From positions 682,001 to 746,000 of the forward strand of contig NZ_CP060789.1 in the NCBI RefSeq assembly GCF_014489575.1: a stretch of 64,000 nucleotides of DNA. The letters run 5' to 3'. A program made the position numbers and the translations under genes. This document shows positions 1 through 64,000 of the stretch, piece by piece (position 1 is the stretch's first letter; each line of letters opens with the position of its first letter). The notes under the pieces are model-generated. The model was not told the origin of the DNA. It ran no database searches and saw nothing but the letters and a program-made list of their open reading frames with translations. Source of the DNA: Tessaracoccus defluvii. Lineage in GTDB: Bacteria; Actinomycetota; Actinomycetes; Propionibacteriales; Propionibacteriaceae.

Positions 1-5
1 ATACA

Positions 6-911
6 TCAGTGCTTCTCCGCCTCTGCGACGATCCGTTTCGCGGCGGCCTCGAAGATGTCGTCGGCGTCCATCCGCTCGAGTTCCTCCGTCAATAGATCGG
101 TCAGGGGGCGACGGCGCAGCGCCACGGTCCGCTCCGGCTGCCCGGGGGTCTGGTATGTAGCGCTGCCGCCGGAGACCCGGCGCACCGCGATGTCCCCCTT
201 CGGCGTCGTCAGCACGACGGCGTTGACGCCGGGCTGGTCGCCGAGGCCCTGCTCCACCGTCAGCCCGAGGCGTTCCTCGAGCCAGGCGGTGAGCAGCGTG
301 GCCGGGGCGTTGTCCGCCGCGGCGAGCACGCGGGCGCCAGTGACGGGTGCCTCGGTCTGGTCGAGGGCGGCGGCGAGGAGGGCACGCCAGCTCGTGAGGC
401 GGGTCCAGGTCAGATCCGTATCGCCCTTCGCAAGGTTGCGGGCCCGCAGCAGCAGCGCGGCCTGAGGATCCGGGCAGGCTGCGGCATCGGTGATGCGCCG
501 GTTGGCGAGCGAGCCGATCGGGTCGGCGCGCAGGTCAGCCGGCGCCTCCCGGGGCCACCAGGCGATGGTCGGGCTGTCCGGGAGCAGCAGGGGCAGGCAG
601 ATCGCGTCGCCGTGGTCGACCAGTGGCCCGTGCAGGCGCAGCACGAGAAGGTCGCCGGGAAGGCCCTCGCCGATCTGGATGGTGGCGTCCAGGCGGGGCG
701 TGTCACCAGCGACCGTGGTGACCACGATGACACGGGACGGGTGGGCGGTCGCGGAGGCGCGGGCCGCCTCCAGCGCGTCGTTGAAGTGCTCGTCGTCGGT
801 GGAGATCAGCAGGGTCAGCACGAGGCCGCCGCTGCCTCCGGAGCGCTGCCGCGCGTCGAGCAGGGCAGAGGCGACCTCGCGGGACGAGGTGTCGGTGAGT
901 TCGATGATCAC
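6..911 (-). CDS. opcA: OpcA, glucose-6-phosphate dehydrogenase assembly protein
   Basis: A 301-residue protein directly downstream of zwf on the same strand, separated by 12 bases. OpcA is the actinobacterial and cyanobacterial partner that assembles or activates glucose-6-phosphate dehydrogenase. Length and gene position match the family. The start ATG opens with MIIELTDTSS, the usual OpcA N-terminus, and the central WWPREAP stretch is typical. There is no signal peptide or membrane segment, so it should be cytoplasmic. It is co-transcribed with zwf. The call rests on recognisable sequence plus context. The stop codon lies at the left edge of the window, so whether a 6-phosphogluconolactonase gene follows cannot be seen. 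Confidence 0.93.
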   Translation of the reverse strand: MIIELTDTSSREVASALLDARQRSGGSGGLVLTLLISTDDEHFNDALEAARASATAHPSRVIVVTTVAGDTPRLDATIQIGEGLPGDLLVLRLHGPLVDHGDAICLPLLLPDSPTIAWWPREAPADLRADPIGSLANRRITDAAACPDPQAALLLRARNLAKGDTDLTWTRLTSWRALLAAALDQTEAPVTGARVLAAADNAPATLLTAWLEERLGLTVEQGLGDQPGVNAVVLTTPKGDIAVRRVSGGSATYQTPGQPERTVALRRRPLTDLLTEELERMDADDIFEAAAKRIVAEAEKH

Positions 912-923
912 GTGCGGGTCTCC

Positions 924-2453
924 TTACGGCCTGCGCCAGACGAAGCCGTCGCGGGCGAGCATGTCGAGGCCGCTCCTCGGGCCCCAGGTGCCGGCGCGGT
1001 ACTCCTCGGGGGCCTCATCGAGCGACGACCAGTAGTCGAGGACAGGGTCGAGGATCTGCCAGCTGAGCTCGACCTCCTCCTGCTGCGGGAACAGCGGCGG
1101 GTCGCCGAGCAGCACGTCGAGGATGAGGCGCTCGTAGGCCTCCGGAGACGACTCGGTGAACGAGCCGCCGTAGCCGAAGTCCATCGACACCTCACGGATC
1201 TCCATCTGCGTGCCGGGGACCTTCGCGCCGAACCGCAGCGTCACGCCCTCGTCGGGCTGGATGCGCATGACGAGCGCGTTGGTGCCGAGCTCCTCGGTGT
1301 CGGTGGCCGTGAACGGCAGGTGCGGTGCGCGCTTGAAGTTCAGCGCCACCTCGGTCACGCGGCGCGGCATGCGCTTGGCGGTGCGCAGGTAGAACGGCAC
1401 CCCGGCCCAGCGGCGGTTCTCGATGTCGACGCGGATCGCGGCGTACGTCTCAGTCGAGGAGTCGGCGGCGACGCCGTCCTCCTCGCGGTAGCCGATGACC
1501 TGCTGCCCGCCCTGCCAGCCGGCCGCATACTGGCCGCGGGCGGTGTGGAGGTCGTAGCGCCCGGGGACGCGGGCCGCGGCGAGGACCTTCTTCTTCTCGG
1601 TGCGCAGCTGCGACGCCTCGAAGCTCGTCGGCTCCTCCATGGCGGCGAGGGCCAGGAGCTGCAGCAGGTGGTTCTGCATCACGTCGCGGGCGATGCCGAT
1701 GCCGTCGAAATAGCCGGCGCGGCCGCCGATGCCGATGTCCTCGGCCATCGTGATCTGGACGTGGCTGACGTAGTGGTTGTTCCAGATCGGCTCGAACATC
1801 TGGTTGGCGAAGCGCAGCGCCAGCATGTTCTGCACCGTCTCCTTGCCGAGGTAGTGGTCGATGCGGAACACCTCCTGCGGCTGGAAGAGGGTCTCGACGA
1901 CACGGTTGAGTTCCTTGGCGGAGGCGAGGTCGTGGCCGAAGGGCTTCTCGATGACCACCCGGTTCCAGTTGCCCACCTTGCGTTCCGCGAGGCCGTGGCG
2001 CGACAGCTGCGCCATGACCTGCTCGAAGCCCGACGGCGGGATCGACAGGTAGAAGGCGTGGTTGCCGCCGGTGCCGCGGGCACTGTCCAGGTCGGTGATG
2101 GTCTCGCGCAGCTTCTCGAAGGACTCGTCGGAGTCGAAGGTGCCCGAGACGAAACGGATGCCCTCGAGCAGCTGCTGCCACACCTCCTCCCGGAACGGGG
2201 TGCGGGCATGCTCCTTGACGGCGTCGTGCACGACCTGGGCGAAGTCCTGATCCTCCCAGTCGCGGCGGGCGAAGCCGACGAGCCCGAAGCCGGGCGGCAG
2301 GAGGCCACGGTTGGCCAGATCGTAGACGGCGGGCATCAGCTTCTTGCGCGACAGATCGCCGGTCACACCGAAGATCACGAGGACGCAGGGGCCCGCGACG
2401 CGGGGGAGCCGGCGGTCCTGGGGGGCGCGCAGCGGGTTCACGTAGTCGTTCAT
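924..2453 (-). CDS. zwf: Glucose-6-phosphate 1-dehydrogenase
   Basis: A 509-residue cytoplasmic enzyme that oxidises glucose 6-phosphate to 6-phosphogluconolactone with NADP, the entry step of the oxidative pentose-phosphate pathway. The N-terminal Rossmann motif GVTGDLSRKKL (about residues 30-40) and the catalytic RIDHYLGKE motif (about residue 200) are intact. The frame is open for 22 codons upstream, but the MNDYVNPLRAPQDRR start at 2453 is preferred: it matches the family N-terminus, and the extra codons are arginine-rich and run into the divergent promoter. It forms an operon with opcA. Length is normal. Confidence 0.97.
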   Translation of the reverse strand: MNDYVNPLRAPQDRRLPRVAGPCVLVIFGVTGDLSRKKLMPAVYDLANRGLLPPGFGLVGFARRDWEDQDFAQVVHDAVKEHARTPFREEVWQQLLEGIRFVSGTFDSDESFEKLRETITDLDSARGTGGNHAFYLSIPPSGFEQVMAQLSRHGLAERKVGNWNRVVIEKPFGHDLASAKELNRVVETLFQPQEVFRIDHYLGKETVQNMLALRFANQMFEPIWNNHYVSHVQITMAEDIGIGGRAGYFDGIGIARDVMQNHLLQLLALAAMEEPTSFEASQLRTEKKKVLAAARVPGRYDLHTARGQYAAGWQGGQQVIGYREEDGVAADSSTETYAAIRVDIENRRWAGVPFYLRTAKRMPRRVTEVALNFKRAPHLPFTATDTEELGTNALVMRIQPDEGVTLRFGAKVPGTQMEIREVSMDFGYGGSFTESSPEAYERLILDVLLGDPPLFPQQEEVELSWQILDPVLDYWSSLDEAPEEYRAGTWGPRSGLDMLARDGFVWRRP

Positions 2454-2572
2454 CGGGGTCAACACTAGCCGGATCGCGAATCCTCTTCTCCGTCTGCCCG
2501 CGGCCGATTCCTTGGGCACCGGGCCCGGCGCGGCTAGACTGCCCGGGGTATTCCCGTGTGAATGAGGTGCGA
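2454..2572. promoter_or_regulatory. Divergent intergenic region zwf / ctaB
   Basis: This 119-base gap lies between two genes that point away from each other, so it must contain the zwf-opcA and ctaB promoters. No convincing -35/-10 pair was identified. Close to ctaB the sequence GAGGTG sits six bases before the GTG at 2573, which is why that GTG is taken as the ctaB start rather than the GTG at 2558. Confidence 0.45.
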
Positions 2573-3492
2573 GTGACCGTCAGTACTGCGGCCGAGTCGT
2601 CGCGAGCGGGTGTCGCGGATGTGATCAAGGCGTATGTCGCCCTCACGAAGCCGCGCATCATCGAGTTGCTGCTGGTGACCACCGTGCCGGCCATGTTCCT
2701 GGCAGCCGGTGGGTTGCCCCCCTGGCAGCTGATCATCTGGACGATGCTCGGCGGCCTTTTCGCCGCCGCCTCCGCGAACACCTTCAACTGCGTACTGGAC
2801 GCCGACATCGACGAGGTGATGCGCCGCACGCGCCGCCGCCCCGTCCCGCGGCACCAGGTCTCCACGCGCAACGCCACCGTGTTCGGGGTCCTGCTGGGCA
2901 TTCTCGCCACGCTCGTCCTCGGCTTCGGCGCCAACTGGCTGTCGGCGATTCTCGCGCTGGTCGCCAACGCGTTCTATGTCTTCGTCTACACGATGTGGCT
3001 GAAGCGCCGCACCTGGCAGAACATCGTGTGGGGCGGCATCGCCGGCTGCTTCCCCCTCTGATCGGCTGGACGGCGGTGACGGGTTCCGTCGCGTGGCCGC
3101 CGCTGATCATGTTCGCCATCGTGTTCCTGTGGACCCCGCCGCACACCTGGGCGCTCGCGTTCCGGTACAAGGAGGACTACGCGGCCGCGGGGGTCCCCAT
3201 GCTCCCGGTGGTGCGCCCCGCGCCGAAGGTCGCGGCCCAGATCTTCTGGTACTCGCTGGCGACGGTCGTCGTCTCCCTGCTGCTGTGGCCTGTCACCCCG
3301 ACGGGATGGCTCTACCCGGGGGCCGCGCTCGTGTTCGGCTCCATCCTCCTGCTGGAGGCCGTGGCACTGTGGCGGCGGGCCCGCGCGGGCCTCGAAGGGG
3401 CCCAGTTGAAGGCCATGCGGCTGTTCCACTGGTCGAACACCTATCTGGCGCTGCTGTTCCTGGCGATCGCGCTGGACCCGCTGCTCTTCTGA
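2573..3492 (+). CDS. ctaB: Protoheme IX farnesyltransferase (heme O synthase), frameshifted as sequenced
   Basis: A UbiA-family integral membrane prenyltransferase that converts heme B to heme O for the aa3-type oxidase. The N-terminal part has the expected YVALTKPRIIELLL start and the Asp-rich site NCVLDADIDEVMRRT with RRPVP. The ORF stops after GIAGCFPL at 3061, but the remainder (LIGWTAVTGS..., WTPPHTWALA, then FHWSNTYLALLFL) continues at once in another frame to 3492. Adding one C to the C5 run at about 3052-3056 restores a protein of about 306 residues, the family length. A base-calling error is likelier than a pseudogene because the gene is otherwise intact. Its usual partner ctaA lies at 11.5-12.4 kb. 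Confidence 0.9.
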
Positions 3493-3538
3493 CGGGGGCG
3501 ACGCCCGGGCCGTCGTCGCGCGACCTAGGGTGGAGCCC

Positions 3539-4842
3539 GTGAGTGCCGACGCGTACCTGACCGAGCTGCCCGACGGAACCGTCAAGCAGCGCAATCCCTT
3601 CACCGGCACCGAGGTCTGGACCGTGCCGGGCCGTGGCAACCGGCCCCTCGGCCTGCCGCATCCCCACGCGCGGTCCCTGACGCCGTCCGACCTCACGCAC
3701 GCGTGCGCCTTCTGTGTCGGGCGCTATCTCGAGACGCCGCCCGAGAAGTCCCGTGTGCTGCGCGACGCGGCAGGTTGGCGGGTCGTCGAGGCCGTCCAGG
3801 CCCACGCCGCGCTGGACACGGTCGCCGAGTTCCGCCGCGTGCCGAACCTGTTCGAGATCCTCGGCTACGAGTACTGGAACCAGAACCACGGCTTCACTCT
3901 GCCCGCCGCGGTGCGTCGCCGCCGCGACGTCTACCTGGCCTCGGCCGAGGGCCGTGCCCACGTGGCCGCGGTCATGGCGGCGAAGCTGCGGGCGTCGGGC
4001 CTCGACCCCACCCTGCTGCCGGAGGACCACCTGCTGGAGCGGGCCACCGGATTCTTCGGCGGAGGGCACGACGTCATCATCGCCCGCCGCCACTTCGTCG
4101 ACGACGCCGCCACGGACGCGGAACTGGCATCGTCGGGGACCCTCACGCCGGACGAGCACGCCCGGTTCATCGCCTACGCGGCTGACGCGGCCCGCGACGG
4201 CTACGCCCAGAACCCCCACGCGCGCTACGTCGTCGTGTTCCAGAACTGGCTCCGCCCGGCCGGCGCCTCGTTCGATCACCTGCACAAGCAGGTGGTGGCG
4301 GTCGATGAGGTGGGCGGGCAGCAGGAGGCGGTTCTGCGCAGGGTCGCGGACAATCCGAATGTCTTCAACGACGACGCCCTGAACGTCGCGGTCGCGCAGG
4401 GGCTCGTGATCGCCGCCAATGCCCACTGCATCGCGTTCGCCGGCTTCGGCCACCGGTACCCGACGATCGAGGTGTACTCCACCTCCGCCACCTGCGAGCC
4501 GTGGAGTCACACGGAGGCCGAGCTGCGCGGAGTCTCCGATGTGCTGCACGCGGTGCACGCGGCGCTGGGGCCGACGTGCCGTGCAATGAGGAGTGGCACT
4601 ACCGGCCCGCCGGGGTCACGGCGGCGATGCCGTGGCGCATCATGGTGAAGCTCCGGGTCTCGACGCTGGCCGGTTTCGAGGGGGCGACCAAGCTCTACCT
4701 GAACACGGTCGCACCGGCTACGCTACGTGAGCGCCTCGTGCCGCGGCTCCTCGAGCTGCGTGCGACCGGGACCGTCTCCGGCGATCTCGCGATCGGCGGC
4801 GAGGCGGACATCCGCCCCGACCCGCTGCCCCAGCCCGGGTAG
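3539..4842 (+). CDS. DUF4921 family protein (GalT/HIT-like fold), frameshifted as sequenced
   Basis: This matches the actinobacterial DUF4921 family, which resembles galactose-1-phosphate uridylyltransferases. Visible landmarks are DGTVKQRNPFTGTEVW near the N-terminus, a CxxC-type CAFC metal site at about residue 57, FDHLHKQ (the HIT-like HxH active-site motif) at about residue 245, and GFGHRYPTIEVYS. The frame breaks after HAALGPT; the conserved tail (CNEEWHYRP, WRIMVKLRVSTLAGFEG, KLYLNT) continues in another frame to 4842. One extra G in the G4 run at 4567-4570 repairs it. The GTG at 3539 is preferred over 3530 because GGAG lies just upstream. A nucleotidyl-transfer or phosphorylase-like activity is inference; no substrate is known to me. 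Confidence 0.8.
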
Positions 4843-4867
4843 CGGCCGGCACTCCGAGAGGGACCAC

Positions 4868-6283
4868 ATGACCACGGCACGACCACGGGGCGTCATCGGG
4901 ATCCTCATCGCCGCGGCCTTCGTGGTCATCCTCAACGAGACGACCATGAACGTGGCGCTGAGCGCCATCATGGAGGACTTCTCCGTCACCGAACGCACCG
5001 CGCAGTGGCTGACCACAGCGTTCATGCTGACGATGGCCGTCGTGATCCCCGTGACAGGGTGGCTGCTGGACCGGCTGTCCACCAGGACGGTGTTCGTCAT
5101 CGCGATGGCGACGTTCAGCCTCGGGACGCTGCTGTGTGCCCTGGCTCCCACGTTCGGGCTGCTCCTCGGCGGCCGGGTGGTGCAGGCGACGGGCACGGCC
5201 GTGATGATGCCGCTGCTCATGACGACCGTGATGCGGCTCGTCCCGGCCAGGGAACGCGGCGCCATGATGGGCAACATCTCGATGGTGATCGCCGTGGCGC
5301 CCGCCGTCGGGCCGACCCTGTCGGGCGCCATCCTGTCGGTCGGCTCGTGGCAGGCCATCTTCGCGACGGTGCTGCCTATCGCGCTCCTGATGCTGGGACT
5401 CGGCTGGTGGCGGCTCGAGTCGGTGGGGGAGCCGGTCCGGACCCCGCTCGACCTGGCCTCCGTCGCGCTGACCGCCGCGGGTTTCGGGCCGCTGATCTAC
5501 GGCCTGAGCCTCATCGGGGCAGCCGACGTGGAGTTCTGGGTGCCGATGCTGAGCATCGGCGTCGGCATCGGGGCGCTGGTGGCGTTCACCGCCCGCCAGC
5601 TGGTGCTGCAGGGACGCGGCACGGCGTTCCTGGACCTGCGGACCTTCACGCACCCGTCCTTCACCGTCGCGCTGACGATGCTCGCCATCGCGATGATGGC
5701 GCTGTTCGGGTCGATCATCATGCTGCCGCTGCTGCTGAAGCGGGCCTACGGTCTCGACGAACTCCAGATCGGACTCATGCTGCTGCCTGGCGGCGTCGCG
5801 ATGGGGCTCCTGTCGCCGTTCGTCGGCCGCGTGTTCGATCGGCTCGGCCCCCGCGTCCTCGTGGTGCCCGCTAGCTTCGTCGTGCTGGGCGTGTTCTGGT
5901 TCTTCTCGACGCTCAGCCTCGCGACGCCGTGGTGGGCGGTCATGTGCGGGCACATCCTCATGAGCGTGGCCTTCGCCTCGATCTTCACTCCGCTGTTCAC
6001 CGTCGCGATGGGGTCGCTGCCCGGTGTCCTCTACTCGCACGGGTCTGCCGTGATCGGCGCCATTCAGCAGGTGGCAGGGGCGGCCGGCACGGCGCTGTTC
6101 GTGACGGTGTTCGCGATGCAGACGGCGGCGGCCGAGCCGATCGTCGGCTCGCACGCCGAGGCGATGCTGGCCGGGTCCCACTGGGCCTTCCTCGGCGCCG
6201 GAGCTGTGTGGACGGCGGCGCTGATCTGCGGCTTCTTCCTGCGCAGGCCGGCAGGCGAGGCCGAGCCGGCGCCGGTGCACTGA
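4868..6283 (+). CDS. MFS drug:H+ antiporter, DHA2 family
   Basis: A 471-residue polytopic membrane protein of the major facilitator superfamily, long enough for 14 helices as in the DHA2 (EmrB/QacA/Lmr) group. Early features are LNETTMNVALSAI and QWLTTAFMLTMAVVIP in helices 1-2, WLLDRLSTR for the loop 2-3 motif A region, and GGRVVQATGTAVMMP in helix 4. The ORF is open far upstream, but the ATG at 4868 has GAGAGG eight bases before it and gives the family N-terminus. It probably exports small hydrophobic drugs or metabolites; the substrate is unknown. It ends at a strong terminator shared with the convergent lipoprotein gene. Confidence 0.88.
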   Translation: MTTARPRGVIGILIAAAFVVILNETTMNVALSAIMEDFSVTERTAQWLTTAFMLTMAVVIPVTGWLLDRLSTRTVFVIAMATFSLGTLLCALAPTFGLLLGGRVVQATGTAVMMPLLMTTVMRLVPARERGAMMGNISMVIAVAPAVGPTLSGAILSVGSWQAIFATVLPIALLMLGLGWWRLESVGEPVRTPLDLASVALTAAGFGPLIYGLSLIGAADVEFWVPMLSIGVGIGALVAFTARQLVLQGRGTAFLDLRTFTHPSFTVALTMLAIAMMALFGSIIMLPLLLKRAYGLDELQIGLMLLPGGVAMGLLSPFVGRVFDRLGPRVLVVPASFVVLGVFWFFSTLSLATPWWAVMCGHILMSVAFASIFTPLFTVAMGSLPGVLYSHGSAVIGAIQQVAGAAGTALFVTVFAMQTAAAEPIVGSHAEAMLAGSHWAFLGAGAVWTAALICGFFLRRPAGEAEPAPVH

Positions 6284-6295
6284 GCGGGACGCGAA

Positions 6296-6322
6296 ACGGC
6301 GCGGCCCTGTGGGCCGCGCCGT
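6296..6322. terminator. Bidirectional stem-loop terminator
   Basis: A perfect 12-bp inverted repeat (6296-6307 with 6311-6322) and a 3-base loop sit between the convergent MFS and lipoprotein genes. There is no strong T-run, as is common in GC-rich Actinobacteria. Confidence 0.8.
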
Positions 6323-6338
6323 CCGGGTGGAGCAGGGG

Positions 6339-6767
6339 TCAGGCGGAGCAGAGCTTCGTCAGGTTCTCGCCGGAGGTGGACAGCTTGGTGCTCGCCGTCT
6401 CCAGGTCGCCGGAGAGTTCCGCGAGCGCGTTGATGTCGCCGTCGGTGAGACCGTCGAACAGGGCTCCGAACTCGCTGATGCCGGTCTTGAACTCGCCGAG
6501 TGCCGACTTGACCTCAGCGTTGGTGACCTTCGTCTCGGCATCCCCGATGGAGGAGGCGAGGGTCGTGAAGGCGTCCTTCATCGCGGCGTAGTCGCCGGTT
6601 CCGGCGGAGGCGAGGGTCGTCGGGATGTCGGCGGAGGCCTTTTCGACGGTCTCCTGGGCTATCTTGCAGGCGTCGGCGGTCGACTGGGCCGAGCCGCAGG
6701 CGCCGAGAGTGAGGACGAGGACGCCAGAGAGGCCGGCGAGGATGATTCGGTTCATTCGGTTCAGCAC
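6339..6767 (-). CDS. Small putative lipoprotein
   Basis: A 142-residue protein with a lipoprotein signal. A short basic start is followed by the hydrophobic stretch IILAGLSGVLVLTL and a lipobox ending in LGAC at about residue 24, so the mature protein would be diacylated on that Cys and anchored outside the membrane. The rest is Ala/Thr/Lys-rich and helical in appearance, with a second Cys near the end (LTKLCSA). The GTG at 6767 is chosen because AGGA lies eight bases upstream; the internal ATG at 6755 has no such site. No family was recognised; it resembles the many short alpha-helical actinobacterial lipoproteins. Confidence 0.75.
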   Translation of the reverse strand: MLNRMNRIILAGLSGVLVLTLGACGSAQSTADACKIAQETVEKASADIPTTLASAGTGDYAAMKDAFTTLASSIGDAETKVTNAEVKSALGEFKTGISEFGALFDGLTDGDINALAELSGDLETASTKLSTSGENLTKLCSA

Positions 6768-6812
6768 GCGGGCATCCTACCGTGACCGGGGGCCAGGGGC
6801 CGAGGACGCAGT

Positions 6813-6843
6813 GTGGGCCGCCGTCCATCCGACGGCGGCCCAC
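6813..6843. terminator. Stem-loop terminator
   Basis: A perfect 13-bp inverted repeat (6813-6825 with 6831-6843) with a 5-base loop lies just past the stop of the secreted-protein gene at 6866. Confidence 0.78.
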
Positions 6844-6865
6844 GGCCTTGTGCTGGGAATGTGGC

Positions 6866-7486
6866 TCAGCGGAACTCGGGCAGGGGGCAGTGGCCACCCA
6901 TGAACGGAACCTTGATCAGGACCCCGCAGGCGATCCCGCGGATCTCGCGGTAGAGGTTGATCATGGCGTCGCCAGTGACGCGGGTGTTGATGACGCGGAC
7001 GGAGGCGACCCGGTTCGCGATCCAGACAGGCACATCGGCTGAGTAGAGAGCCTTGCGCTCGTTCATGCTCCAGGCCCACAGCTTGGCGTCGACGCCCCAC
7101 TGGGCCGGCTTGGTCACGCCGATGGTGCCGCCGCACTTGTCGTACAGGACCATGAGGGTGCCGCCGGTGTAGCCCATGCCCCAGTAACTGTTGTACAGGT
7201 GGACCTGGGCGGTCACCAGGCCTGTGTTGCGGTTGACGCTCCCGGAGGTGTCCATGTGCAGGCCGCCGGTCAACGGCCAGTTGCGCTCGCGGAACTGGAG
7301 GGCGGGGATGTAGCCGGGGGTGCCGACCGGGTCCAGGCAGGCCGTGGACGACGTCGAGGTGCTGTCGGGCAGGGGATCCGAAGGCCGCGGCAGAGCGTTG
7401 GCGGCGGGGGCAGTCATGGCCAGAGCGCTGGCGCTGAGGACGACGGCGAGGGCGAAGCGGGTGAGGCGGGTCTTGAGGAATCGCAT
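6866..7486 (-). CDS. Secreted protein of unknown function
   Basis: A 206-residue protein with a clear Sec signal peptide: MRFLKTRLTRF basic region, the hydrophobic AVVLSASALAMTAPA core and a likely cleavage after AANA (about residue 31). The mature part has Cys residues in CLDP, DKCGG, IACG and GHCP, which could pair as disulfides outside the cell. The start ATG at 7486 has AGGAGA at a good distance; the longer open frame upstream is ignored because it would bury the signal peptide. No family was recognised. The neighbouring gene (7601-8293) encodes a sensor kinase on the same strand, so the two may be related, but this is only proximity. Confidence 0.75.
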   Translation of the reverse strand: MRFLKTRLTRFALAVVLSASALAMTAPAANALPRPSDPLPDSTSTSSTACLDPVGTPGYIPALQFRERNWPLTGGLHMDTSGSVNRNTGLVTAQVHLYNSYWGMGYTGGTLMVLYDKCGGTIGVTKPAQWGVDAKLWAWSMNERKALYSADVPVWIANRVASVRVINTRVTGDAMINLYREIRGIACGVLIKVPFMGGHCPLPEFR

Positions 7487-7600
7487 GTCGGGTCTCCTGT
7501 GTTCCTGGTGCCCGGTCCGTCCGGGCAGCACCAGCTTCCGCCGCCGGGTGTCCCGCCAGGAAGGGACATTGGCCCCTCGCGTCCGGGACCACGTCACGCT

Positions 7601-8293
7601 TCAGCGGGGCAGCTGGAGCCGGACCGCGGTGCCCGCGGGGCCGCTGTCGACGACGAGCCGTCCGCCCAGCTCCTCGGCGCGCTCCCGCATCGACTGCAGG
7701 CCCACGCCACCGTCGCGCACCCTGGCCCCGCCCGTGCCGTCGTCGACGACCTCGGCCAGCAGCTGCCCGGCCGGGCAGTCGAGGCGGATCCGCACCTGCG
7801 CCGCCCCCGAGTGGCGGGCCGCGTTGGCCAAGGCCTCCGTGATGATCCGGAAGGCGGCCACCTCGACGGCGGCGTCGAGGGGAGGCAGCGGCGCTGCCGC
7901 TTCGACGGTGACGGACGGCACCGGCCCGATAGCACCTGCCCGCTGCTCGAGCGCCGCGAGGAGTCCCCGGTCGAGGGCACCGGGGCGCAGCCCGTCGACG
8001 ATCCGGCGGATCTCCCGATTGCACTCGGCCAGCGTCTCCTGCATCGCCTCGAGCAGGTCGTCGGCCGCATTCGAGCGAGCGGCCGCGGCCACCTGCATGC
8101 GCGCACCGACGATGGCGGGGCCCAGCCCGTCGTGGAGATCGCGGCGGATCCGCAGCCGCTCCTCCTCCCGGCTGCGGACGAGCCGGTGACGCGCCTCGCG
8201 CAGCTCGAGGGTGACCCGGTAGGAGCGGGCGGCGAGGGCCGCCTCCGGAGCAGCGGACTGCGGAAACCCGGAGCCGGGGGGAGGTGCGGCCAA
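7601..8293 (-). CDS. Short soluble NarL-type histidine kinase
   Basis: About 230 residues containing only the transmitter of a HisKA_3 sensor kinase. The phospho-acceptor motif is RRDLHDGLGPAIVGA (His near residue 53); the ATPase motifs are TEALANAARHS (N box), VVDDGTGG (G1) and GGVGLQSMRERAEELGG (G2). There is no sensor or membrane domain: the reading frame opens only from a TTG at 8293, where the divergent response-regulator gene begins. The kinase is therefore naturally cytoplasmic or has lost its N-terminus. The true start may lie inside, and no Shine-Dalgarno site settles it. It presumably pairs with the regulator at 8293-8967. Confidence 0.8.
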   Translation of the reverse strand: MAAPPPGSGFPQSAAPEAALAARSYRVTLELREARHRLVRSREEERLRIRRDLHDGLGPAIVGARMQVAAAARSNAADDLLEAMQETLAECNREIRRIVDGLRPGALDRGLLAALEQRAGAIGPVPSVTVEAAAPLPPLDAAVEVAAFRIITEALANAARHSGAAQVRIRLDCPAGQLLAEVVDDGTGGARVRDGGVGLQSMRERAEELGGRLVVDSGPAGTAVRLQLPR

Positions 8294-8967
8294 TGGAGGC
8301 AGCGGAACCCGACGGGGCGGCGGGCGACACCGTCCTCATCGTCGATGACCACCCCGTGGTCCGCAGCGGCCTCACGGCGCTCCTGCGCGGCGAGGACTGG
8401 GTGGGACGCGTGGTGGAGGCCGACTGCGTCGCCGAGGCGGAACGGATCGCCTCCCTGCACCCGATCCGCGTGGCGGTCGTCGACGTCGGCCTGCCCGACG
8501 GCGACGGCGTGGAGCTGACCCGTCGGCTGCGCCTCGCGCATCCGGGGCTGGCCGTCCTGGTGCTGACGATGACGGCGGAGCCGGACCTGGCGCGCGCGGT
8601 GCTGGCGGCCGGAGGCTCCGGCTTCCTCGTCAAGGAGACCGGCCCGGATCTGCTCCTGGCGGCCCTGCGCACCGTGCGTGACGGCGGCCTCGTCGTCGGC
8701 CCGCACCTGCCCGATGCCCACCGGGTGCTCGCTGCGCCGACGCCGGGGGAGGGCACGCCAGGCACGGGTCCGTTTGCTGCGCTGACGCCGCGTGAGCTGC
8801 AGTTGGTACGGCTGGTGGCCTCCGGCGCCAGCAACCCGCGCATCGCACGGCAGCTGGCGGTGGCGGACAAGACCGTCCGCAATCAGCTGTCGGCGCTCCT
8901 GGTCAAGGTCGGAGCGGCGGACAGGGTCCAGTTGGCGCTGCTGGCCCGCGACGCCGGGATCGCCTGA
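8293..8967 (+). CDS. NarL/LuxR-family response regulator
   Basis: A 224-residue two-domain regulator. The receiver domain has the acidic pair in LIVDDHP, the phospho-acceptor Asp in VAVVDVGLPDGDG (about residue 58) and the conserved Lys in FLVKE. The C-terminal LuxR helix-turn-helix begins LTPRELQLVRLVASG and includes NPRIARQLAVADKTVRNQLS. The ATG at 8293 is used; its 5' end coincides with that of the divergent kinase gene, so no separate promoter space exists between them. The targets may include the secreted protein at 6866-7486, which is inference. Confidence 0.9.
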   Translation: MEAAEPDGAAGDTVLIVDDHPVVRSGLTALLRGEDWVGRVVEADCVAEAERIASLHPIRVAVVDVGLPDGDGVELTRRLRLAHPGLAVLVLTMTAEPDLARAVLAAGGSGFLVKETGPDLLLAALRTVRDGGLVVGPHLPDAHRVLAAPTPGEGTPGTGPFAALTPRELQLVRLVASGASNPRIARQLAVADKTVRNQLSALLVKVGAADRVQLALLARDAGIA

Positions 8968-8984
8968 CGCGCGCGGGGGAGGTG

Positions 8985-9568
8985 TCAGGCGGGGCCGGCT
9001 TCCTCGGCCTCGGCGCGGAGCCGGGCCGTGTATGCCGTCCAGCCGCCCTCCGGCTCCCACAGGTTCGTGTTGCCCTGGCTGAGTCCTGCGGCGCCGTCGA
9101 TGGACTCGCGGAGGATGTCGGCCTGGCCGGCGTGACGCGCCACCTCTGCGATGAGATGCACCAGCACCCGGCCGAGGGTCACGTCACCCCTGTCCCCCCA
9201 CCAGGGCACGTGCCCCTGCGTGTCGAGGTCCATCTCGGCCGCCGCCGCTTCGACGGCCTCGCCGACGGCCCGGTACTGCGCGATCAGGAACTCGGCCGAC
9301 TCGCCCGGGGCGGCCCGGAAGTCGCCGTTCGGGTCCGCCTCGAAGTCGACGGCGGCCGGCTGGGCCGGCGAGGTCCGCCCGAAGCTCTCGACGACGTAGC
9401 CGTGCTCGACCCCCGCGCAGTGCTTGATGAGGCCGAGCAGCGACGTGCCGGTGGGGGTGCGGGGAGCCGCAGCTCGCGCTCGCCCAGCCCCTCCACCTTC
9501 CAGAGCAACGCCTCCCGCTCGCTGCGCAGATAGCGCAGCAGCGTGTCCTTGTCGAGCCCTTCCGACAT
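8985..9568 (-). CDS. DUF664/DinB-like (mycothiol-transferase-like) protein, frameshifted as sequenced
   Basis: The N-terminal part (SEGLDKDTLLRYLRSEREALLWKVEGL) and the C-terminal part (TPTGTSLLGLIKHCAGVEHGY..., VTLGRVLVHLIAEVARHAGQADILRE) together make a typical actinobacterial DUF664 four-helix bundle of about 194 residues. Metal-ligand histidines are visible in IKH, VEHGY and ARHAGQ. These proteins are related to mycothiol- or bacillithiol-dependent DinB enzymes; the substrate is unknown. Adding one base to the G4 run at 9461-9464 (C4 on the coding strand) joins the two halves. The ATG at 9568 has GAGG upstream and follows the M3 peptidase stop by 8 bases, so it is the last gene of the operon. 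Confidence 0.78.
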
Positions 9569-9576
9569 CACGAACC

Positions 9577-11553
9577 TCAGATCGTGAGGCCGAGGCGGTC
9601 CAGCAGCGGCTGCAGCTGGGGGTCGCGCCCGCGGAAGCGGCGGTAGGTCTCCATCGGGTCGACGGAACCGCCTGGCGCGAGCAGCGTGCGGCGGAAGTGG
9701 TCACCGGCCTCCCGCAGCGGCCCGGTCTGGTCGTTGAACCAGGCGACGGCGTCGGCGTCCATCACCTTCGCCCAGGCGTAGCCGTAGTAGCTGGCCGCGT
9801 AGCCTCCGCCCCAGATGTGCGCGAAGTACTGCGACCGGTACCGCGGCGGCACCAGCGGCTCGACGAGCCCGAACCTCTCGAGCGCGGCCCGCTCGAAGGC
9901 CTCGACGCCCTCGCCGTCGGCGGGCAGCTCGTCGAGCGGGGTGGTGTGCCACACCAGGTCCAGCAGCGACGACAGCTCGGTCTCAGCGGTGGCGTAGCCC
10001 TGGCCGAACCGGTCGGCCTGCTCGAGGCGCTCGATCCACTCGGCCGGCAGGACGCGGCCAGGGGTCCACGCCCAGTGCTCGTTGACCTGGCTCGGGAACT
10101 CCACGAAGTCGCGCGGCGTGTTGGTGCCGGAGCGGGAGCCGTAGCGGCTGTCGGCGAGCAGCCCGTGCAGCGCGTGTCCGAACTCGTGGAACATGGTGAT
10201 GACGCCGTCCCACGTGATGGTCGTGGTGGTGCGGGTGTAGTTGCAGTTGTTGGTGACGACCGGCAGGGCGTCGTCGCGGGTCGACTGGTCGACCAGGTTG
10301 CTCATCCAGGCGCCGCCGTCCTTGGTGGGGCGTGCCCAGAAGTCCATGACGAACAGGCCGAGGACGGTGCCGTCGGCGTCGTGGACCTCGTACGTCTCGG
10401 TCTCCGGCGCGTGGCCGACGAGGTCCTCACGCGGGTGGAAGGTGATGCCGTAGAGGTCCTCTGCGGCCGCGTAGACGGCGGCGAGCACCTTGTCGACCTG
10501 CAGGTATTCACCCAGCTGCGCCTCGTCGAACGCGTAGCGCTCGCGGCGGACGATCGCCTCGACGTAGCTCCAGTCGGCCGCCGTGAACTCGGCGCCGGGG
10601 TTGAGCTCCGCGTAGCGGGCGGCCAGTTCCTCGGCCTCGCCGCGGGCCTTTGCCAGCCCCGCCTGCGCGAGGGGAACCAGCATCTCGAGGATCGCGTCGG
10701 TTGTCTTGGCGCAGCCCGCCTCGGCGACCAGCGCCGCGTGGTGGGGATACCCGAGCAGCGTGGCCCGCTCCGCCCGCGCCCGAGCCGTCTGCACCACGAT
10801 GTCACGGGTGTCGAACTCTCCGGACAGGGCCCGGTTGAGCGACGCGTCCAGCAGGCGACGGCGCACGCCCGCGTCGGCGAGCTTGGCGGCAAGCTGCTGC
10901 TGCGTGGTGTTGAGGAGCTCGATCCTGTACCCGTCGCCGCTGCGGAGTGCCTCCCGCTCGGCCTCGTCGAGTCCGGCCAGCTCGGCCTCGGTCACGTCGA
11001 TCCCGCCGGCGTTGCGGGCCTGCCTGTTGAGGGTCTCGAACTTCGACGACAGCCCGGCGAGTTCCCGGTTCAGCGCGCGCAGCCGCTCCTGCTTCTCCTC
11101 GGGGATGTCGACGCCGGCGCGGCGGAAGGCCCGCAGCAGTTCGTCGAGCGCGTAGCGGTCCTGTTCGTCGGCCTCGACCTCGCCGGCGGCGATGCGGGCC
11201 TCCAACTGCTGCAGCCGTGCGTACAGGCCGCGATCGAGGTAGATGGAGTCCTCGTGACCCGCCAGTGCGGGGGCGAGGTCCTCCTCGATGGCGTCGAGTT
11301 CGTCAGTGGTGTCGGAGGAGCGCACGGCCCAGAACGCGTAGATGGCGCGGAGCAGGTCGGCCTGGGCATCCTCCCAGGCGCCGAGCACGTTGGCGACGGT
11401 GGCGGGGGAGTCGTCGTCACGCAGGGCGGCCAGCGCCGCCGTCTGCGCCTCCATGGACCCGAAGGCGGCTGCCCGGTAGTCGGCGGCCGTCGCGGCCGCG
11501 AAGTCAGGCAGCGCGAAGGGCAGGGTCTTCGTCAGCAGCGGGTTGGTCGGCAT
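9577..11553 (-). CDS. M3 family oligopeptidase / peptidyl-dipeptidase
   Basis: A 658-residue cytoplasmic zinc metallopeptidase of the thimet oligopeptidase family (Dcp/PrlC type), which degrades short peptides. The zinc site HEFGH is at residues 456-460, within MFHEFGHALHGL, and the downstream PSQVNEHWAW stretch supplies the third ligand region. The start at 11553 (MPTNPLLTKTLPFALPDF) has GAGGAG six bases upstream and overlaps the 3' end of ctaA by about 50 bases. There is no signal peptide. It lies in a tightly packed minus-strand operon (ABC exporter, ctaA, M3 peptidase, DUF664). Confidence 0.93.
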   Translation of the reverse strand: MPTNPLLTKTLPFALPDFAAATAADYRAAAFGSMEAQTAALAALRDDDSPATVANVLGAWEDAQADLLRAIYAFWAVRSSDTTDELDAIEEDLAPALAGHEDSIYLDRGLYARLQQLEARIAAGEVEADEQDRYALDELLRAFRRAGVDIPEEKQERLRALNRELAGLSSKFETLNRQARNAGGIDVTEAELAGLDEAEREALRSGDGYRIELLNTTQQQLAAKLADAGVRRRLLDASLNRALSGEFDTRDIVVQTARARAERATLLGYPHHAALVAEAGCAKTTDAILEMLVPLAQAGLAKARGEAEELAARYAELNPGAEFTAADWSYVEAIVRRERYAFDEAQLGEYLQVDKVLAAVYAAAEDLYGITFHPREDLVGHAPETETYEVHDADGTVLGLFVMDFWARPTKDGGAWMSNLVDQSTRDDALPVVTNNCNYTRTTTTITWDGVITMFHEFGHALHGLLADSRYGSRSGTNTPRDFVEFPSQVNEHWAWTPGRVLPAEWIERLEQADRFGQGYATAETELSSLLDLVWHTTPLDELPADGEGVEAFERAALERFGLVEPLVPPRYRSQYFAHIWGGGYAASYYGYAWAKVMDADAVAWFNDQTGPLREAGDHFRRTLLAPGGSVDPMETYRRFRGRDPQLQPLLDRLGLTI

Positions 11554-12426
11554 GCGTGCTCCTCGTGGTCACCAGCAGCCAGGACACGGCCGCGGTCAGT
11601 ATCGCCAAGCCAACCATATGCAGCGCGACGATGCCCGCCGGGATCCCCAGGAAATACTGCGCGTAGCCGATCGCTCCCTGCGTCGCGCCCGCCGCGACCA
11701 CAGCGATCGCGCCCCGCTTCGGGAGCGTCAGTCGGGCCCTGGTGAACAGCACCAGGCAGGCGAGGGCGCCCGCGCCGAACACCCACGCCAAAGCCGCGTG
11801 CAGCCGGGCTGTTGCCTCGATATCGAACCCGGTCCGGACGGCGTCCGCGTCGCCGGCGTGCGGGCCGGAGCCCGTCACCACGGTGCCCAGCCAGATCGAG
11901 GCCATGGCCGCGGCGAACGTGAGGACCACGAGCCAGCGGGGCCCCTTTCCGACGGCGACCGGCTCCACGCGGTAGCCGACCCGCAGCGCCCAGACGCAGA
12001 TCACCACGAGCGCGACCGACAGCAGCAGGTGGAACGCGACGACGAAGGGGTTGAGCTGGGTCAGCACGGTGATGCCGCCGATGACGCCCTGGAACGGGAT
12101 GCCGAGCCCGACTCCGAGCGTGATCCAGAACAGCTGGGAGCGGGCGCCGTGCCGCCGCACGGCGCTGATGAAGGCGCCGAGGGCCGCGGCGATCAGCACG
12201 AACGTCAGCAGGCGGTTGCCGAACTCGATGGCGCCGTGGATGCCGAGCGCGCCGTGGGGACGTACGAGTCGTCCGTGCACTGCGGCCAGGTCGGGCAGCC
12301 GAGCCCGGAGCCGGTGATCCTGACCACCGCGCCGGTCACGATGATGCCCATGTTGCAGATGAGCGACGCCCACAGCCACGTGTGCAGCGCCCTGTCGCTG
12401 TCGACGAGCTTCCTCAGGAGGTCCAT
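11504..12426 (-). CDS. ctaA: Heme A synthase (COX15/CtaA family), frameshifted as sequenced
   Basis: An integral membrane heme-dependent oxygenase that converts heme O to heme A. The N-terminus is MDLLRKLVDSDRALHTW, then GAVVRITGSGLGCPTWPQC. The frame breaks after DDSYVPT and resumes with HGALGIHGAIEFGNRLLTFVL and the remaining helices. The conserved heme-ligand region IEFGNR and a later His in ATARLHAALAW are present. Adding one base to the G4 run at 12256-12259 restores a protein of about 307 residues. Start ATG at 12426 overlaps the permease gene. Adjacency to an ABC-2 exporter and the suf operon is the conserved actinobacterial arrangement. Confidence 0.88.
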
Positions 12427-13172
12427 GTGAACACCTTTCTGGCGAGGGCGAGGGCCGCCACGCACCACAGCGCCGTCACGGCCACCGGCCAGCCTAGGGC
12501 CGTGCCCGCTGCGGCGGCGCGCAGCGTCTCGCCGAGCGCTCCGGTCGGCAGCGCGGAGACGACAGGCTGTGCCCAGGCCGGGAACCGGTCGACGGGCAGC
12601 AGGATGCCGAGCGGCATCCCGACGAGATAGGCGAGGTTGGCCACTGCGAGGGTGGCCTCCGGCCGCAGTGAGCCGGCGATGCTGAGCGCGATCCCGGCGA
12701 ACGCGCCCAGCGCCAGGACGGCGACGACGGCCGCGACCAGCGCCGCGGGGAGCGACCAGACCGGTCTCCAGCCGAGAGCCAAGGCCGCCAGGGACAGGAC
12801 CAGCACCTGCCCCGCCGTGATCATGGCGATGCTGAGGGCCTTGCCAGCGAGGATGCCGGGGCGGCCGAGCGGGGTCGCGGCCAGCCGCTCGAGCACGTTG
12901 TAGCGACGCTCGAAGCCCGTGGCGATCGCCAGTGTCGTCAGCCCCGAACTCCACATCGCCAGGGCCAGCACGGACGGCGCGGCCTGGGACAGGGGCAGCC
13001 CGAAGCGGTCGCCGAAGAACCGTGCGCCGACGAGCACCGCCAGCGGGATCACGACCGCCAGGATTGCCTGCTCGCCGTTGCGGAGGATGAGGCGCGCCTC
13101 CATCGACGCGTGCGAGACGACCCGTCTCGCCGTCGATGCCGCGGCCGGGGAGGGGGAGAAGTCGAGGCTCAC
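12414..13172 (-). CDS. ABC-2 type transporter permease
   Basis: A 252-residue membrane subunit with about six hydrophobic segments (for example AILAVVIPLAVLVGA, VLALAMWSSGLTTLAIATG, LVAAVVAVLALGAFAGIAL). The stretch FERRYNVLERLAATPLGR is typical of the ABC-2/daunorubicin-exporter group. The GTG at 13172 overlaps the ATPase stop codon as GTGA, showing translational coupling. With the neighbouring ATPase it forms the exporter found next to ctaA in many Actinobacteria (Rv1457c-Rv1458c in M. tuberculosis); a role in heme or respiratory-chain biogenesis is inferred only from that context. Confidence 0.86.
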   Translation of the reverse strand: MSLDFSPSPAAASTARRVVSHASMEARLILRNGEQAILAVVIPLAVLVGARFFGDRFGLPLSQAAPSVLALAMWSSGLTTLAIATGFERRYNVLERLAATPLGRPGILAGKALSIAMITAGQVLVLSLAALALGWRPVWSLPAALVAAVVAVLALGAFAGIALSIAGSLRPEATLAVANLAYLVGMPLGILLPVDRFPAWAQPVVSALPTGALGETLRAAAAGTALGWPVAVTALWCVAALALARKVFTWTS

Positions 13173-13870
13173 CGGTCGGCTCCCGTCGTGTAGTGCAGGT
13201 ACGCGTCCTCCAGCGTGCCCCCGTCGGTCAGGTCCGCGACGGTGCCGGTGATCTGGACGCGGCCGCCGTCGACGATGTGCACCAGGTCGGCCAGCGTCTC
13301 GGCCTCGGCCATGTCGTGTGTCGTCAGCACGACGGCGACGCCGGCGTCGCGCGCGGCACGGACCACGTCCCACGTGAGGCGACGGGCCCGCGGGTCGAGC
13401 CCCGCCGTCGGCTCGTCGAGGATGACCAGCGACGGGCGGCCCACCAGGGCGCCCGCGAGGTTGACGGCCTGCTGCTGGCCGCCGGACAGCCGCCGGTACG
13501 GGGTCCGCTCGAACGCGCGGATGCCGAGCAGGTCGATCAGGGGGTCGACCGGCTGCGGCGACGCATAGAGGCCCGCCAGGTAGCGCAGCAGTTCCCCTGC
13601 CTGCACACCTGACCAGGCGCCGGTCGCCTGGGGCATCAGGCCGATCCGTGGCAGCAGGGCTGGATCGCCGGGCCGGGAGCCGAAGATCGTCAACTCGCCG
13701 GCGGCGGGGCGCACCAACGCGGTGCAGCAGCGGATGAACGTGGTCTTGCCGGCACCGTTGGGGCCGAGCAGCGCGGTCACCTGTCCTTCGTCCGCCGTCA
13801 GACTGAGCCCGGCGAGGGCCTTCACGGCACCGAAGGACACATGGAGGTCGGAGGCGATCAGGGCGGACAC
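13169..13870 (-). CDS. ABC transporter ATP-binding protein (ABC-2 exporter)
   Basis: A 233-residue ATPase with Walker A GPNGAGKTT (about residue 37), Q-loop MPQATGAW, signature RLSGGQQQAVNLAGAL, Walker B LVILDEPTAGLDP and switch His in LTTHDMAEAE. It energises the permease encoded immediately downstream, is first in the minus-strand operon, and is divergent from sufR across a 148-base regulatory gap. It belongs to the DRA/CcmA-like group; the substrate is not known. Confidence 0.92.
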   Translation of the reverse strand: MSALIASDLHVSFGAVKALAGLSLTADEGQVTALLGPNGAGKTTFIRCCTALVRPAAGELTIFGSRPGDPALLPRIGLMPQATGAWSGVQAGELLRYLAGLYASPQPVDPLIDLLGIRAFERTPYRRLSGGQQQAVNLAGALVGRPSLVILDEPTAGLDPRARRLTWDVVRAARDAGVAVVLTTHDMAEAETLADLVHIVDGGRVQITGTVADLTDGGTLEDAYLHYTTGADR

Positions 13871-14018
13871 GCCGTCAGCCTAGTGGAGCGAGGAGCCTCG
13901 AACCCTGTCCACCCCATCGGGTTAGGGCAGCCTTGCTTGAAATCTGAACGGTAAATAGGAAAACTGGGACTCACGCAATTAGGGCAGCGGGCCCATGCGG
14001 GACGCGCGGGAGGTGGAG
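13871..14018. promoter_or_regulatory. Divergent regulatory region of suf operon and ABC exporter
   Basis: This AT-richer gap separates the ATPase gene from sufR. The 10-mer TTAGGGCAGC occurs twice as a direct repeat, at 13922-13931 and 13979-13988. The first copy runs into CCTTGCTTGA, which loosely resembles a DtxR/IdeR iron box. A weak -35 candidate TTGCTT (13933-13938) has TAGGAA 17 bases later. SufR auto-regulation and iron control are expected from known suf operons; which repeat is an operator is a guess. Confidence 0.4.
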
Positions 14019-14698
14019 ATGAGTGTTTCGACCGAGGTCGAGGCCGATGTGCCCACGAGGCGCAGGGTCGTACATCTGATTCTGAACGACGGTCCCCAGA
14101 CGGCCAAGCAGCTGGCGGAGCGGCTCGAACTGACTCCGGCGGCGGTCCGCCGCCACCTGTCGGCCCTCCTGGACGAAGGCACCCTCACATCACGTGAGGA
14201 GCGCGTCTACGGGCCACGGGGCAGGGGTCGCCCGTCCAAGGTGTTCGTCCTGACCGATGAGGGCCGCGCCGACTTCCGGCAGGCCTACGACGACCTCGCG
14301 ATCGCGGCCCTGCGCCGTCTCTCGGCCGCTGCGGGCCCCGCCGCGGTGCGGGAACTGGCCACCGAGCGGCTCGTGGAGGTCGAGGCACGGTTCCGGGGGC
14401 TCCGCGACGCGGACCCGAGCGCCCCGCCATCGAGGCCCTCGTCGAGGCACTCGCCGTCGACGGCTACGCGCCGTCCGTCCGGCCCGTCTCCTCGGGCGAC
14501 CAACTGCTCCAGCACCACTGCCCGGTGGCGAACGTCGCCGCCGAGTTCCCCATCATGTGTGAAGTGGAGACGCTGCTGTTCTCCCGGCTGCTCGACAGCC
14601 ATGTGCAGCGGCTCGCCACCATCGCCCACGGCGACGGGGTGTGCACCACGCACGTCCCGCGGCCGCTGCCCACCCCCCGTATTCCCAGAAGAAAGTGA
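14019..14698 (+). CDS. sufR: SufR, Fe-S-sensing ArsR/DeoR-like repressor of the suf operon, frameshifted as sequenced
   Basis: The N-terminal winged helix ([24 protein letters not shown], then [17 protein letters not shown] and [16 protein letters not shown]) is followed by a C-terminal part carrying the cluster cysteines, in [15 protein letters not shown] and GVCTTH. As printed, the frame shifts at about 14413-14415 (CCC run short by one C), which would falsely fuse SufR to SufB. With the base restored, [14 protein letters not shown]... continues to a TGA at 14696-14698. The start at 14019 has a strong GGGAGGTGGAG just upstream. SufR represses suf when it holds a [4Fe-4S] cluster. It is the first gene of the operon. 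Confidence 0.87.
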
Positions 14699-14708
14699 CG
14701 AAGCAGAT

Positions 14709-16151
14709 ATGACGCAGACTGCTCCTCAGGCCCCAGGACTGGGCGCCACGCAGGACGAGCACATCGAGGCACTCTCCACCTACCAGTGGGGCTGGCACGA
14801 CGACGACGCGGCGGGCAAGGTCGCGCGCCGCGGCCTGAACGACGATGTCGTGAAGAACATCTCGGGGCTCAAGAGCGAGCCGCAGTGGATGCTCGACCTC
14901 CGTCTCAAGGGTCTCAAGCTGTTCGATCGCAAGCCCATGCCCGCATGGGGTGCCGACCTCGGCCAGATCGACTTCGACAACATCAAGTACTTCGTGCGGT
15001 CCACCGAGCGTCAGGCCCAGACCTGGGACGACCTCCCGGAGGACATCAAGAACACCTACGACCGGCTCGGCATCCCCGAGGCTGAGAAGGCGCGCCTCGT
15101 CGCAGGTGTCGCGGCCCAGTACGAGTCCGAGGTCGTCTACCACAAGATCAACGAGGAGCTCGAGCGTCAGGGCGTCATCTTCCTCGACACCGACACCGCG
15201 CTCAAGGAACACCCGGAGATCTTCCAGGAGTACTTCGGCACCGTCATCCCGGTCGGCGACAACAAGTTCGCGTCGCTGAACACGGCCGTGTGGTCGGGTG
15301 GCTCGTTCATCTACGTCCCCAAGGGCGTCCACGTGACGATCCCGCTGCAGGCGTACTTCCGGATCAACACCGAGAACATGGGCCAGTTTGAGCGGACGCT
15401 GATCATCGCCGACGAGGGCTCCTACGTGCACTACGTCGAGGGCTGCACCGCCCCGATCTACAGCTCCGACTCGCTGCACTCGGCCGTCGTCGAGATCATC
15501 GTGAAGAAGAACGCCCGCGTCCGCTACACGACGATCCAGAACTGGTCGACCAACGTGTACAACCTGGTCACCAAGCGCGCCATCTGCGAGGAGGGCGCCA
15601 CCATGGAGTGGATCGACGGCAACATCGGATCCAAGGTGACCATGAAGTACCCCGCCGTGTACCTCATGGGCGACCACGCCCGTGGCGAGACGCTGTCGAT
15701 CGCCTTCGCCGGCGAGAACCAGCACCAGGACACCGGCTCGAAGATGGTCCACTGCGCGCCGAACACGTCCAGCTCGATCATCTCGAAGTCCGTCGCCCGC
15801 TCCGGCGGACGCGCGTCGTACCGCGGCCTCGTCAAGGTGGAGCCCGGGGCCTTCCACTCCGCCTCGTCGGTCAAGTGTGACGCCCTGCTCGTCGACAACG
15901 TGTCGCGCTCCGACACGTACCCGTACGTCGACGTCCGCGAGGAGGACGTGTCGATGGCCCACGAGGCCACCGTGTCCAAGGTGTCGGACGATCAGCTCTT
16001 CTACCTCATGTCGCGCGGCATGGAGGAGGACGAGGCCATGGCGATGATCGTGCGCGGCTTCATCGAGCCGATCGCACGGGAACTGCCGATGGAGTACGCC
16101 CTCGAGCTGAACCGCCTGATCGAGCTGCAGATGGAAGGCGCCGTCGGCTGA
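14709..16151 (+). CDS. sufB: Fe-S cluster assembly protein SufB
   Basis: A 480-residue scaffold subunit of the SufBCD complex, on which [4Fe-4S] clusters are built. Recognisable stretches include [19 protein letters not shown] at the N-terminus, [37 protein letters not shown] and [18 protein letters not shown] near the C-terminus. The true start is the ATG at 14709 ([12 protein letters not shown]), 10 bases after the repaired sufR stop; the longer open frame is an artefact of the sufR frameshift. The cysteine in EGCTAP is one of the conserved ones. No intein is present, unlike several mycobacterial SufB proteins. Confidence 0.96.
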
Positions 16152-16185
16152 CGCCGGCCGCGACCTGACAGAGACTTCCGAGAAA

Positions 16186-17373
16186 GTGACGAGAGATTTG
16201 ACTACTGCAACCGTGCCCAACGTCGCCGGTGCCATCGAGACCATCGAGTCGCACCTGCACCCGGAGCCGAGCTACGACGTCGAGCAGCACCCCACGCCCA
16301 CGGGCCGCGAGGAGATCTGGCGCTTCTCGCCGATCCGCACCCTGAAGCCGCTGCTGGCCACCGGCGCCGCCCTGGGCAGCCTCGACTGGAGCGGTGACAC
16401 CCCCGAGGGCGTCGAGTTCACCACGATCACTCCCGAGCAGGCCCGCGCGCTGGCCGTCGAGCCGCCGGTCGACCGCATCTCCGCGATCGCCGCGGAGCGC
16501 ACCGGCCGGGCCGTGCACCTGAAGGTGCCCGCCGAGCTCGAGCTCGACGAGCCCATCGTCTACCTGGCCACCGGCCGGGGCGAGCAGGCCGCGGAGACCT
16601 TCGTGGCCGAGTTCGGCCCGTACAGCAAGGCCACGGTCGTGCTGCGGTTCCAGGGATCGGCCCAGTACTCCTGCAAGTACGACTTCCGCATCGGTGACGG
16701 CGCCCAGGTCAACCTGGTCTACGTCAACGACTGGGCAGGGGACACCATCCACGGCGGGCAGATCTCCGTCGAGGTCGGCCGCGACGCCCGGGTCCGCACC
16801 GTGCACGCCTCCATGGGTGGCAAGGCGATCCGGATCGCCGAGCGCGCCCGCTACGCCGGCCCCGGCGGCCAGCTCGAGCAGTTCGGCCTGTACTTCGTGA
16901 ACGAAGGCCAGGACGTCGAGCACCGCATGTTCGTCGACCACAACGCCCCGCAGACGACCAGCAACGTCGACTACCGCGGCGCGCTGCAGGGCAAGGGCGC
17001 GCACTCCGTCTGGATCGGTGACGTGCTGATCCGCAAGGTCGCGCTCGACATCGACACGTACGAGTCGAACAAGAACCTGCTGCTGTCGGAGGGCTGCCAG
17101 GCCGACTCGGTGCCGAACCTCGAGATCGAGACGGGCGACATCCGCGGCGCGGGCCACGCGTCCAGCACCGGTCGCTTCGACGACAACCAGCTCTTCTACC
17201 TCATGAGCCGCGGTGTCCCGGAGGACGAGGCGCGACGCCTGATCGTGCATGGATTCTTCAACGACATCATCCGCCGCATCGGCGTCCCCGAGATCGAGAC
17301 GCGGCTGCTTGCCCAGGTCGAGCGCGAGCTCGAGCTCGTCCACGGCACCACCCGCACCGCGGGGCACCTGTGA
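16186..17373 (+). CDS. sufD: Fe-S cluster assembly protein SufD
   Basis: A 395-residue partner of SufB and SufC in the cluster-assembly complex. It has the beta-helix core with DYRGALQGKGAHSVWIGDVL and SNKNLLLSEGCQADSVPNLEIE, and the C-terminal [25 protein letters not shown] that parallels SufB. The start is a GTG at 16186 with GAGAAA nearby. Its stop overlaps the GTG of the following Rieske gene. It is cytoplasmic. Confidence 0.95.
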   Translation: MTRDLTTATVPNVAGAIETIESHLHPEPSYDVEQHPTPTGREEIWRFSPIRTLKPLLATGAALGSLDWSGDTPEGVEFTTITPEQARALAVEPPVDRISAIAAERTGRAVHLKVPAELELDEPIVYLATGRGEQAAETFVAEFGPYSKATVVLRFQGSAQYSCKYDFRIGDGAQVNLVYVNDWAGDTIHGGQISVEVGRDARVRTVHASMGGKAIRIAERARYAGPGGQLEQFGLYFVNEGQDVEHRMFVDHNAPQTTSNVDYRGALQGKGAHSVWIGDVLIRKVALDIDTYESNKNLLLSEGCQADSVPNLEIETGDIRGAGHASSTGRFDDNQLFYLMSRGVPEDEARRLIVHGFFNDIIRRIGVPEIETRLLAQVERELELVHGTTRTAGHL

Positions 17374-17708
17374 CCTTCCGGGCCATCGCCACCGTCGATG
17401 AACTCGTCGACGACGTCCCACTCTCGTGCGACGTCGACGACGAGCTGACGGTGGCCATCGTCCGCCACAAGGGCGAACTCTTCGCCATCGAGGACGAGTG
17501 CAGCCACGGGAAGGTCCCCCTCAGCGAGGGTGACGTCGTCGACTGCACGATCGAGTGCTACCTGCACGGGTCGACCTTCGACCTGCGCACCGGGGCCGCA
17601 CTGAACCTGCCCGCCACGCAGCCGGTCCGGGTCTTCGCTGTCCGCATCGAGGGAGACGACGTCCTCGTCGATCCCGACAACCCACTTACTTTCACCGAGA
17701 ACACCTAG
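17370..17708 (+). CDS. Rieske-type [2Fe-2S] ferredoxin
   Basis: A 112-residue single-domain Rieske protein. The cluster ligands are Cys-His in ECSHGKVPL and Cys-His in ECYLHGSTFD, the usual CxH...CxxH pattern, as in non-heme (NirD/biphenyl-dioxygenase-type) ferredoxins. It starts at a GTG that overlaps the sufD stop (GTGA), so it is translationally coupled, and 13 bases separate it from sufC. A Rieske gene between sufD and sufC is common in actinobacterial suf operons; it probably supplies electrons for cluster assembly or transfer, which is inference from position. Confidence 0.93.
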   Translation: MTFRAIATVDELVDDVPLSCDVDDELTVAIVRHKGELFAIEDECSHGKVPLSEGDVVDCTIECYLHGSTFDLRTGAALNLPATQPVRVFAVRIEGDDVLVDPDNPLTFTENT

Positions 17709-17721
17709 GAGCCACCCAGCC

Positions 17722-18486
<765 letters not shown>

Positions 18487-18499
18487 GCGTCCTGAACAC

Positions 18500-18525
18500 C
18501 CGCGGCGGCGCCTGCGCCGCCGCGG
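18500..18525. terminator. Intercistronic GC hairpin between sufC and sufS
   Basis: An 11-bp perfect inverted repeat around a 4-base loop sits in the 67-base gap. There is no T-run, so it may be an mRNA-stability or partial attenuation element rather than a full stop; sufS-sufU-sufT must still be expressed. Confidence 0.45.
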
Positions 18526-18553
18526 GCCCGGAACCCACCAGCGAGAAGGAATC

Positions 18554-19792
18554 ATGAGCTACGACGTCGACAGGGTCCGCCAGGACTTCCCCGTCCTGCA
18601 GCGCACCGTCGGGCAGTACCCGCTGGTCTACCTCGACTCGGCCAACACCTCGCAGAAGCCGCGCCAGGTCGTCGACGCCATGGCGGCCCACTACCTCGAA
18701 CACAACGCCAACGTCGCCCGCGCCATGCACATGCTCGGTGCGGAGGCGACCGAGGCCTTCGAGGGGGCACGGACCAGGATCGGCACCTTCGTCGGCGCCA
18801 CCCGCGCGGAGGAGATCGTCTTCACGAAGAACGCCTCCGAGGCTCTCAACCTGGCGGCGAACACGCTCGGAGCGGGCCTCGGCCCCGGCGACGAGGTCGT
18901 CATCTCCGTCATGGAGCACCACTCCAACATCGTGCCGTGGCAGCTGCTGTGCCAGCGCACGGGCGCCACGCTGCGCTGGTTCGACATCACCGACGACGGC
19001 CGCCTCGACCTCGAGCAGGCTGCCGCGACCTCCCTCATCAACGAGCGCACCCGCATCGTCTCGCTCACCTGGGTGAGCAACGTCCTCGGCACCCGCAACC
19101 CCATCGCCGCGATCGCCGCGCAGGCCCACGCCGTCGGTGCGCGCATGGTCGTCGACGCGTCGCAGGCGGTGCCGCACCAGGCCACCGATGTCGTCGCGCT
19201 GGGTGCCGACATGGTGGTCTTCACCGGCCACAAGATGGTCGGCCCCACCGGCATCGGCGTGCTGTGGGGACGCTACGACCTGCTCGCCGAGCTGCCGCCC
19301 TTCCTCGGCGGCGGCGAGATGATCGAGGTCGTCGAGATGGAACGCTCCACCTATGCGCCTCCGCCCGCCCGGTTCGAGGCGGGAACGCCGCCGATCGCGC
19401 AGGCGGTCGGGCTGGGTGCCGCGGTCGACTACCTGACCGGCCTCGGCATGGACGCCATCGCGGCGCACGAGCAGGAGATCACGGCGTACGCGCTGGCCAA
19501 GCTGACCGACATCGACGGCCTGGTCATCCTGGGCCCCACCGAGGCGGTGGAGCGGGGGAGCGCCATCTCGTTCAACCTGCGCGGCGTGCACCCGCACGAC
19601 GTGATGCAGGTGCTGGACTCGCGGGGCGTCGCGATCCGCGGTGGCCACCACTGCGCCCGCCCCCTGCACAAGCGACTCGGGCACCAGAGTTCGACGCGCG
19701 CCTCCAGCTATCTCTACACGACCACGGACGAGATCGACGCGCTGGCCGACGCGCTGGTCTTCACCCGTGACTACTTCGCCCCGCGCTTCTGA
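18554..19792 (+). CDS. sufS: Cysteine desulfurase SufS
   Basis: A 412-residue PLP enzyme that takes sulfur from cysteine for cluster assembly. The PLP lysine is in FTGHKMVGPTGIGVLWG (about residue 229), the catalytic Cys in IRGGHHCARPLHKR (about residue 367), and the cofactor-binding His region is VVISVMEHHSNIVPWQ. This is the group II (SufS/CsdB) pattern. The start ATG at 18554 has GAAGGA upstream. It is followed 8 bases later by sufU, its sulfur acceptor in Gram-positive type SUF systems. Confidence 0.97.
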   Translation: MSYDVDRVRQDFPVLQRTVGQYPLVYLDSANTSQKPRQVVDAMAAHYLEHNANVARAMHMLGAEATEAFEGARTRIGTFVGATRAEEIVFTKNASEALNLAANTLGAGLGPGDEVVISVMEHHSNIVPWQLLCQRTGATLRWFDITDDGRLDLEQAAATSLINERTRIVSLTWVSNVLGTRNPIAAIAAQAHAVGARMVVDASQAVPHQATDVVALGADMVVFTGHKMVGPTGIGVLWGRYDLLAELPPFLGGGEMIEVVEMERSTYAPPPARFEAGTPPIAQAVGLGAAVDYLTGLGMDAIAAHEQEITAYALAKLTDIDGLVILGPTEAVERGSAISFNLRGVHPHDVMQVLDSRGVAIRGGHHCARPLHKRLGHQSSTRASSYLYTTTDEIDALADALVFTRDYFAPRF

Positions 19793-19800
19793 GGAGCGGC

Positions 19801-20244
19801 ATGAACATCGACGAGCTCTACCAGACCATCATCCTCGACCACTACCGGGAGAAGCACCACAGCGGGCTCCGCGACGGGTATGCGACCGAGGTCCATCACG
19901 TGAACCCCTCGTGCGGCGACGAGCTGACGCTGCGCGTCCACCTCGACGGCGACACGATCACCGACATCTCGTACGCGGCGGAGGGCTGCTCGATCTCGCA
20001 GGCCTCCACCTCGGTGATGGGCGACCTGCTCATCGGCGGCACGACCGCCCACGCGCTCGAGCTGCACGACAAGTTTCTGGAGATGATGCAGTCGCAGGGC
20101 CGCATCGAACCGGACGAGGACACCTTCGAGGACGCCATCGCGTTCGCGGGCGTGTCGAAGTTCCCGGCGCGCGTGAAGTGCGCGCTCCTCGGGTGGTCCG
20201 CCCTGCGCGACGCCACTCTCCAAGCCACAGCCAAGGAGGACTGA
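19801..20244 (+). CDS. sufU: SufU, zinc-dependent sulfurtransferase/scaffold (NifU-like)
   Basis: A 147-residue IscU-like protein that accepts persulfide sulfur from SufS. The three ligand cysteines are visible in NPSCGDELTL, AEGCSISQAS and ARVKCALLGW, with the conserved Asp after the first. The family N-terminus IDELYQTIILDHYREKHH is intact. Its stop TGA overlaps the ATG of the next gene, so the two are coupled. Confidence 0.95.
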   Translation: MNIDELYQTIILDHYREKHHSGLRDGYATEVHHVNPSCGDELTLRVHLDGDTITDISYAAEGCSISQASTSVMGDLLIGGTTAHALELHDKFLEMMQSQGRIEPDEDTFEDAIAFAGVSKFPARVKCALLGWSALRDATLQATAKED

Positions 20245-20638
20245 TGTACACCCCGAACAGAGGCCGAGTGACCTCGTCAGGGACGACCTGCCCGAGGTCG
20301 ATCTCGGCACCGCCGCCCCCACGTCGAACCTGCCGAGCGAGGACGACATCGTCGAGGCGATGAAGGACGTCGTCGACCCGGAACTGATGGTCAACGTCGT
20401 CGACCTGGGTCTGCTCTACGGCGTGCAGATCGACGACGAGGGCAACGTCACGCTCGACATGACGCTCACGTCGCCCACCTGCCCGCTCACGGACAAGATC
20501 GAGTACGACACCAAGTACGTGCTCGACAACCTGGCCAACTCGGTGACCGTCAACTGGGTCTGGCTGCCGCCGTGGGGCCTGGAGATGATCACCGACGACG
20601 GCCGCGAACAGCTGCGCTCCGTCGGCTACAACATCTGA
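20244..20638 (+). CDS. sufT: SufT-type MIP18/DUF59 Fe-S maturation factor, frameshifted as sequenced
   Basis: This is the DUF59 protein that closes actinobacterial suf operons. The conserved part is DVVDPELMVNVVDLGLLYGV, the cysteine motif TSPTCPLTD and VWLPPWGLEMITDDGREQLR. The obvious ATG at 20244, with AAGGAGGA just upstream and overlapping the sufU stop, is out of frame with this. Adding one C to the C4 run at 20251-20254 gives a continuous 131-residue protein reading MYTPEQRPSDLVRDDLPEVD and on. Without repair only an internal ATG at 20360 (92 residues) would be available. It helps deliver clusters to target proteins. Confidence 0.88.
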
Positions 20639-20642
20639 CGAA

Positions 20643-20683
20643 CGCGGAACCGCCGCGGGGCACTGCCCCGCGGCGGTTCCGCG
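20643..20683. terminator. Strong bidirectional terminator after the suf operon
   Basis: A perfect 19-bp inverted repeat (20643-20661 with 20665-20683) with a 3-base loop lies between the convergent sufT and alcohol-dehydrogenase genes. Confidence 0.88.
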
Positions 20684-20692
20684 TCTCCGCCG

Positions 20693-21727
20693 TCAGTCCT
20701 CCCAGACGACCGCGACCTTGCCGAGCCGGCCGCTGTCGGCTGCCCGGTAGGCCTCGGCGACCTGCTCCAGCGGGAACCGGTCGGAGACGACGACCTCCGG
20801 GTGCAGGCCCCAGCGGTCGAGATCGGCGAGCAGTTCGGCCATGTGCAGGGTCGACGTGACCCACGAGCCGTGGATCGTCAGCTGCTTGTGGATGATGTGT
20901 TCGCTGACGTCGATGGACAGCTGTCCGCCCTCGCCGACGAGGGCGACGCGACCCCAGCGGCGGGTGCGTGCGATCGCCTGGGCCTGCGCGACGCCGGCGC
21001 CCGACGCATCGAACGCGATGCTCGCGCCACGGGGGAGTGCGGCGTCGAGGCCCGCGTCGTCGTCGGAGGCGACGGTGGCCGTGACTGCCCCGAGCCGGAC
21101 GGCGAGCGCCCGCCGCTCGGGGGAGATATCGGTGCCGACGATGGTGGTGACCCCCATCTTCGCCGCCAGCAGGCCCGCGGCCAGGCCGACGGGACCGAGG
21201 CCGGTGATCAGCAGCTCGTCGCGTCCGCTCGGCGCCAGTCGGCGCAACGCCTCGTAGGCGGTCCCGAAGCCGCAGGCGACGCATGCGCCGTCGAGGTAGC
21301 TCAGCGAGTCGGGAAGGACGACGCAGTCGCGCGCCTCTGCCAGGAGCAGGTCCGCATGCCCGCCGTCGCGCTGCCAGCCGTAGGCCGCGCGGGACTCCGA
21401 CTGGCAGGAGATCTGGAAGCCCTCCCGGCAGTCGTCGCAGATGCCGCAGCCGCTGATGTGGTAGACGACGACCCGGTCGCCGACCGTGAGGTGCCCGACG
21501 CCGGGGCCCACCGCGATCACCTGTCCGGCCGGCTCGTGGCCGCCGACCACGCCCTGATACGCCTCGGGGCCCTCGCCCAGATGCTCGCGGTAGATGGCGC
21601 GCAGGTCGGAGCCGCAGATCGTCGACGCCTTCATGGCGAGGACGACCTGACCGTGGCCGGGGGTGGGGTCGACGACGTCGTCGCGCAGGTCGACGCGGCT
21701 GCCGCCGGGAAGATACGCAGCTCGCAT
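20693..21727 (-). CDS. Zinc-dependent medium-chain alcohol/polyol dehydrogenase
   Basis: A 344-residue MDR enzyme. The catalytic zinc site is CGSD (about residue 38) with GGHEPAG (about residue 63); the structural zinc cysteines are in CGICDDCREGFQISC. The NAD-binding GLGPVGLAAG motif and a TDISPERR stretch (acidic, so NAD is likelier than NADP) follow. It resembles sorbitol/threonine dehydrogenases; the substrate is unknown. It starts at 21727 with a perfect AAGGAGG and is divergent from an aldo-keto reductase and LacI regulator, which suggests a sugar or polyol pathway. Confidence 0.87.
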   Translation of the reverse strand: MRAAYLPGGSRVDLRDDVVDPTPGHGQVVLAMKASTICGSDLRAIYREHLGEGPEAYQGVVGGHEPAGQVIAVGPGVGHLTVGDRVVVYHISGCGICDDCREGFQISCQSESRAAYGWQRDGGHADLLLAEARDCVVLPDSLSYLDGACVACGFGTAYEALRRLAPSGRDELLITGLGPVGLAAGLLAAKMGVTTIVGTDISPERRALAVRLGAVTATVASDDDAGLDAALPRGASIAFDASGAGVAQAQAIARTRRWGRVALVGEGGQLSIDVSEHIIHKQLTIHGSWVTSTLHMAELLADLDRWGLHPEVVVSDRFPLEQVAEAYRAADSGRLGKVAVVWED

Positions 21728-21745
21728 GGGAGCCTCCTTGATCCA

Positions 21746-21866
21746 TGAAACAAAACGATTCGCCTAAAGCCTAGGCTCGGATGTGCTTCCTGGTCAACGC
21801 GGGGTAGATTAACGCTTGACGGGTGTCGATCGCATCGGCATGCTTAGGGTGAAAAGTTTCGTTTCA
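21746..21866. promoter_or_regulatory. Paired inverted operator-like elements, probably for the adjacent LacI regulator
   Basis: Two related 17-mers lie in opposite orientation. TGAAACAAAACGATTCG is at 21746-21762, and the reverse complement of 21850-21866 reads TGAAACGAAACTTTTCA (13 of 17 identical). Each lies close to the start of one divergent gene, the second directly against the AGGAGG of the reductase gene. GAAACNNTTTC-like dyads are typical LacI-family operators. A -35-like TTGACG is at 21816-21821. Assignment to the LacI protein at 22896 is inference. Confidence 0.5.
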
Positions 21867-21876
21867 GGAGGTTGGC

Positions 21877-22892
21877 ATGGCGGCGACGGTAGAGGTCGGT
21901 GGAGATATGTTCCCGGCCATCGGCATGGGAACGTTCGGCTCGGACAGGTACGGCGCCGCAGAGGTGGCCGCGGCCGTACGCACCGCGATCGGCGTCGGCT
22001 ACCGGCTGATCGACTGCGCGTCGGTCTACGGGAACGAGGCGGCCGTGGGAGAGGCCATCGCGGGTGCCCTCGACGAGTTCGGCCTGCGCCGCGACGAGCT
22101 GACGGTGATGAGCAAGGTCTGGAACGACGCGCATGCGCCGGCCGACGCCGTCGCCTCGGTGCGGCGGAGCCTCGCCGACCTCCGGCTCGGGTATCTGGAC
22201 GCCGTCTTCGTGCACTGGCCCTTCCCGAACCACCACGCGCCCGGTGTCGACGTGGGAGCGCGCGACCCGCATGCCACCCCGTACAGCCATGACGGCTTCA
22301 TGGCCGTGTGGCGGGCGCTGGAGGACCTCGTCGACGAGGGGGTGATCCGCCATCTCGGCGTCTCCAACGTCACCATCCCCAAGCTGCGTCGCATCCTCGC
22401 CGACGCGCGGATCCGGCCGAGCCTCAACGAGATGGAGCTCCACCCCGGCTTCCAGCAGCCGGAGCTCTTCGAGTTCTGTCTCGCCGAGGGCATCAGGCCC
22501 GTCGGCTACTCGCCGCTGGGGTCGCCGTCGCGCCCGGAGCGGGACCGCACCCCGACGACGTCGTCGACCTCGAACTGCCGCCCGTGCTCGCCATCGCCCA
22601 GCGACGCGGGCTGCACCCGGCCCAGGTCGCGCTCACGTGGGCCGTCAGCCGGGGCCAGATCCCCATCCCCTTCTCCGTGAAGGAGGAGCAGCTGCGTGCC
22701 AACCTCGAGGCGGCATCCGGGGATCCGCTCACCGCGGCCGAACTGCTCGAACTCGCCACGGCCGACCGGGACAACCGCCTCATCAAGGGCCAGGTCTTCC
22801 TGTGGGAGGGGGCGGGCGACTGGCGCGACCTGTGGGACGTCGACGGCATCATCCCCGGCTGGGGCGGCTACGGGACCCCGGCGATCGACTGA
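21877..22892 (+). CDS. Aldo/keto reductase, frameshifted as sequenced
   Basis: An NADPH-dependent (beta/alpha)8-barrel oxidoreductase. The catalytic tetrad is visible: Asp in RLIDCAS, Tyr in SVYGNE, Lys in VMSKVW and His in FVHWPF. GVSNVTIPKLR and GYSPLGSPSRPE are typical. The frame breaks near 22550-22553 (C4, one C short) and continues as DDVVDLELPPVLAIAQ, then TWAVSRGQIPIPFSVK to 22892, about 338 residues in total. The tail WRDLWDVDGIIPGWGGYG is distinctive. It forms an operon with the LacI gene 3 bases downstream; the substrate is probably a sugar or sugar alcohol. Confidence 0.86.
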
Positions 22893-22895
22893 AGC

Positions 22896-23878
22896 ATGGC
22901 CACCTACAAGGACATCGCGCAGCTGACCGGGCTCTCGCTCGCCACGATCTCCAAGTACTTCAACGGGCTTCCCGTGCGTGACAGGAACCGCGCCGCGATC
23001 GACGCGGCCGTGGCGGAGCTCGGCTACCGGGTGAACCCGGCCGCCAGGTCGCTGCGCCGGGGCCGCAGCCAGTCCCTCGGGGTGGTCCTGCCCGCGCTCG
23101 ACAACGCGTTCCACATGTCGGTGGTGGCGGAGCTGGAGCGCATCCTCCGCCCGGAGGGGATCGGGCTGCTGGTCAGCGCCAGCCGACCGGAGGAGCCCGG
23201 CGCCGCGGTCGAGTTCCTCCGCGACAAGGGCGTCGACGCCGTCATCGCGGTCCCCTCCGCGGGCGAGGCGGAAGCGCTGTCGGAGCTCGCGGCCGACGGC
23301 GTGGTGCTCGTGCTGCTCGACCGGGAGCAGGACGGTGTCGAGGCACCGGTCGTCGAGCTCGACAACCGGGCCGCGGGCCGCATGGCCGCCAGGCTGCTGC
23401 TGGACCACGGGCACCGTGACGTCGCCGTCCTCGGGGCCCGGACGACGTGTCCTCGCTGCGTGGCCGCACGGCCGGCTTCGTCGCCGAGTGCGCGGGCACC
23501 GGTGCCGAGGTCCGGGTCCGGCACACGCCGCTGACCGTCGACGACGGAGCCGTCGCCGCCACGTCTCTCCTGTTCGGCGCGACCCGGCCGACGGCCATCT
23601 TCGCCGCGAACTACGAGCTCACCGTCGGCGCCCTGCGGGCGGTCGCCGAGGCCGGGCTGGCCGTGCCGGGCGATGTCTCGCTGGTCGGCCTCGACGGCGG
23701 GGAACTGGCGGGGCTGCTGCGGCCGCGGCTCACGACGATTGTGCAACCCGCCGACGAACTGGCGGCCTCGGTCGCGCAGCAGGTGATGGCCCGGCTCACG
23801 GACCAGGCGCCCCCTCCCGTCGGCCTGGCCGGGCCCCGACTCCTCGCCGGTGGCACGGTCGGCGCGCCGGCGGGGTAG
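22896..23878 (+). CDS. LacI-family transcriptional regulator, frameshifted as sequenced
   Basis: About 327 residues. The N-terminal helix-turn-helix is TYKDIAQLTGLSLATISKYFNG with hinge helix NPAARSLRRGRS. The periplasmic-binding-protein-like effector domain follows (SLGVVLPALDNAFHMSVVAELE, then PTAIFAANYELTVGALRAV and GDVSLVGLDGGEL). The frame is lost after VAVLG; one G added to the G4 run at 23433-23436 restores GPDDVSSLRGRTAGF and the rest to 23878. It likely represses its own operon and the divergent dehydrogenase through the operators at 21746-21866. Confidence 0.86.
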
Positions 23879-23950
23879 TTTCGGCCGGTCCGCCCCGGCC
23901 GACCGGACGCCCACTAGCGTGGGTCTCCACCTTTCCGAGGAGGAGGCGCC

Positions 23951-24781
23951 ATGCCCGACCTGGTTACCGATGACGGCACCCGACTTCACTACACGGACAC
24001 CGGCGGCAGCGGCCGCCCGCTGGTCCTTGTCCACGGCTGGCCGCTGTCCGGCGAGGCCTTCGCCGGTAACGTGCCGGCCTTCCGGGACGCCGGCTACCGC
24101 GTCGTCACCTATGACCGGCGTGGCTTCGGCGACTCGGACAAGCCTGCGGCCGGCTACGACTACGACACCCTGTCTGCCGACCTGGCCGCCGTGCTGGAGA
24201 CGCTGGACCTGACGGGGGCCGCCGTGCTCGGCTTCTCCATGGGTGGCGGCGAACTGGCCCGCAGCTTCGGCGCGGGGCGGGCCGGCCGGATCGCGGCCGC
24301 CGTCTTCTCCGGCTCCATCACGCCCGCGCTGTGCGTCACCGACGACAACCCCGACGGCGCCATGCCGAGGGACGGCTTCGACCAGATGGCGGCCCAGTGC
24401 CGTGCCGACCATGCCGGCTTCCTTGACCAGTTCACGGGCTGGTTCTTCAGCACGGAGGCGGGCGGCCTGCAGGTCGACGAGGCGACCCGGCAGGAGGCGC
24501 TCCGCATCGGGCTGCGCTCCGACCCGGAGGCGGCCGCGCGCTGCATCGAGATCTGGGCCACCGACCTGCGGGCCGACTGCCGCGCGATCGACGTCCCGAC
24601 GCTCGTCATCCACGGCACCGGCGACATCAACGTGCCCGCCGCCGCCTCCAGCGCCCGCATGGCCGGGTATGTGCAGGACAGCCGCCTGGAACTCATCGAC
24701 GGCGCACCGCATGGCGCCAACGTCTCCCACGCCTCGCAGTGGGAGCGCCTCGTGCTGGACTTCCTGGCGGCACTGCCCTGA
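23951..24781 (+). CDS. Alpha/beta hydrolase (non-heme chloroperoxidase/esterase type)
   Basis: A 276-residue alpha/beta-hydrolase. The oxyanion region is VLVHGWPLSG, the nucleophile elbow is GFSMGGGE (Ser near residue 98), the acid is in HGTGDINVP and the His in DGAPHGANVSH. The overall pattern (YDRRGFGDSDKP, GYDYDTLSADL) matches the non-haem haloperoxidase/esterase group; the physiological substrate is unknown. The start ATG has GAGGAGGAGG upstream. It is the last clearly chromosomal gene before the accessory region. Confidence 0.9.
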   Translation: MPDLVTDDGTRLHYTDTGGSGRPLVLVHGWPLSGEAFAGNVPAFRDAGYRVVTYDRRGFGDSDKPAAGYDYDTLSADLAAVLETLDLTGAAVLGFSMGGGELARSFGAGRAGRIAAAVFSGSITPALCVTDDNPDGAMPRDGFDQMAAQCRADHAGFLDQFTGWFFSTEAGGLQVDEATRQEALRIGLRSDPEAAARCIEIWATDLRADCRAIDVPTLVIHGTGDINVPAAASSARMAGYVQDSRLELIDGAPHGANVSHASQWERLVLDFLAALP

Positions 24782-24869
24782 GATCTGGCGGACGATGGTC
24801 GTGGATCCGTTGACGAAAGTCGACGACGGCGTGACATCGGCGCACCGCTGTGGCTGAGTAGAACCACGG

Positions 24870-24904
24870 GAAGCGATGGGCGTACCCCCAGCGTCCATCG
24901 CTTC
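24870..24904. terminator. Stem-loop after the hydrolase gene
   Basis: A perfect 10-bp inverted repeat, GAAGCGATGG (24870-24879) and CCATCGCTTC (24895-24904), with a 15-base loop, lies in the otherwise empty 159-base gap between the hydrolase and the next gene. It is plausible as a terminator near the core/accessory boundary. Confidence 0.4.
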
Positions 24905-24940
24905 TCGGAGGTTTCGCCACAGTGGAGAAGGGGGTCGCAC

Positions 24941-25243
24941 GTGGTTCCGCCAGTCCTCCTCGCCGCCGGAGTCGGGGGGATCGTCGCCGGGCTGGCAGTC
25001 CACTACCTGCTGAGCCGGTGGGCGGCATGGGCCGGCCTCATCGTCCCCGTCGTGTTCTGCGCCTTCATGGGATGGGTGATGACCACGCACCCGGTCGGAC
25101 AGCTCCTCGACTTCGCGATCCTCGCCCTCGGTTTGCTGCTGCTCCTGACCTACTGGGGCCGTGGCCGCGCCTCGGCGAAGGCGCGCCGCGCTGCGGTGGA
25201 GTCAACCTTGGTACCAACTTCGTCCGCGAACAACGTGGAGTAG
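24941..25243 (+). CDS. Small membrane protein, unknown function
   Basis: A 100-residue protein with two or three predicted membrane spans (VLLAAGVGGIVAGLAVHYLL; WAGLIVPVVFCAFMGWVM; LLDFAILALGLLLLLTYW) and a basic cytoplasmic tail (GRGRASAKARR). It starts at a GTG preceded by GGAGAAGGGGG. It is the first gene of the element-like block that continues with the helicase. No family was recognised. Confidence 0.6.
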   Translation: MVPPVLLAAGVGGIVAGLAVHYLLSRWAAWAGLIVPVVFCAFMGWVMTTHPVGQLLDFAILALGLLLLLTYWGRGRASAKARRAAVESTLVPTSSANNVE

Positions 25244-25388
25244 ACCCATGGACTGGTGTCGTGGCGTGAGAGCAATCCACGCGAGACAGGACCCATCATG
25301 GCGAGACGAACAGCTAAGGCATTCGGCTATGAACAGCCGAGCCTGGAGGAGCTGTGGTCGGTTCCGCCAGCTACGAAGGAGCACTCAG

Positions 25389-25781
25389 ATGAACCAGTAC
25401 GGACGACGTCTCATGGAGGCCTGGCGCGCCCTCGCACCGAGCGAGTGCGCGCAGATCCCCGACCCCAGCTATCACTTTTCGACGTTGGGGGAGGAAGCGC
25501 AGGAGCTGATCGAGGAGGAGTTGGCCACGCTGATCCTGCCTCCAGCCACGAGCTACTTGGAGGGCGTGGGGCAGACCAACGCAGCCAAGAAGGCGATCGA
25601 GGAACGGGTGCTGGCCGACCTGATGCCGGCGACGGGCGGGCTTCCGGCGGTGGATCCCGAGCAGGTGTTGAGCGGGATCGGGGAACCGGTCGACCTGGAC
25701 GAGTACCAGGCGCAGCAGAACGATCCGCTGGCGTCGTTCGCGCAGACGATTCAGCAGCTGCAGGATCACCAGAACTCCTAA
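25389..25781 (+). CDS. Conserved mobile-element small protein, unknown function
   Basis: 130 residues starting MNQYGRRLMEAWRALAPSE, with DPSYHFSTLGEEAQELIEEEL and YLEGVGQTNAAKKAIEERVL. I recognise this layout as the short acidic protein commonly encoded directly before the giant SNF2-type helicase in actinobacterial integrative elements, but no function is known to me. The start ATG at 25389 was chosen because AAGGAG lies upstream; longer versions are arginine-rich shadow. The C-terminus is Gln-rich (FAQTIQQLQDHQNS). The following helicase frame begins within its stop codon. Confidence 0.65.
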   Translation: MNQYGRRLMEAWRALAPSECAQIPDPSYHFSTLGEEAQELIEEELATLILPPATSYLEGVGQTNAAKKAIEERVLADLMPATGGLPAVDPEQVLSGIGEPVDLDEYQAQQNDPLASFAQTIQQLQDHQNS

Positions 25782-26517
25782 CCTTCCGCGCGACGTCGCA
25801 AGAGGACCTGAGCCCCTCTGGCAGGGGAACTCGGGTCAAGGCCAACCTCGATGCGCTGCGCCTGGTGAAGCACCTGGAGACGGAAGGACGTCGGGCGACA
25901 GGAGCCGAGCAGGCGGTCCTGGCGCGCTGGGGTTCCTGGGGGCGGTCCCAAGGGTCTTTGAGGAAGGCGGGCCGTGGCCGTCTGAGCGGGCTGAGCTGCG
26001 GGAGCTGCTCAGCGAGGAGGAGTACTTGGCCGCCCGCCGCACGGTACTCAATGCTCACTACACCGATCCGGCCTATGTGCGGGAGATCTGGTCAGCGGTC
26101 CAGGGCCTGGGCTTCGAGGGTGGCCGGGTGCTGGAGCCCGGCTGCGGAGCAGGAACATTCCTGGGGATGGCTCCCGTCGCCGTCGACGCGGTCGGGGTCG
26201 AGCTCGATCCCGTGACCGCGGCGATCGCGCAGCAACTGAACCAGGCGGCCACGATCCGCGCGGAGTCGTTTGCGGCGTCCCGGCTTCCCGTCGACTCCTT
26301 CGACCTGGTCATCGGGAACGTCCCGTTCGAGGACGCGAAACTCCATGACCCACGCTTCAACCTCGGTCAGCGTCACTCGATCCACAACCACTTCATCATC
26401 AAGTCGCTGCACCACACCCGGCCCGGCGGGCTGGTCGCGGTCCTGACCAGCCGATGGACGATGGACGATGGACGCGAAGAGCCCCACGGCCCGGCGAGAG
26501 ATGAACTCCCTGGGTGA
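25779..26517 (+). pseudogene. N-terminal part of the SNF2 helicase/methylase, broken by two frameshifts
   Basis: Reading from 25781, TFRATSQEDLSPSGRG and ANLDALRLVKHLETEGR then EQAVLARWGSWG are the expected N-terminus of the giant helicase. The frame shifts at the G5 run 25938-25942 (one G short), after which LSEEEYLAARRTVLNAHYTD, a methyltransferase motif I region (GGRVLEPGCGAGTFLG) and motif IV-like LVIGNVPFED continue. A second shift at 26454-26474 is caused by a third copy of a 7-bp repeat; beyond it the main ORF (26468-30817) takes over. No ATG/GTG start is visible at the expected place (CTA ACC TTC), so the start is also damaged or misread. Either the gene is dead or the consensus is wrong. 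Confidence 0.7.
26454..26474. repeat. Three tandem copies of ATGGACG in the helicase gene
   Basis: ATGGACG occurs at 26454-26460, 26461-26467 and 26468-26474. The family sequence (TSRWTMDAKSPTARREM) requires only two copies; the third adds 7 bases and shifts the frame. This is a classic slipped-strand target. Confidence 0.8.
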
Positions 26518-29500
26518 GCTGGTCGGCGCGGTGCGGCTGCCGAGCAGCGCGCACAAAGCAGCTGCGGGGACCGAGGCGGTCACCGATCTGCTGATCTTCC
26601 GCCGGCGTGACCCCTCTGCCCCAATTCCGAATGAGGATCCCGACTGGATCTGGGCGGAACCGACGATCGTGCCGGGCACCTACGGTGAGGACGGACCTCC
26701 CCTGATCAACCGGCACTTCAAGGCACGCCGCGAGCTGATGCTGGGTGAGCCCCGCGTTGAGGTCTCGCTGTATGGGGCGGCTGCGCTGGTGATCAACGGC
26801 GAAAAGTCGGCTCCGGCAGTGGCCGGGCAGCTCGGGAATCGGCTATCGAAGGTGGTGACCCTCGCGCATCAGAACGGGCTCGGGGTGCTGCCTCCGACAG
26901 AGGCGACCCTGGCGGCCCGGGCTGTGGCGATCGCACCAGCCGCCGCTGACCTGATCGACGGACACATCACCTGGCAGGGCACGTCATTCACGGCAGTCTC
27001 TGACGGGCAGCACGTCGCCTTGAAGGTGCCTACCTCCGCGACGGCCGAGCTGGTCGCCCTTCTGAGCATCCGCGACCAGGTCAAGGCCGTGGTCCAGCGG
27101 GAGGCCGCCTCCATCGACGACGACGACGCCCTCGACATGGCCCGCGCAGCCCTGCGGACCAGCTGGGAGACCTACGTCGCCAAGTACGGGCCGGTCAACA
27201 GGTTCACGGAGTCGAGCCGGGTCGACTCCGATGGCGAAGAGATCATCCGCCGGCGGCGGCCAGCAGCGGTTGCGAAACTCCTGACCGATCCGTTCGGGGC
27301 CTGGGTGAGCGGCATCGAGATCTTCGATGACCGCGACCGCACCGCTCGGCCAGCAGGGCTCCTGGTGACGCGGCAGGTCCTGCCCAGGCCACCTGTGCGC
27401 AGTGCAGAGACTCCCGCAGACGCGTTGGCCGTGTCGCTGGACCAGCGCGGCCACGTCGACGTCGACTACATCGGCCAGCTGCTGGGCGAACCGTCACTGG
27501 AAGTGACCGTCGCGCAGCTCGGGGACCTGCTCTTCGAGGTACCTCGAATCGACGTCGACGAAGAGCCGAGGTGGGTCACTGCGGCGGAGTTCTGCTCCGG
27601 GAATGTGCGCCGGAAGCTGTACGCGGCGCAGGAAGCTGACGCGGCGACGCCGGGGCGCTGGGCCCGCCAGATCGCAGCACTGGAAGCGGTCGTCCCTGCT
27701 GACCTCGGCGTGGAGGACATCAGCGCGAACCTCGGCGCGGTGTGGATCCCCGATGTGTACGTGCAGGACTGGGCTCGGGAGCTGTTGGAATCGCCCAAGA
27801 TGGTGGTGCGCAATGTGCTGCATAGCGACTGGGAGGTTCGCGGAGCTGTCACCGGCGTCCTGACCTACTCCCGCTACGGGACGGTGGATGCTGGAGCCAG
27901 CGCGATCCTCAAGGCGATGCTGGAGCAGCGTCCCGTCTTGGTCTACGACGTCATCGACGACGACGGCTCGGAGCGGCGGGTACTCAACCCTGCCAAGACC
28001 GAGCTGGCCAAGGAGAAGGCTCAAGAGCTGCAGGATGACTTCGAGGACTGGCTGTGGCGTGACCCCGACCGGTCCACGACGCTCCTGAAGACGTACAACG
28101 ACACCTTCAACGCCCTGGTCGCCCGGAACTATTCTGCAGAATCGGCCCACCTCACCTTCCCGGGGTTGTCGCGGTCCTTCGTCCCGCGACCTCATCAGCG
28201 GGCTGCTGTGGCGCGGATGCTCGCGGAAGAGTCCGTGGGTCTGTTCCATGAGGTGGGCGCTGGCAAGACAGCGGAGATGGTGATCGGTGCGGCCGAGCTG
28301 CGCCGGCTGGGCCTGGTCCGCAAGCCGATGGTGGTGGTGCCGAACCACATGCTGGAGCAGTTCACCCGCGAATGGGTCCAGCTGTATCCCTCAGCGATGC
28401 TGCTGTCCGCGGCGACCGATGACATCGGCCTGCAGGACGGAGCGCGCCGGCGGTTCGTCGCGAAGGCGGCCGCCAGCGACTGGGACGCGATCATCATCAC
28501 CCGCGACGCTTTCGGGAAGCTGGGACTGAGCCCTGCCGCCCAGGAGGAGTACGTCACCCGAGAGATCTCCTCGATCCGTGCATCGCTGGCGACAGCCACG
28601 GAGGGCGGCAGCGAGCAGACGGTCAAAAAGTTGGAGCGGATGCTGCTGGTGAAGGAGGAGCAGCTGAAGAAGCGGGTCAACGTCGAACGCGATCCGGGCA
28701 TCACCTTCGAGGCCACCGGTGTGGACTACCTCCTGGTCGACGAGCTGCACGAGTACAAGAACCTGTGGACCCCCTCGGCAATCCCAGGAGCCGGCATCTC
28801 CCAGGGCTCGATCCGAGCCACCGACCTCCACATGAAGGTCTCGTACCTGCGTGACCATTTCGGGGGCCGCGTGATGACCGGAGCCACCGCAACCCCGATC
28901 GCCAACTCGGTCTCGGAAATGTATGTGATGCAGCGCTACCTGGCACCGCAGCTCCTCGAGGACGCCGGCATCCACGCCTTCGACCAGTGGGCGGCAACCT
29001 TTGGCCAGGTCATCACCGGTTTCGAGATGAACCCGACCGGCACCAAGTACCAGGTGCGATCGCGGTTCGCGCAGTTCACGAACGTGCCGGAGCTGGTGTC
29101 AATGTTCAACCAATTTGGTGACATCAAGACCAGCGAGGAACTGAACCTGCCGAAACCGCTCGTAGCGCGCCGCACCGATACGCAGCGGCTGCCTGAGGCA
29201 CTCGTGGTGCCGCAGTCGCCCGAGCTGGTCGCGTTCCAGGCAGAGATGGACCACCGGGTCGACCTGATCGCCTCGGGAGCCGTCGACCCCGCCGACGACA
29301 ACATGCTGAAGATCACCAACGATGGCCGGCTGGCGGCTCTGGATCTGCGGTTGGTGGGCTGTGAGCCCAGCGAAGTGACCAAGACTGACGTCGCTGCTGA
29401 TCGGCTGGCGCAGCTCTACCACCAGCACAAAGACCAAGTGTTCCTCGACCCCGCCACCCAGGAGCCGCACCCGGTCCCTGGAGCCCTTCAGATCGTGTTC

Positions 29501-30817
29501 TGCGACCTGGCGACCCCCAAGGGGTCCTCAGCGTCTCAGGACGGCCCCTGGGACGCTTACAACGCCCTTCGGGAGGCCCTCGACGAGCGTGGCGTGCCTC
29601 GCTCGCAGGTGCGGTTCATCCACGAGGCGCGAACGACCGCTGAGCGGGGTCAGCTCTTCAGGGAGTGCCGCGAGGGCGGAGTAGCGGTCCTGATCGGCTC
29701 CACCTCGAAGATGGGCACCGGCACCAACATCCAGAACCGGGTGGTCCACCTCCTCCACATGGACGCGCCCTGGCGGCCAGCAGATGTCACACAGCGCGAG
29801 GGAAGAGCCATCCGGCAGGGCAACCAGAATCCCGAGGTTGCCCTCACTCAGATGATCACCGAGAAGAGCTTCGACACGTTCCTGTGGCAGACGCTGGAAC
29901 GCAAGGCCGGGTTCATCAGCCAGGTGATGACCAGCAAGATCGACGTCCGGCAGGTCGAGGACGTCGGCGGCGACGACACCTTGAGCTTCGCGCAGTTCAA
30001 GGCGCTGTCGTCGGGAGATCCCCTGATGATGGAGGAACTCCAAGCCAAGGAGGACCTGACCAAGCTCCGCCGCCTGGAGGTGGGCTACAAACGCAACCGG
30101 GCCCAGCTCGAAGGCGTGATCGCGGCCGAGCCGCGGATCGCCCGCTACAACAGCGAGATCTCGATGTACCGCGACGCAGCGCGGCGCAGCACCTCCACGG
30201 AGGCAGACCGGTTCCAGATGCTCTTCCGGGGCACCTGGTACGACAAGCGCAAGGATGCACTCGCGGCGGTCCAGGAGTTCCTGTTTGCGGGCGGCGCTGG
30301 CCCTGCCTTCCAGCTGGGCCTCAACCAGTCCGGCTACCGGGACTACACCGTCGGCAAGATTGGTGGCCACGACCTGGTCCTGCAGTCGACGCCAGCCCAG
30401 ATCGTGCTGCTCCTCCAGGACGCCCCCCGGGCCAAGGTCACCATTGCCAAGATGGGTGCGACCTCCACCCAGCACATGGGCCTGATCACGCGGCTGGAGA
30501 ACCTCATCCCGCAGATCGACTCGTCGATCGTGTCGCTCCAGGAGGAACGCGACTCCCTCACACGACGGATCGAGCAGGCGCGAGAAGACCTCGACAAGCC
30601 CTTCAAGCACATCACCGCGCTGGAGGCGGCCGAGGAACGCTACGCCGGGGTCACCGCACGCATCCAACAGCAGGCTCACCAAGACGCGCTCAGCCCTGCA
30701 GCGCTCGAGCTGGCCTCCGTTCTCGACGACCCCGAACCCCTGGCTGCCATCGACCCCGCCTACCCAGCTGGCCCGCCAGTTGACCAATCACCCGACCTCG
30801 CAGGAATCGACCTGTGA
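26468..30817 (+). CDS. Giant SNF2/DEAD-type helicase (with N-terminal methylase), main ORF
   Basis: A 1449-residue open frame covering most of the element-borne helicase. The first 60 residues finish the methylase-like domain (ELVGAVRLPSSAH, TDLLIFRRRDP). The helicase core has Walker A HEVGAGKTAEMVI, DEAH-box-like VDELHEYKN, motif III-like GATATPIANS, and the C-terminal helicase lobe STSKMGTGTNIQNR with QREGRAIRQGNQNPEV. The last part is coiled-coil-like (IDSSIVSLQEERDSLTRRIEQ). Such proteins are hallmarks of actinobacterial integrative elements and phage-plasmids; a role in protecting or remodelling element DNA is inferred. The upstream part is frame-broken (25779-26517), so the intact protein would be about 1690 residues. 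Confidence 0.85.
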   Translation: MDAKSPTARREMNSLGELVGAVRLPSSAHKAAAGTEAVTDLLIFRRRDPSAPIPNEDPDWIWAEPTIVPGTYGEDGPPLINRHFKARRELMLGEPRVEVSLYGAAALVINGEKSAPAVAGQLGNRLSKVVTLAHQNGLGVLPPTEATLAARAVAIAPAAADLIDGHITWQGTSFTAVSDGQHVALKVPTSATAELVALLSIRDQVKAVVQREAASIDDDDALDMARAALRTSWETYVAKYGPVNRFTESSRVDSDGEEIIRRRRPAAVAKLLTDPFGAWVSGIEIFDDRDRTARPAGLLVTRQVLPRPPVRSAETPADALAVSLDQRGHVDVDYIGQLLGEPSLEVTVAQLGDLLFEVPRIDVDEEPRWVTAAEFCSGNVRRKLYAAQEADAATPGRWARQIAALEAVVPADLGVEDISANLGAVWIPDVYVQDWARELLESPKMVVRNVLHSDWEVRGAVTGVLTYSRYGTVDAGASAILKAMLEQRPVLVYDVIDDDGSERRVLNPAKTELAKEKAQELQDDFEDWLWRDPDRSTTLLKTYNDTFNALVARNYSAESAHLTFPGLSRSFVPRPHQRAAVARMLAEESVGLFHEVGAGKTAEMVIGAAELRRLGLVRKPMVVVPNHMLEQFTREWVQLYPSAMLLSAATDDIGLQDGARRRFVAKAAASDWDAIIITRDAFGKLGLSPAAQEEYVTREISSIRASLATATEGGSEQTVKKLERMLLVKEEQLKKRVNVERDPGITFEATGVDYLLVDELHEYKNLWTPSAIPGAGISQGSIRATDLHMKVSYLRDHFGGRVMTGATATPIANSVSEMYVMQRYLAPQLLEDAGIHAFDQWAATFGQVITGFEMNPTGTKYQVRSRFAQFTNVPELVSMFNQFGDIKTSEELNLPKPLVARRTDTQRLPEALVVPQSPELVAFQAEMDHRVDLIASGAVDPADDNMLKITNDGRLAALDLRLVGCEPSEVTKTDVAADRLAQLYHQHKDQVFLDPATQEPHPVPGALQIVFCDLATPKGSSASQDGPWDAYNALREALDERGVPRSQVRFIHEARTTAERGQLFRECREGGVAVLIGSTSKMGTGTNIQNRVVHLLHMDAPWRPADVTQREGRAIRQGNQNPEVALTQMITEKSFDTFLWQTLERKAGFISQVMTSKIDVRQVEDVGGDDTLSFAQFKALSSGDPLMMEELQAKEDLTKLRRLEVGYKRNRAQLEGVIAAEPRIARYNSEISMYRDAARRSTSTEADRFQMLFRGTWYDKRKDALAAVQEFLFAGGAGPAFQLGLNQSGYRDYTVGKIGGHDLVLQSTPAQIVLLLQDAPRAKVTIAKMGATSTQHMGLITRLENLIPQIDSSIVSLQEERDSLTRRIEQAREDLDKPFKHITALEAAEERYAGVTARIQQQAHQDALSPAALELASVLDDPEPLAAIDPAYPAGPPVDQSPDLAGIDL

Positions 30818-30858
30818 CCCACCTAAACTAGCCGGTACACCTTTAAGGAGAACGCACT

Positions 30859-31068
30859 ATGAGTGAGAAGGAAGACGAGCAGCCCGGCCTCGCGGAGACC
30901 GACCCGACGGACCTGACCTGGGCAGACATCGACCTAGGCCCTGATGCCATGCGACGGCCCACCCGCCTGGAGACCGCACTGGCATCCCTCGTGCCCCCAG
31001 GCCCGGTGGTGCCACTTCACGGCGTGGATCTGGTGTTGCACACTGAACCGAAGCACCACGATGACTAG
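30859..31068 (+). CDS. Small acidic hypothetical protein
   Basis: A 69-residue acidic protein with a good Shine-Dalgarno (AAGGAG before the ATG). It begins MSEKEDEQPGLAETDPTDLTW. It ends in the overlap ATGACTAG with the next gene, so the two are coupled. No family was recognised. It is part of the helicase-DUF4192 block. Confidence 0.6.
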   Translation: MSEKEDEQPGLAETDPTDLTWADIDLGPDAMRRPTRLETALASLVPPGPVVPLHGVDLVLHTEPKHHDD

Positions 31069-31677
31069 CCTCACCCAGCACGACGCGCCGACGATGGTCG
31101 GCCAGGTTGTCGGCGACGCACTTGGGGGTAGGCACGACTTCCGGGCCGTGCCGATGGACGGGCCGCCCGTGACGGGTTCCAGCGCGTCCTCGCCGCAATG
31201 CGCTCCCCACCGTTCGATCCGATGACGTTCCCGCCGCCCTGTGAACCGCATCCCGAGGACTTCTACGAACTCCCGGCCGGCGGCCGGCCGGTTATCGACG
31301 GTGCGCTCTACCCCAACCTCGACGCCGAGGTGGCTATGGCCTGGGGCACCGAGTGCTACAGCGTGGAGCGCAGCCTCATCGTCCGTGACGGGCACCTTGA
31401 GGCAGCCAGCGACGGGTTCCCTCAAAGCGTCTACCGGGTGCTGTTCGAGACCAGCCCTGACCAGTTCGATGCGCTCGACCCCAAGGGCCAGGAGCAGCTG
31501 CTCGGCGCCATCAACAGTGTGAGCGACCTCGCCACACCCGAGGCCGACGAGTTCCTGTTCCGAGCCGAAAGCGTGGAACTCGCCGCAGTCCTCGACCCAG
31601 GCCCCTCGGTCAACGCAACGCCGCTGCCATCCCCTGACCAGTACACCCAGACGCCTGGCGTCGAGATCGAGATGTGA
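31061..31677 (+). CDS. Hypothetical mobile-element protein, frameshifted as sequenced
   Basis: The ATG at 31061 overlaps the stop of the preceding gene and reads MTSLTQHDAPTMVGQVV. The frame ends early, but one G added to the G3 run at 31174-31176 joins it to VLAAMRSPPFDPMTFPPP and the remainder to 31677 (about 205 residues). The second half (FYELPAGGRPVIDGALYP, VYRVLFETSPDQFDALDP) is acidic and soluble. No function was recognised. It is followed after 7 bases by the DUF4192 gene. Confidence 0.55.
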
Positions 31678-31684
31678 GGACGCC

Positions 31685-32719
31685 ATGAGCGGCGACAGAC
31701 ACATCATCAATGGAGTGGAGGAGCTCGCTGCGCATCTCCCCGAGATGATGGGCTACCAGCTGGCAGCAGACGACACCACCTTCGCACTCTTCAGCCAAGG
31801 CGTTTCCATCGCCACCGGAAACATCGGTGGCGACGCGCCGCTGCAGCTGCTTCCAGACCACTTCCGCCAGATGCGTCCAACGCTGCCGCCCGACTGCAGC
31901 GTCGCGGTGTTCGGGTGGGACACAGCATTCAGGGAACGAACCGAGGCCATCGCTCGGGGGTTCTACCAAGCCGGCTTCGACGTCCAACTGCTGGGCACCA
32001 TCGAGCACGGCTCCGTGACTTGCCAACCGTTGTTTGACCCGGCATCTCGCATCACCAAGATGATTCCGACTGTCGGCAAGCTCGGTGTGCGGGATCAGAC
32101 CTTTGAGACGCGGGAAGCGGCGATGGCCGACGGGACTCGTAGTGGAACCCTGCGGGGAGTCCTCACGCCGGATGGTGCCGAGCTTCCAGCTCTAGATCAA
32201 GCCGAGTGGACCCGGGTGAACCTGGAGCTGATGCACAAGGGAGTCGAGGTCAGCGTCGAGGAGAAGTCAGAGATGATCGCCTTCCTGGCCGATCCCGTGG
32301 TGAGGGACGCTGTGGCTGTGTGGATCATCCAGGACGACCAGTGCGATGCGTTCCTGAGTCTGTGGCATGAGGCCCACCCTGATGACCAACGTCCCCTCGC
32401 ACCCGTCGCTGCCCTGATGCAGCTAGTGGGGACAGGAGCCAGCGGGAAGGCGCACGCGATCCTCGGATGCAGCGACCCCGACGATGCATTGCTGCCCTGG
32501 CTCGACCAGGTGCTCACGCTCGCGCGAACTCCACAGGACGTGCAGGACGCAGTCCGGCGGATCGACCCGGACACCGATCTGTGCTGGGCGGAATGGGATC
32601 AGATCCTCGGCAAGGAACGAGACCTTCCTCCGACCGAGACCGCCCTGGCCACCTATGCCAGGACCGAGGTGGCATTCCAGGAGATGAGCCAGACATTGGA
32701 TCGCGGCATCGACATGTGA
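31685..32719 (+). CDS. DUF4192 domain-containing protein
   Basis: A 344-residue soluble protein. The pattern of an N-terminal region (GVEELAAHLPEMMGYQLAADDTT), a central SVAVFGWD segment and a C-terminal helical half (VAALMQLVGTGASGKAHAILG, LPWLDQVLTLARTPQDV) fits the DUF4192 family, which is frequent on actinobacterial chromosomes and integrative elements and has no known activity. It starts with GAGGACGCC upstream and is the last gene of this block, ending before a convergent terminator. Confidence 0.65.
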   Translation: MSGDRHIINGVEELAAHLPEMMGYQLAADDTTFALFSQGVSIATGNIGGDAPLQLLPDHFRQMRPTLPPDCSVAVFGWDTAFRERTEAIARGFYQAGFDVQLLGTIEHGSVTCQPLFDPASRITKMIPTVGKLGVRDQTFETREAAMADGTRSGTLRGVLTPDGAELPALDQAEWTRVNLELMHKGVEVSVEEKSEMIAFLADPVVRDAVAVWIIQDDQCDAFLSLWHEAHPDDQRPLAPVAALMQLVGTGASGKAHAILGCSDPDDALLPWLDQVLTLARTPQDVQDAVRRIDPDTDLCWAEWDQILGKERDLPPTETALATYARTEVAFQEMSQTLDRGIDM

Positions 32720-32781
32720 TCTCGCCAAGACGATAGCGTTGTAGCTGTAGCCACCCGCCGACATCGCTGACACACGAGAGG

Positions 32782-32803
32782 CCCGCACCGATCTTGGTGC
32801 GGG
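32782..32803. terminator. Stem-loop terminator between convergent genes
   Basis: A perfect 8-bp GC-rich stem, CCCGCACC (32782-32789) with GGTGCGGG (32796-32803), and a 6-base loop lie between the DUF4192 gene and the minus-strand membrane-protein gene. Confidence 0.65.
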
Positions 32804-32809
32804 TCTCAC

Positions 32810-33280
32810 TCAACGCCTGGGGCTATTCTGCGGAATCGGTCGGTGCGGGCCGTGTCTGATCTCCGCCACCCGTCTCGGCTGTCGCCTTACCTCACGGTCC
32901 TGCAGGATCCATTCGATCACTGCGCGGATGAGCCCAAGCCAGGCGTAGACCGTAACTAGACCGACGAGCGGGTCGCCCAGGTCGTTGAGTCTCTTCGAGG
33001 CAGCCGGGAAGGCGCACATCAGAGCCCCAACAGCAGCGAGTAGCCCGAGCGGTGCAAGGGTGTCGAGACAGATCCGTTTTGCGGCATCGGAGGGCGGCAG
33101 CAGGCTGAGCATCACGACACCGATCACCGGGGGCAGCAAGACAGCACCGATCACCACCAGTTGATCCAGCGGGACACGAGCGATCGAAACCATCCACACC
33201 AGCAGAGCAACGGCCACGGGGACCAGGGCGAGCTTCATCCAGAACGCCAGGCGCAAACCCGTGATCGAGGCCCGCTCCAC
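32810..33280 (-). CDS. Small membrane protein, unknown; intact copy of a tandem pair
   Basis: 156 residues with three or four hydrophobic segments (LALVPVAVALLVWMVSIA; LVVIGAVLLPPVIGVVMLSLL; TLAPLGLLAAVGALMCAF; DPLVGLVTVYAWLGLIRAV) and a basic tail after EWILQDREVR. No family was recognised. A second copy of the same gene lies next to it but is split: its 3' part is at 34799-34914 and a short 5' part is at 46241-46278, on either side of the insertion-sequence nest. Confidence 0.6.
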   Translation of the reverse strand: MERASITGLRLAFWMKLALVPVAVALLVWMVSIARVPLDQLVVIGAVLLPPVIGVVMLSLLPPSDAAKRICLDTLAPLGLLAAVGALMCAFPAASKRLNDLGDPLVGLVTVYAWLGLIRAVIEWILQDREVRRQPRRVAEIRHGPHRPIPQNSPRR

Positions 33281-33393
33281 TGGTGCCGGGACTCGCCCGT
33301 TCGGCCCGCGTCGCAGAACGATCTCCCCTATCTACCGGTACTTGAGTGGCTCGACCGACTTCAGAGTGACCAAACCAATTTCTGCAGAATCGG

Positions 33394-34798
33394 GTCAAGT
33401 CCAGTGGAGTGGTGTAGCGGGGGTTCCTTCGTTTAGGCGGTGAGGGCGAGGGGTTCGGTCACCTCCTCGGTGTTGGTGCCGGGGAGGGTTGTGAGGCGGC
33501 AGCGGGTGAGGATGTCGAGGCCGAGGTAGCGGCGACCTTCGGCCCATTCGTCGGTCTGTTCGGCCAGGACGGCCCCGACGAGCCGGATGATGGCTTCCCG
33601 ATTGGGGAAGATGCCGACGGCGTCGGTGCGGCGCCTAATCTCCCTGTTGAGGCGTTCGGCGGGATTGTTCGACCAGATCTGGGTCCACACGTCCTTCGGG
33701 AAGGCGGTGAAGGCGAGCACGTCGGCTCGGGCCTGGTCGAGGTGCTCGGCGACGGCGGGTAGCTTCTCGGCGGTGTAGTCCAGCAGCCGGTCGAACTGGG
33801 CCTCGACGGAGGCGGCGTCGGGTTGGTCGTAGACGCAGTGCAGCATCGCCTTGACCGCCGGCCACATCGTCTTGGGGGTGACGGACATCAGGTTGGCGGC
33901 GTAGTGGGTTCTGCAGCGCTGCCAGATCGCGCCGGGCAGGTTCGCGCTCACGGCTTCGACCAGCCCGGCGTGGGCATCACTGGTGACCAGACGGACGCCG
34001 GCCAGGCCGCGGGCGACCAGATCGGCGAGGAACGTGTTCCAGGCGCTGCGGGTTTCGGAGGTGGCGACCTGCAGGCCCAGCACTTCGCGGTGTCCATCGC
34101 CGTTGACGCCAGTCGCGACCAGCGCGACGGCGTTGATCACCCGGCCGCCCTCGCGGACCTTCATCGTCAATGCGTCGGCGGCGACGAACGTGAACGGCCC
34201 CGCCTCGGACAGGGGGCGGTGGCGGAACTGGTTGACGTGCTCGTCGAGGTCGGCGGCCATCCGGGAGACCTGGGACTTCGACAGGCCGTCGATTCCCAAC
34301 GTCTTGACGAGCTTGTCCATCCGGCGGGTCGACACCCCGGCGAGGTAGCAGTCCGCGATCACCGTGATCAAAGCGGCTTCGGCGCGTTTGCGGCGCTCCA
34401 GCAGCCACTCCGGGAAGTAGGTCCCCGAACGCAGCTTGGGGACGGCGACATCGACGGTGCCGACGCGGGTGTCCAAGGGCCGGTGGCGGTAGCCGTTGCG
34501 CTGAACCAGCCGGCCCGGCGAGGCCTGTCCCCATTCGGCGCCGCAGACCTGGTCGGCATCAGCAGACAGGAGCTGGTTAATCATGTTCTGCAGCAGGCTG
34601 CGCATCATGTCCGGCGACGCTTCGGCCAGCAGGTTGCCCAGCACGTGGGCGGGGTCGACAATGTGAGGAGCGGTCATCGTGGCGATGTCCTTTCGAGAGA
34701 GCTTTGCAAGGGTGAACTCGAAGGATCCCACGGTGACCGCGCTGACGTCCCTGACGGTCACGGCCACCGAGGGCTACACCACTATGAGGGACTTAACT
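33394..34798. mobile_element. IS256-family insertion sequence, complete (copy A)
   Basis: A 1405-bp element. Direct repeats CAGAATCGG at 33385-33393 and 34799-34807 form a 9-bp target duplication. The ends are imperfect inverted repeats sharing AAGTCC then AGTGGTGTAGC (about 33397-33418 and 34772-34795). It contains one transposase gene. It has inserted at the 3' end of the second copy of the small membrane-protein gene. Confidence 0.88.
33433..34677 (-). CDS. IS256-family transposase (copy A)
   Basis: A 414-residue mutator-type DDE transposase. The N-terminal DNA-binding region is followed by [21 protein letters not shown]; the catalytic Asp residues are in [13 protein letters not shown] and [13 protein letters not shown], and the Glu lies in [18 protein letters not shown]. 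The ATG at 34677 ([15 protein letters not shown]) is used; it has GAAAGGA upstream, and the 30 extra codons in the open frame overlap the terminal repeat. It looks complete and potentially active. Confidence 0.92.
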
Positions 34799-34914
34799 CA
34801 GAATCGGCCCGCGCGGGCCATGTCTGTTCCTCCGCCAGCGTCTGGGCTGGCACCTTACCTCACGGTCCTGCAAGATCCATTCGATCACTGCACGGATGAG
34901 CCCAAGCCAGGCGT
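34799..34914 (-). pseudogene. 3' fragment of the second membrane-protein gene copy
   Basis: This stretch is nearly identical to 32826-32960 (3' end of the intact gene) and encodes AWLGLIRAVIEWILQDREVR plus the basic tail. It is cut at CCAGGCGT (34907-34914), and the reading continues at the other copy of CCAGGCGT at 46241. Confidence 0.8.
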
Positions 34915-36354
34915 GAGCCTGTCAAGTTGTCTGTGTAAGGAGTTCGGTCTCCGGGGTGTCTAGAGGTAGGGGTTGATCCGGTCGGGGTAGGCGATCGCGA
35001 GTTGGGCGAGGGCCTGTTTCCAGTTCGTGGTGACCTGCCCCTCGACGAGGCGGCCTTCGGCGTTGCGTTTCTCTCCCTTCTTGCGTCCTTTCTCCTTGGC
35101 GCGGTCGCGGGCCCGTTTGTCTTCGATGTTGCAGATCGCCAACCAGAGGAGCTTCACCGCGGCCTCGTCGGAGGGGAAGTGGCCGCGGTTCTTCGTGACT
35201 TTACGCAGCTGGTAGTTCAGCGACTCGATCGCGTTGGTGGTGTAGATCACCCTGCGCAGCATCGGCGGGAACGCCAGGAACGGCACGAACCGGGTCCAGG
35301 CGTCGGTGAACACGCGCACCGTGTTCGGGTTCGCCCGGCCGAGCTCCGAGGCGGCGAACTCGTCCAGTTCGGCCCTCGCGGCAGGCTCGTCGGGAGCTTG
35401 GTAGATCGGCTTCAACGCCGCCGCCATGGCCTTGCGGTCCTTGTAGTTGACGAATCGCATCGCGGAGCGGATCAAATGGACCACGCAGGTCTGAACGGTC
35501 GACTGGGGCCAGGTCGCCTCGACGGCCTCGGGGAAACCGGTCAGGCCGTCGCAGCTCACGATCAGCACGTCACGCACGCCGCGGTTGGCGAGCTGCGCGC
35601 AGACCCCGGCCCAGAACTTCGCCCCTTCGGCGGCCTGGATCCAGATCCCGAGGACGTGTTTGATGCCGTCGATGTCGACCCCGACAGCGATGTGAGCGGC
35701 CTTGTTCCGCACATGCGCGCCGTCGCGGACCTTCACGATCAACGCGTCGAGATAGATCACCGGGTAGAACGAGTCCAGCGGCCGCTGCTGCCAGATCATC
35801 ACCTCATCGGCGACCTCGTCGGTGATCTTCGAGATCGTCTCCCTCGAGATCTCGGTCCCGATCGTGGAGACCAGATGGTGCTCGATGTCACGGACCGTCA
35901 TCCCGCCCGCATACAAGCTGATGATCATGTCATCGAGGCCTGACAGGCGCCTGGAGCCCTTCGGGACCAGCATCGGGGTAAACGACCCGTCCCGGTCGCG
36001 GGGGATCGCCAGATCCACGTCTCCGACGCTGGTGGCCACTGTCTTCGGATACGACCCGTTGCGCGAGTTCGGGAACATCGCGGCATCCGGGTCGCCCTTG
36101 TCGTAGCCGAGATGGTCGGCCAGCTCGGCCTGCAGGCCCCGCTCGAGGCCGGCCTTGATCAGCTGCTGGATCAGCCCGTCACGGCCTTCCAGCTGGACGT
36201 CGCCGGCATCGATGCGGGCATACAGGTCATCCAAGGCCCCGGAGGCCTCCAACGCGGCCACGCCGTCGCGCTGCGCACGGCGCCGCTCCTCACGGTCGAG
36301 TTTGTCTATCACGGTCATCATGAGTATTCGAGGCTGACGGGACCACCGGATCTT
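34915..36354. mobile_element. IS256-family insertion sequence, interrupted (copy B)
   Basis: The left inverted repeat begins at 34915 immediately after CCAGGCGT and contains CTGTCAAGTTGTCTGTGTAAGG. The transposase gene follows, then the end of an IS21 element intervenes at about 36355. A candidate right inverted repeat, reverse complement of 43493-43514 (17 of 22 bases matching), lies beyond the IS21 block. If that is correct, the IS21 element landed in the short 5' region of this element. The right end is less certain than the left. Confidence 0.7.
34960..36321 (-). CDS. IS256-family transposase (copy B)
   Basis: A 453-residue transposase of a different IS256 subgroup from copy A. It has ELADHLGYDKGDPDAAMFPNSRNG, IPRDRDGSFTPMLVPKGSRR, catalytic Asp in VIYLDALIVKVRDG, Asp in IVSCDGLTGFPEAVE and Glu in YTTNAIESLNYQLRK. 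A Lys/Arg-rich insertion (RDRAKEKGRKKGEKR) precedes the C-terminus. The reading frame is complete from ATG to stop. Confidence 0.93.
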   Translation of the reverse strand: MMTVIDKLDREERRRAQRDGVAALEASGALDDLYARIDAGDVQLEGRDGLIQQLIKAGLERGLQAELADHLGYDKGDPDAAMFPNSRNGSYPKTVATSVGDVDLAIPRDRDGSFTPMLVPKGSRRLSGLDDMIISLYAGGMTVRDIEHHLVSTIGTEISRETISKITDEVADEVMIWQQRPLDSFYPVIYLDALIVKVRDGAHVRNKAAHIAVGVDIDGIKHVLGIWIQAAEGAKFWAGVCAQLANRGVRDVLIVSCDGLTGFPEAVEATWPQSTVQTCVVHLIRSAMRFVNYKDRKAMAAALKPIYQAPDEPAARAELDEFAASELGRANPNTVRVFTDAWTRFVPFLAFPPMLRRVIYTTNAIESLNYQLRKVTKNRGHFPSDEAAVKLLWLAICNIEDKRARDRAKEKGRKKGEKRNAEGRLVEGQVTTNWKQALAQLAIAYPDRINPYL

Positions 36355-36438
36355 GCCTTTGGGGGCCGGTGATATTGGGCTTTGGGGCCACCGCCGGCGC
36401 TGGTGGGGGCCACTGTTCCTCCACCAGCGCCTGTCTGG

Positions 36439-37182
36439 TCACTTCATGGCGGTGTGTTCTCGCATGTTGTGGTTGCCGGTGTCGATCCAGATGGTGTTGT
36501 GGACGATGCGGTCCATGATGGCGTCGGCGTGGACTCCGCCACCGAGGCGGCTGTGCCAGTCCTTCTTCGCGTACTGAGTGCAGAAGACGGTGGAGGTGGT
36601 GTCGTAGCGGCGCTCGAGGAGTTCCAGGAGCATGCTGCGCATGCTCTCGTCGGGTGGGTCGAGGAGCCACTCGTCGATCACGAGCAGGGTGAAGGCGGCG
36701 TATTTGCGGAGGAACTTCATCTGCCCTTGGGGCTTGTCCCGGGCGAGGTGCCAGGCTTCGGCGAGGTCTGGCATCCGGATGTAGTGGGCCCGGATCCGGT
36801 GCAGGCAGGCCTGTTTCGCCAGTGCGCAGCCGAGGTAGGACTTCCCGGAGCCGGTGAAGCCTTGGAACACGACGTTGTGAGAGCGTTCGATGAACGAACA
36901 CGTCGCGAGCTGCGCGATCATGCCCCGGTCCAGACCGCGTTCATCGACGAGATCGAGACGTCGCAGGTCCGCGGTGGGGTAACGCAGTCCGGCTCTGCGG
37001 ATCAGGCCATCGACTTTGGAGTGGGTGAAGGCTGAGTGGGCCTCGTCCACGATGATCTGGATCCGTTCCTCGAACCCGAGACCGAGCACGAGTTGCTCGT
37101 CCTGGGCTTGGAAGGCCTCCAGCAGCGGGGTGGCTCCCATCTCGCGGAGTTTGCGTTTGGTCTCGACGTCCAGGCTGCTCAT
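36439..37182 (-). CDS. istB: IstB, IS21 transposition helper ATPase
   Basis: A 247-residue AAA+ ATPase of the DnaC/IstB group that assists the IstA transposase. Walker A is GFTGSGKSYLGCAL, Walker B is FTLLVIDEWLL, and sensor residues lie near STVFCTQYAKKDWHSRLGG. The frame is intact. Its start overlaps the end of the istA C-terminal remnant (ATGA-type), the normal IS21 arrangement. Confidence 0.92.
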   Translation of the reverse strand: MSSLDVETKRKLREMGATPLLEAFQAQDEQLVLGLGFEERIQIIVDEAHSAFTHSKVDGLIRRAGLRYPTADLRRLDLVDERGLDRGMIAQLATCSFIERSHNVVFQGFTGSGKSYLGCALAKQACLHRIRAHYIRMPDLAEAWHLARDKPQGQMKFLRKYAAFTLLVIDEWLLDPPDESMRSMLLELLERRYDTTSTVFCTQYAKKDWHSRLGGGVHADAIMDRIVHNTIWIDTGNHNMREHTAMK

Positions 37183-37503
37183 CGGCTGCTCCGCTCTGCG
37201 TAGTAGTCGGCGCCGCGGACGTAGCCGCCGGCATCGACGGGCTCGGGCATGGGTCGCTTGTCCTGCCCGGTGTCCAAGATGGGTTTGAGATGGACGTAGC
37301 GCGGCGACCTGACCCCGCTGGCGAGGGCGAGCTGGCAGGCGTCCTCCACGCGGTCGGCGGAGAATCGCCGAGACAGCCGCAGCACCGCCAACGCCGGGTC
37401 CAGACCCTGCTCATCGATGGACACGGATTCGAAGACCTGGTCGATGACCGTCTGCGTCGCGGGGCCGATCCTGGCTGCCCATTCCCGGATGCGGGCGGCG
37501 GCA
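37179..37503 (-). pseudogene. istA: istA C-terminal fragment
   Basis: This encodes the helical C-terminus of an IS21 transposase (IREWAARIGPATQTVIDQVFE, PALAVLRLSRRFSADRVEDAC, then RSPRYVHLKPILDTGQD). It is cut at 37504 by the IS30 element; the middle of the gene resumes at 38587. Confidence 0.82.
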
Positions 37504-38586
37504 GTGTCATACCGTGGAAGCAACACTGCAGGTTGATGAGAGGTTCTCCGGCGTGACGCAACGACGACCACTGACCGCCCACGACAGGGCCGAGATCTCC
37601 ACAGGTCTGAAGGCCGGCTGGGGTATCCGACGGATCGCGGTCCACCTTGACCGGGCCCCGTCCGTCATCAGCCGTGAAGTCCGTCGTAACGCCACCAAGA
37701 CCTGCGGCTACCGCGTGGTCCGAGCCGACGTCGAGGCCCAGCGCCGCCGCCGACGCCCCCAGACCCGCAAAATCGATGCCGACCCGGTACTGCGGGCCCG
37801 CGTGCTGGGCGACCTGAAACGATCCCGAACACCACGCCAGATCGCTGGACGGTTGCGTCTGGAGGCCACTGACCCCACTGTGGAGACCATGGTCCACTCC
37901 ACACCCGCTGATGGTGCTCAGGTCTCCCATGAGGCGATCTACCGGTTCATCTACGCCCTCCCCAAGGGCGAGCTGGCCCGTAACTCGGTGATGCTCAGGT
38001 CCAAGCGCACCAGCCGTAAACCACGCTCAAAGGAAGGGCGCGGAGCGCCGATCGTCGCGATGGTCTCGATCGATGACCGGCCCGCTGACGTCCCGAACGC
38101 AGGATCCCCGGCGCGTGGGAGGGAGACCTGATCATCGGTGCCCACGGCAAATCAGCGGCAGCCACGCTGGTTGAACGCGTCACCCGTTTCACAGTCATCT
38201 GCGGCCTTCCCGAAGGGAAGAAAGCCGTCGCGGTAGCCGACACGGTGGCCGAGCGGATGTGGCCCTTCCCTGAGGTACTACGAACCTCGCTGACCTGGGA
38301 CCAGGGCACAGAGATGGCCGAGCATGCCCGGTTGACCGCTGCTGTGAACCTGCCTGTCTACTTCGCCCATCCCCGCTCGCCATGGGAACGGGGCACCAAC
38401 GAAAACACCAACGGCCTGATCCGGGAGTACCTACCCAAGGGGACCTACATCACCAGCAACCAGGCCTACCTCGACGCGATCGCTGATGAACTCAACGACC
38501 GCCCCCGAGCATCCCTTGGCTTCTACACCCCAAGAGAAAAATTCGAAGCCCTCCTCGCAGCCGATGTTGCTTCGACGAATTGACAC
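37504..38586. mobile_element. IS30-family insertion sequence inside istA
   Basis: About 1083 bp. The ends form an imperfect inverted repeat beginning GTGTCA (37504) and ending TGACAC (38586), with the shared inner block GAAGCAACA. It contains one transposase gene on the plus strand, opposite to istA. Confidence 0.75.
37514..38583 (+). CDS. IS30-family transposase, frameshifted as sequenced
   Basis: The N-terminal helix-turn-helix (RRPLTAHDRAEISTGLKAG, IRRIAVHLDRAPSVISREV) and HEAIYRFIYA are in the first frame. The catalytic core (RRIPGAWEGDLIIGAHGKSA, SLTWDQGTEMAEH and the final Glu in RGTNENTNGLIREY) is in another. One C added to the CCC run at 38092-38094 joins them into about 356 residues, a normal IS30 length. 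The GTG at 37514 is a plausible start, with a later GTG at 37550 as alternative. Confidence 0.82.
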
Positions 38587-39064
38587 CGCCGGCATCCCAG
38601 GGCTGATACCGCTCGCCGGTGGGTAGGTCGGCCTCGGCTGTGCGCCAACCACCGGCCGAGCCCTCCGGCAGCAGCAGATGGCTGCTCAGCCGCTGAGAGC
38701 CGGCGAAGACTTCCAGAACACGGTCAGTGATCCGAAGGTCGACCTTCGCACCGATGTGGAGATATGGCACCGAGTAGTGGTTCTTCTCCCAGACCACGTG
38801 CCCGCTGCGGTCGACGCGGCGGCCGTAGATCCAGCGGCTGATCTCATAGGAGACCTGCGGCAACGGCCTCAGCAGCGGCTGTTCCTCCGAGATGAACACA
38901 CTCGCCCGTGAGCCGGGACGCTTCTGGAAGGGCTCAGCATTGTAGGCCGCGACCCGGCCCTCAATCGCCGCGGCCAACTCCGGCAACGACGTGAACACCT
39001 TGTCCCTGAGAGCGGCGATCACCCACGTCGCGACATGGGCCACGGTGTTCTCCACTGAGGCCTT
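38587..39064 (-). pseudogene. istA: istA middle fragment
   Basis: This encodes the central part of the IS21 transposase: ASVENTVAHVATWVIAALRD, AAAIEGRVAAYNAEPFQ, YGRRVDRSGHVVWEKNHYSV and LRITDRVLEVFAG. It is bounded by the IS30 element on one side and the RIT element on the other. The conserved Glu of the DDE triad (in VEN) is here. Confidence 0.85.
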
Positions 39065-39071
39065 GTCCTTC

Positions 39072-39091
39072 TTATCCCGAGTTCGGGATAA
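39072..39091. repeat. Palindrome at the left end of the RIT element
   Basis: TTATCCCGAGTTCGGGATAA has 9-base arms around GT. It is present only at the left end, outside the long inverted repeat, and uses the same TTATCCCGA unit found three times in that repeat. Confidence 0.85.
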
Positions 39092-39092
39092 A

Positions 39093-39179
39093 AAGGACTA
39101 TCCCGAGGATTGTGTTATCCCGAGCGCTGGTCGTCGCGCCTTGTCAGCGGTGGTAGGGACGGGTGGGTTCTCGGGATAA
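39093..39179. repeat. RIT long inverted repeat, left arm
   Basis: 87 bases matching the reverse complement of 42460-42546 at 85 positions. It contains several copies of the TATCCCGAG unit (at about 39099, 39116 and, inverted, 39170). It ends exactly at the stop of the third recombinase gene. Confidence 0.9.
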
Positions 39180-40202
39180 TCATGTGAGTCCGGCGAGTTG
39201 GAGGATCAGGTCGTCGTTTCCTTTCCAGAGGGGTGCGGGGTCGGGTGTGGTGACGGCGGCTTTCTGGATCGCGTCGCGGACCATTTGGCTGTCGGCTGTG
39301 GCGTAGATGCTGGTGGTGGTGATGCTGGCGTGGCCGAGGAACTCCTTGATGTGGGGCAGCGGCACTCCGGCGCGCAGCATTTGCATGGCGCGGGCGTGCC
39401 GTAGCTGGTGGGCGTGGATCCGTTCAGGGAGTTCTGGGCAGTCGGTGCGCGCGTTCCTGGCGTGCTTGTTGAGCAGGAAGGTGACGTTGTCCTGGCTCAT
39501 CGGCTGGGGTCGGCCCGAGCGGGTGGTGTAGAACAGCAGCGCCTCGGGCGCCGCCTTGCCTGGGTGGAAGACGCTGGCGTAGTGGTCGAGGTGGCGGCCG
39601 GTTTTGTCCATGATGGGAATGGTTCTGGTCTTGTGGCCTTTGCCGGTGACGGTCACCCTCCCGCGGCCGGGGGCGGTGTCGATGTCGGCGATCCGCAGGT
39701 CCAGGACTTCTTGGATGCGGGCGGCGGTGTCGAAGAGGAGCAGGATGAGCGTGGTGTCGCGGAGGCCTCGGCGGGTGTGTTGTCCGGGTGCGCGGATCAG
39801 GGCGTCGACGGCGGGGATGGTCAGCGGGTCGGGGGCGCGGGCAGGGGTGCGGGCGGGGCGTGTCTGCTTCACGTCCAGCCAAAGGGCCACGAGCGCTGGG
39901 TCTTCCCCAGCGCAGTAGGAGAGGAACGATTTGATCGCGGCCAGGCGTTGGTTCGCCGACGAGGCGGCCAGGTGTTGGGTGTCGGTCAGCCAGAGGGTGA
40001 ACCCGGCGATGGTGGCGCGGTCGATGACGTCGAAGGTGACCTGGCTCAGCTCGAGGTGGCGGGTTTCACGCAGGTAGGTCAGCAGCATGGTCAGCGCGGT
40101 CTTGTAGGAGCGGATGGTGTGGGGGCTGAGTCTGCGTGCTCGGGGCAGGTGGATAGTCAGCCAGGAGCGGACGAGCCGGAAGAAGTCGTCAGAGGACTGC
40201 AT
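39180..40202 (-). CDS. ritC: RIT tyrosine recombinase, third gene
   Basis: A 340-residue integrase-family recombinase. The N-terminal SAM-like core-binding domain (FFRLVRSWLTIHLPRARRL) is followed by a catalytic domain with Arg in FDTAARIQEVLDLRI, the complete HxxR box HQLRHARAMQMLRAG, then LGHASITTTSIYATAD with the Tyr nucleophile. Of the three RIT proteins it has the most canonical catalytic set. Its start overlaps the second gene by 14 bases. Confidence 0.9.
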   Translation of the reverse strand: MQSSDDFFRLVRSWLTIHLPRARRLSPHTIRSYKTALTMLLTYLRETRHLELSQVTFDVIDRATIAGFTLWLTDTQHLAASSANQRLAAIKSFLSYCAGEDPALVALWLDVKQTRPARTPARAPDPLTIPAVDALIRAPGQHTRRGLRDTTLILLLFDTAARIQEVLDLRIADIDTAPGRGRVTVTGKGHKTRTIPIMDKTGRHLDHYASVFHPGKAAPEALLFYTTRSGRPQPMSQDNVTFLLNKHARNARTDCPELPERIHAHQLRHARAMQMLRAGVPLPHIKEFLGHASITTTSIYATADSQMVRDAIQKAAVTTPDPAPLWKGNDDLILQLAGLT

Positions 40203-41208
40203 GGGACGCCTCCGGGAGGGTGGTTTCGAGGTCGGTGTTGGCGAGTCGGCGCAGGTCGGGATGGAAATCTGGGGCGAGGTGGAAGTAGTACCAGGTGTCG
40301 TCGGGATTGGTGTGGCCCAGATGCAGGCTCAGGTAGATGACCAGCGCCTCTGGGTCGCGGCCCGCGCGGGCCCATCGGTTGATGACCTCGACGACGTGGG
40401 CGTGGCGAAGGTCGTAGACACGCGGCGGTGAGCCGGGGCTGGCCGTGATCGGCGGGTCGGCGCCGTCGAGTAGTTCGCTGAACCAGTGGTCGATGGTGCT
40501 TCGGCTGTAGAAGCCGCCCGTGCGGTTCGGGAAGAACGCGACCCGGTCCCGGTGGTGTGGGCTGATCGCGGTGTCGTATCGGCGGCAGTAGTCGTGCAGG
40601 TCGGGAGAGAGGAACACCAGCCGGTCCTTGTGTCCTTTCGATTCGCGGATGTGGATGGTGCCGTGGGCGAGGTCGACGTCGTTGCGGTGGAGCTGGCGGG
40701 CCTCGCCGGGTCGCAGACCCAGGCAGTAGATCATCCGGAACATCACCGGGATGATCAGATGCCGCAGCGCGCCGTAAGGGGACTCGGTGATTCGGTCGGC
40801 CGCGTCGAAGATCGCCCGTAGCTGCGAACGGGTGTAGAGGTGCGGGCGGTAGCGGATCTGCTTGCCCGGAATGCCTTGCGGGATCACGTAGGCGTCGACC
40901 CCGAGCCCGGTCATGTGTTTGGCCAGCTGCCTGACGGGGGTGATCCTTCGCATCTGCCCGTTGACGTGCTCGCCTGGCCGGCCGGCGGCCCATTTCATGG
41001 CCATCTCGCGGGTCAGGGTGGTCTGCCCGGGATCCGCCGCGGCGCACATCGCGTCGAAATCGTGCAGATGCCGCTGCGATGTCGTGTAGGGCAGCCCGAG
41101 CGCGTGCTTGACCTGCAGGAGGGACTGGATGTGCGTGGCCAAGCCACTGACCAGCCCGGTCACGGCCGGGCCTGGTCCGGTTCGATGCCTACGAGGTCCA
41201 GACAGCAC
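40189..41208 (-). CDS. ritB: RIT tyrosine recombinase, second gene
   Basis: A 339-residue recombinase. Catalytic residues: Arg in CLGLRPGEARQLHRNDVDL, Lys region in IHIRESKGHKDRLVFL, box II VYDLRHAHVVEVINRW (the usual first His is Tyr here), LHLGHTNPDDTWYYF with the Tyr nucleophile. It overlaps the first gene by about 50 bases, implying coupled translation. Confidence 0.88.
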   Translation of the reverse strand: MLSGPRRHRTGPGPAVTGLVSGLATHIQSLLQVKHALGLPYTTSQRHLHDFDAMCAAADPGQTTLTREMAMKWAAGRPGEHVNGQMRRITPVRQLAKHMTGLGVDAYVIPQGIPGKQIRYRPHLYTRSQLRAIFDAADRITESPYGALRHLIIPVMFRMIYCLGLRPGEARQLHRNDVDLAHGTIHIRESKGHKDRLVFLSPDLHDYCRRYDTAISPHHRDRVAFFPNRTGGFYSRSTIDHWFSELLDGADPPITASPGSPPRVYDLRHAHVVEVINRWARAGRDPEALVIYLSLHLGHTNPDDTWYYFHLAPDFHPDLRRLANTDLETTLPEASHAVL

Positions 41209-42404
41209 TGCCGCATTCGGTCTTCGTCGGCGGCGAGGTAGTGCTTCGCGGAGTCGATTCCCCGATGCCCCAAGGCGCCGGCGATCACCGGCAACGGCGT
41301 GTCCCGCTCGAGCATCCTGGTCGCCAACGATGCCCGCAGCACCCGCATCCCGCGGCCCGCCTCGCCGGTCGAGGCGGCATGGGTGCGGGCGAACGCCCCT
41401 GCCGCCACGTGATACAGATCACTCGACGGCGACAAGGCGACATGCGGGGCCTGCGATCTCAGGAACACGTGATCGTCGCCGACGCCAGCAGGTCTATCGT
41501 GGAGGAGATACTCGGCGATCGCGGTACCCACATCCGCCAACAGCGGCAGCGTCAACACCGTCGCCGTCTTGCGCTGGATCAGCGTGATCTGGCCCTGCCG
41601 CCAATCGATGTCTTGCAGCCGCAGGCCAGCGATATCGCCCGGACGCAATCCCGTCCGGGCCGCCAACAGCAGCATCGCCCGGTCCCGGCGGCCGGTCAGA
41701 GTGCCAGGATCAGTCGAATCGACCAACTGCTCAACGGCGCGCGCCGACAGTACCCTCACCGCGTGGATGCGTCGGGAGAACACCGCCGGAACCGCGCCGT
41801 CCAGCCCCGCGCGCAGACCGGCGTCCTCCAGGAAGCGGCACCACACCCGCAGCGCGGTCACCACGGTGCGCATACTGCCCGGCCGGTAGCGTCCACCCAG
41901 GAACACCACCGCCGCGGACACGTCCTCACGCGACAGCTGCCGCACGTCGGTGATCCCCCGTTCGGGCAGCCAGGCCAGCACTGTTCGGGCCACGGTCGCA
42001 TACAGATGCTGAGTGTCGAGCGCCAACCCGCGGCCCGTCAGCCACTCCTCGAACTGATCCTGGACCCGACGCAACACCGCCTCCAGGCCGTCGTTGGGAT
42101 GCCTCCGCCGGGACACCGACCACCTGTAGGTCCCGGTCCTGGCCACCTCCGACAACACCAGCACGGCCTTGCGCAGCAGCTTGCGCTTCCAGTCCTTGAT
42201 CCGGCCCAGTCCATGCTCTCCCGCCACGAAGCACAAGAACTCGGCCGTGATCTCGTCTGTGAGCTCATCGTCGCCTCGCTGGGAACAGAACAACTCCACC
42301 TGCGACCACGCCCACCGGTACTGCCACAACGTCGACGGCGCAAGCCCCAGCGCGGTCACAGCCGAGTCAGTCCGCGCGATCAACTCCCCAACAGGAACAC
42401 TCAT
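41160..42404 (-). CDS. ritA: RIT tyrosine recombinase, first gene
   Basis: A 414-residue recombinase, first transcribed. N-terminal core-binding domain ALGLAPSTLWQYRWAWSQVE; catalytic domain with Arg in LAARTGLRPGDIAGLRL, box II MRVLRASLATRMLERD (an Arg where His is usual), LGHRGIDSAKHYLAAD with Tyr. In an RIT the three proteins are thought to act together; this one may have a modified active site. Confidence 0.88.
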   Translation of the reverse strand: MSVPVGELIARTDSAVTALGLAPSTLWQYRWAWSQVELFCSQRGDDELTDEITAEFLCFVAGEHGLGRIKDWKRKLLRKAVLVLSEVARTGTYRWSVSRRRHPNDGLEAVLRRVQDQFEEWLTGRGLALDTQHLYATVARTVLAWLPERGITDVRQLSREDVSAAVVFLGGRYRPGSMRTVVTALRVWCRFLEDAGLRAGLDGAVPAVFSRRIHAVRVLSARAVEQLVDSTDPGTLTGRRDRAMLLLAARTGLRPGDIAGLRLQDIDWRQGQITLIQRKTATVLTLPLLADVGTAIAEYLLHDRPAGVGDDHVFLRSQAPHVALSPSSDLYHVAAGAFARTHAASTGEAGRGMRVLRASLATRMLERDTPLPVIAGALGHRGIDSAKHYLAADEDRMRQCCLDLVGIEPDQARP

Positions 42405-42459
42405 GACCCCTCACCTCCACTTGAAGAACTACAGAGATGAGGAACATAGACATGCTCGG

Positions 42460-42546
42460 TTATCCCGAGAAAGCACCCGTCCCTACCACCGCTGACAAGG
42501 CGCGACGACCAGCGCTCGGGATAACACAATCCTCGGGATAGTCCTT
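42460..42546. repeat. RIT long inverted repeat, right arm
   Basis: The partner of 39093-39179, with only two mismatches (GG in one arm, CT in the other at the inner end). It lies 55 bases upstream of the first recombinase gene and probably also contains its promoter. Confidence 0.9.
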
Positions 42547-43299
42547 GGGTTTCCTCACCCGGCCTGGCAGCACCGCCGCAGAGTAGTGCGCCGCCATCTC
42601 CCGATACGAATCGTTCAACACGACCTCACCCTCCCGGGGATGCTTCACCACCCCGGTCTTCAAATTGTCCGGAACAATCCGCGGGACCGACCCACCGAAC
42701 GCGGCGAACATCGCCACGTGTGCCCGCAGCCACGTGTCCTGCTTCATCTCCAGCGCGGGATAGACGAACGCGAACCTGCTGAACGGCAAACACGCCACGA
42801 ACAAGTAGACCTTCGACACCTCCCCGGTCGCCGGGTTCGTCAGTTCCATCGTCGGCCCCGACCAGTCGACCTCCACGCTCTGCCCGGCCTTGTGGCCCAC
42901 CCTCGACGAAGCCCCCGTCACCAGCACGTGGCGCTGGTAGGTCTTGCAGAACCGGTCATAGCCCATCGCCGGCACCCGCTCCGCGGCGCACGAGTCGGTG
43001 TATTCGCCGTGGAGTAGTTTCAGCGTGACCCCGACCCGGGCCATCTCCTTGTGGACCTGGTCCCAGTCCGGCTGAGCGAACACCGTCTCATGCTCACCGC
43101 GTCCCGGGAACAACAAGCCATAGACCTCGCCGTCGGGCAGGTCGGACACGTCATCCCACGACACCCCAGCCGCGTCCGCGGCCTCCAACACCGCCGTCAC
43201 CGACTTGCGTGACATCTACTGCGACGCGGCGATCGCCCGCCCCGACAGCCCCTCGGCACGAAGCTGCAACACCAGCTTCGCCTTGATCTTTCGTACCAT
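42547..43299 (-). pseudogene. istA: istA N-terminal fragment with an internal amber codon
   Basis: It starts at the ATG at 43299 with AAGGAG upstream and reads MVRKIKAKLVLQLRAEGLSG, then a TAG at about 43216-43218 before MSRKSVTAVLEAADAAG. The rest holds the first two catalytic regions (VEVDWSGPTMEL and IVPDNLKTGVVKHPR). It is truncated at the RIT element. The gene is thus inactivated three ways: amber codon, RIT and IS30. Confidence 0.82.
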
Positions 43300-43462
43300 C
43301 GAAGAATCTCCTTCCGCCGCGTGCCCTATACACACGGCGGGAGGAGCCTAGAATCCAGCGGCCCCCAACCACGCCACCGCTGGCCCCCAACGAGACGATC
43401 CACGCCACCAGCCAGTGGCCCCCAAACACACGATCACCGGACCCCAGCAGCGCTGATATTCA

Positions 43463-43736
43463 CATCATTCTGCTTTCGTGTCAGGAGCCACCCCTTACAC
43501 AAACCATCTGACATGCATGCTGGTATGACGGTGCGGGGGTCGTGACCCGAAATCTGACTGGCGTCCTGCTGGGCTGCCGATGGTTTGATCAGTCCGGCTC
43601 CCGCGCCTTCTGACGGCACCGGCCGGTCGGGCATGACCTAATACGAGCCTGACCCCGTCGCAGGAGGCCTGGTGCATGTCCTGTCTGACCGATCCGGCCG
43701 GTGTCGACCCCACTGGATCGGAAGGGCACTCCCAGC
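43463..43736 (+). other. Non-coding left end of IS110, candidate bridge-RNA region
   Basis: 274 bases without a convincing gene upstream of the IS110 transposase. In the IS110 family the non-coding end upstream of the recombinase encodes a bridge RNA that pairs with target and donor DNA. Several GC-rich self-complementary stretches are visible, but the RNA structure was not computed. The label is inference from the family. Confidence 0.35.
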
Positions 43737-44891
43737 ATGACAGAGCACCACCACCGGGTCGGCGGAATCGACTCCCACAAAGACAGCATCCACGCTGCGG
43801 TCATCGACGAGGTCGGGCATCACGTTGCCGATCGTGAGTTCCCGACCACGCAAGCCGGCTACCGTCGGGCGGTCGCATGGCTCATCGAGCACGGCCCCTT
43901 GACTGCGGTCGGGGTCGAAGGAACCTCGAGCTACGGCGTCGGCATCACCGCAGCCATCGCCGCGGCTGGCATCCGCGTAGTGGAAGTCAACCGCACCAGA
44001 CCGGCCGAGCGGCGACGGCAGGGGAAGACAGACCGGCTCGACGCCTACCGTGCCGCCCGATCGGTGCAGTCGGGTGAAGCCACCACCGATCCGAAGAGCG
44101 CCACGATCGAACCGCTGCGTGCACTGAACGTGGCCCGTCGCTCCGCGGTCAAAGCTCAGCAAGTCGCTCTGCGGCAGATCGGCGCGGTGCTGATCAACGC
44201 CCCCGCGCATCTCCGGGATCGTTACCGAGATCTGAGCGACGCGAAGCTCGTCACCGCTCTTGCTGCCGTCCGGCCAGAGCAACACACTGATCCCGGTCTG
44301 GCCGACACCCTCCACTCCCTGCGTTCACTGGCACGCCGTCATCGCACCCTCGGCGAAGAGATCGCCGACATCGAGGCTCGCATGAGAGCACGTGCGACCG
44401 CCGCCAACCCCGCCCTCATGGCTGTCAAGGGAGTGGGTCCCGTTGTTGGCGCTCAGCTACTGATCACCGCCGGTGACAACCCTGACCGGCTCCGATCCTC
44501 CGCGTCCTTCGCTGCACTCTGCGGCACCGCTCCGATCCCTGTCAGCTCCGGCCGCACCGACCGGCACCGGCTCTCCCGCGGCGGAGACCGGCAAGCCAAC
44601 GCCGCGCTGCACCACATCGTGAAAGTCCGACTCTCCTGCGATCCGGCCACCCGCGCCTATCGCGACGCTCACCTCGCGAAGGGATGGACGATCAAAGCCG
44701 TGTTCCGCGCGCTCAAACGCGCCGTCGCACGCGAGATCTTCCAGGCACTCACCGGGCACTGCGCCGTGCCCGACTACAGCGACCTCCGACCAGCCCGCCG
44801 AGCCAAGAACCTCACCCTCACCGCGGCCGCGGAACACCTCGGGGTCTGGCCATCCCGGATTGGACTGCGGGATGAAATCCGGACCGCTTGA
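43737..44891 (+). CDS. IS110-family transposase (DEDD recombinase)
   Basis: A 384-residue protein. The N-terminal RuvC-like DEDD domain begins VGGIDSHKDSIHAAVID (first Asp), with Glu in VGVEGTSSYG and later Asp residues in KTDRLDAYRAARS. The C-terminal Tnp_20 domain contains VKGVGPVVGAQLL and the catalytic Ser region GTAPIPVSSGRTDRHRLSRGG. The ATG at 43737 is used; the frame runs upstream without a better start. It appears intact. Confidence 0.92.
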   Translation: MTEHHHRVGGIDSHKDSIHAAVIDEVGHHVADREFPTTQAGYRRAVAWLIEHGPLTAVGVEGTSSYGVGITAAIAAAGIRVVEVNRTRPAERRRQGKTDRLDAYRAARSVQSGEATTDPKSATIEPLRALNVARRSAVKAQQVALRQIGAVLINAPAHLRDRYRDLSDAKLVTALAAVRPEQHTDPGLADTLHSLRSLARRHRTLGEEIADIEARMRARATAANPALMAVKGVGPVVGAQLLITAGDNPDRLRSSASFAALCGTAPIPVSSGRTDRHRLSRGGDRQANAALHHIVKVRLSCDPATRAYRDAHLAKGWTIKAVFRALKRAVAREIFQALTGHCAVPDYSDLRPARRAKNLTLTAAAEHLGVWPSRIGLRDEIRTA

Positions 44892-44901
44892 TATTCATGT
44901 T

Positions 44902-45786
44902 TCAGGCTGCCTTGTTGGTTTCGTACCAGTCCTGCTCTGCTTCGTTCGGGGTACGATATTGAAGCGCGGAATGCAACCGTTTCTGATTGTAACGCAACTC
45001 GATGTAGCGTGCAATATCCCGGATAGCATGCCGCCGAGTCGGATACACGGTCCGATGAACCCGCTCCACTTTCAAGGTCGCGTTGAACGACTCCGCCCAC
45101 GCATTGTCATAGCAGATACCAGTCCGTCCGACCGACCGAACAATCCCAGCCGCGCGCGTGAACTCGGCAAACTCGGCCGACATGTATTGAGTCCCGCGAT
45201 CCGAATGGAAAATCGTCTCCCCGCTGCGGATATGGCCATTACTGATCGCCATGGCCAGGGCGTCGGTGACCAGCTCGGTTCGCATGTGCTCGGCCATCGC
45301 GTACCCGACGACCTTCTTCGTGCAGCAGTCCAGCACGGTGGCCAGATACACCCACCCCTGCCAGGTCGGGATGTAGGTGATGTCCCCGACCAGCTTCAGC
45401 CCGGGCTCGTCGGCGGTGAAGTCCCTGTTGACCAGATCCGGCAGATCCTTCGCGTCAGCCGGGATCGTGGTCCTGGGCCCGCTGCGGCGCGGCTGACAAG
45501 CCACCAAGCCACGCTCGGCCATGATCGCACGCACCGTCTGCGGGTCACACGGCCTCCCGGCCCGCACCAAGGCGGCATGGATCCGTCGGTAGCCGTAGGT
45601 GGCGTCGGAGTCGGCGAACAGGACCTCGATGATGTCGCCGAGCTCGTCGCGCCACCGCTGGGTCACCGAGACCGGCCGGTTGAGCCACTCGTAGTAGCCG
45701 GCCCTCGACACCCTCGCCCACCGACACATGCTCCGGATCGAGTAGTTGCCTTCTTCGCTGTTGATGAACGCGTACTTCGCGGTCAC
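44902..45786 (-). CDS. IS3-family transposase OrfB (DDE integrase)
   Basis: 294 residues with the rve core: Asp in LKLVGDITYIPTWQGW, Asp in IFHSDRGTQYMSAEF and Glu in NAWAESFNATLK. The N-terminal HTH_21 region (SIRSMCRWARVSRAGYYEW) is complete. Its GTG start overlaps the orfA stop (GTGA), so it is made by coupling or as an OrfAB fusion through frameshifting, as usual in IS3. Confidence 0.93.
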   Translation of the reverse strand: MTAKYAFINSEEGNYSIRSMCRWARVSRAGYYEWLNRPVSVTQRWRDELGDIIEVLFADSDATYGYRRIHAALVRAGRPCDPQTVRAIMAERGLVACQPRRSGPRTTIPADAKDLPDLVNRDFTADEPGLKLVGDITYIPTWQGWVYLATVLDCCTKKVVGYAMAEHMRTELVTDALAMAISNGHIRSGETIFHSDRGTQYMSAEFAEFTRAAGIVRSVGRTGICYDNAWAESFNATLKVERVHRTVYPTRRHAIRDIARYIELRYNQKRLHSALQYRTPNEAEQDWYETNKAA

Positions 45787-46067
45787 CGGAACTCTTTGGC
45801 GAAGAAGGCCGCCGCTTTTCCCAGGAACTCCCGCTCGGCCTTCAACTCACGGACCTCCTTACGCAACCGTGCCAGTTCAGCACGCTCCGGTTCGCTGATC
45901 TCCGGTAACTCATCCGGGTGGTCCCGCCGATACGCATTCACCCAATTCCTGAGTGTTTCCGAGCCGATACCATGATCACGCGCGACCTCGGCAACAGTCC
46001 GCGACGACTCAATCACCGCACGAACCGCCTCCGCCTTGAATTCCGGGCTGAACTTCTTCCGGGTCAT
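45783..46067 (-). CDS. IS3-family transposase OrfA (HTH)
   Basis: 94 residues: helix-turn-helix RKKFSPEFKAEAVRAVIE with EVARDHGIGSETLRNWV, followed by a leucine-zipper-like coiled coil (ERAELARLRKEVRELKAEREFL). This is the normal IS3 OrfA. Confidence 0.93.
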   Translation of the reverse strand: MTRKKFSPEFKAEAVRAVIESSRTVAEVARDHGIGSETLRNWVNAYRRDHPDELPEISEPERAELARLRKEVRELKAEREFLGKAAAFFAKEFR

Positions 46068-46125
46068 TCGATCCCTTCCATTTCTCCCACGGATTCTACC
46101 GGTGGGGGCTCTTGGTCCGGAAACA

Positions 46126-46278
46126 ATCCCTCACCTCAGATCGGCGAACTCGAACTCGGCAGACGACCCAACGACGACCTCGCCCACCGCTACCGCGAAT
46201 GGCTCACCGCCGCTTGACACGCAATAGGAGCATCACCCTCCCAGGCGTGGACCGTAACTAGACCGACGAGTGGGTCAC
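46126..46278. other. Remnant sequence and split-gene junction
   Basis: 46138-46217 can be read on the plus strand as an ORF tail (IGELELGRRPNDDLAHRYRE...) that looks like the end of an unidentified transposase or element protein. At 46241-46248 the 8-mer CCAGGCGT repeats that at 34907-34914; from there to about 46278 the minus strand encodes GDPLVGLVTVHAW, the missing middle of the second membrane-protein copy. Its 5' part is gone, replaced by the end of the next gene. Confidence 0.6.
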
Positions 46279-46970
46279 CCATGCGGCTGAGGAGGAAAAA
46301 CAGACACCGGTGTGCGGCCCACATAGCGTGCCGAAGCCCCCTCACTCCACCCCGGACCGTCCGTGGAGACCAACTCGTCACAGTCCTCGGCATAGAGAAA
46401 CTCCAGGTTCCGTGCCGAAGAAAACACACCCAGGTCAGACATCCCCCTGAGACCCGTCAGGTGCAGCTCCCGCAGCGACGTCAACCCCTCAATACGTTCC
46501 ACGCGGGCGTCCCACTTCGTCACCAGCGCGATGTCCAGCACCTCGACAGACTCCGGAAGACGCTGCGGCAACGTCCGCGGTCGATCCAGCCTGACCCGCT
46601 TCAACCGCGGCAACGACTCCAACCACAACGCCCACGGCCTGGTACAGGCGTCGAGGAACACCGACTCCAACAGCTCACCGCCAGCAGGGACAATCTTCCT
46701 GCCAGGCCCCACCTCGACGCCCAAATCCCGCAATTTCGGCAGAGACTCCAGCCGAAAGGTCCCCGAGCAGTAGGGCCCGATAGACAACTCCTCCAGATTC
46801 GGCATGCGGTCGATCGCCGAAAGATCACTCACTCCACTGCTAACAGTTAGGCCACGCCAACGCTCCCCCGGAAGCAAGTCATCGAGACTACCCTCGGGCC
46901 ACTCCACACAGTTGATGAACCGGCTCACCACCGGCAACAGCGGCCGCCTATACAACCGGGTATACCTCAT
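46275..46970 (-). CDS. Leucine-rich-repeat protein, candidate immunity protein for the RHS toxin
   Basis: A 231-residue cytoplasmic protein of repeated leucine-rich units (LSAIDRMPNLEELSIG, LESLPKLRDLGVEV, WLESLPRLKRVRLD, LPESVEVLDIALV, IEGLTSLRELHLTGL, VFSSARNLEFLYAEDC). The start ATG overlaps the toxin stop as ATGA, so the two are translated together. A single small gene right after a polymorphic-toxin tip is nearly always its immunity gene. I did not recognise an established immunity family. The last residues run into insertion-sequence debris, so the natural C-terminus may have been altered. Confidence 0.7.
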   Translation of the reverse strand: MRYTRLYRRPLLPVVSRFINCVEWPEGSLDDLLPGERWRGLTVSSGVSDLSAIDRMPNLEELSIGPYCSGTFRLESLPKLRDLGVEVGPGRKIVPAGGELLESVFLDACTRPWALWLESLPRLKRVRLDRPRTLPQRLPESVEVLDIALVTKWDARVERIEGLTSLRELHLTGLRGMSDLGVFSSARNLEFLYAEDCDELVSTDGPGWSEGASARYVGRTPVSVFPPQPHG

Positions 46971-49900
46971 AATCCCCTCCAGTTTCGTTTAGTGGATCTG
47001 AGGAGATGTTGCCGTTTCGGCCCGATCGGGTTCACCTTGTTCAGGAGGTTCCTTTTACCGCCCAGCTTGTTAATCATGCGTTGCTCAGCAACCTCTCTGC
47101 GCGTCTTCGTCCCTTTAACAACATAGGTCTTGGCTTTTTTGACCTCGGCCTGAGTAAATTTCCCCTTCGCCACATGTTGCTGCAGGCGTTTACCAATCTT
47201 CGCCGACTGGCCTACATATTTGGCTCCCTTAGCGTTTTTGATGACATAGATGCCGCCCTTCAGTAGCTTGGCTGCCTTGTAAGCTCTATAACCCCATGCA
47301 ATGCCTGCCGTGGCAGGTATGAAGCTTGCCGCCGTGAGCAGGATATCGACCTTGTGTTTCCAGAGGAAGGCCCCTACCTTCTTCAGCCAGCCTGCTTGCC
47401 CACTGATGTCCTCATCATTCACGGGGTCGTTGGGGTAGGTGTAGGGGGTGTCGTTGCCTCCGTAGATGGGGTCGTTGCTGGTGAACAGGCCCGTGGTGGG
47501 GTTGTAGAGGCGGGCTCCCATGAGGAGGATGCCTGTTGTTGTGGTGGTGCGTTGTTTGGCGCCGAGCCAGCCGTAGCCGTTACCTGCGGCTCCGCCGGTG
47601 CCGGTGGGTTGGGTGGTGATGGGTTGGCCGTATTCGGTGTACCGGGTCCAGGAGTCGAGCCCATCCGCGGCCGCGTCGCTGGTGTTGAGGGTGATGGTGG
47701 AGGCGACATCACCGCGGGGAGTGGTGAGAGCCAACTCGCCTCGGGTGGTGTCGTTCTCGGTGATGATCGACAGTGACAGGTCCCCGCTGACAAGGTCGGC
47801 GTAGACGGTGGTGGCCGTGCCGGTCATGGAGGCGTTGGTGATCCAGCCCGGATTGTCTGAGTTGTCGACGTAGTGGTTGGTGACGGTGCGGGCCTCCACG
47901 GTGGACGTTTCGGTGGATCGGCGCCCCGCCACGTCGAGGCCGTAGGTGAGGGTGGTGGTCCCTTGGGTGATGCTGCGGGCTGAGTCGTCGTCGTAGTAGC
48001 CCAACGCGATGTCAGCCTTGGCCGGGTCCGGTGCGTCGACAGCCGGGATCACCAATTGGCGGCCGAGCTGGTCGTAGGAGTAGCTGCCCGTGCCGTCCCC
48101 ACCGGTCACCGGTCGGTCCGCGGCGTCGTAGCTGCGGGTCGTGGTCGGGGTGGTGGCGGTGCAGCTGGTGGCGGTGTTGGTGTTGGTTCCGGTGCGGTTC
48201 CCGCGGGCGTCGAATAGGTAGCTCCGCACGGTGCAACCGCCGTTTGCGGTGTCGCGGGCCTCGATGAGTCGCCCCGCCGAGTCGTAACGGTAGGCCACCT
48301 CTGCACTCTCCGGGGTAGTGGTGCCGGGCAGCACCTCGGAGGCTTCTGGGCCGTGTTCGGTGACGATCTGGCCCTTCGCGTTCGCGGTGATGGTCCAGCC
48401 CAACCATGCGGCCGGTTCCGTCCTGCCGGCTTGAGGGCCCCAGTAGCTTTGCGAGATCAGCTCTCCGGTCAGGTCATAGTCCGAGCGGCGTTCGATGTTG
48501 CCGGGGAGCTTCTCCAGGGTGAGGTTCCCTTGAGCGTCGTAGCCAGCGGTGGCGGTCGACGTGAAACCTCCGACCGTGGTGACCACCTTTGTCAGCAGCC
48601 CGCGATATTCGGCGTTGCCACCTGCATCGGTGCCGTCGTAGGTGTTGACGGTGACCGACTTCGGCGTGGTGACCTTCGCCACATCGCCTAGCTGGTTGTA
48701 CTCGGTGGTGGTGGTCTCCGCGACCCCACCCGTGGTGATGGTGTAGGTCAGTTCACGGCCCCACGTGTCGTAGGTCATCGCGGTAGATCCCGCCGCGGAC
48801 GAGGTGCCCGTGACGCGGCTATAGGTGTCGTAGCTGGTCGTCACCGCCGGGAGCGGGGTCGATCCGGTCAACCCGGTAACGCTCGTGGTGACAGTGACAG
48901 GGCGGGCCTGCGAGTCGAACGTCACGGTCTGGGTGCGGGTCACGGTCCCGGAGATGTCCTGACTGGTCGCGGCGGCTCCGTGCCACTGGTAGTCGCTGTG
49001 GATCGTCACCGGAATGGTGGTGCCAGCGGGTTGCCCGGCCGGGCCTTCCTTGCACACGTAGCCGGCCCATTTCGGCTGGTTGCCGCAGGCCGCGTCACGG
49101 GCGTTGCCGCCGGCCGACCAGTAGATGGTGGCCCGGGTGCCGGGGTCGCTGTTGGCAGCGCCTGGCTGGCGCTGTTCGGAGATGCGGCCCTGGTTGTCGT
49201 AGCGGGTCTCCTTGCGGATATCACTAGCGTCAGCGGTCCCGTTGGCGTTCATGTCGAGGGTGACGGAGGTGGCCTGCTTCAAGTCCCAGCCCGTCTTGTC
49301 TCCCGACACGAGCGCTTCATAGCCGGTGAAGGTCGTTGACAGGGTCTCCGCAACGGTCCCGTCGAGGCGTTCGGCTGTGATGGTCTCGGTCGTGGCTAGC
49401 GACAGGCCAGGGCTAGGGGCGCCCTGGTCGTAGGTGGTGGCCACGTGACGACGCAGCATCTCGGGCATGTCGGCGCCGGCCGCGAGGATCATCGCCGCTG
49501 GCGTGAACACGTCGGTCACCCGGGTACGGGCCGCCACCAGCACCGCCGTGCCGTCAGCGGACTTGATCTCATCCTGGTTGTATCGAGTGGACGTGGCCGC
49601 CGACAACGGATCCGGATACGCCGAGTTGTCGCCCTTCCGGAGCTCGGCAGTTGCCTGCGCGTCCCACGACTCGATGACGTTGTCCGAAGCGTCGTAGATC
49701 GCCGCGGTCAGCTGCCACTGCCCGCCGCCGTAGCGGCCCTGGTGGATGGTGTAGCCCTCCGCATCCGTGAGCCACACATCGGCGCGGCGCCAACTCTCAT
49801 CCCCGGCAGCCGGGGTCGACGTAATAAGCGCGTCGGGGCCGAACACCGCGAACCCGGTGGTAGCGGTCCGGGGAAGGTTATAGCGGTCGAACTGGGCCAG

Positions 49901-52900
49901 GTCGACCCCAGCAATGCCCGCAGGGGCAACGCCGTAAACGATCCCTGCGAGCTGCGCAGTCCCACCGCCGGCCGTGGCCGGAACCGGGCGGGTAACCTTC
50001 GACAGCTTCCCATCAGTGCCATAGTCGTAGCTGTAGGCGGCCTGCCCAGCAGGGGTCAAGGATGCCAACTTGGGTTGCGGGTCGGCCCCGGTCCAGGTGT
50101 AGCTGGTCGTGAGTCCCGTGACCGCATCAGTCTGCGAGGTGAGCCTGCCAGCGGTGTAGGTGTAGGTCGACAGGACCCGGTCTGGATCCGTGTTGACCTG
50201 CGCGGAGACCTTCGACAGGCGGGTCGCTGCCCCGGTGCCGGTGTATTCCAGCTTCAGCACCCGGCACCCATCGGTCGGCGTCCCCGGCACGCAGCTGGTC
50301 ACCCCATCCGGCAACGGCGCAATGATCGCGGTGACCTGCCCGGCGGTGTTGTACCGGTAGGCCGTCTTCTCGCCCGTGACCTTGTCCGTCACGCTATCAG
50401 TGACGAACTTCGCCTCCGCAGCGGCAGACGACAGCGCCGGGGCCGTGAACAACGTCTCGATGCCATCCTTGTCCTTCGCGGTCACCTTGATCTGACCGCC
50501 CTCGGTGGCGAGCTTCAAGGTCAGCTCGGTTGCCTCGGCGTCCGGGCCGATCGGGAGATAGTCACCTGCCTGCAAAGTGGTCGTGGTGCGCACCGCATCA
50601 TTGGCGGGCCCGAACGGGAACACGTCCCCCTCAGCCGAAACCAACACCAGGGTGCCATCCACGAGGGTGTTGTCCGCCAACTCCATCTCCGAGACCCCCA
50701 TAGGCCCGCCATCAAGCGAAGCAGTCCAGCCCGGGCCGAACACCGACTGCGCAACTGTCGTGTCACCAGCCCACGTCGAATGGGTCCTGGAGATCGACAA
50801 CCCGCCACCCGGAGTAGCCAGATCCGCATCAGACTCGGACACCTGGAACTCGCCCGTCCACAACGCCACCTGACCGGTCGCGACCTCAGTAGTCGGGAAC
50901 CCCGCACCAAACGCGTGCGGAACCCGCACCACCTCACGCGGCTCCGTGAACAGCGGCGTAGCGGTGCCGTACTGGAACTTCGCCCGGATCTCAAACACCG
51001 CCGAAACCCGCTTCGGGATGGTCGGGTTCGCAGCCAAGATCGACGCCGAATCAAACGACCCCGTGAACACGCCGGCCGCCGTCACCGCGGCCGGGATATC
51101 TGTCCAGGTCGCCCCGGACCCCTTCAACCGCCACTGCACCGCACCCGTCACAGCCGGCCCACTACCCTGCGGCGCACCAACAGCGGTGACCTTCACCGAC
51201 CCATGCGTCGTCGACACACCCGCCGGAGCCGTCAACGACGGAGCCCCATACCCAAACGCGTACTTGGCGATCGGAGACTGCCGACCACCAATCGACGTCA
51301 CGTACGCCTCCAGGCTGTGCCCGCCCGTGGTTCCACCAACTGAGGCAGAAGCGACCACCCGCGACGCGGTCAACGGTGTGAACGACTCGGTGCGCCAAGC
51401 GCCCCCATCGACCCGATACATCACAGATGTCGGAGCAGAATACGATGCAGTCGCAGAGTACAACCCGGTGATGGTGCAGGTCTCAGCGGCCCTCACCAAC
51501 TCGTCCCAGGAACCGTTGCCGGATGGGCACGATATCGGAGGAGCGGTCGGAACCACGTACCCCGTCCTCACCTCAAAAGCAGGGCCCCACCCCGACCACG
51601 TGTGACCATCCGAGAGCGTCACCCGAAGCCACATCGTGGTGTTACCCGGCAGATCCACAGTCGGAACACACGACGCGCTCGACCCGCTAGCCACCCACAC
51701 CCGACACAACTCCTCGGTCGCAGTCAACGACGACGCCGACGTGAACCGAGAAAACACCGCAGTCACACCATTGAGATCAGGGTCGCTCACCGTCGCCGAC
51801 AGGGTCGGCCGCGAGTTCCCCACATACTTGAAGCCACCAGAGGTGATGTTCCCCGCAACCCACGGAGCAGGAGGAACATTCGGAGGCCGGTTGTACGACA
51901 CCGCGATGACCGGCTTGTACGACCCCTCCGACGAGTGGAAACGCTTCCACCCCAGACTGTCCGTCTCATCATCAGCACGCAACATCATCCCGACCTGCGC
52001 CTGCGTCGTCGCCGACCACGCCTTAGCCTGCTCAGTCATGTTGATGTCAACGCGGCTGGCAGGACACGACGACGAGTACCCGAGAGCAGCCGACACCGAT
52101 GCACGCTTCACACCGATCGACGGCTGAGCCGCCCACCTGGTAGCCGACGAAGCCAGCCCCGCATCATACGAACTGAACGACCGCGCAGTACACGACCACG
52201 AATGAGACTCAAACAGAGACAAGCTCGCGCCGAGGATCTGCCGGTTCTTGAACAACGCCGCATCAAAGTTGAGGTAACTCCTAGCCACCTGCCCAGACCC
52301 GTTGTTACCCAGCTTCAACTCAGCCGACGCTGACTGATCCGACGAGTAGCCCTGCTGCACGAACGTGTCAAACACCGGAGTCCCCGACGCATAGCCGTAT
52401 GTCGGATCGATCACCACGGGGAACACCCGGGACTCATCCAACAACCACTCCTGATCAGCAACCACATCCACATCCCGAGTCACAGGACCAGACGTGCTGC
52501 CGGAACGAGCAGCCGGAGCCGGCGCAACCTCAAACTCGATCTGCTGCTCATCACCCCGCTCACCAGGAACCTCAGCCGACGAATCCCACATCGACGGAGC
52601 CACAAACACGCCCACCTGATCACCCAACTGGGACAGCTCCACCCCACCAGCATCCGTCTCCGACACCGGCACCTTCGACCGCAGCTTCAACGGCAACGAC
52701 ACCGACCCATCCGCACCGAACCGCTCCACCAAACCCGCAGCCGCCTCCGCAGACTTCACCACCCACAACACCTCGAAACCGCTAGAGCGGACCTCCACCG
52801 ACAGATCCACCCCGACAAACACCTCCGGGTACACCGCCACAGACCCATCCAGCACCGGCACCGGCAACGTCACACCATCAAGACCAAGACCCATCTCGTC

Positions 52901-53314
52901 CGCAGAACCCGCCGCGAACACCACCAACTCCTCGGAACCAGTGCCGAGCTCCACCTCCACCGGCATCGCTATCGGCGCGACAGACCCGTCACTGGCCGCC
53001 ACCAACGTGGTGTCAATATCGCGCCACCCATCCGCAGCAGCCGCGTCCTCGAACCGCACCGGCGCGAACGCCGTCTCCTCCTCCACAGAACCATCCGGAT
53101 GCGCCCACACCCGCATCGTCTCCGTACGCTCAGACAACACCTCAACCCGCACACCCTGCACACGCGCCGTCACCGACGCCGACGTCCAATCCGGCCGCGA
53201 CACCTCACCAACAGGTTCCGGCTCTGGATCACCCGGGTCCGCCCACGCGGGCGACACCCCCGCCACCAAAGCAACCGACACAAACAGCCACAACACACAA
53301 CGCCACACACGCAT
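46967..53314 (-). CDS. Secreted RHS-repeat polymorphic toxin with C-terminal GIY-YIG nuclease domain
   Basis: 2115 residues. A Sec signal peptide (MRVWRCVLWLFVSVALVAG...AWA) is followed by a large N-terminal wall/beta region (residues about 30-850) and RHS/YD repeats (about 860-1960; for example YDAQGNLTLEKLPGNIERRSDYD and YSYDQLGRQLVIP). The RHS core end reads YNPTTGLFTSNDPIYGG and PNDPVNDEDISGQ. The tip (about 1974-2115) has a hydrophobic helix, then a GIY-YIG nuclease: GIY 2021-2023, YVG 2033-2035, Arg 2043, Glu 2077 and Asn 2092. The tip is AT-richer than the rest, as after tip exchange. The ATG at 53314 is chosen over the longer frame because it starts the signal peptide. It probably kills competing cells by DNA cleavage. 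Confidence 0.85.
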   Translation of the reverse strand: MRVWRCVLWLFVSVALVAGVSPAWADPGDPEPEPVGEVSRPDWTSASVTARVQGVRVEVLSERTETMRVWAHPDGSVEEETAFAPVRFEDAAAADGWRDIDTTLVAASDGSVAPIAMPVEVELGTGSEELVVFAAGSADEMGLGLDGVTLPVPVLDGSVAVYPEVFVGVDLSVEVRSSGFEVLWVVKSAEAAAGLVERFGADGSVSLPLKLRSKVPVSETDAGGVELSQLGDQVGVFVAPSMWDSSAEVPGERGDEQQIEFEVAPAPAARSGSTSGPVTRDVDVVADQEWLLDESRVFPVVIDPTYGYASGTPVFDTFVQQGYSSDQSASAELKLGNNGSGQVARSYLNFDAALFKNRQILGASLSLFESHSWSCTARSFSSYDAGLASSATRWAAQPSIGVKRASVSAALGYSSSCPASRVDINMTEQAKAWSATTQAQVGMMLRADDETDSLGWKRFHSSEGSYKPVIAVSYNRPPNVPPAPWVAGNITSGGFKYVGNSRPTLSATVSDPDLNGVTAVFSRFTSASSLTATEELCRVWVASGSSASCVPTVDLPGNTTMWLRVTLSDGHTWSGWGPAFEVRTGYVVPTAPPISCPSGNGSWDELVRAAETCTITGLYSATASYSAPTSVMYRVDGGAWRTESFTPLTASRVVASASVGGTTGGHSLEAYVTSIGGRQSPIAKYAFGYGAPSLTAPAGVSTTHGSVKVTAVGAPQGSGPAVTGAVQWRLKGSGATWTDIPAAVTAAGVFTGSFDSASILAANPTIPKRVSAVFEIRAKFQYGTATPLFTEPREVVRVPHAFGAGFPTTEVATGQVALWTGEFQVSESDADLATPGGGLSISRTHSTWAGDTTVAQSVFGPGWTASLDGGPMGVSEMELADNTLVDGTLVLVSAEGDVFPFGPANDAVRTTTTLQAGDYLPIGPDAEATELTLKLATEGGQIKVTAKDKDGIETLFTAPALSSAAAEAKFVTDSVTDKVTGEKTAYRYNTAGQVTAIIAPLPDGVTSCVPGTPTDGCRVLKLEYTGTGAATRLSKVSAQVNTDPDRVLSTYTYTAGRLTSQTDAVTGLTTSYTWTGADPQPKLASLTPAGQAAYSYDYGTDGKLSKVTRPVPATAGGGTAQLAGIVYGVAPAGIAGVDLAQFDRYNLPRTATTGFAVFGPDALITSTPAAGDESWRRADVWLTDAEGYTIHQGRYGGGQWQLTAAIYDASDNVIESWDAQATAELRKGDNSAYPDPLSAATSTRYNQDEIKSADGTAVLVAARTRVTDVFTPAAMILAAGADMPEMLRRHVATTYDQGAPSPGLSLATTETITAERLDGTVAETLSTTFTGYEALVSGDKTGWDLKQATSVTLDMNANGTADASDIRKETRYDNQGRISEQRQPGAANSDPGTRATIYWSAGGNARDAACGNQPKWAGYVCKEGPAGQPAGTTIPVTIHSDYQWHGAAATSQDISGTVTRTQTVTFDSQARPVTVTTSVTGLTGSTPLPAVTTSYDTYSRVTGTSSAAGSTAMTYDTWGRELTYTITTGGVAETTTTEYNQLGDVAKVTTPKSVTVNTYDGTDAGGNAEYRGLLTKVVTTVGGFTSTATAGYDAQGNLTLEKLPGNIERRSDYDLTGELISQSYWGPQAGRTEPAAWLGWTITANAKGQIVTEHGPEASEVLPGTTTPESAEVAYRYDSAGRLIEARDTANGGCTVRSYLFDARGNRTGTNTNTATSCTATTPTTTRSYDAADRPVTGGDGTGSYSYDQLGRQLVIPAVDAPDPAKADIALGYYDDDSARSITQGTTTLTYGLDVAGRRSTETSTVEARTVTNHYVDNSDNPGWITNASMTGTATTVYADLVSGDLSLSIITENDTTRGELALTTPRGDVASTITLNTSDAAADGLDSWTRYTEYGQPITTQPTGTGGAAGNGYGWLGAKQRTTTTTGILLMGARLYNPTTGLFTSNDPIYGGNDTPYTYPNDPVNDEDISGQAGWLKKVGAFLWKHKVDILLTAASFIPATAGIAWGYRAYKAAKLLKGGIYVIKNAKGAKYVGQSAKIGKRLQQHVAKGKFTQAEVKKAKTYVVKGTKTRREVAEQRMINKLGGKRNLLNKVNPIGPKRQHLLRSTKRNWRGL

Positions 53315-53369
53315 CAACGGGCCAACCTTTGGCAACGACGGAGGCCCCAATGCCTCAACAAGTGAGCAC

Positions 53370-53399
53370 ACTATGCACCACTCGACTAAGTAGGAGCAA
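53370..53399 (-). promoter_or_regulatory. Possible promoter of the RHS toxin gene
   Basis: On the minus strand TTGCTC (53394-53399) and CATAGT (53370-53375) are 18 bases apart and lie about 55 bases upstream of the toxin start. The match to consensus is modest. The remaining intergenic sequence to 53510 shows no gene. Confidence 0.3.
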
Positions 53400-53510
53400 C
53401 TGCCTCTACCCCTCGATCACGTTGACAAGCCTGGCCTCCCGCCCTAACCCTGGAAGTCACCTATCGTTTAGCGATCACGGAAGCGATGGGAGAGTCCCCT
53501 CCTAGCGAGC

Positions 53511-53524
53511 AATTCTGCAGAATT
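53511..53524. repeat. Perfect palindrome AATTCTGCAGAATT at the resolvase gene end
   Basis: A 14-base perfect palindrome overlapping the stop of the resolvase gene. Its core TTCTGCAGAAT recurs at 28132-28142 and 33380-33390, with a variant at 32826-32836, all in the mobile block. Confidence 0.6.
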
Positions 53525-54098
53525 ACTCCTTACGAACCAACGCCCGATGAAGTGTCGACCGGTCAACCCCCAGCTGCGCAGCGATACGGGTCTTGGGAAC
53601 GCCGGCGGCAATCAACTCGCGGGCCTCCTTGACCTGGTCCTGGGTGAGTACTCGCGCTCGCCCCTTGTACCGGCCCGCGGCGCGCGCAAGCCTGATCCCC
53701 TCTGCCTGCCGCTCACGGATCAGCGATCGCTCGAACTCCGCGAACGCGCCGAGCAGCTGCAGCATGAGCCTCGACGTCGACGCGCCCTCTCCCCCGGCAT
53801 AGGTCACGGCCTCCTTCACGAACTCGACCGCCACACCCTTCGCCACGAACTCGTCAACGAGCTGCTGCAAGTCCACCAGGGACCGCGCCAGCCGATCCAT
53901 CGACGCGACCCGCACCAGGTCCCCTTCGCGCACGTAAACCAGACAGGCACCGAGGCCCTCACGGTCCCTACGAGAGCCACCAGAGACCCGGTCCTCGAAG
54001 ATCTTGTCCACGTTGCCGATCGCCTCCACCTGGCGAGCAGGGTTCTGATCCTGGCTCGACACCCGCACATACCCGACAACCTGGCCCTGTGGCGCCAT
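53523..54098 (-). CDS. Serine recombinase, Tn3-resolvase/invertase type
   Basis: A 191-residue small serine recombinase. Catalytic Ser is in GYVRVSSQDQNPARQ (about residue 13); the arginine-rich active-site region includes VRVASMDRLARSLVDL; FERSLIRERQAEGIRLA starts the long E helix; a C-terminal helix-turn-helix (GVPKTRIAAQLGVDRSTLHRAL) binds DNA. It is complete and probably functional. No transposase of its own is nearby, so it may act as resolvase or invertase for the accessory block. Confidence 0.93.
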   Translation of the reverse strand: MAPQGQVVGYVRVSSQDQNPARQVEAIGNVDKIFEDRVSGGSRRDREGLGACLVYVREGDLVRVASMDRLARSLVDLQQLVDEFVAKGVAVEFVKEAVTYAGGEGASTSRLMLQLLGAFAEFERSLIRERQAEGIRLARAAGRYKGRARVLTQDQVKEARELIAAGVPKTRIAAQLGVDRSTLHRALVRKE

Positions 54099-54232
54099 CT
54101 CTAGACCTCGCTCACTTCTGTGGCAATAACCTCGCTGGGGACCCTACTGCACCGCTCGGACAGAACCGGCCAGGGCGACGCGTTGGGGTGTACTCCAACG
54201 CAACGAGTTGGGTTACGACCGTCGACGCAGGC
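54099..54232. promoter_or_regulatory. Upstream region of the resolvase gene, possible res site
   Basis: 134 bases with no gene. They contain the dyad CGTTGGGGTGTACTCCAACG (54181-54200), followed by a related half-site GAGTTGGGTTACGACC. Resolvases usually bind dyads next to their own gene, so this is a candidate res or operator site. Confidence 0.35.
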
Positions 54233-55102
54233 TCATGCCCGCCGCCAGACCATCACCCGAGCGGTTGACGTCTTGAGCGGCGCGCCAGACGGGCCCTTGA
54301 TGTACGGAGCGACCCACTGCAGCCGCCGCAGCAACCGGCCAGGACCGTGCGCCTGCTGAGTCCAATGCCCCCGCACCAGGTGCCGCACCGTGAGCCGACG
54401 ACCGGATGCCTCTTCCTGCTCGACCTCGACATGACGTAGCGGCCGCAGGTCGATCACCGTCACCGTGGACGTCTGCGGCGTCTGCCGCTGCGCCGGCTGC
54501 CCGGTGCACGAGTCCAGGACGCGGCGCTGCGCCACGGTCGGGGTCATCATCATCGTCCAGCACGCCGCGACGAAACACATCAGCGACTCCACCCCCGGCG
54601 GCGAGTCCTCACCCGTCAGGAAGGGCAGGTCGCCGCCGATCTCCGCCCCGGGGATCGGTGCCACATACCGGAAGTCCGACACCAGTTGCTGCCACCGTGA
54701 CGGGATCGACGACGGACGCGCCAGCAGCGTCACCTCGAGGTGACCGTCAGGCATCGTGCGCCAGTGCAGCGCATCGACCGGCACCGCTGGCACCCGCTCC
54801 GACAGCACGAGCGGCGGCAGCGGCACCTCGCACCCCAAGATCCCGTCCAGCGACGGCCTGTCCTGCGCGGTCACCCCAGGAATGTCGCGCGAGGCGTCCA
54901 GAGCGAGCTCCAGCATCGGCCCTGTCACCCAGTACAGGTCCGAGCGCCGCAGCCGCTCACGCCGCATGTCCTCGGCCCGCTCCGCCGCCCCGGCCAGGGA
55001 TGCCAGCCGCTCCACCGCCACCGCCTCCCGCTCGCACGCGGCGAAAAGATCCTGCCTGATCGCCGGCATCAGCCGAGGCGACCAGCGAGCCTTCCGACTC
55101 AC
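54233..55102 (-). CDS. Hypothetical accessory protein
   Basis: About 289 residues from a GTG at 55102, six bases after the preceding small gene; an ATG at 55067 (MPAIRQDLFAACER) is an alternative. No signal peptide or catalytic motif was recognised. The N-terminal half is helical and charged (VERLASLAGAAERAEDMRRERL); one hydrophobic stretch (SLMCFVAACWTMMMT) lies near residue 190. It is encoded together with a ribbon-helix-helix protein upstream and a resolvase downstream, a layout seen in small plasmids and mobilisable elements. Confidence 0.55.
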   Translation of the reverse strand: MSRKARWSPRLMPAIRQDLFAACEREAVAVERLASLAGAAERAEDMRRERLRRSDLYWVTGPMLELALDASRDIPGVTAQDRPSLDGILGCEVPLPPLVLSERVPAVPVDALHWRTMPDGHLEVTLLARPSSIPSRWQQLVSDFRYVAPIPGAEIGGDLPFLTGEDSPPGVESLMCFVAACWTMMMTPTVAQRRVLDSCTGQPAQRQTPQTSTVTVIDLRPLRHVEVEQEEASGRRLTVRHLVRGHWTQQAHGPGRLLRRLQWVAPYIKGPSGAPLKTSTARVMVWRRA

Positions 55103-55107
55103 TGCCG

Positions 55108-55236
55108 TCAGGCCTTGCGGGCCAGCTCTGCGGCCACGACCTGCCGGACCCACTCGGCCCGCGACACGCCAGCCTCCGCAGCGGCACGGTCCATCTCGCT
55201 AAGCATCTCCGCTGGGACCAGGAGCTTGGTCGACAC
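55108..55236 (-). CDS. Ribbon-helix-helix (CopG-like) small protein
   Basis: A 42-residue protein reading VSTKLLVPAEMLSEMDRAA and then GVSRAEWVRQVVAAELA. A short beta strand followed by two helices with the turn AGVSRAEW is the ribbon-helix-helix pattern of CopG/Arc DNA-binding proteins. The GTG at 55236 has GAGGA seven bases upstream. It lies 7 bases downstream of the kinase gene and precedes the hypothetical gene by a few bases. It could be the antitoxin-like or copy-control regulator of that gene, which is inference. Confidence 0.6.
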   Translation of the reverse strand: MSTKLLVPAEMLSEMDRAAAEAGVSRAEWVRQVVAAELARKA

Positions 55237-55243
55237 CGCGTCC

Positions 55244-56392
55244 TCAAGACCGGCCGCTCGTCGAAGTGCGGGCGTCGAAACCGTGCGGCAGCCGCACCTC
55301 GAGCCGCCAGGCCCCGTTCTTCAGCGTGGATTCGACGGTGCCACGGAACAGGGCGGCGCGCTCGCGTACCCCGATGAGGCCGAGTCCCGTGGGCCGGCGT
55401 CCCGGTCGCAGAACCGTGTCGTTGGTGAAGACGGCGACCACCGACTCCGGCGTCGAGCGGAGCTCGATGAGGCAGGTGGAGCCCTCGCGGGCGTACTTCA
55501 GCATGTTGTTGACGGCCTCCACCGCGATCTTCCCGAGCACCGCGGCACGCGCGGCCGAGATCGTCTCGATGTCGAAGACGAGGCGCCCGTCGAGGTGACC
55601 TGCCGTCAACCTGCCGAGCTGGCGATCGAGGAAGGCGGCGAGGGACTCGGCGTCCACGACATGGGTCTCCGGCAGCGGGCCTGCGTCCCTGGAGCGCAGC
55701 GTCGAGAGGATCTGGCGCAGATCCTGTGCCGCGGAACCGCATTCGTCGGCGATCTCCTGCAGCTGGTCGCGCATGCCGTCGGTGGCGTCGGGCTCCCAGG
55801 CGGCCATGTGGGCACGCATGGACGCGTGGGACAGGGTCTGGGCGACGGTGTCGTGCAGTTCGCGTGCGAGCTCGAGCCGCAGGTCGAGCAGCTGCCGCTC
55901 CGCGCGCTCCCGCTCCAGCTGGATGAGCGCCTCCGCCTTGTGCCAGAGGATGCCGGCGCCGACAGCGAGGGCGGCGAGCACCACCAGCACCGTGCTGCTG
56001 GCGATCAGTTCCTCGGTGGAGCGGCTGCTGTGCAGACCCTGGGTCACGAAGGCGGCGGAGCCGACGACGCCCAGAATCCACGGCCAGTACGTCAGCTGCA
56101 GCCTGACCGCCGCGAACACGTTGATCGCGAAGGAGAGGGCCGCCGGGCCGAGGTACTGCCCGGGAACCGAAAGAAGCGCAAGGAGCGCGCCGGCACTGAT
56201 CGCGGCGGCGACACGCGGGAAGCGCCCGGACAGGGCGGCTCCCACGCAGACCGAGAGATTCAGGACCCAGGCGTGGGGAGGGGTCGGCAGACCGAGCATC
56301 GTGCCGATGACCAGCCCGAGGACCAGCAGGGCGAGGGCCGGTTCCAGCCAGACGGACGCCGGCCTCCGTGTCTGGTCGGGTTGGCCATCCAT
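55244..56392 (-). CDS. NarL-type membrane histidine kinase
   Basis: 382 residues. About five or six membrane spans occupy residues 15-170 (LEPALALLVLGLVIGTMLGL; ISAGALLALLSVPGQYLG; IASSTVLVVLAALAVGAGIL). The HisKA_3 phospho-acceptor is LARELHDTVAQTLSHAS, and the ATPase has EAVNNMLKYAREG (N box) and PTGLGLIGVRERAALFRG (G box). The start at 56392 (MDGQPDQTRRPASVW) gives the short cytoplasmic N-terminus usual in this class. It most likely phosphorylates the regulator at 56693-57340. No extracellular sensor domain is visible. Confidence 0.88.
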   Translation of the reverse strand: MDGQPDQTRRPASVWLEPALALLVLGLVIGTMLGLPTPPHAWVLNLSVCVGAALSGRFPRVAAAISAGALLALLSVPGQYLGPAALSFAINVFAAVRLQLTYWPWILGVVGSAAFVTQGLHSSRSTEELIASSTVLVVLAALAVGAGILWHKAEALIQLERERAERQLLDLRLELARELHDTVAQTLSHASMRAHMAAWEPDATDGMRDQLQEIADECGSAAQDLRQILSTLRSRDAGPLPETHVVDAESLAAFLDRQLGRLTAGHLDGRLVFDIETISAARAAVLGKIAVEAVNNMLKYAREGSTCLIELRSTPESVVAVFTNDTVLRPGRRPTGLGLIGVRERAALFRGTVESTLKNGAWRLEVRLPHGFDARTSTSGRS

Positions 56393-56516
56393 GGCGCGCA
56401 GTCTATAGAGCCGGCGCCCCTCCGGGCCGAATCGGGTCAGAAGCAGACGCGGAACAGGCGGCAGAGCCAGGTCGAAGTCGGCTTGAGGGTGTTGCGGACG
56501 GTCTGCGGTGCCACCG

Positions 56517-56567
56517 TCAGGGTGAGAAGGGCGCTGTAGGGGCGGCGTCAGCGAGAAGCTCGACCAT
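56517..56567 (-). CDS. Candidate 16-residue peptide gene between regulator and kinase
   Basis: On the minus strand GAAAGGAA is placed correctly before an ATG that opens MVELLADAAPTAPFSP followed by TGA. The gap between regulator and kinase (300 bases) is otherwise empty. A short peptide gene in a two-component locus could be a signal peptide, a leader peptide or chance; only the ribosome-binding site supports it. No processing enzyme is encoded nearby. Confidence 0.4.
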   Translation of the reverse strand: MVELLADAAPTAPFSP

Positions 56568-56643
56568 TTCGGGGTTCCTTTCACTCGTACACCCAGAGGG
56601 TATGTACGGTGAGGGCGTCTGTGCACCCATGAACCGCCTGCGG

Positions 56644-56679
56644 GTCAACTTTCGGCGATAGTCGTGGCCGAAAGTTGAC
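56644..56679. promoter_or_regulatory. 12-bp inverted repeat upstream of the peptide and kinase genes
   Basis: GTCAACTTTCGG (56644-56655) and CCGAAAGTTGAC (56668-56679) form a perfect dyad with a 12-base spacer, just after the regulator stop codon. It may be the binding site of the adjacent response regulator or, less likely because it has no T-run, a terminator. Confidence 0.55.
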
Positions 56680-56692
56680 TTGTGTGTCGACT

Positions 56693-57340
56693 TCAGTCTT
56701 CGACGAGGCGCCACTGATAGGCCAGCGCTGCTAGCGCGGCACGGTTCGGGCGTTCGTAACGCAGCAGCAGCCGGCTGACGTAGGTCTTGATGGTGCCCAC
56801 CGCCAAGTGCATCTCTTCCGCGATCTCGGCGTTGCTGAGGCCGCGTCCGATGAGGCCGAGGAGCTTCCGGTCGCCCGGGGAGAGGTCGGCCGGCGCGGCG
56901 GCCCTGTCGAGCGTGTCGCGCAACAGGCTGGCGACCAGCTTGGGTGAGACCAGCGCATCCCCGGAGTAGGCGCTGCGGATGCCGTGGATGATGAGGGCGG
57001 GAGAGTCGGTCTTGAGAAGGAAGCCCGAGGCTCCCACCTGGATCGCACGGGTCAGGGTCCTGTCGTCCCCCAGCGCGGTGAAGCACACGGCCTTCGCGTT
57101 GATGGGCGGCGACGTGACGCGGCGGGTCACTTCGATGCCGTCGAGACGGGGCATGTGGATGTCGACCAGCACGACGTCCGGGCGCAGTTCGGCCGCCATG
57201 GTGACGGCCTCCGCGCCGTCCGTGGCCATCCCGATGAGCGTGATGTCGGGTGTGCGGGACAGATAGTTGTCGACGGCGCGTCGCGCGAGCGGGTCGTCCT
57301 CGGCCAGCAGAACCCGGATCGGAGCATCGGCGTCAGTCAT
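56693..57340 (-). CDS. NarL/LuxR-family response regulator
   Basis: 215 residues. The receiver domain has LLAEDDPLARRAV, phospho-acceptor Asp in VVLVDIHMPRLDGIEV (about residue 51) and Lys in GFLLKTDS. The LuxR DNA-binding domain has LSPGDRKLLGLIGRGLSNAE then LAVGTIKTYVSRLLLRY. The ATG at 57340 is preferred over the GTG three codons upstream. It is divergent from the RarD gene across 77 bases and is the likely partner of the kinase at 55244-56392. Confidence 0.93.
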   Translation of the reverse strand: MTDADAPIRVLLAEDDPLARRAVDNYLSRTPDITLIGMATDGAEAVTMAAELRPDVVLVDIHMPRLDGIEVTRRVTSPPINAKAVCFTALGDDRTLTRAIQVGASGFLLKTDSPALIIHGIRSAYSGDALVSPKLVASLLRDTLDRAAAPADLSPGDRKLLGLIGRGLSNAEIAEEMHLAVGTIKTYVSRLLLRYERPNRAALAALAYQWRLVED

Positions 57341-57417
57341 GCACGTCACCCTAGTGGGCGAGGTGTCACCGCGGCGCCCCGTCGCCGGTATCGCCCGGGC
57401 CGTCTAGGCTTCGGTGC

Positions 57418-58329
57418 GTGCGGGATGAACGGGCAGGGATCGGTTACGGCGTCGCTGCCTACGTCCTCTGGGGTGCGTTCCCCCTCTATTTCGTCCTGTT
57501 CGCCCGCTCGGGCCCGGTCGAGATCGTCGCCCACCGCGCGCTGTGGTCGCTGGGCTTCTGCGTGCTGCTGCTGGCGGGCACCAGGGGCTGGGCCTCGCTG
57601 CGGGAGGCGCTCGCCAACCGCAAGGTGGTCGGCGCGCTCGCGGTCGCGGGCGTGCTCATCGCAGTCAACTGGACGACCTATGTCTACGGCATCAGCGTCG
57701 GCAGGACACTGGACGCCGCGCTCGGCTACTTCATCAACCCTCTGGCCGTGGCCCTCCTCGGCATCCTCGTCCTCGGCGAGCGGCTCAGCCGGCTCCAATG
57801 GGTGGCGATGGGGTTGGGGGCGGCGGCCGTCGCCGTCCTCGTCGTCGGCTATGGCGACGTTCCCATCATCGCGCTCACGCTGGCTGTGTCGTTCGGCCTC
57901 TACTCGCTCGTGAAGAAAATGGCGGGGGCCTCGGTGGCACCCGTGCCGGGCCTGGCGATCGAAACCGCGGCGATCGCGCCCGTGGCGCTCGGCTACCTCG
58001 GGTGGTTGTCGGTCACCGGCCAGGCCACGATGGGCCCGCCGACTGCGTACTGGCTGCTGCTGGCGAGCACTGGCGTGGTGACGGCGGTGCCGTTGCTGCT
58101 GTTCGCGGCTGCGGCGCGGCGGGTGTCGATGGTGACCATCGCAATCCTCCAGTACCTCGCGCCGATCGGGCAGTTCCTGCTGGGGTGGCTGGTCTTCGAC
58201 GAGCCCATGCCGCCTGCGCGGTGGGCCGGATTCGCGCTCGTCTGGGGCGCCGTGGCGGCCTTCGTCGTGGACGCCGTCATCCGCCAGCCGAGGCCGAGCG
58301 GCACCGGCGGGTTTGCCCGCAGGGCGTGA
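57418..58329 (+). CDS. rarD: RarD-like EamA-family transporter
   Basis: A 303-residue ten-helix drug/metabolite transporter with two EamA repeats. GYGVAAYVLWGAFPLYFVLF and VEIVAHRALWSLGF are characteristic of the RarD subgroup; PLAVALLGILVLGERLSRLQ and the second-half LQYLAPIGQFLLGWLVFDEP are the repeated EamA signatures. The start is a GTG at 57418. The substrate is unknown. Confidence 0.92.
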   Translation: MRDERAGIGYGVAAYVLWGAFPLYFVLFARSGPVEIVAHRALWSLGFCVLLLAGTRGWASLREALANRKVVGALAVAGVLIAVNWTTYVYGISVGRTLDAALGYFINPLAVALLGILVLGERLSRLQWVAMGLGAAAVAVLVVGYGDVPIIALTLAVSFGLYSLVKKMAGASVAPVPGLAIETAAIAPVALGYLGWLSVTGQATMGPPTAYWLLLASTGVVTAVPLLLFAAAARRVSMVTIAILQYLAPIGQFLLGWLVFDEPMPPARWAGFALVWGAVAAFVVDAVIRQPRPSGTGGFARRA

Positions 58330-58347
58330 CACGGGGAGACTGGGTCA

Positions 58348-59946
<1,599 letters not shown>

Positions 59947-60038
59947 TCCGGCCGGACGATATGAGCAGATGATCAGTTTTTCTGCTCGATCGCTCGGCGA
60001 GGGGGGCGGCCCCGGGCGGCGGCGCCTAGGCTCAGGGT

Positions 60039-61466
60039 GTGGCACGAATCAGTTTTGGTACCGGTGGCTGGCGCGCGATCATCGGCGATGAGTTCATCCG
60101 CGCGAACGTGAGGCTGCTGGCTGCGGCCCTCGCCGAACGCATGCGTGACGAGGGCACGGCGGGCGAGGGGATCGTGATCGGGTACGACCGCCGCTTCCTC
60201 TCCGACGTCGCGGCCGAGTGGGCCGCGGAGGTGTTCGCCGGCTACGACATCCCCACCCGGGTGATCCGCGTCGCGCAGGCGCCGACCCCGCTGATCATGT
60301 GGACCGTCAAGGACCTCGACCTGCCGTACGGCATGGCCATCACCGCCTCCCACAACCCCGCCCTCTACAACGGCATCAAGGTCTTCACCCGCGGCGGCAA
60401 GGACGCGGACGAGGACGTGACGGGCGACGTCGAGCGCCGGATGGGCCTCCTGGAGGGGCCGACGGAGGACGAGATCCCCAGCGTCCCCTACGCGCGGGCG
60501 CTGTCGACCGGGGCCATCGAGGAGATCAACACCTTCAACGGCTACATCGACTCGATCATCGCGCAGGTGGACATGGAGGCGATCCGCAGCGCGGGTCTCA
60601 AGGTGGCGCTCGACCCGATGTTCGGTGTCTCGAAGACGTCGCTGCAGACCATCCTCATGACGGCGCGCGTCGACGTCGAGGTCATCAACGACCGCCACGA
60701 CACCCTCTTCGGGGGCAGGCTGCCGTCGCCGACCACCCACACGCTGCAGGCGCTGAAGCGCTACGTGGTGGAGAACGGCTGCGACCTCGGCATCGCGACC
60801 GACGGCGACGCCGACCGCATCGGCATCATCGACGACCTCGGCAACTTCCTGCACCCGAACCAGCTCCTGGTGATCCTCTACTGGTACCTGCTGCAGTACA
60901 AGGGCTGGACGGGCCCCGTGGTCCGCAACGTGGCCACCACCTCGCTCCTCGACGACCTGGCCGCCCGTTTCGGCGAGCAGGCCTACGAGGTGCCCGTCGG
61001 CTTCAAGTGGATCTCGGGCAAGATGCTGGAGACCGACGCGATCATCGGCGGCGAGTCCTCGGGCGGCCTGACGGTGCGCGGCCACATCGCAGGCAAGGAC
61101 GGCATCTACGCCGCGGCGCTGCTGGTGGAGATGATCGCCGTCGTCGGCAAACCCATGAGCCAGATCTACGCCGAGATCACGGGCCAGTTCGACCCGCACT
61201 ACATGGCCGAGACGGACTTCGCGTTCGATCCAGAGCGCAAGCCCGAGATCCTTGACACGCTCATGGTGCGGCGCGAACTGCCCGCCTTCAGTGAGCCGGT
61301 GGTCAGGACCTCCTACGAGGACGGCTGCAAGGTCTACTTCGCCGACGGCTGGATCATCGCGCGCTTCTCGGGCACCGAGCCCCTGCTGCGGATCTTCTGC
61401 GAACTGCCGACGCAGGAGCGGGCCGAGCGCTGCTGCGACGAGTTCCGGGCGTTCCTGGGGCTCTGA
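60039..61466 (+). CDS. Alpha-D-phosphohexomutase (phosphoglucomutase/phosphomannomutase)
   Basis: A 475-residue four-domain mutase interconverting hexose 1- and 6-phosphates. The phosphoserine loop is TASHNPALYNG, the metal-binding loop DGDADRIG, the sugar-binding loop GGESSGGL and the phosphate-binding loop RFSGTEPLLR. All four are intact. The GTG at 60039 is used (ARISFGTGGWRAIIG follows, the usual N-terminus). Whether glucose or mannose is preferred cannot be told from these motifs. It is convergent with the alpha-glucosidase, with only three bases between the stops. Confidence 0.93.
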   Translation: MARISFGTGGWRAIIGDEFIRANVRLLAAALAERMRDEGTAGEGIVIGYDRRFLSDVAAEWAAEVFAGYDIPTRVIRVAQAPTPLIMWTVKDLDLPYGMAITASHNPALYNGIKVFTRGGKDADEDVTGDVERRMGLLEGPTEDEIPSVPYARALSTGAIEEINTFNGYIDSIIAQVDMEAIRSAGLKVALDPMFGVSKTSLQTILMTARVDVEVINDRHDTLFGGRLPSPTTHTLQALKRYVVENGCDLGIATDGDADRIGIIDDLGNFLHPNQLLVILYWYLLQYKGWTGPVVRNVATTSLLDDLAARFGEQAYEVPVGFKWISGKMLETDAIIGGESSGGLTVRGHIAGKDGIYAAALLVEMIAVVGKPMSQIYAEITGQFDPHYMAETDFAFDPERKPEILDTLMVRRELPAFSEPVVRTSYEDGCKVYFADGWIIARFSGTEPLLRIFCELPTQERAERCCDEFRAFLGL

Positions 61467-61469
61467 GGC

Positions 61470-63432
<1,963 letters not shown>

Positions 63433-63440
<8 letters not shown>

Positions 63441-63999
63441 CGGCCCTCCTCCTGGTGAGTTCCGCGAGGATGGCGGCGTAGCGCTCCTCGTCGAGCACGT
63501 ACTTTGCCCGCATCACCAGGTAGCTGACGACCACGAGCAGCATGGGGACCACCATCATCGACATCCGGAACAGCCAGGCGTGGCCGGGCGTGACGTCCGC
63601 CGCCGACGTCGCCGTGTCCAGTCCGGTCCACAGGACAGTGGCGCCCACGACGGCGACCGCGAAGGCGTTGCTCAGCTTGTAGATGAACGGCTGGATCGAG
63701 AAAGTGACCGACTCGTTGCGGCGGCCGAGCTTCAGCTCGCCGTACTCGACGCTGTCGGCGATGAACATCACCATGAGCAGCTGGATCATGCCCTGCCCGG
63801 AGAACAGGAGGACCCCGGCCACCCCCGTCACCGGCAGCGAGGTGCCGGCGAACAGGAAGACGACGTAGCCCGCCGCCATGAGGGCGCTGGCGAGCAGGTG
63901 GATCTGGCCGCGCCGCAGCCGCTTCGAGATGAGCGGGAAGCAGACGAGCGCCGTGATCTGCGCGACGGCGAGGATGGCGGCGAAGATCGAGTAGGCGCC
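63433..63999 (-). CDS. GPH-family sugar:cation symporter (MelB-like), partial at window end
   Basis: The C-terminal 188 residues of a glycoside-pentoside-hexuronide transporter; the 5' end lies beyond the window. Several membrane helices are visible (FAAILAVAQITALVCFPLI; MVVPMLLVVVSYLVM). The stretch MFIADSVEYGELKLGRRNES is the characteristic GPH cytoplasmic loop. It is coupled to the alpha-glucosidase gene, so it probably imports an alpha-glucoside such as isomaltose or a similar disaccharide; the sugar is inference. Confidence 0.9.
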
Positions 64000-64000
64000 C

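Follow-up and report, generated by a model that had tools for sequence, protein, structure and literature searches.

A leucine-rich-repeat gene behind the GIY-YIG nuclease-type tip of an Rhs toxin in Tessaracoccus defluvii, and its predicted role as a cognate immunity gene

Introduction

Leucine-rich-repeat (LRR) proteins were named as an immunity class of polymorphic toxin systems, Imm-LRR, by Zhang et al. (2012; PMC3482391), with actinobacteria among the bacteria included. Their tabulated setting is 'next to T5SS toxins', with polyimmunity loci as a further one, and the entries of that paper on Imm-LRR give neither a pairing with a URI/GIY-YIG toxin nor a dedicated pairing with any one toxin. 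For the GIY-YIG toxins Tox-URI1 and Tox-URI2 the corresponding entries list Imm14, 26, 44 and 51, and Imm9, 39, 12 and 44, respectively, none of which is named there as an LRR protein (PMC3482391). In Stenotrophomonas rhizophila the LRR protein WP_141058140.1 is tabulated as 'Nuclease immunity', and LRR genes are named in a low-GC region behind the Rhs effector tse6 (PMC13340143). This case, compared here by description only, resembles ours in that an LRR protein is called immunity, by annotation, and differs in that the Rhs tip carries no known domain and the main text of that paper does not mention GIY-YIG. Within the open-licence literature available in full text, a scope that leaves most subscription journals outside, we found no LRR immunity protein that had been tested and whose toxin is known.

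Rhs toxins that end in a GIY-YIG domain have been described with other partners. In Yersinia, the downstream gene encodes TkiA, which neutralises the Rhs GIY-YIG DNase TkeA (PMC12302616), and this gene order provides a precedent for an antidote positioned behind a GIY-YIG Rhs toxin. In Salmonella, the partner given for PAAR-RhsA-GIY-YIG is a CdiI-type protein (PMC10469887). As described in these sources, both systems share with Tox-URI1 and Tox-URI2 a C-terminal GIY-YIG domain on an Rhs protein with an immunity gene behind it. The same layout is found at the locus analysed here, where the gene behind the toxin instead specifies an LRR protein, P0001. This locus lies in a 64,000-nt stretch of the Tessaracoccus defluvii genome, the whole of which is referred to as the window. 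An earlier note on this DNA had proposed that the LRR protein is the immunity partner of the toxin and that it could be a new type of nuclease immunity.

Results

The features of the locus are listed in Table 1. The start codon of P0001 (ATG) and the stop codon of the Rhs gene (TGA) overlap as ATGA, as the earlier note had described, and a GGAGGGG stretch is visible by eye just 5' of this start codon. Its description as the sole gene directly downstream was likewise borne out, as it is the only same-strand ORF of at least 70 aa between the Rhs stop and the IS3-type transposase pair. That the gene is AT-rich like the tip was true in direction only: it is AT-shifted mildly, having 62 % GC (0.621) against 52 % (0.523) in the tip and 68 % (0.679) in the window, with 0.653 in the remaining Rhs ORF; GC3 values are 0.746 for the P0001 gene, 0.627 for the tip and 0.796 for the Rhs body. 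The P0001 search found a single copy in the 3.86-Mb, single-contig genome. Further Rhs-core sites in the same genome (L129, C1:40665-44000; L130, C1:8373-11700) carry different tips and different downstream genes.

Table 1. Features of the toxin-LRR locus in the window
Feature	Position	Strand	Details
LRR protein P0001, predicted cognate immunity	46275..46970	-	231 aa, ATG start
ATGA overlap of Rhs stop and LRR start	46967..46970	-	ORF coordinates and sequence
Rhs/YD-repeat polymorphic toxin with DNRLRE and Rhs core	46967..53371	-	2134 aa, profiles
Toxin C-terminal tip: pre-tip linker and GIY-YIG nuclease-type domain	46967..47395	-	PF01541
IS3-type transposase pair (45783-46067 and 44902-45786)	44902..46067	-	Module boundary, outside the module

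Directly downstream of the pair, mobile genes are crowded into ~12.6 kb (33433-46067), comprising two Mutator-type transposases, IstB, an HTH_38 frame that appears IS30-like by eye, a recombinase trio, and IS110 and IS3 types. The trio (39180-42404, minus strand) consists of three adjoining, slightly overlapping tyrosine recombinase genes of 340, 339 and 414 aa (Pfam Phage_integrase), and resembles a 'recombinase in trio' element.

Against NCBIfam the Rhs ORF matched DNRLRE (78 bits, cut-off 34), YD_repeat_2x (31.5, cut-off 15.8) and Rhs_assc_core (36.4, cut-off 32.5), and in Pfam RHS_repeat (19.7, cut-off 22) and DUF6531 (22.3, cut-off 24.1) fell just below their thresholds. With YD/RHS repeats and an Rhs-associated core ahead of a variable tip, the protein is an Rhs/YD-repeat carrier, and a putative N-terminal secretion signal was noted by eye. 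The C-terminal piece scored 38.0 bits against PF01541 (GIY-YIG; cut-off 22.6), and a GIY-YIG match at E ≤ 0.1 was obtained for each of the seven homologous tips collected in the survey below. Residues Y50, Y60-V-G62, R70, E104 and N119 (tip numbering) are invariant in all seven; we take Y50, Y60, R70, E104 and N119 to be catalytic-type residues of the GIY-YIG family, and their invariance fits the expectation for an active toxin. When the tips were compared with the Tox-URI1 signature, as worded in the entry that defines it, the Y, YxG, R and N elements were present, and at the [RK]xxE element the window tip reads E-V-A-E and that of genome G469 R-I-A-E; we do not assign the tip to Tox-URI1. 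The structure model of the tip was poor (pLDDT 52), and a search against PDB sequences gave no match for it.

For P0001, the match to Pfam LRR_4 was weak (E 2e-5; 25.1 bits, below the curated cut-off of 27), and the same family was matched by all seven homologous partners at E ≤ 0.1, at best with 7.3e-11. An AlphaFold2 model built from three sequences (pLDDT 78, pTM 0.80) contains about nine strands set 19-24 residues apart, starting near residues 38, 61, 82, 103, 125, 144, 168, 189 and 208. Its top PDB matches are LRR proteins, and a sequence search of the PDB gave 26 matches, all of them weak (best E 0.00098), of which those that could be recognised are LRR proteins as well. Together these results uphold the earlier description of a protein built from leucine-rich repeats, and P0001 is an LRR protein by predicted fold. 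This is a generic binding fold, which alone shows no function. The seven tip-linked LRR proteins are all acidic (pI 4.9-6.0), and when each was searched with a profile from which it had been excluded, the scores were 81 to 239 bits (E at most 3.5e-27, for a one-sequence database).

To see what lies behind related tips, we searched with the tip alone and turned to the adjoining gene only once the tips had been identified. A single-tip search found matches to be retained in 4 of 197 family genomes at E ≤ 1e-3 (the window's own, G155, G087 and G149); two of its six matches, L015 and L016, covered mainly the pre-tip linker (query positions 2-82 and 6-60), did not match the GIY-YIG tip profile, gave no hit of the LRR profile in the 1500 nt that follow, and were left out. 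The four-tip profile matched 5 of 391 order genomes at E ≤ 1e-8, adding G238 and G331, the six-tip profile 2 of 394 class genomes, adding G469, and the seven-tip profile, at E ≤ 1e-6, only the window's own among 223 phylum genomes; the family, order, class and phylum samples overlap. The seven tips thus come from the window and six other genomes, in four families (f1, f2, f3 and f34) of one class, with G087 and G149 placed in the window's family. Behind every one of them (6/6 without the window) the first same-strand gene encodes a related LRR protein. It overlaps the toxin gene by 4 nt at four of the seven loci, as ATGA (window, G238 and G331) or GTGA (G087), and follows at the other three after 1 nt (G149), 12 nt (G469) or 17 nt (G155). 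The earlier note had asked whether homologues sit next to GIY-YIG tips, and had held that a different gene conserved beside homologous tips would speak against it; the tip-only searches found the LRR gene in this position each time and no other gene conserved there. Elsewhere, no match was returned by a close-relative search of genome contigs with the LRR protein, by two LRR and two tip queries against a plasmid collection, by the tip query against a phage collection or by the tip profile against viral contigs.

Two of these loci have features of their own. Few kb from the pair in G331 lies a small protein that is WXG100-like by eye (L032:852-1223, minus strand), and another export route may therefore serve that tip. 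In G238 the Rhs part is separated from the GIY-YIG tip by a HINT-like autoprocessing domain, again judged by eye (L031, upstream of 7130, plus strand); this domain was not seen in the window toxin.

Other Rhs sites served as a control; the Rhs core (TIGR03696) is present in 95 of 196 order genomes. This set comprised 70 Rhs-core sites, 30 being returned loci and 40 being picked from the list, and was non-random, with several sites coming from one genome. None of the 70 control tips matched the tip profile, and the LRR profile found nothing downstream of any of the 70 sites, whether by ORFs or by three-frame translation, with at least 300 nt of downstream sequence at 65 and at least 600 nt at 56 of them; the same procedure matched all seven positives. 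The linkage hence stands above the background of other toxins (7/7 versus 0/70), with a Fisher's p of ~5e-9 for 6/6 (window excluded) against 0/70 when relatedness is ignored. Furthermore, two Rhs genes that have the same pre-tip linker and another tip (the second copy in G155, and C232 in G087) showed no LRR-profile match within the 1500 nt that follow. Taken with the empty control set, this indicates that the LRR gene follows the tip and not the carrier.

Tip and LRR protein also diverge jointly. Over the seven pairs, pairwise identity spans 27-70 % for the tips and 17-43 % for the LRR proteins, and the two divergences are correlated (Mantel r 0.51, a value reached in 20 of 5040 permutations), although common descent of the hosts may account for part of this, as host phylogeny is left in the correlation. 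The LRR proteins of the window's tip clade (window, G155 and G087) are 216-239 aa long, and those of G149, G238, G331 and G469 are 278-298 aa long. Tip and LRR gene were found together on different Rhs backbones. These observations bear on the possibility that the LRR protein provides generic or orphan immunity and stands beside the tip, as in polyimmunity, without being cognate to it. LRR proteins do occur in heterogeneous polyimmunity loci according to the relevant entries of Zhang et al. (2012; PMC3482391), relatives of P0001 also exist away from tips, and in G246 an LRR gene is the second gene behind an Rhs with another tip; but a non-cognate gene would hardly be expected to take the first position behind 7/7 tips and 0/70 other Rhs sites, nor to diverge jointly with the tip, and we regard this explanation as very unlikely.

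Relatives of the LRR protein were also sought directly. With P0001 as query, ten matches were obtained in 9 of 197 genomes at E ≤ 1e-3, four of which were weak (E 5.7e-5 to 8.8e-4), lay in long frames or a stop-containing frame and were not counted as partners. The remaining six, all below 1e-10 and including P0001 itself, comprise three that are tip-linked (window, G155 and G087) and three that are not (G162, G024 and G172). The seven-LRR profile matched 58 of 391 genomes at E ≤ 1e-7, many in long frames; its five best matches are tip-linked, these sequences being in the model, and unlinked LRRs scored 136 (G162), 104 (G024) and 80 bits (G131), the last of these close to the weakest true partner under leave-one-out (81 bits). 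Judged by such scores, the family boundary is soft, and membership extends beyond the genes paired with the GIY-YIG tip. The earlier note had named homologues lying mostly away from such toxins as evidence against its reading, and this applies by half: three of the six strong P0001 matches are tip-linked, whereas with the wider profile many are not. That LRR proteins are so common might suggest a cellular gene unrelated to the toxin, with a surface, defence or regulatory role. Nevertheless, the tip linkage recurs, P0001 matched none of the PADLOC models of anti-phage defence (0 families at E ≤ 0.1), and its short frame has no signal sequence obvious by eye, making an unrelated gene scarcely credible.

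No GIY-YIG tip was seen in the upstream frames of 11 other LRR loci (12 fetched, L077 left out), and the tip profile found no match in the six frames of 15 unlinked-LRR neighbourhoods (the 12 loci plus L020-L022), among which that of L074 reaches ~350 nt upstream of the LRR frame before the contig ends. Some of these neighbourhoods have an immunity-type character. In G162 a Colicin_immun protein lies two genes from the unlinked LRR, and in G024 (L021:8546-9526, plus strand) a Cys_rich_CPCC domain (E 1.9e-18), which we take to be immunity-linked, is fused to a P0001-related LRR region; two unlinked LRR loci lie near ankyrin or CPCC-type proteins. A partial CPCC match was also noted just ahead of the LRR gene in G258 (L072). 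In G246 (L069:5395-6854, plus strand) the gene behind an Rhs with another tip encodes a protein that weakly matches bacterial PH families (YqeB-like and SunI-like), and the LRR gene comes next, possibly as a two-gene immunity set. These observations fit a wider pool of immunity-type LRR proteins, one lineage of which would pair with GIY-YIG tips.

It could alternatively be argued that the LRR protein assists the toxin instead of acting as its antidote, for example as an adaptor or chaperone when the tip is folded or exported. A generic binding fold would suit such a role, as would the confinement of the gene, among the Rhs sites studied, to those with this tip, and its overlap with the toxin gene at four of seven loci. 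In the window, however, no other antidote candidate follows, the next same-strand genes being the transposase pair. The LRRs of G162, G024 and G172, with no GIY-YIG tip in the neighbourhoods retrieved, are also more readily explained as orphan immunity genes than as chaperones of the tip; two of the three have either an immunity-type neighbour or a CPCC fusion. An accessory role is accordingly improbable, if somewhat less so than the other alternatives.

Discussion

The proposal that the LRR gene is the immunity partner of the toxin gains support from its linkage to all seven tips and to none of the 70 other Rhs sites, its function being a predicted one. From this genomic evidence, P0001 is very probably the cognate immunity protein of the GIY-YIG nuclease tip; toxicity, binding and neutralisation by the pair are what we infer. 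By analogy with its family, the Rhs protein would be exported and its C-terminal nuclease delivered into a neighbouring cell. Inside producing cells and their kin, the LRR solenoid would remain cytoplasmic and bind the tip, presumably blocking its access to nucleic acid or its active site. Through the ATGA overlap, translation of the toxin would lead on to that of the antidote. Tip and LRR gene behave as one cassette, which may be exchanged as a unit.

Mammalian ribonuclease inhibitor, a horseshoe-shaped acidic LRR protein that blocks basic secreted nucleases of the RNase A type, offers a possible model for the action of P0001, although the target here is of the GIY-YIG type. It was absent among the PDB matches listed for P0001, which has no bearing either way. 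In the window, the strongly basic tip (+25 in its last 100 residues) and the acidic LRR protein fit binding, but charge provides no general explanation; basic tip charge as a general rule of binding was rejected, as three of the seven tips are near neutral. A broader suggestion is that these proteins form a dedicated family of LRR inhibitors for GIY-YIG tips, an analogue of ribonuclease inhibitor in which solenoid length and surface track the tip and the two are exchanged as a cassette. This we put forward tentatively, judging it to fall a little short of even chances.

Whether P0001 is a new type of nuclease immunity, as the earlier note had it, calls for a divided answer. The Imm-LRR kind was already named in 2012 (PMC3482391), and it is most likely the consistent pairing of an LRR protein with a GIY-YIG tip, within that known kind, that is new relative to the entries of that paper. 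In the open-licence literature covered here, LRR immunity proteins have so far been named from gene neighbourhoods. A defined and recurrent toxin-LRR pair makes it possible to measure how an LRR antidote binds, how specific it is and how it evolves, and offers a bacterial comparison for the inhibition of nucleases by LRR solenoids.
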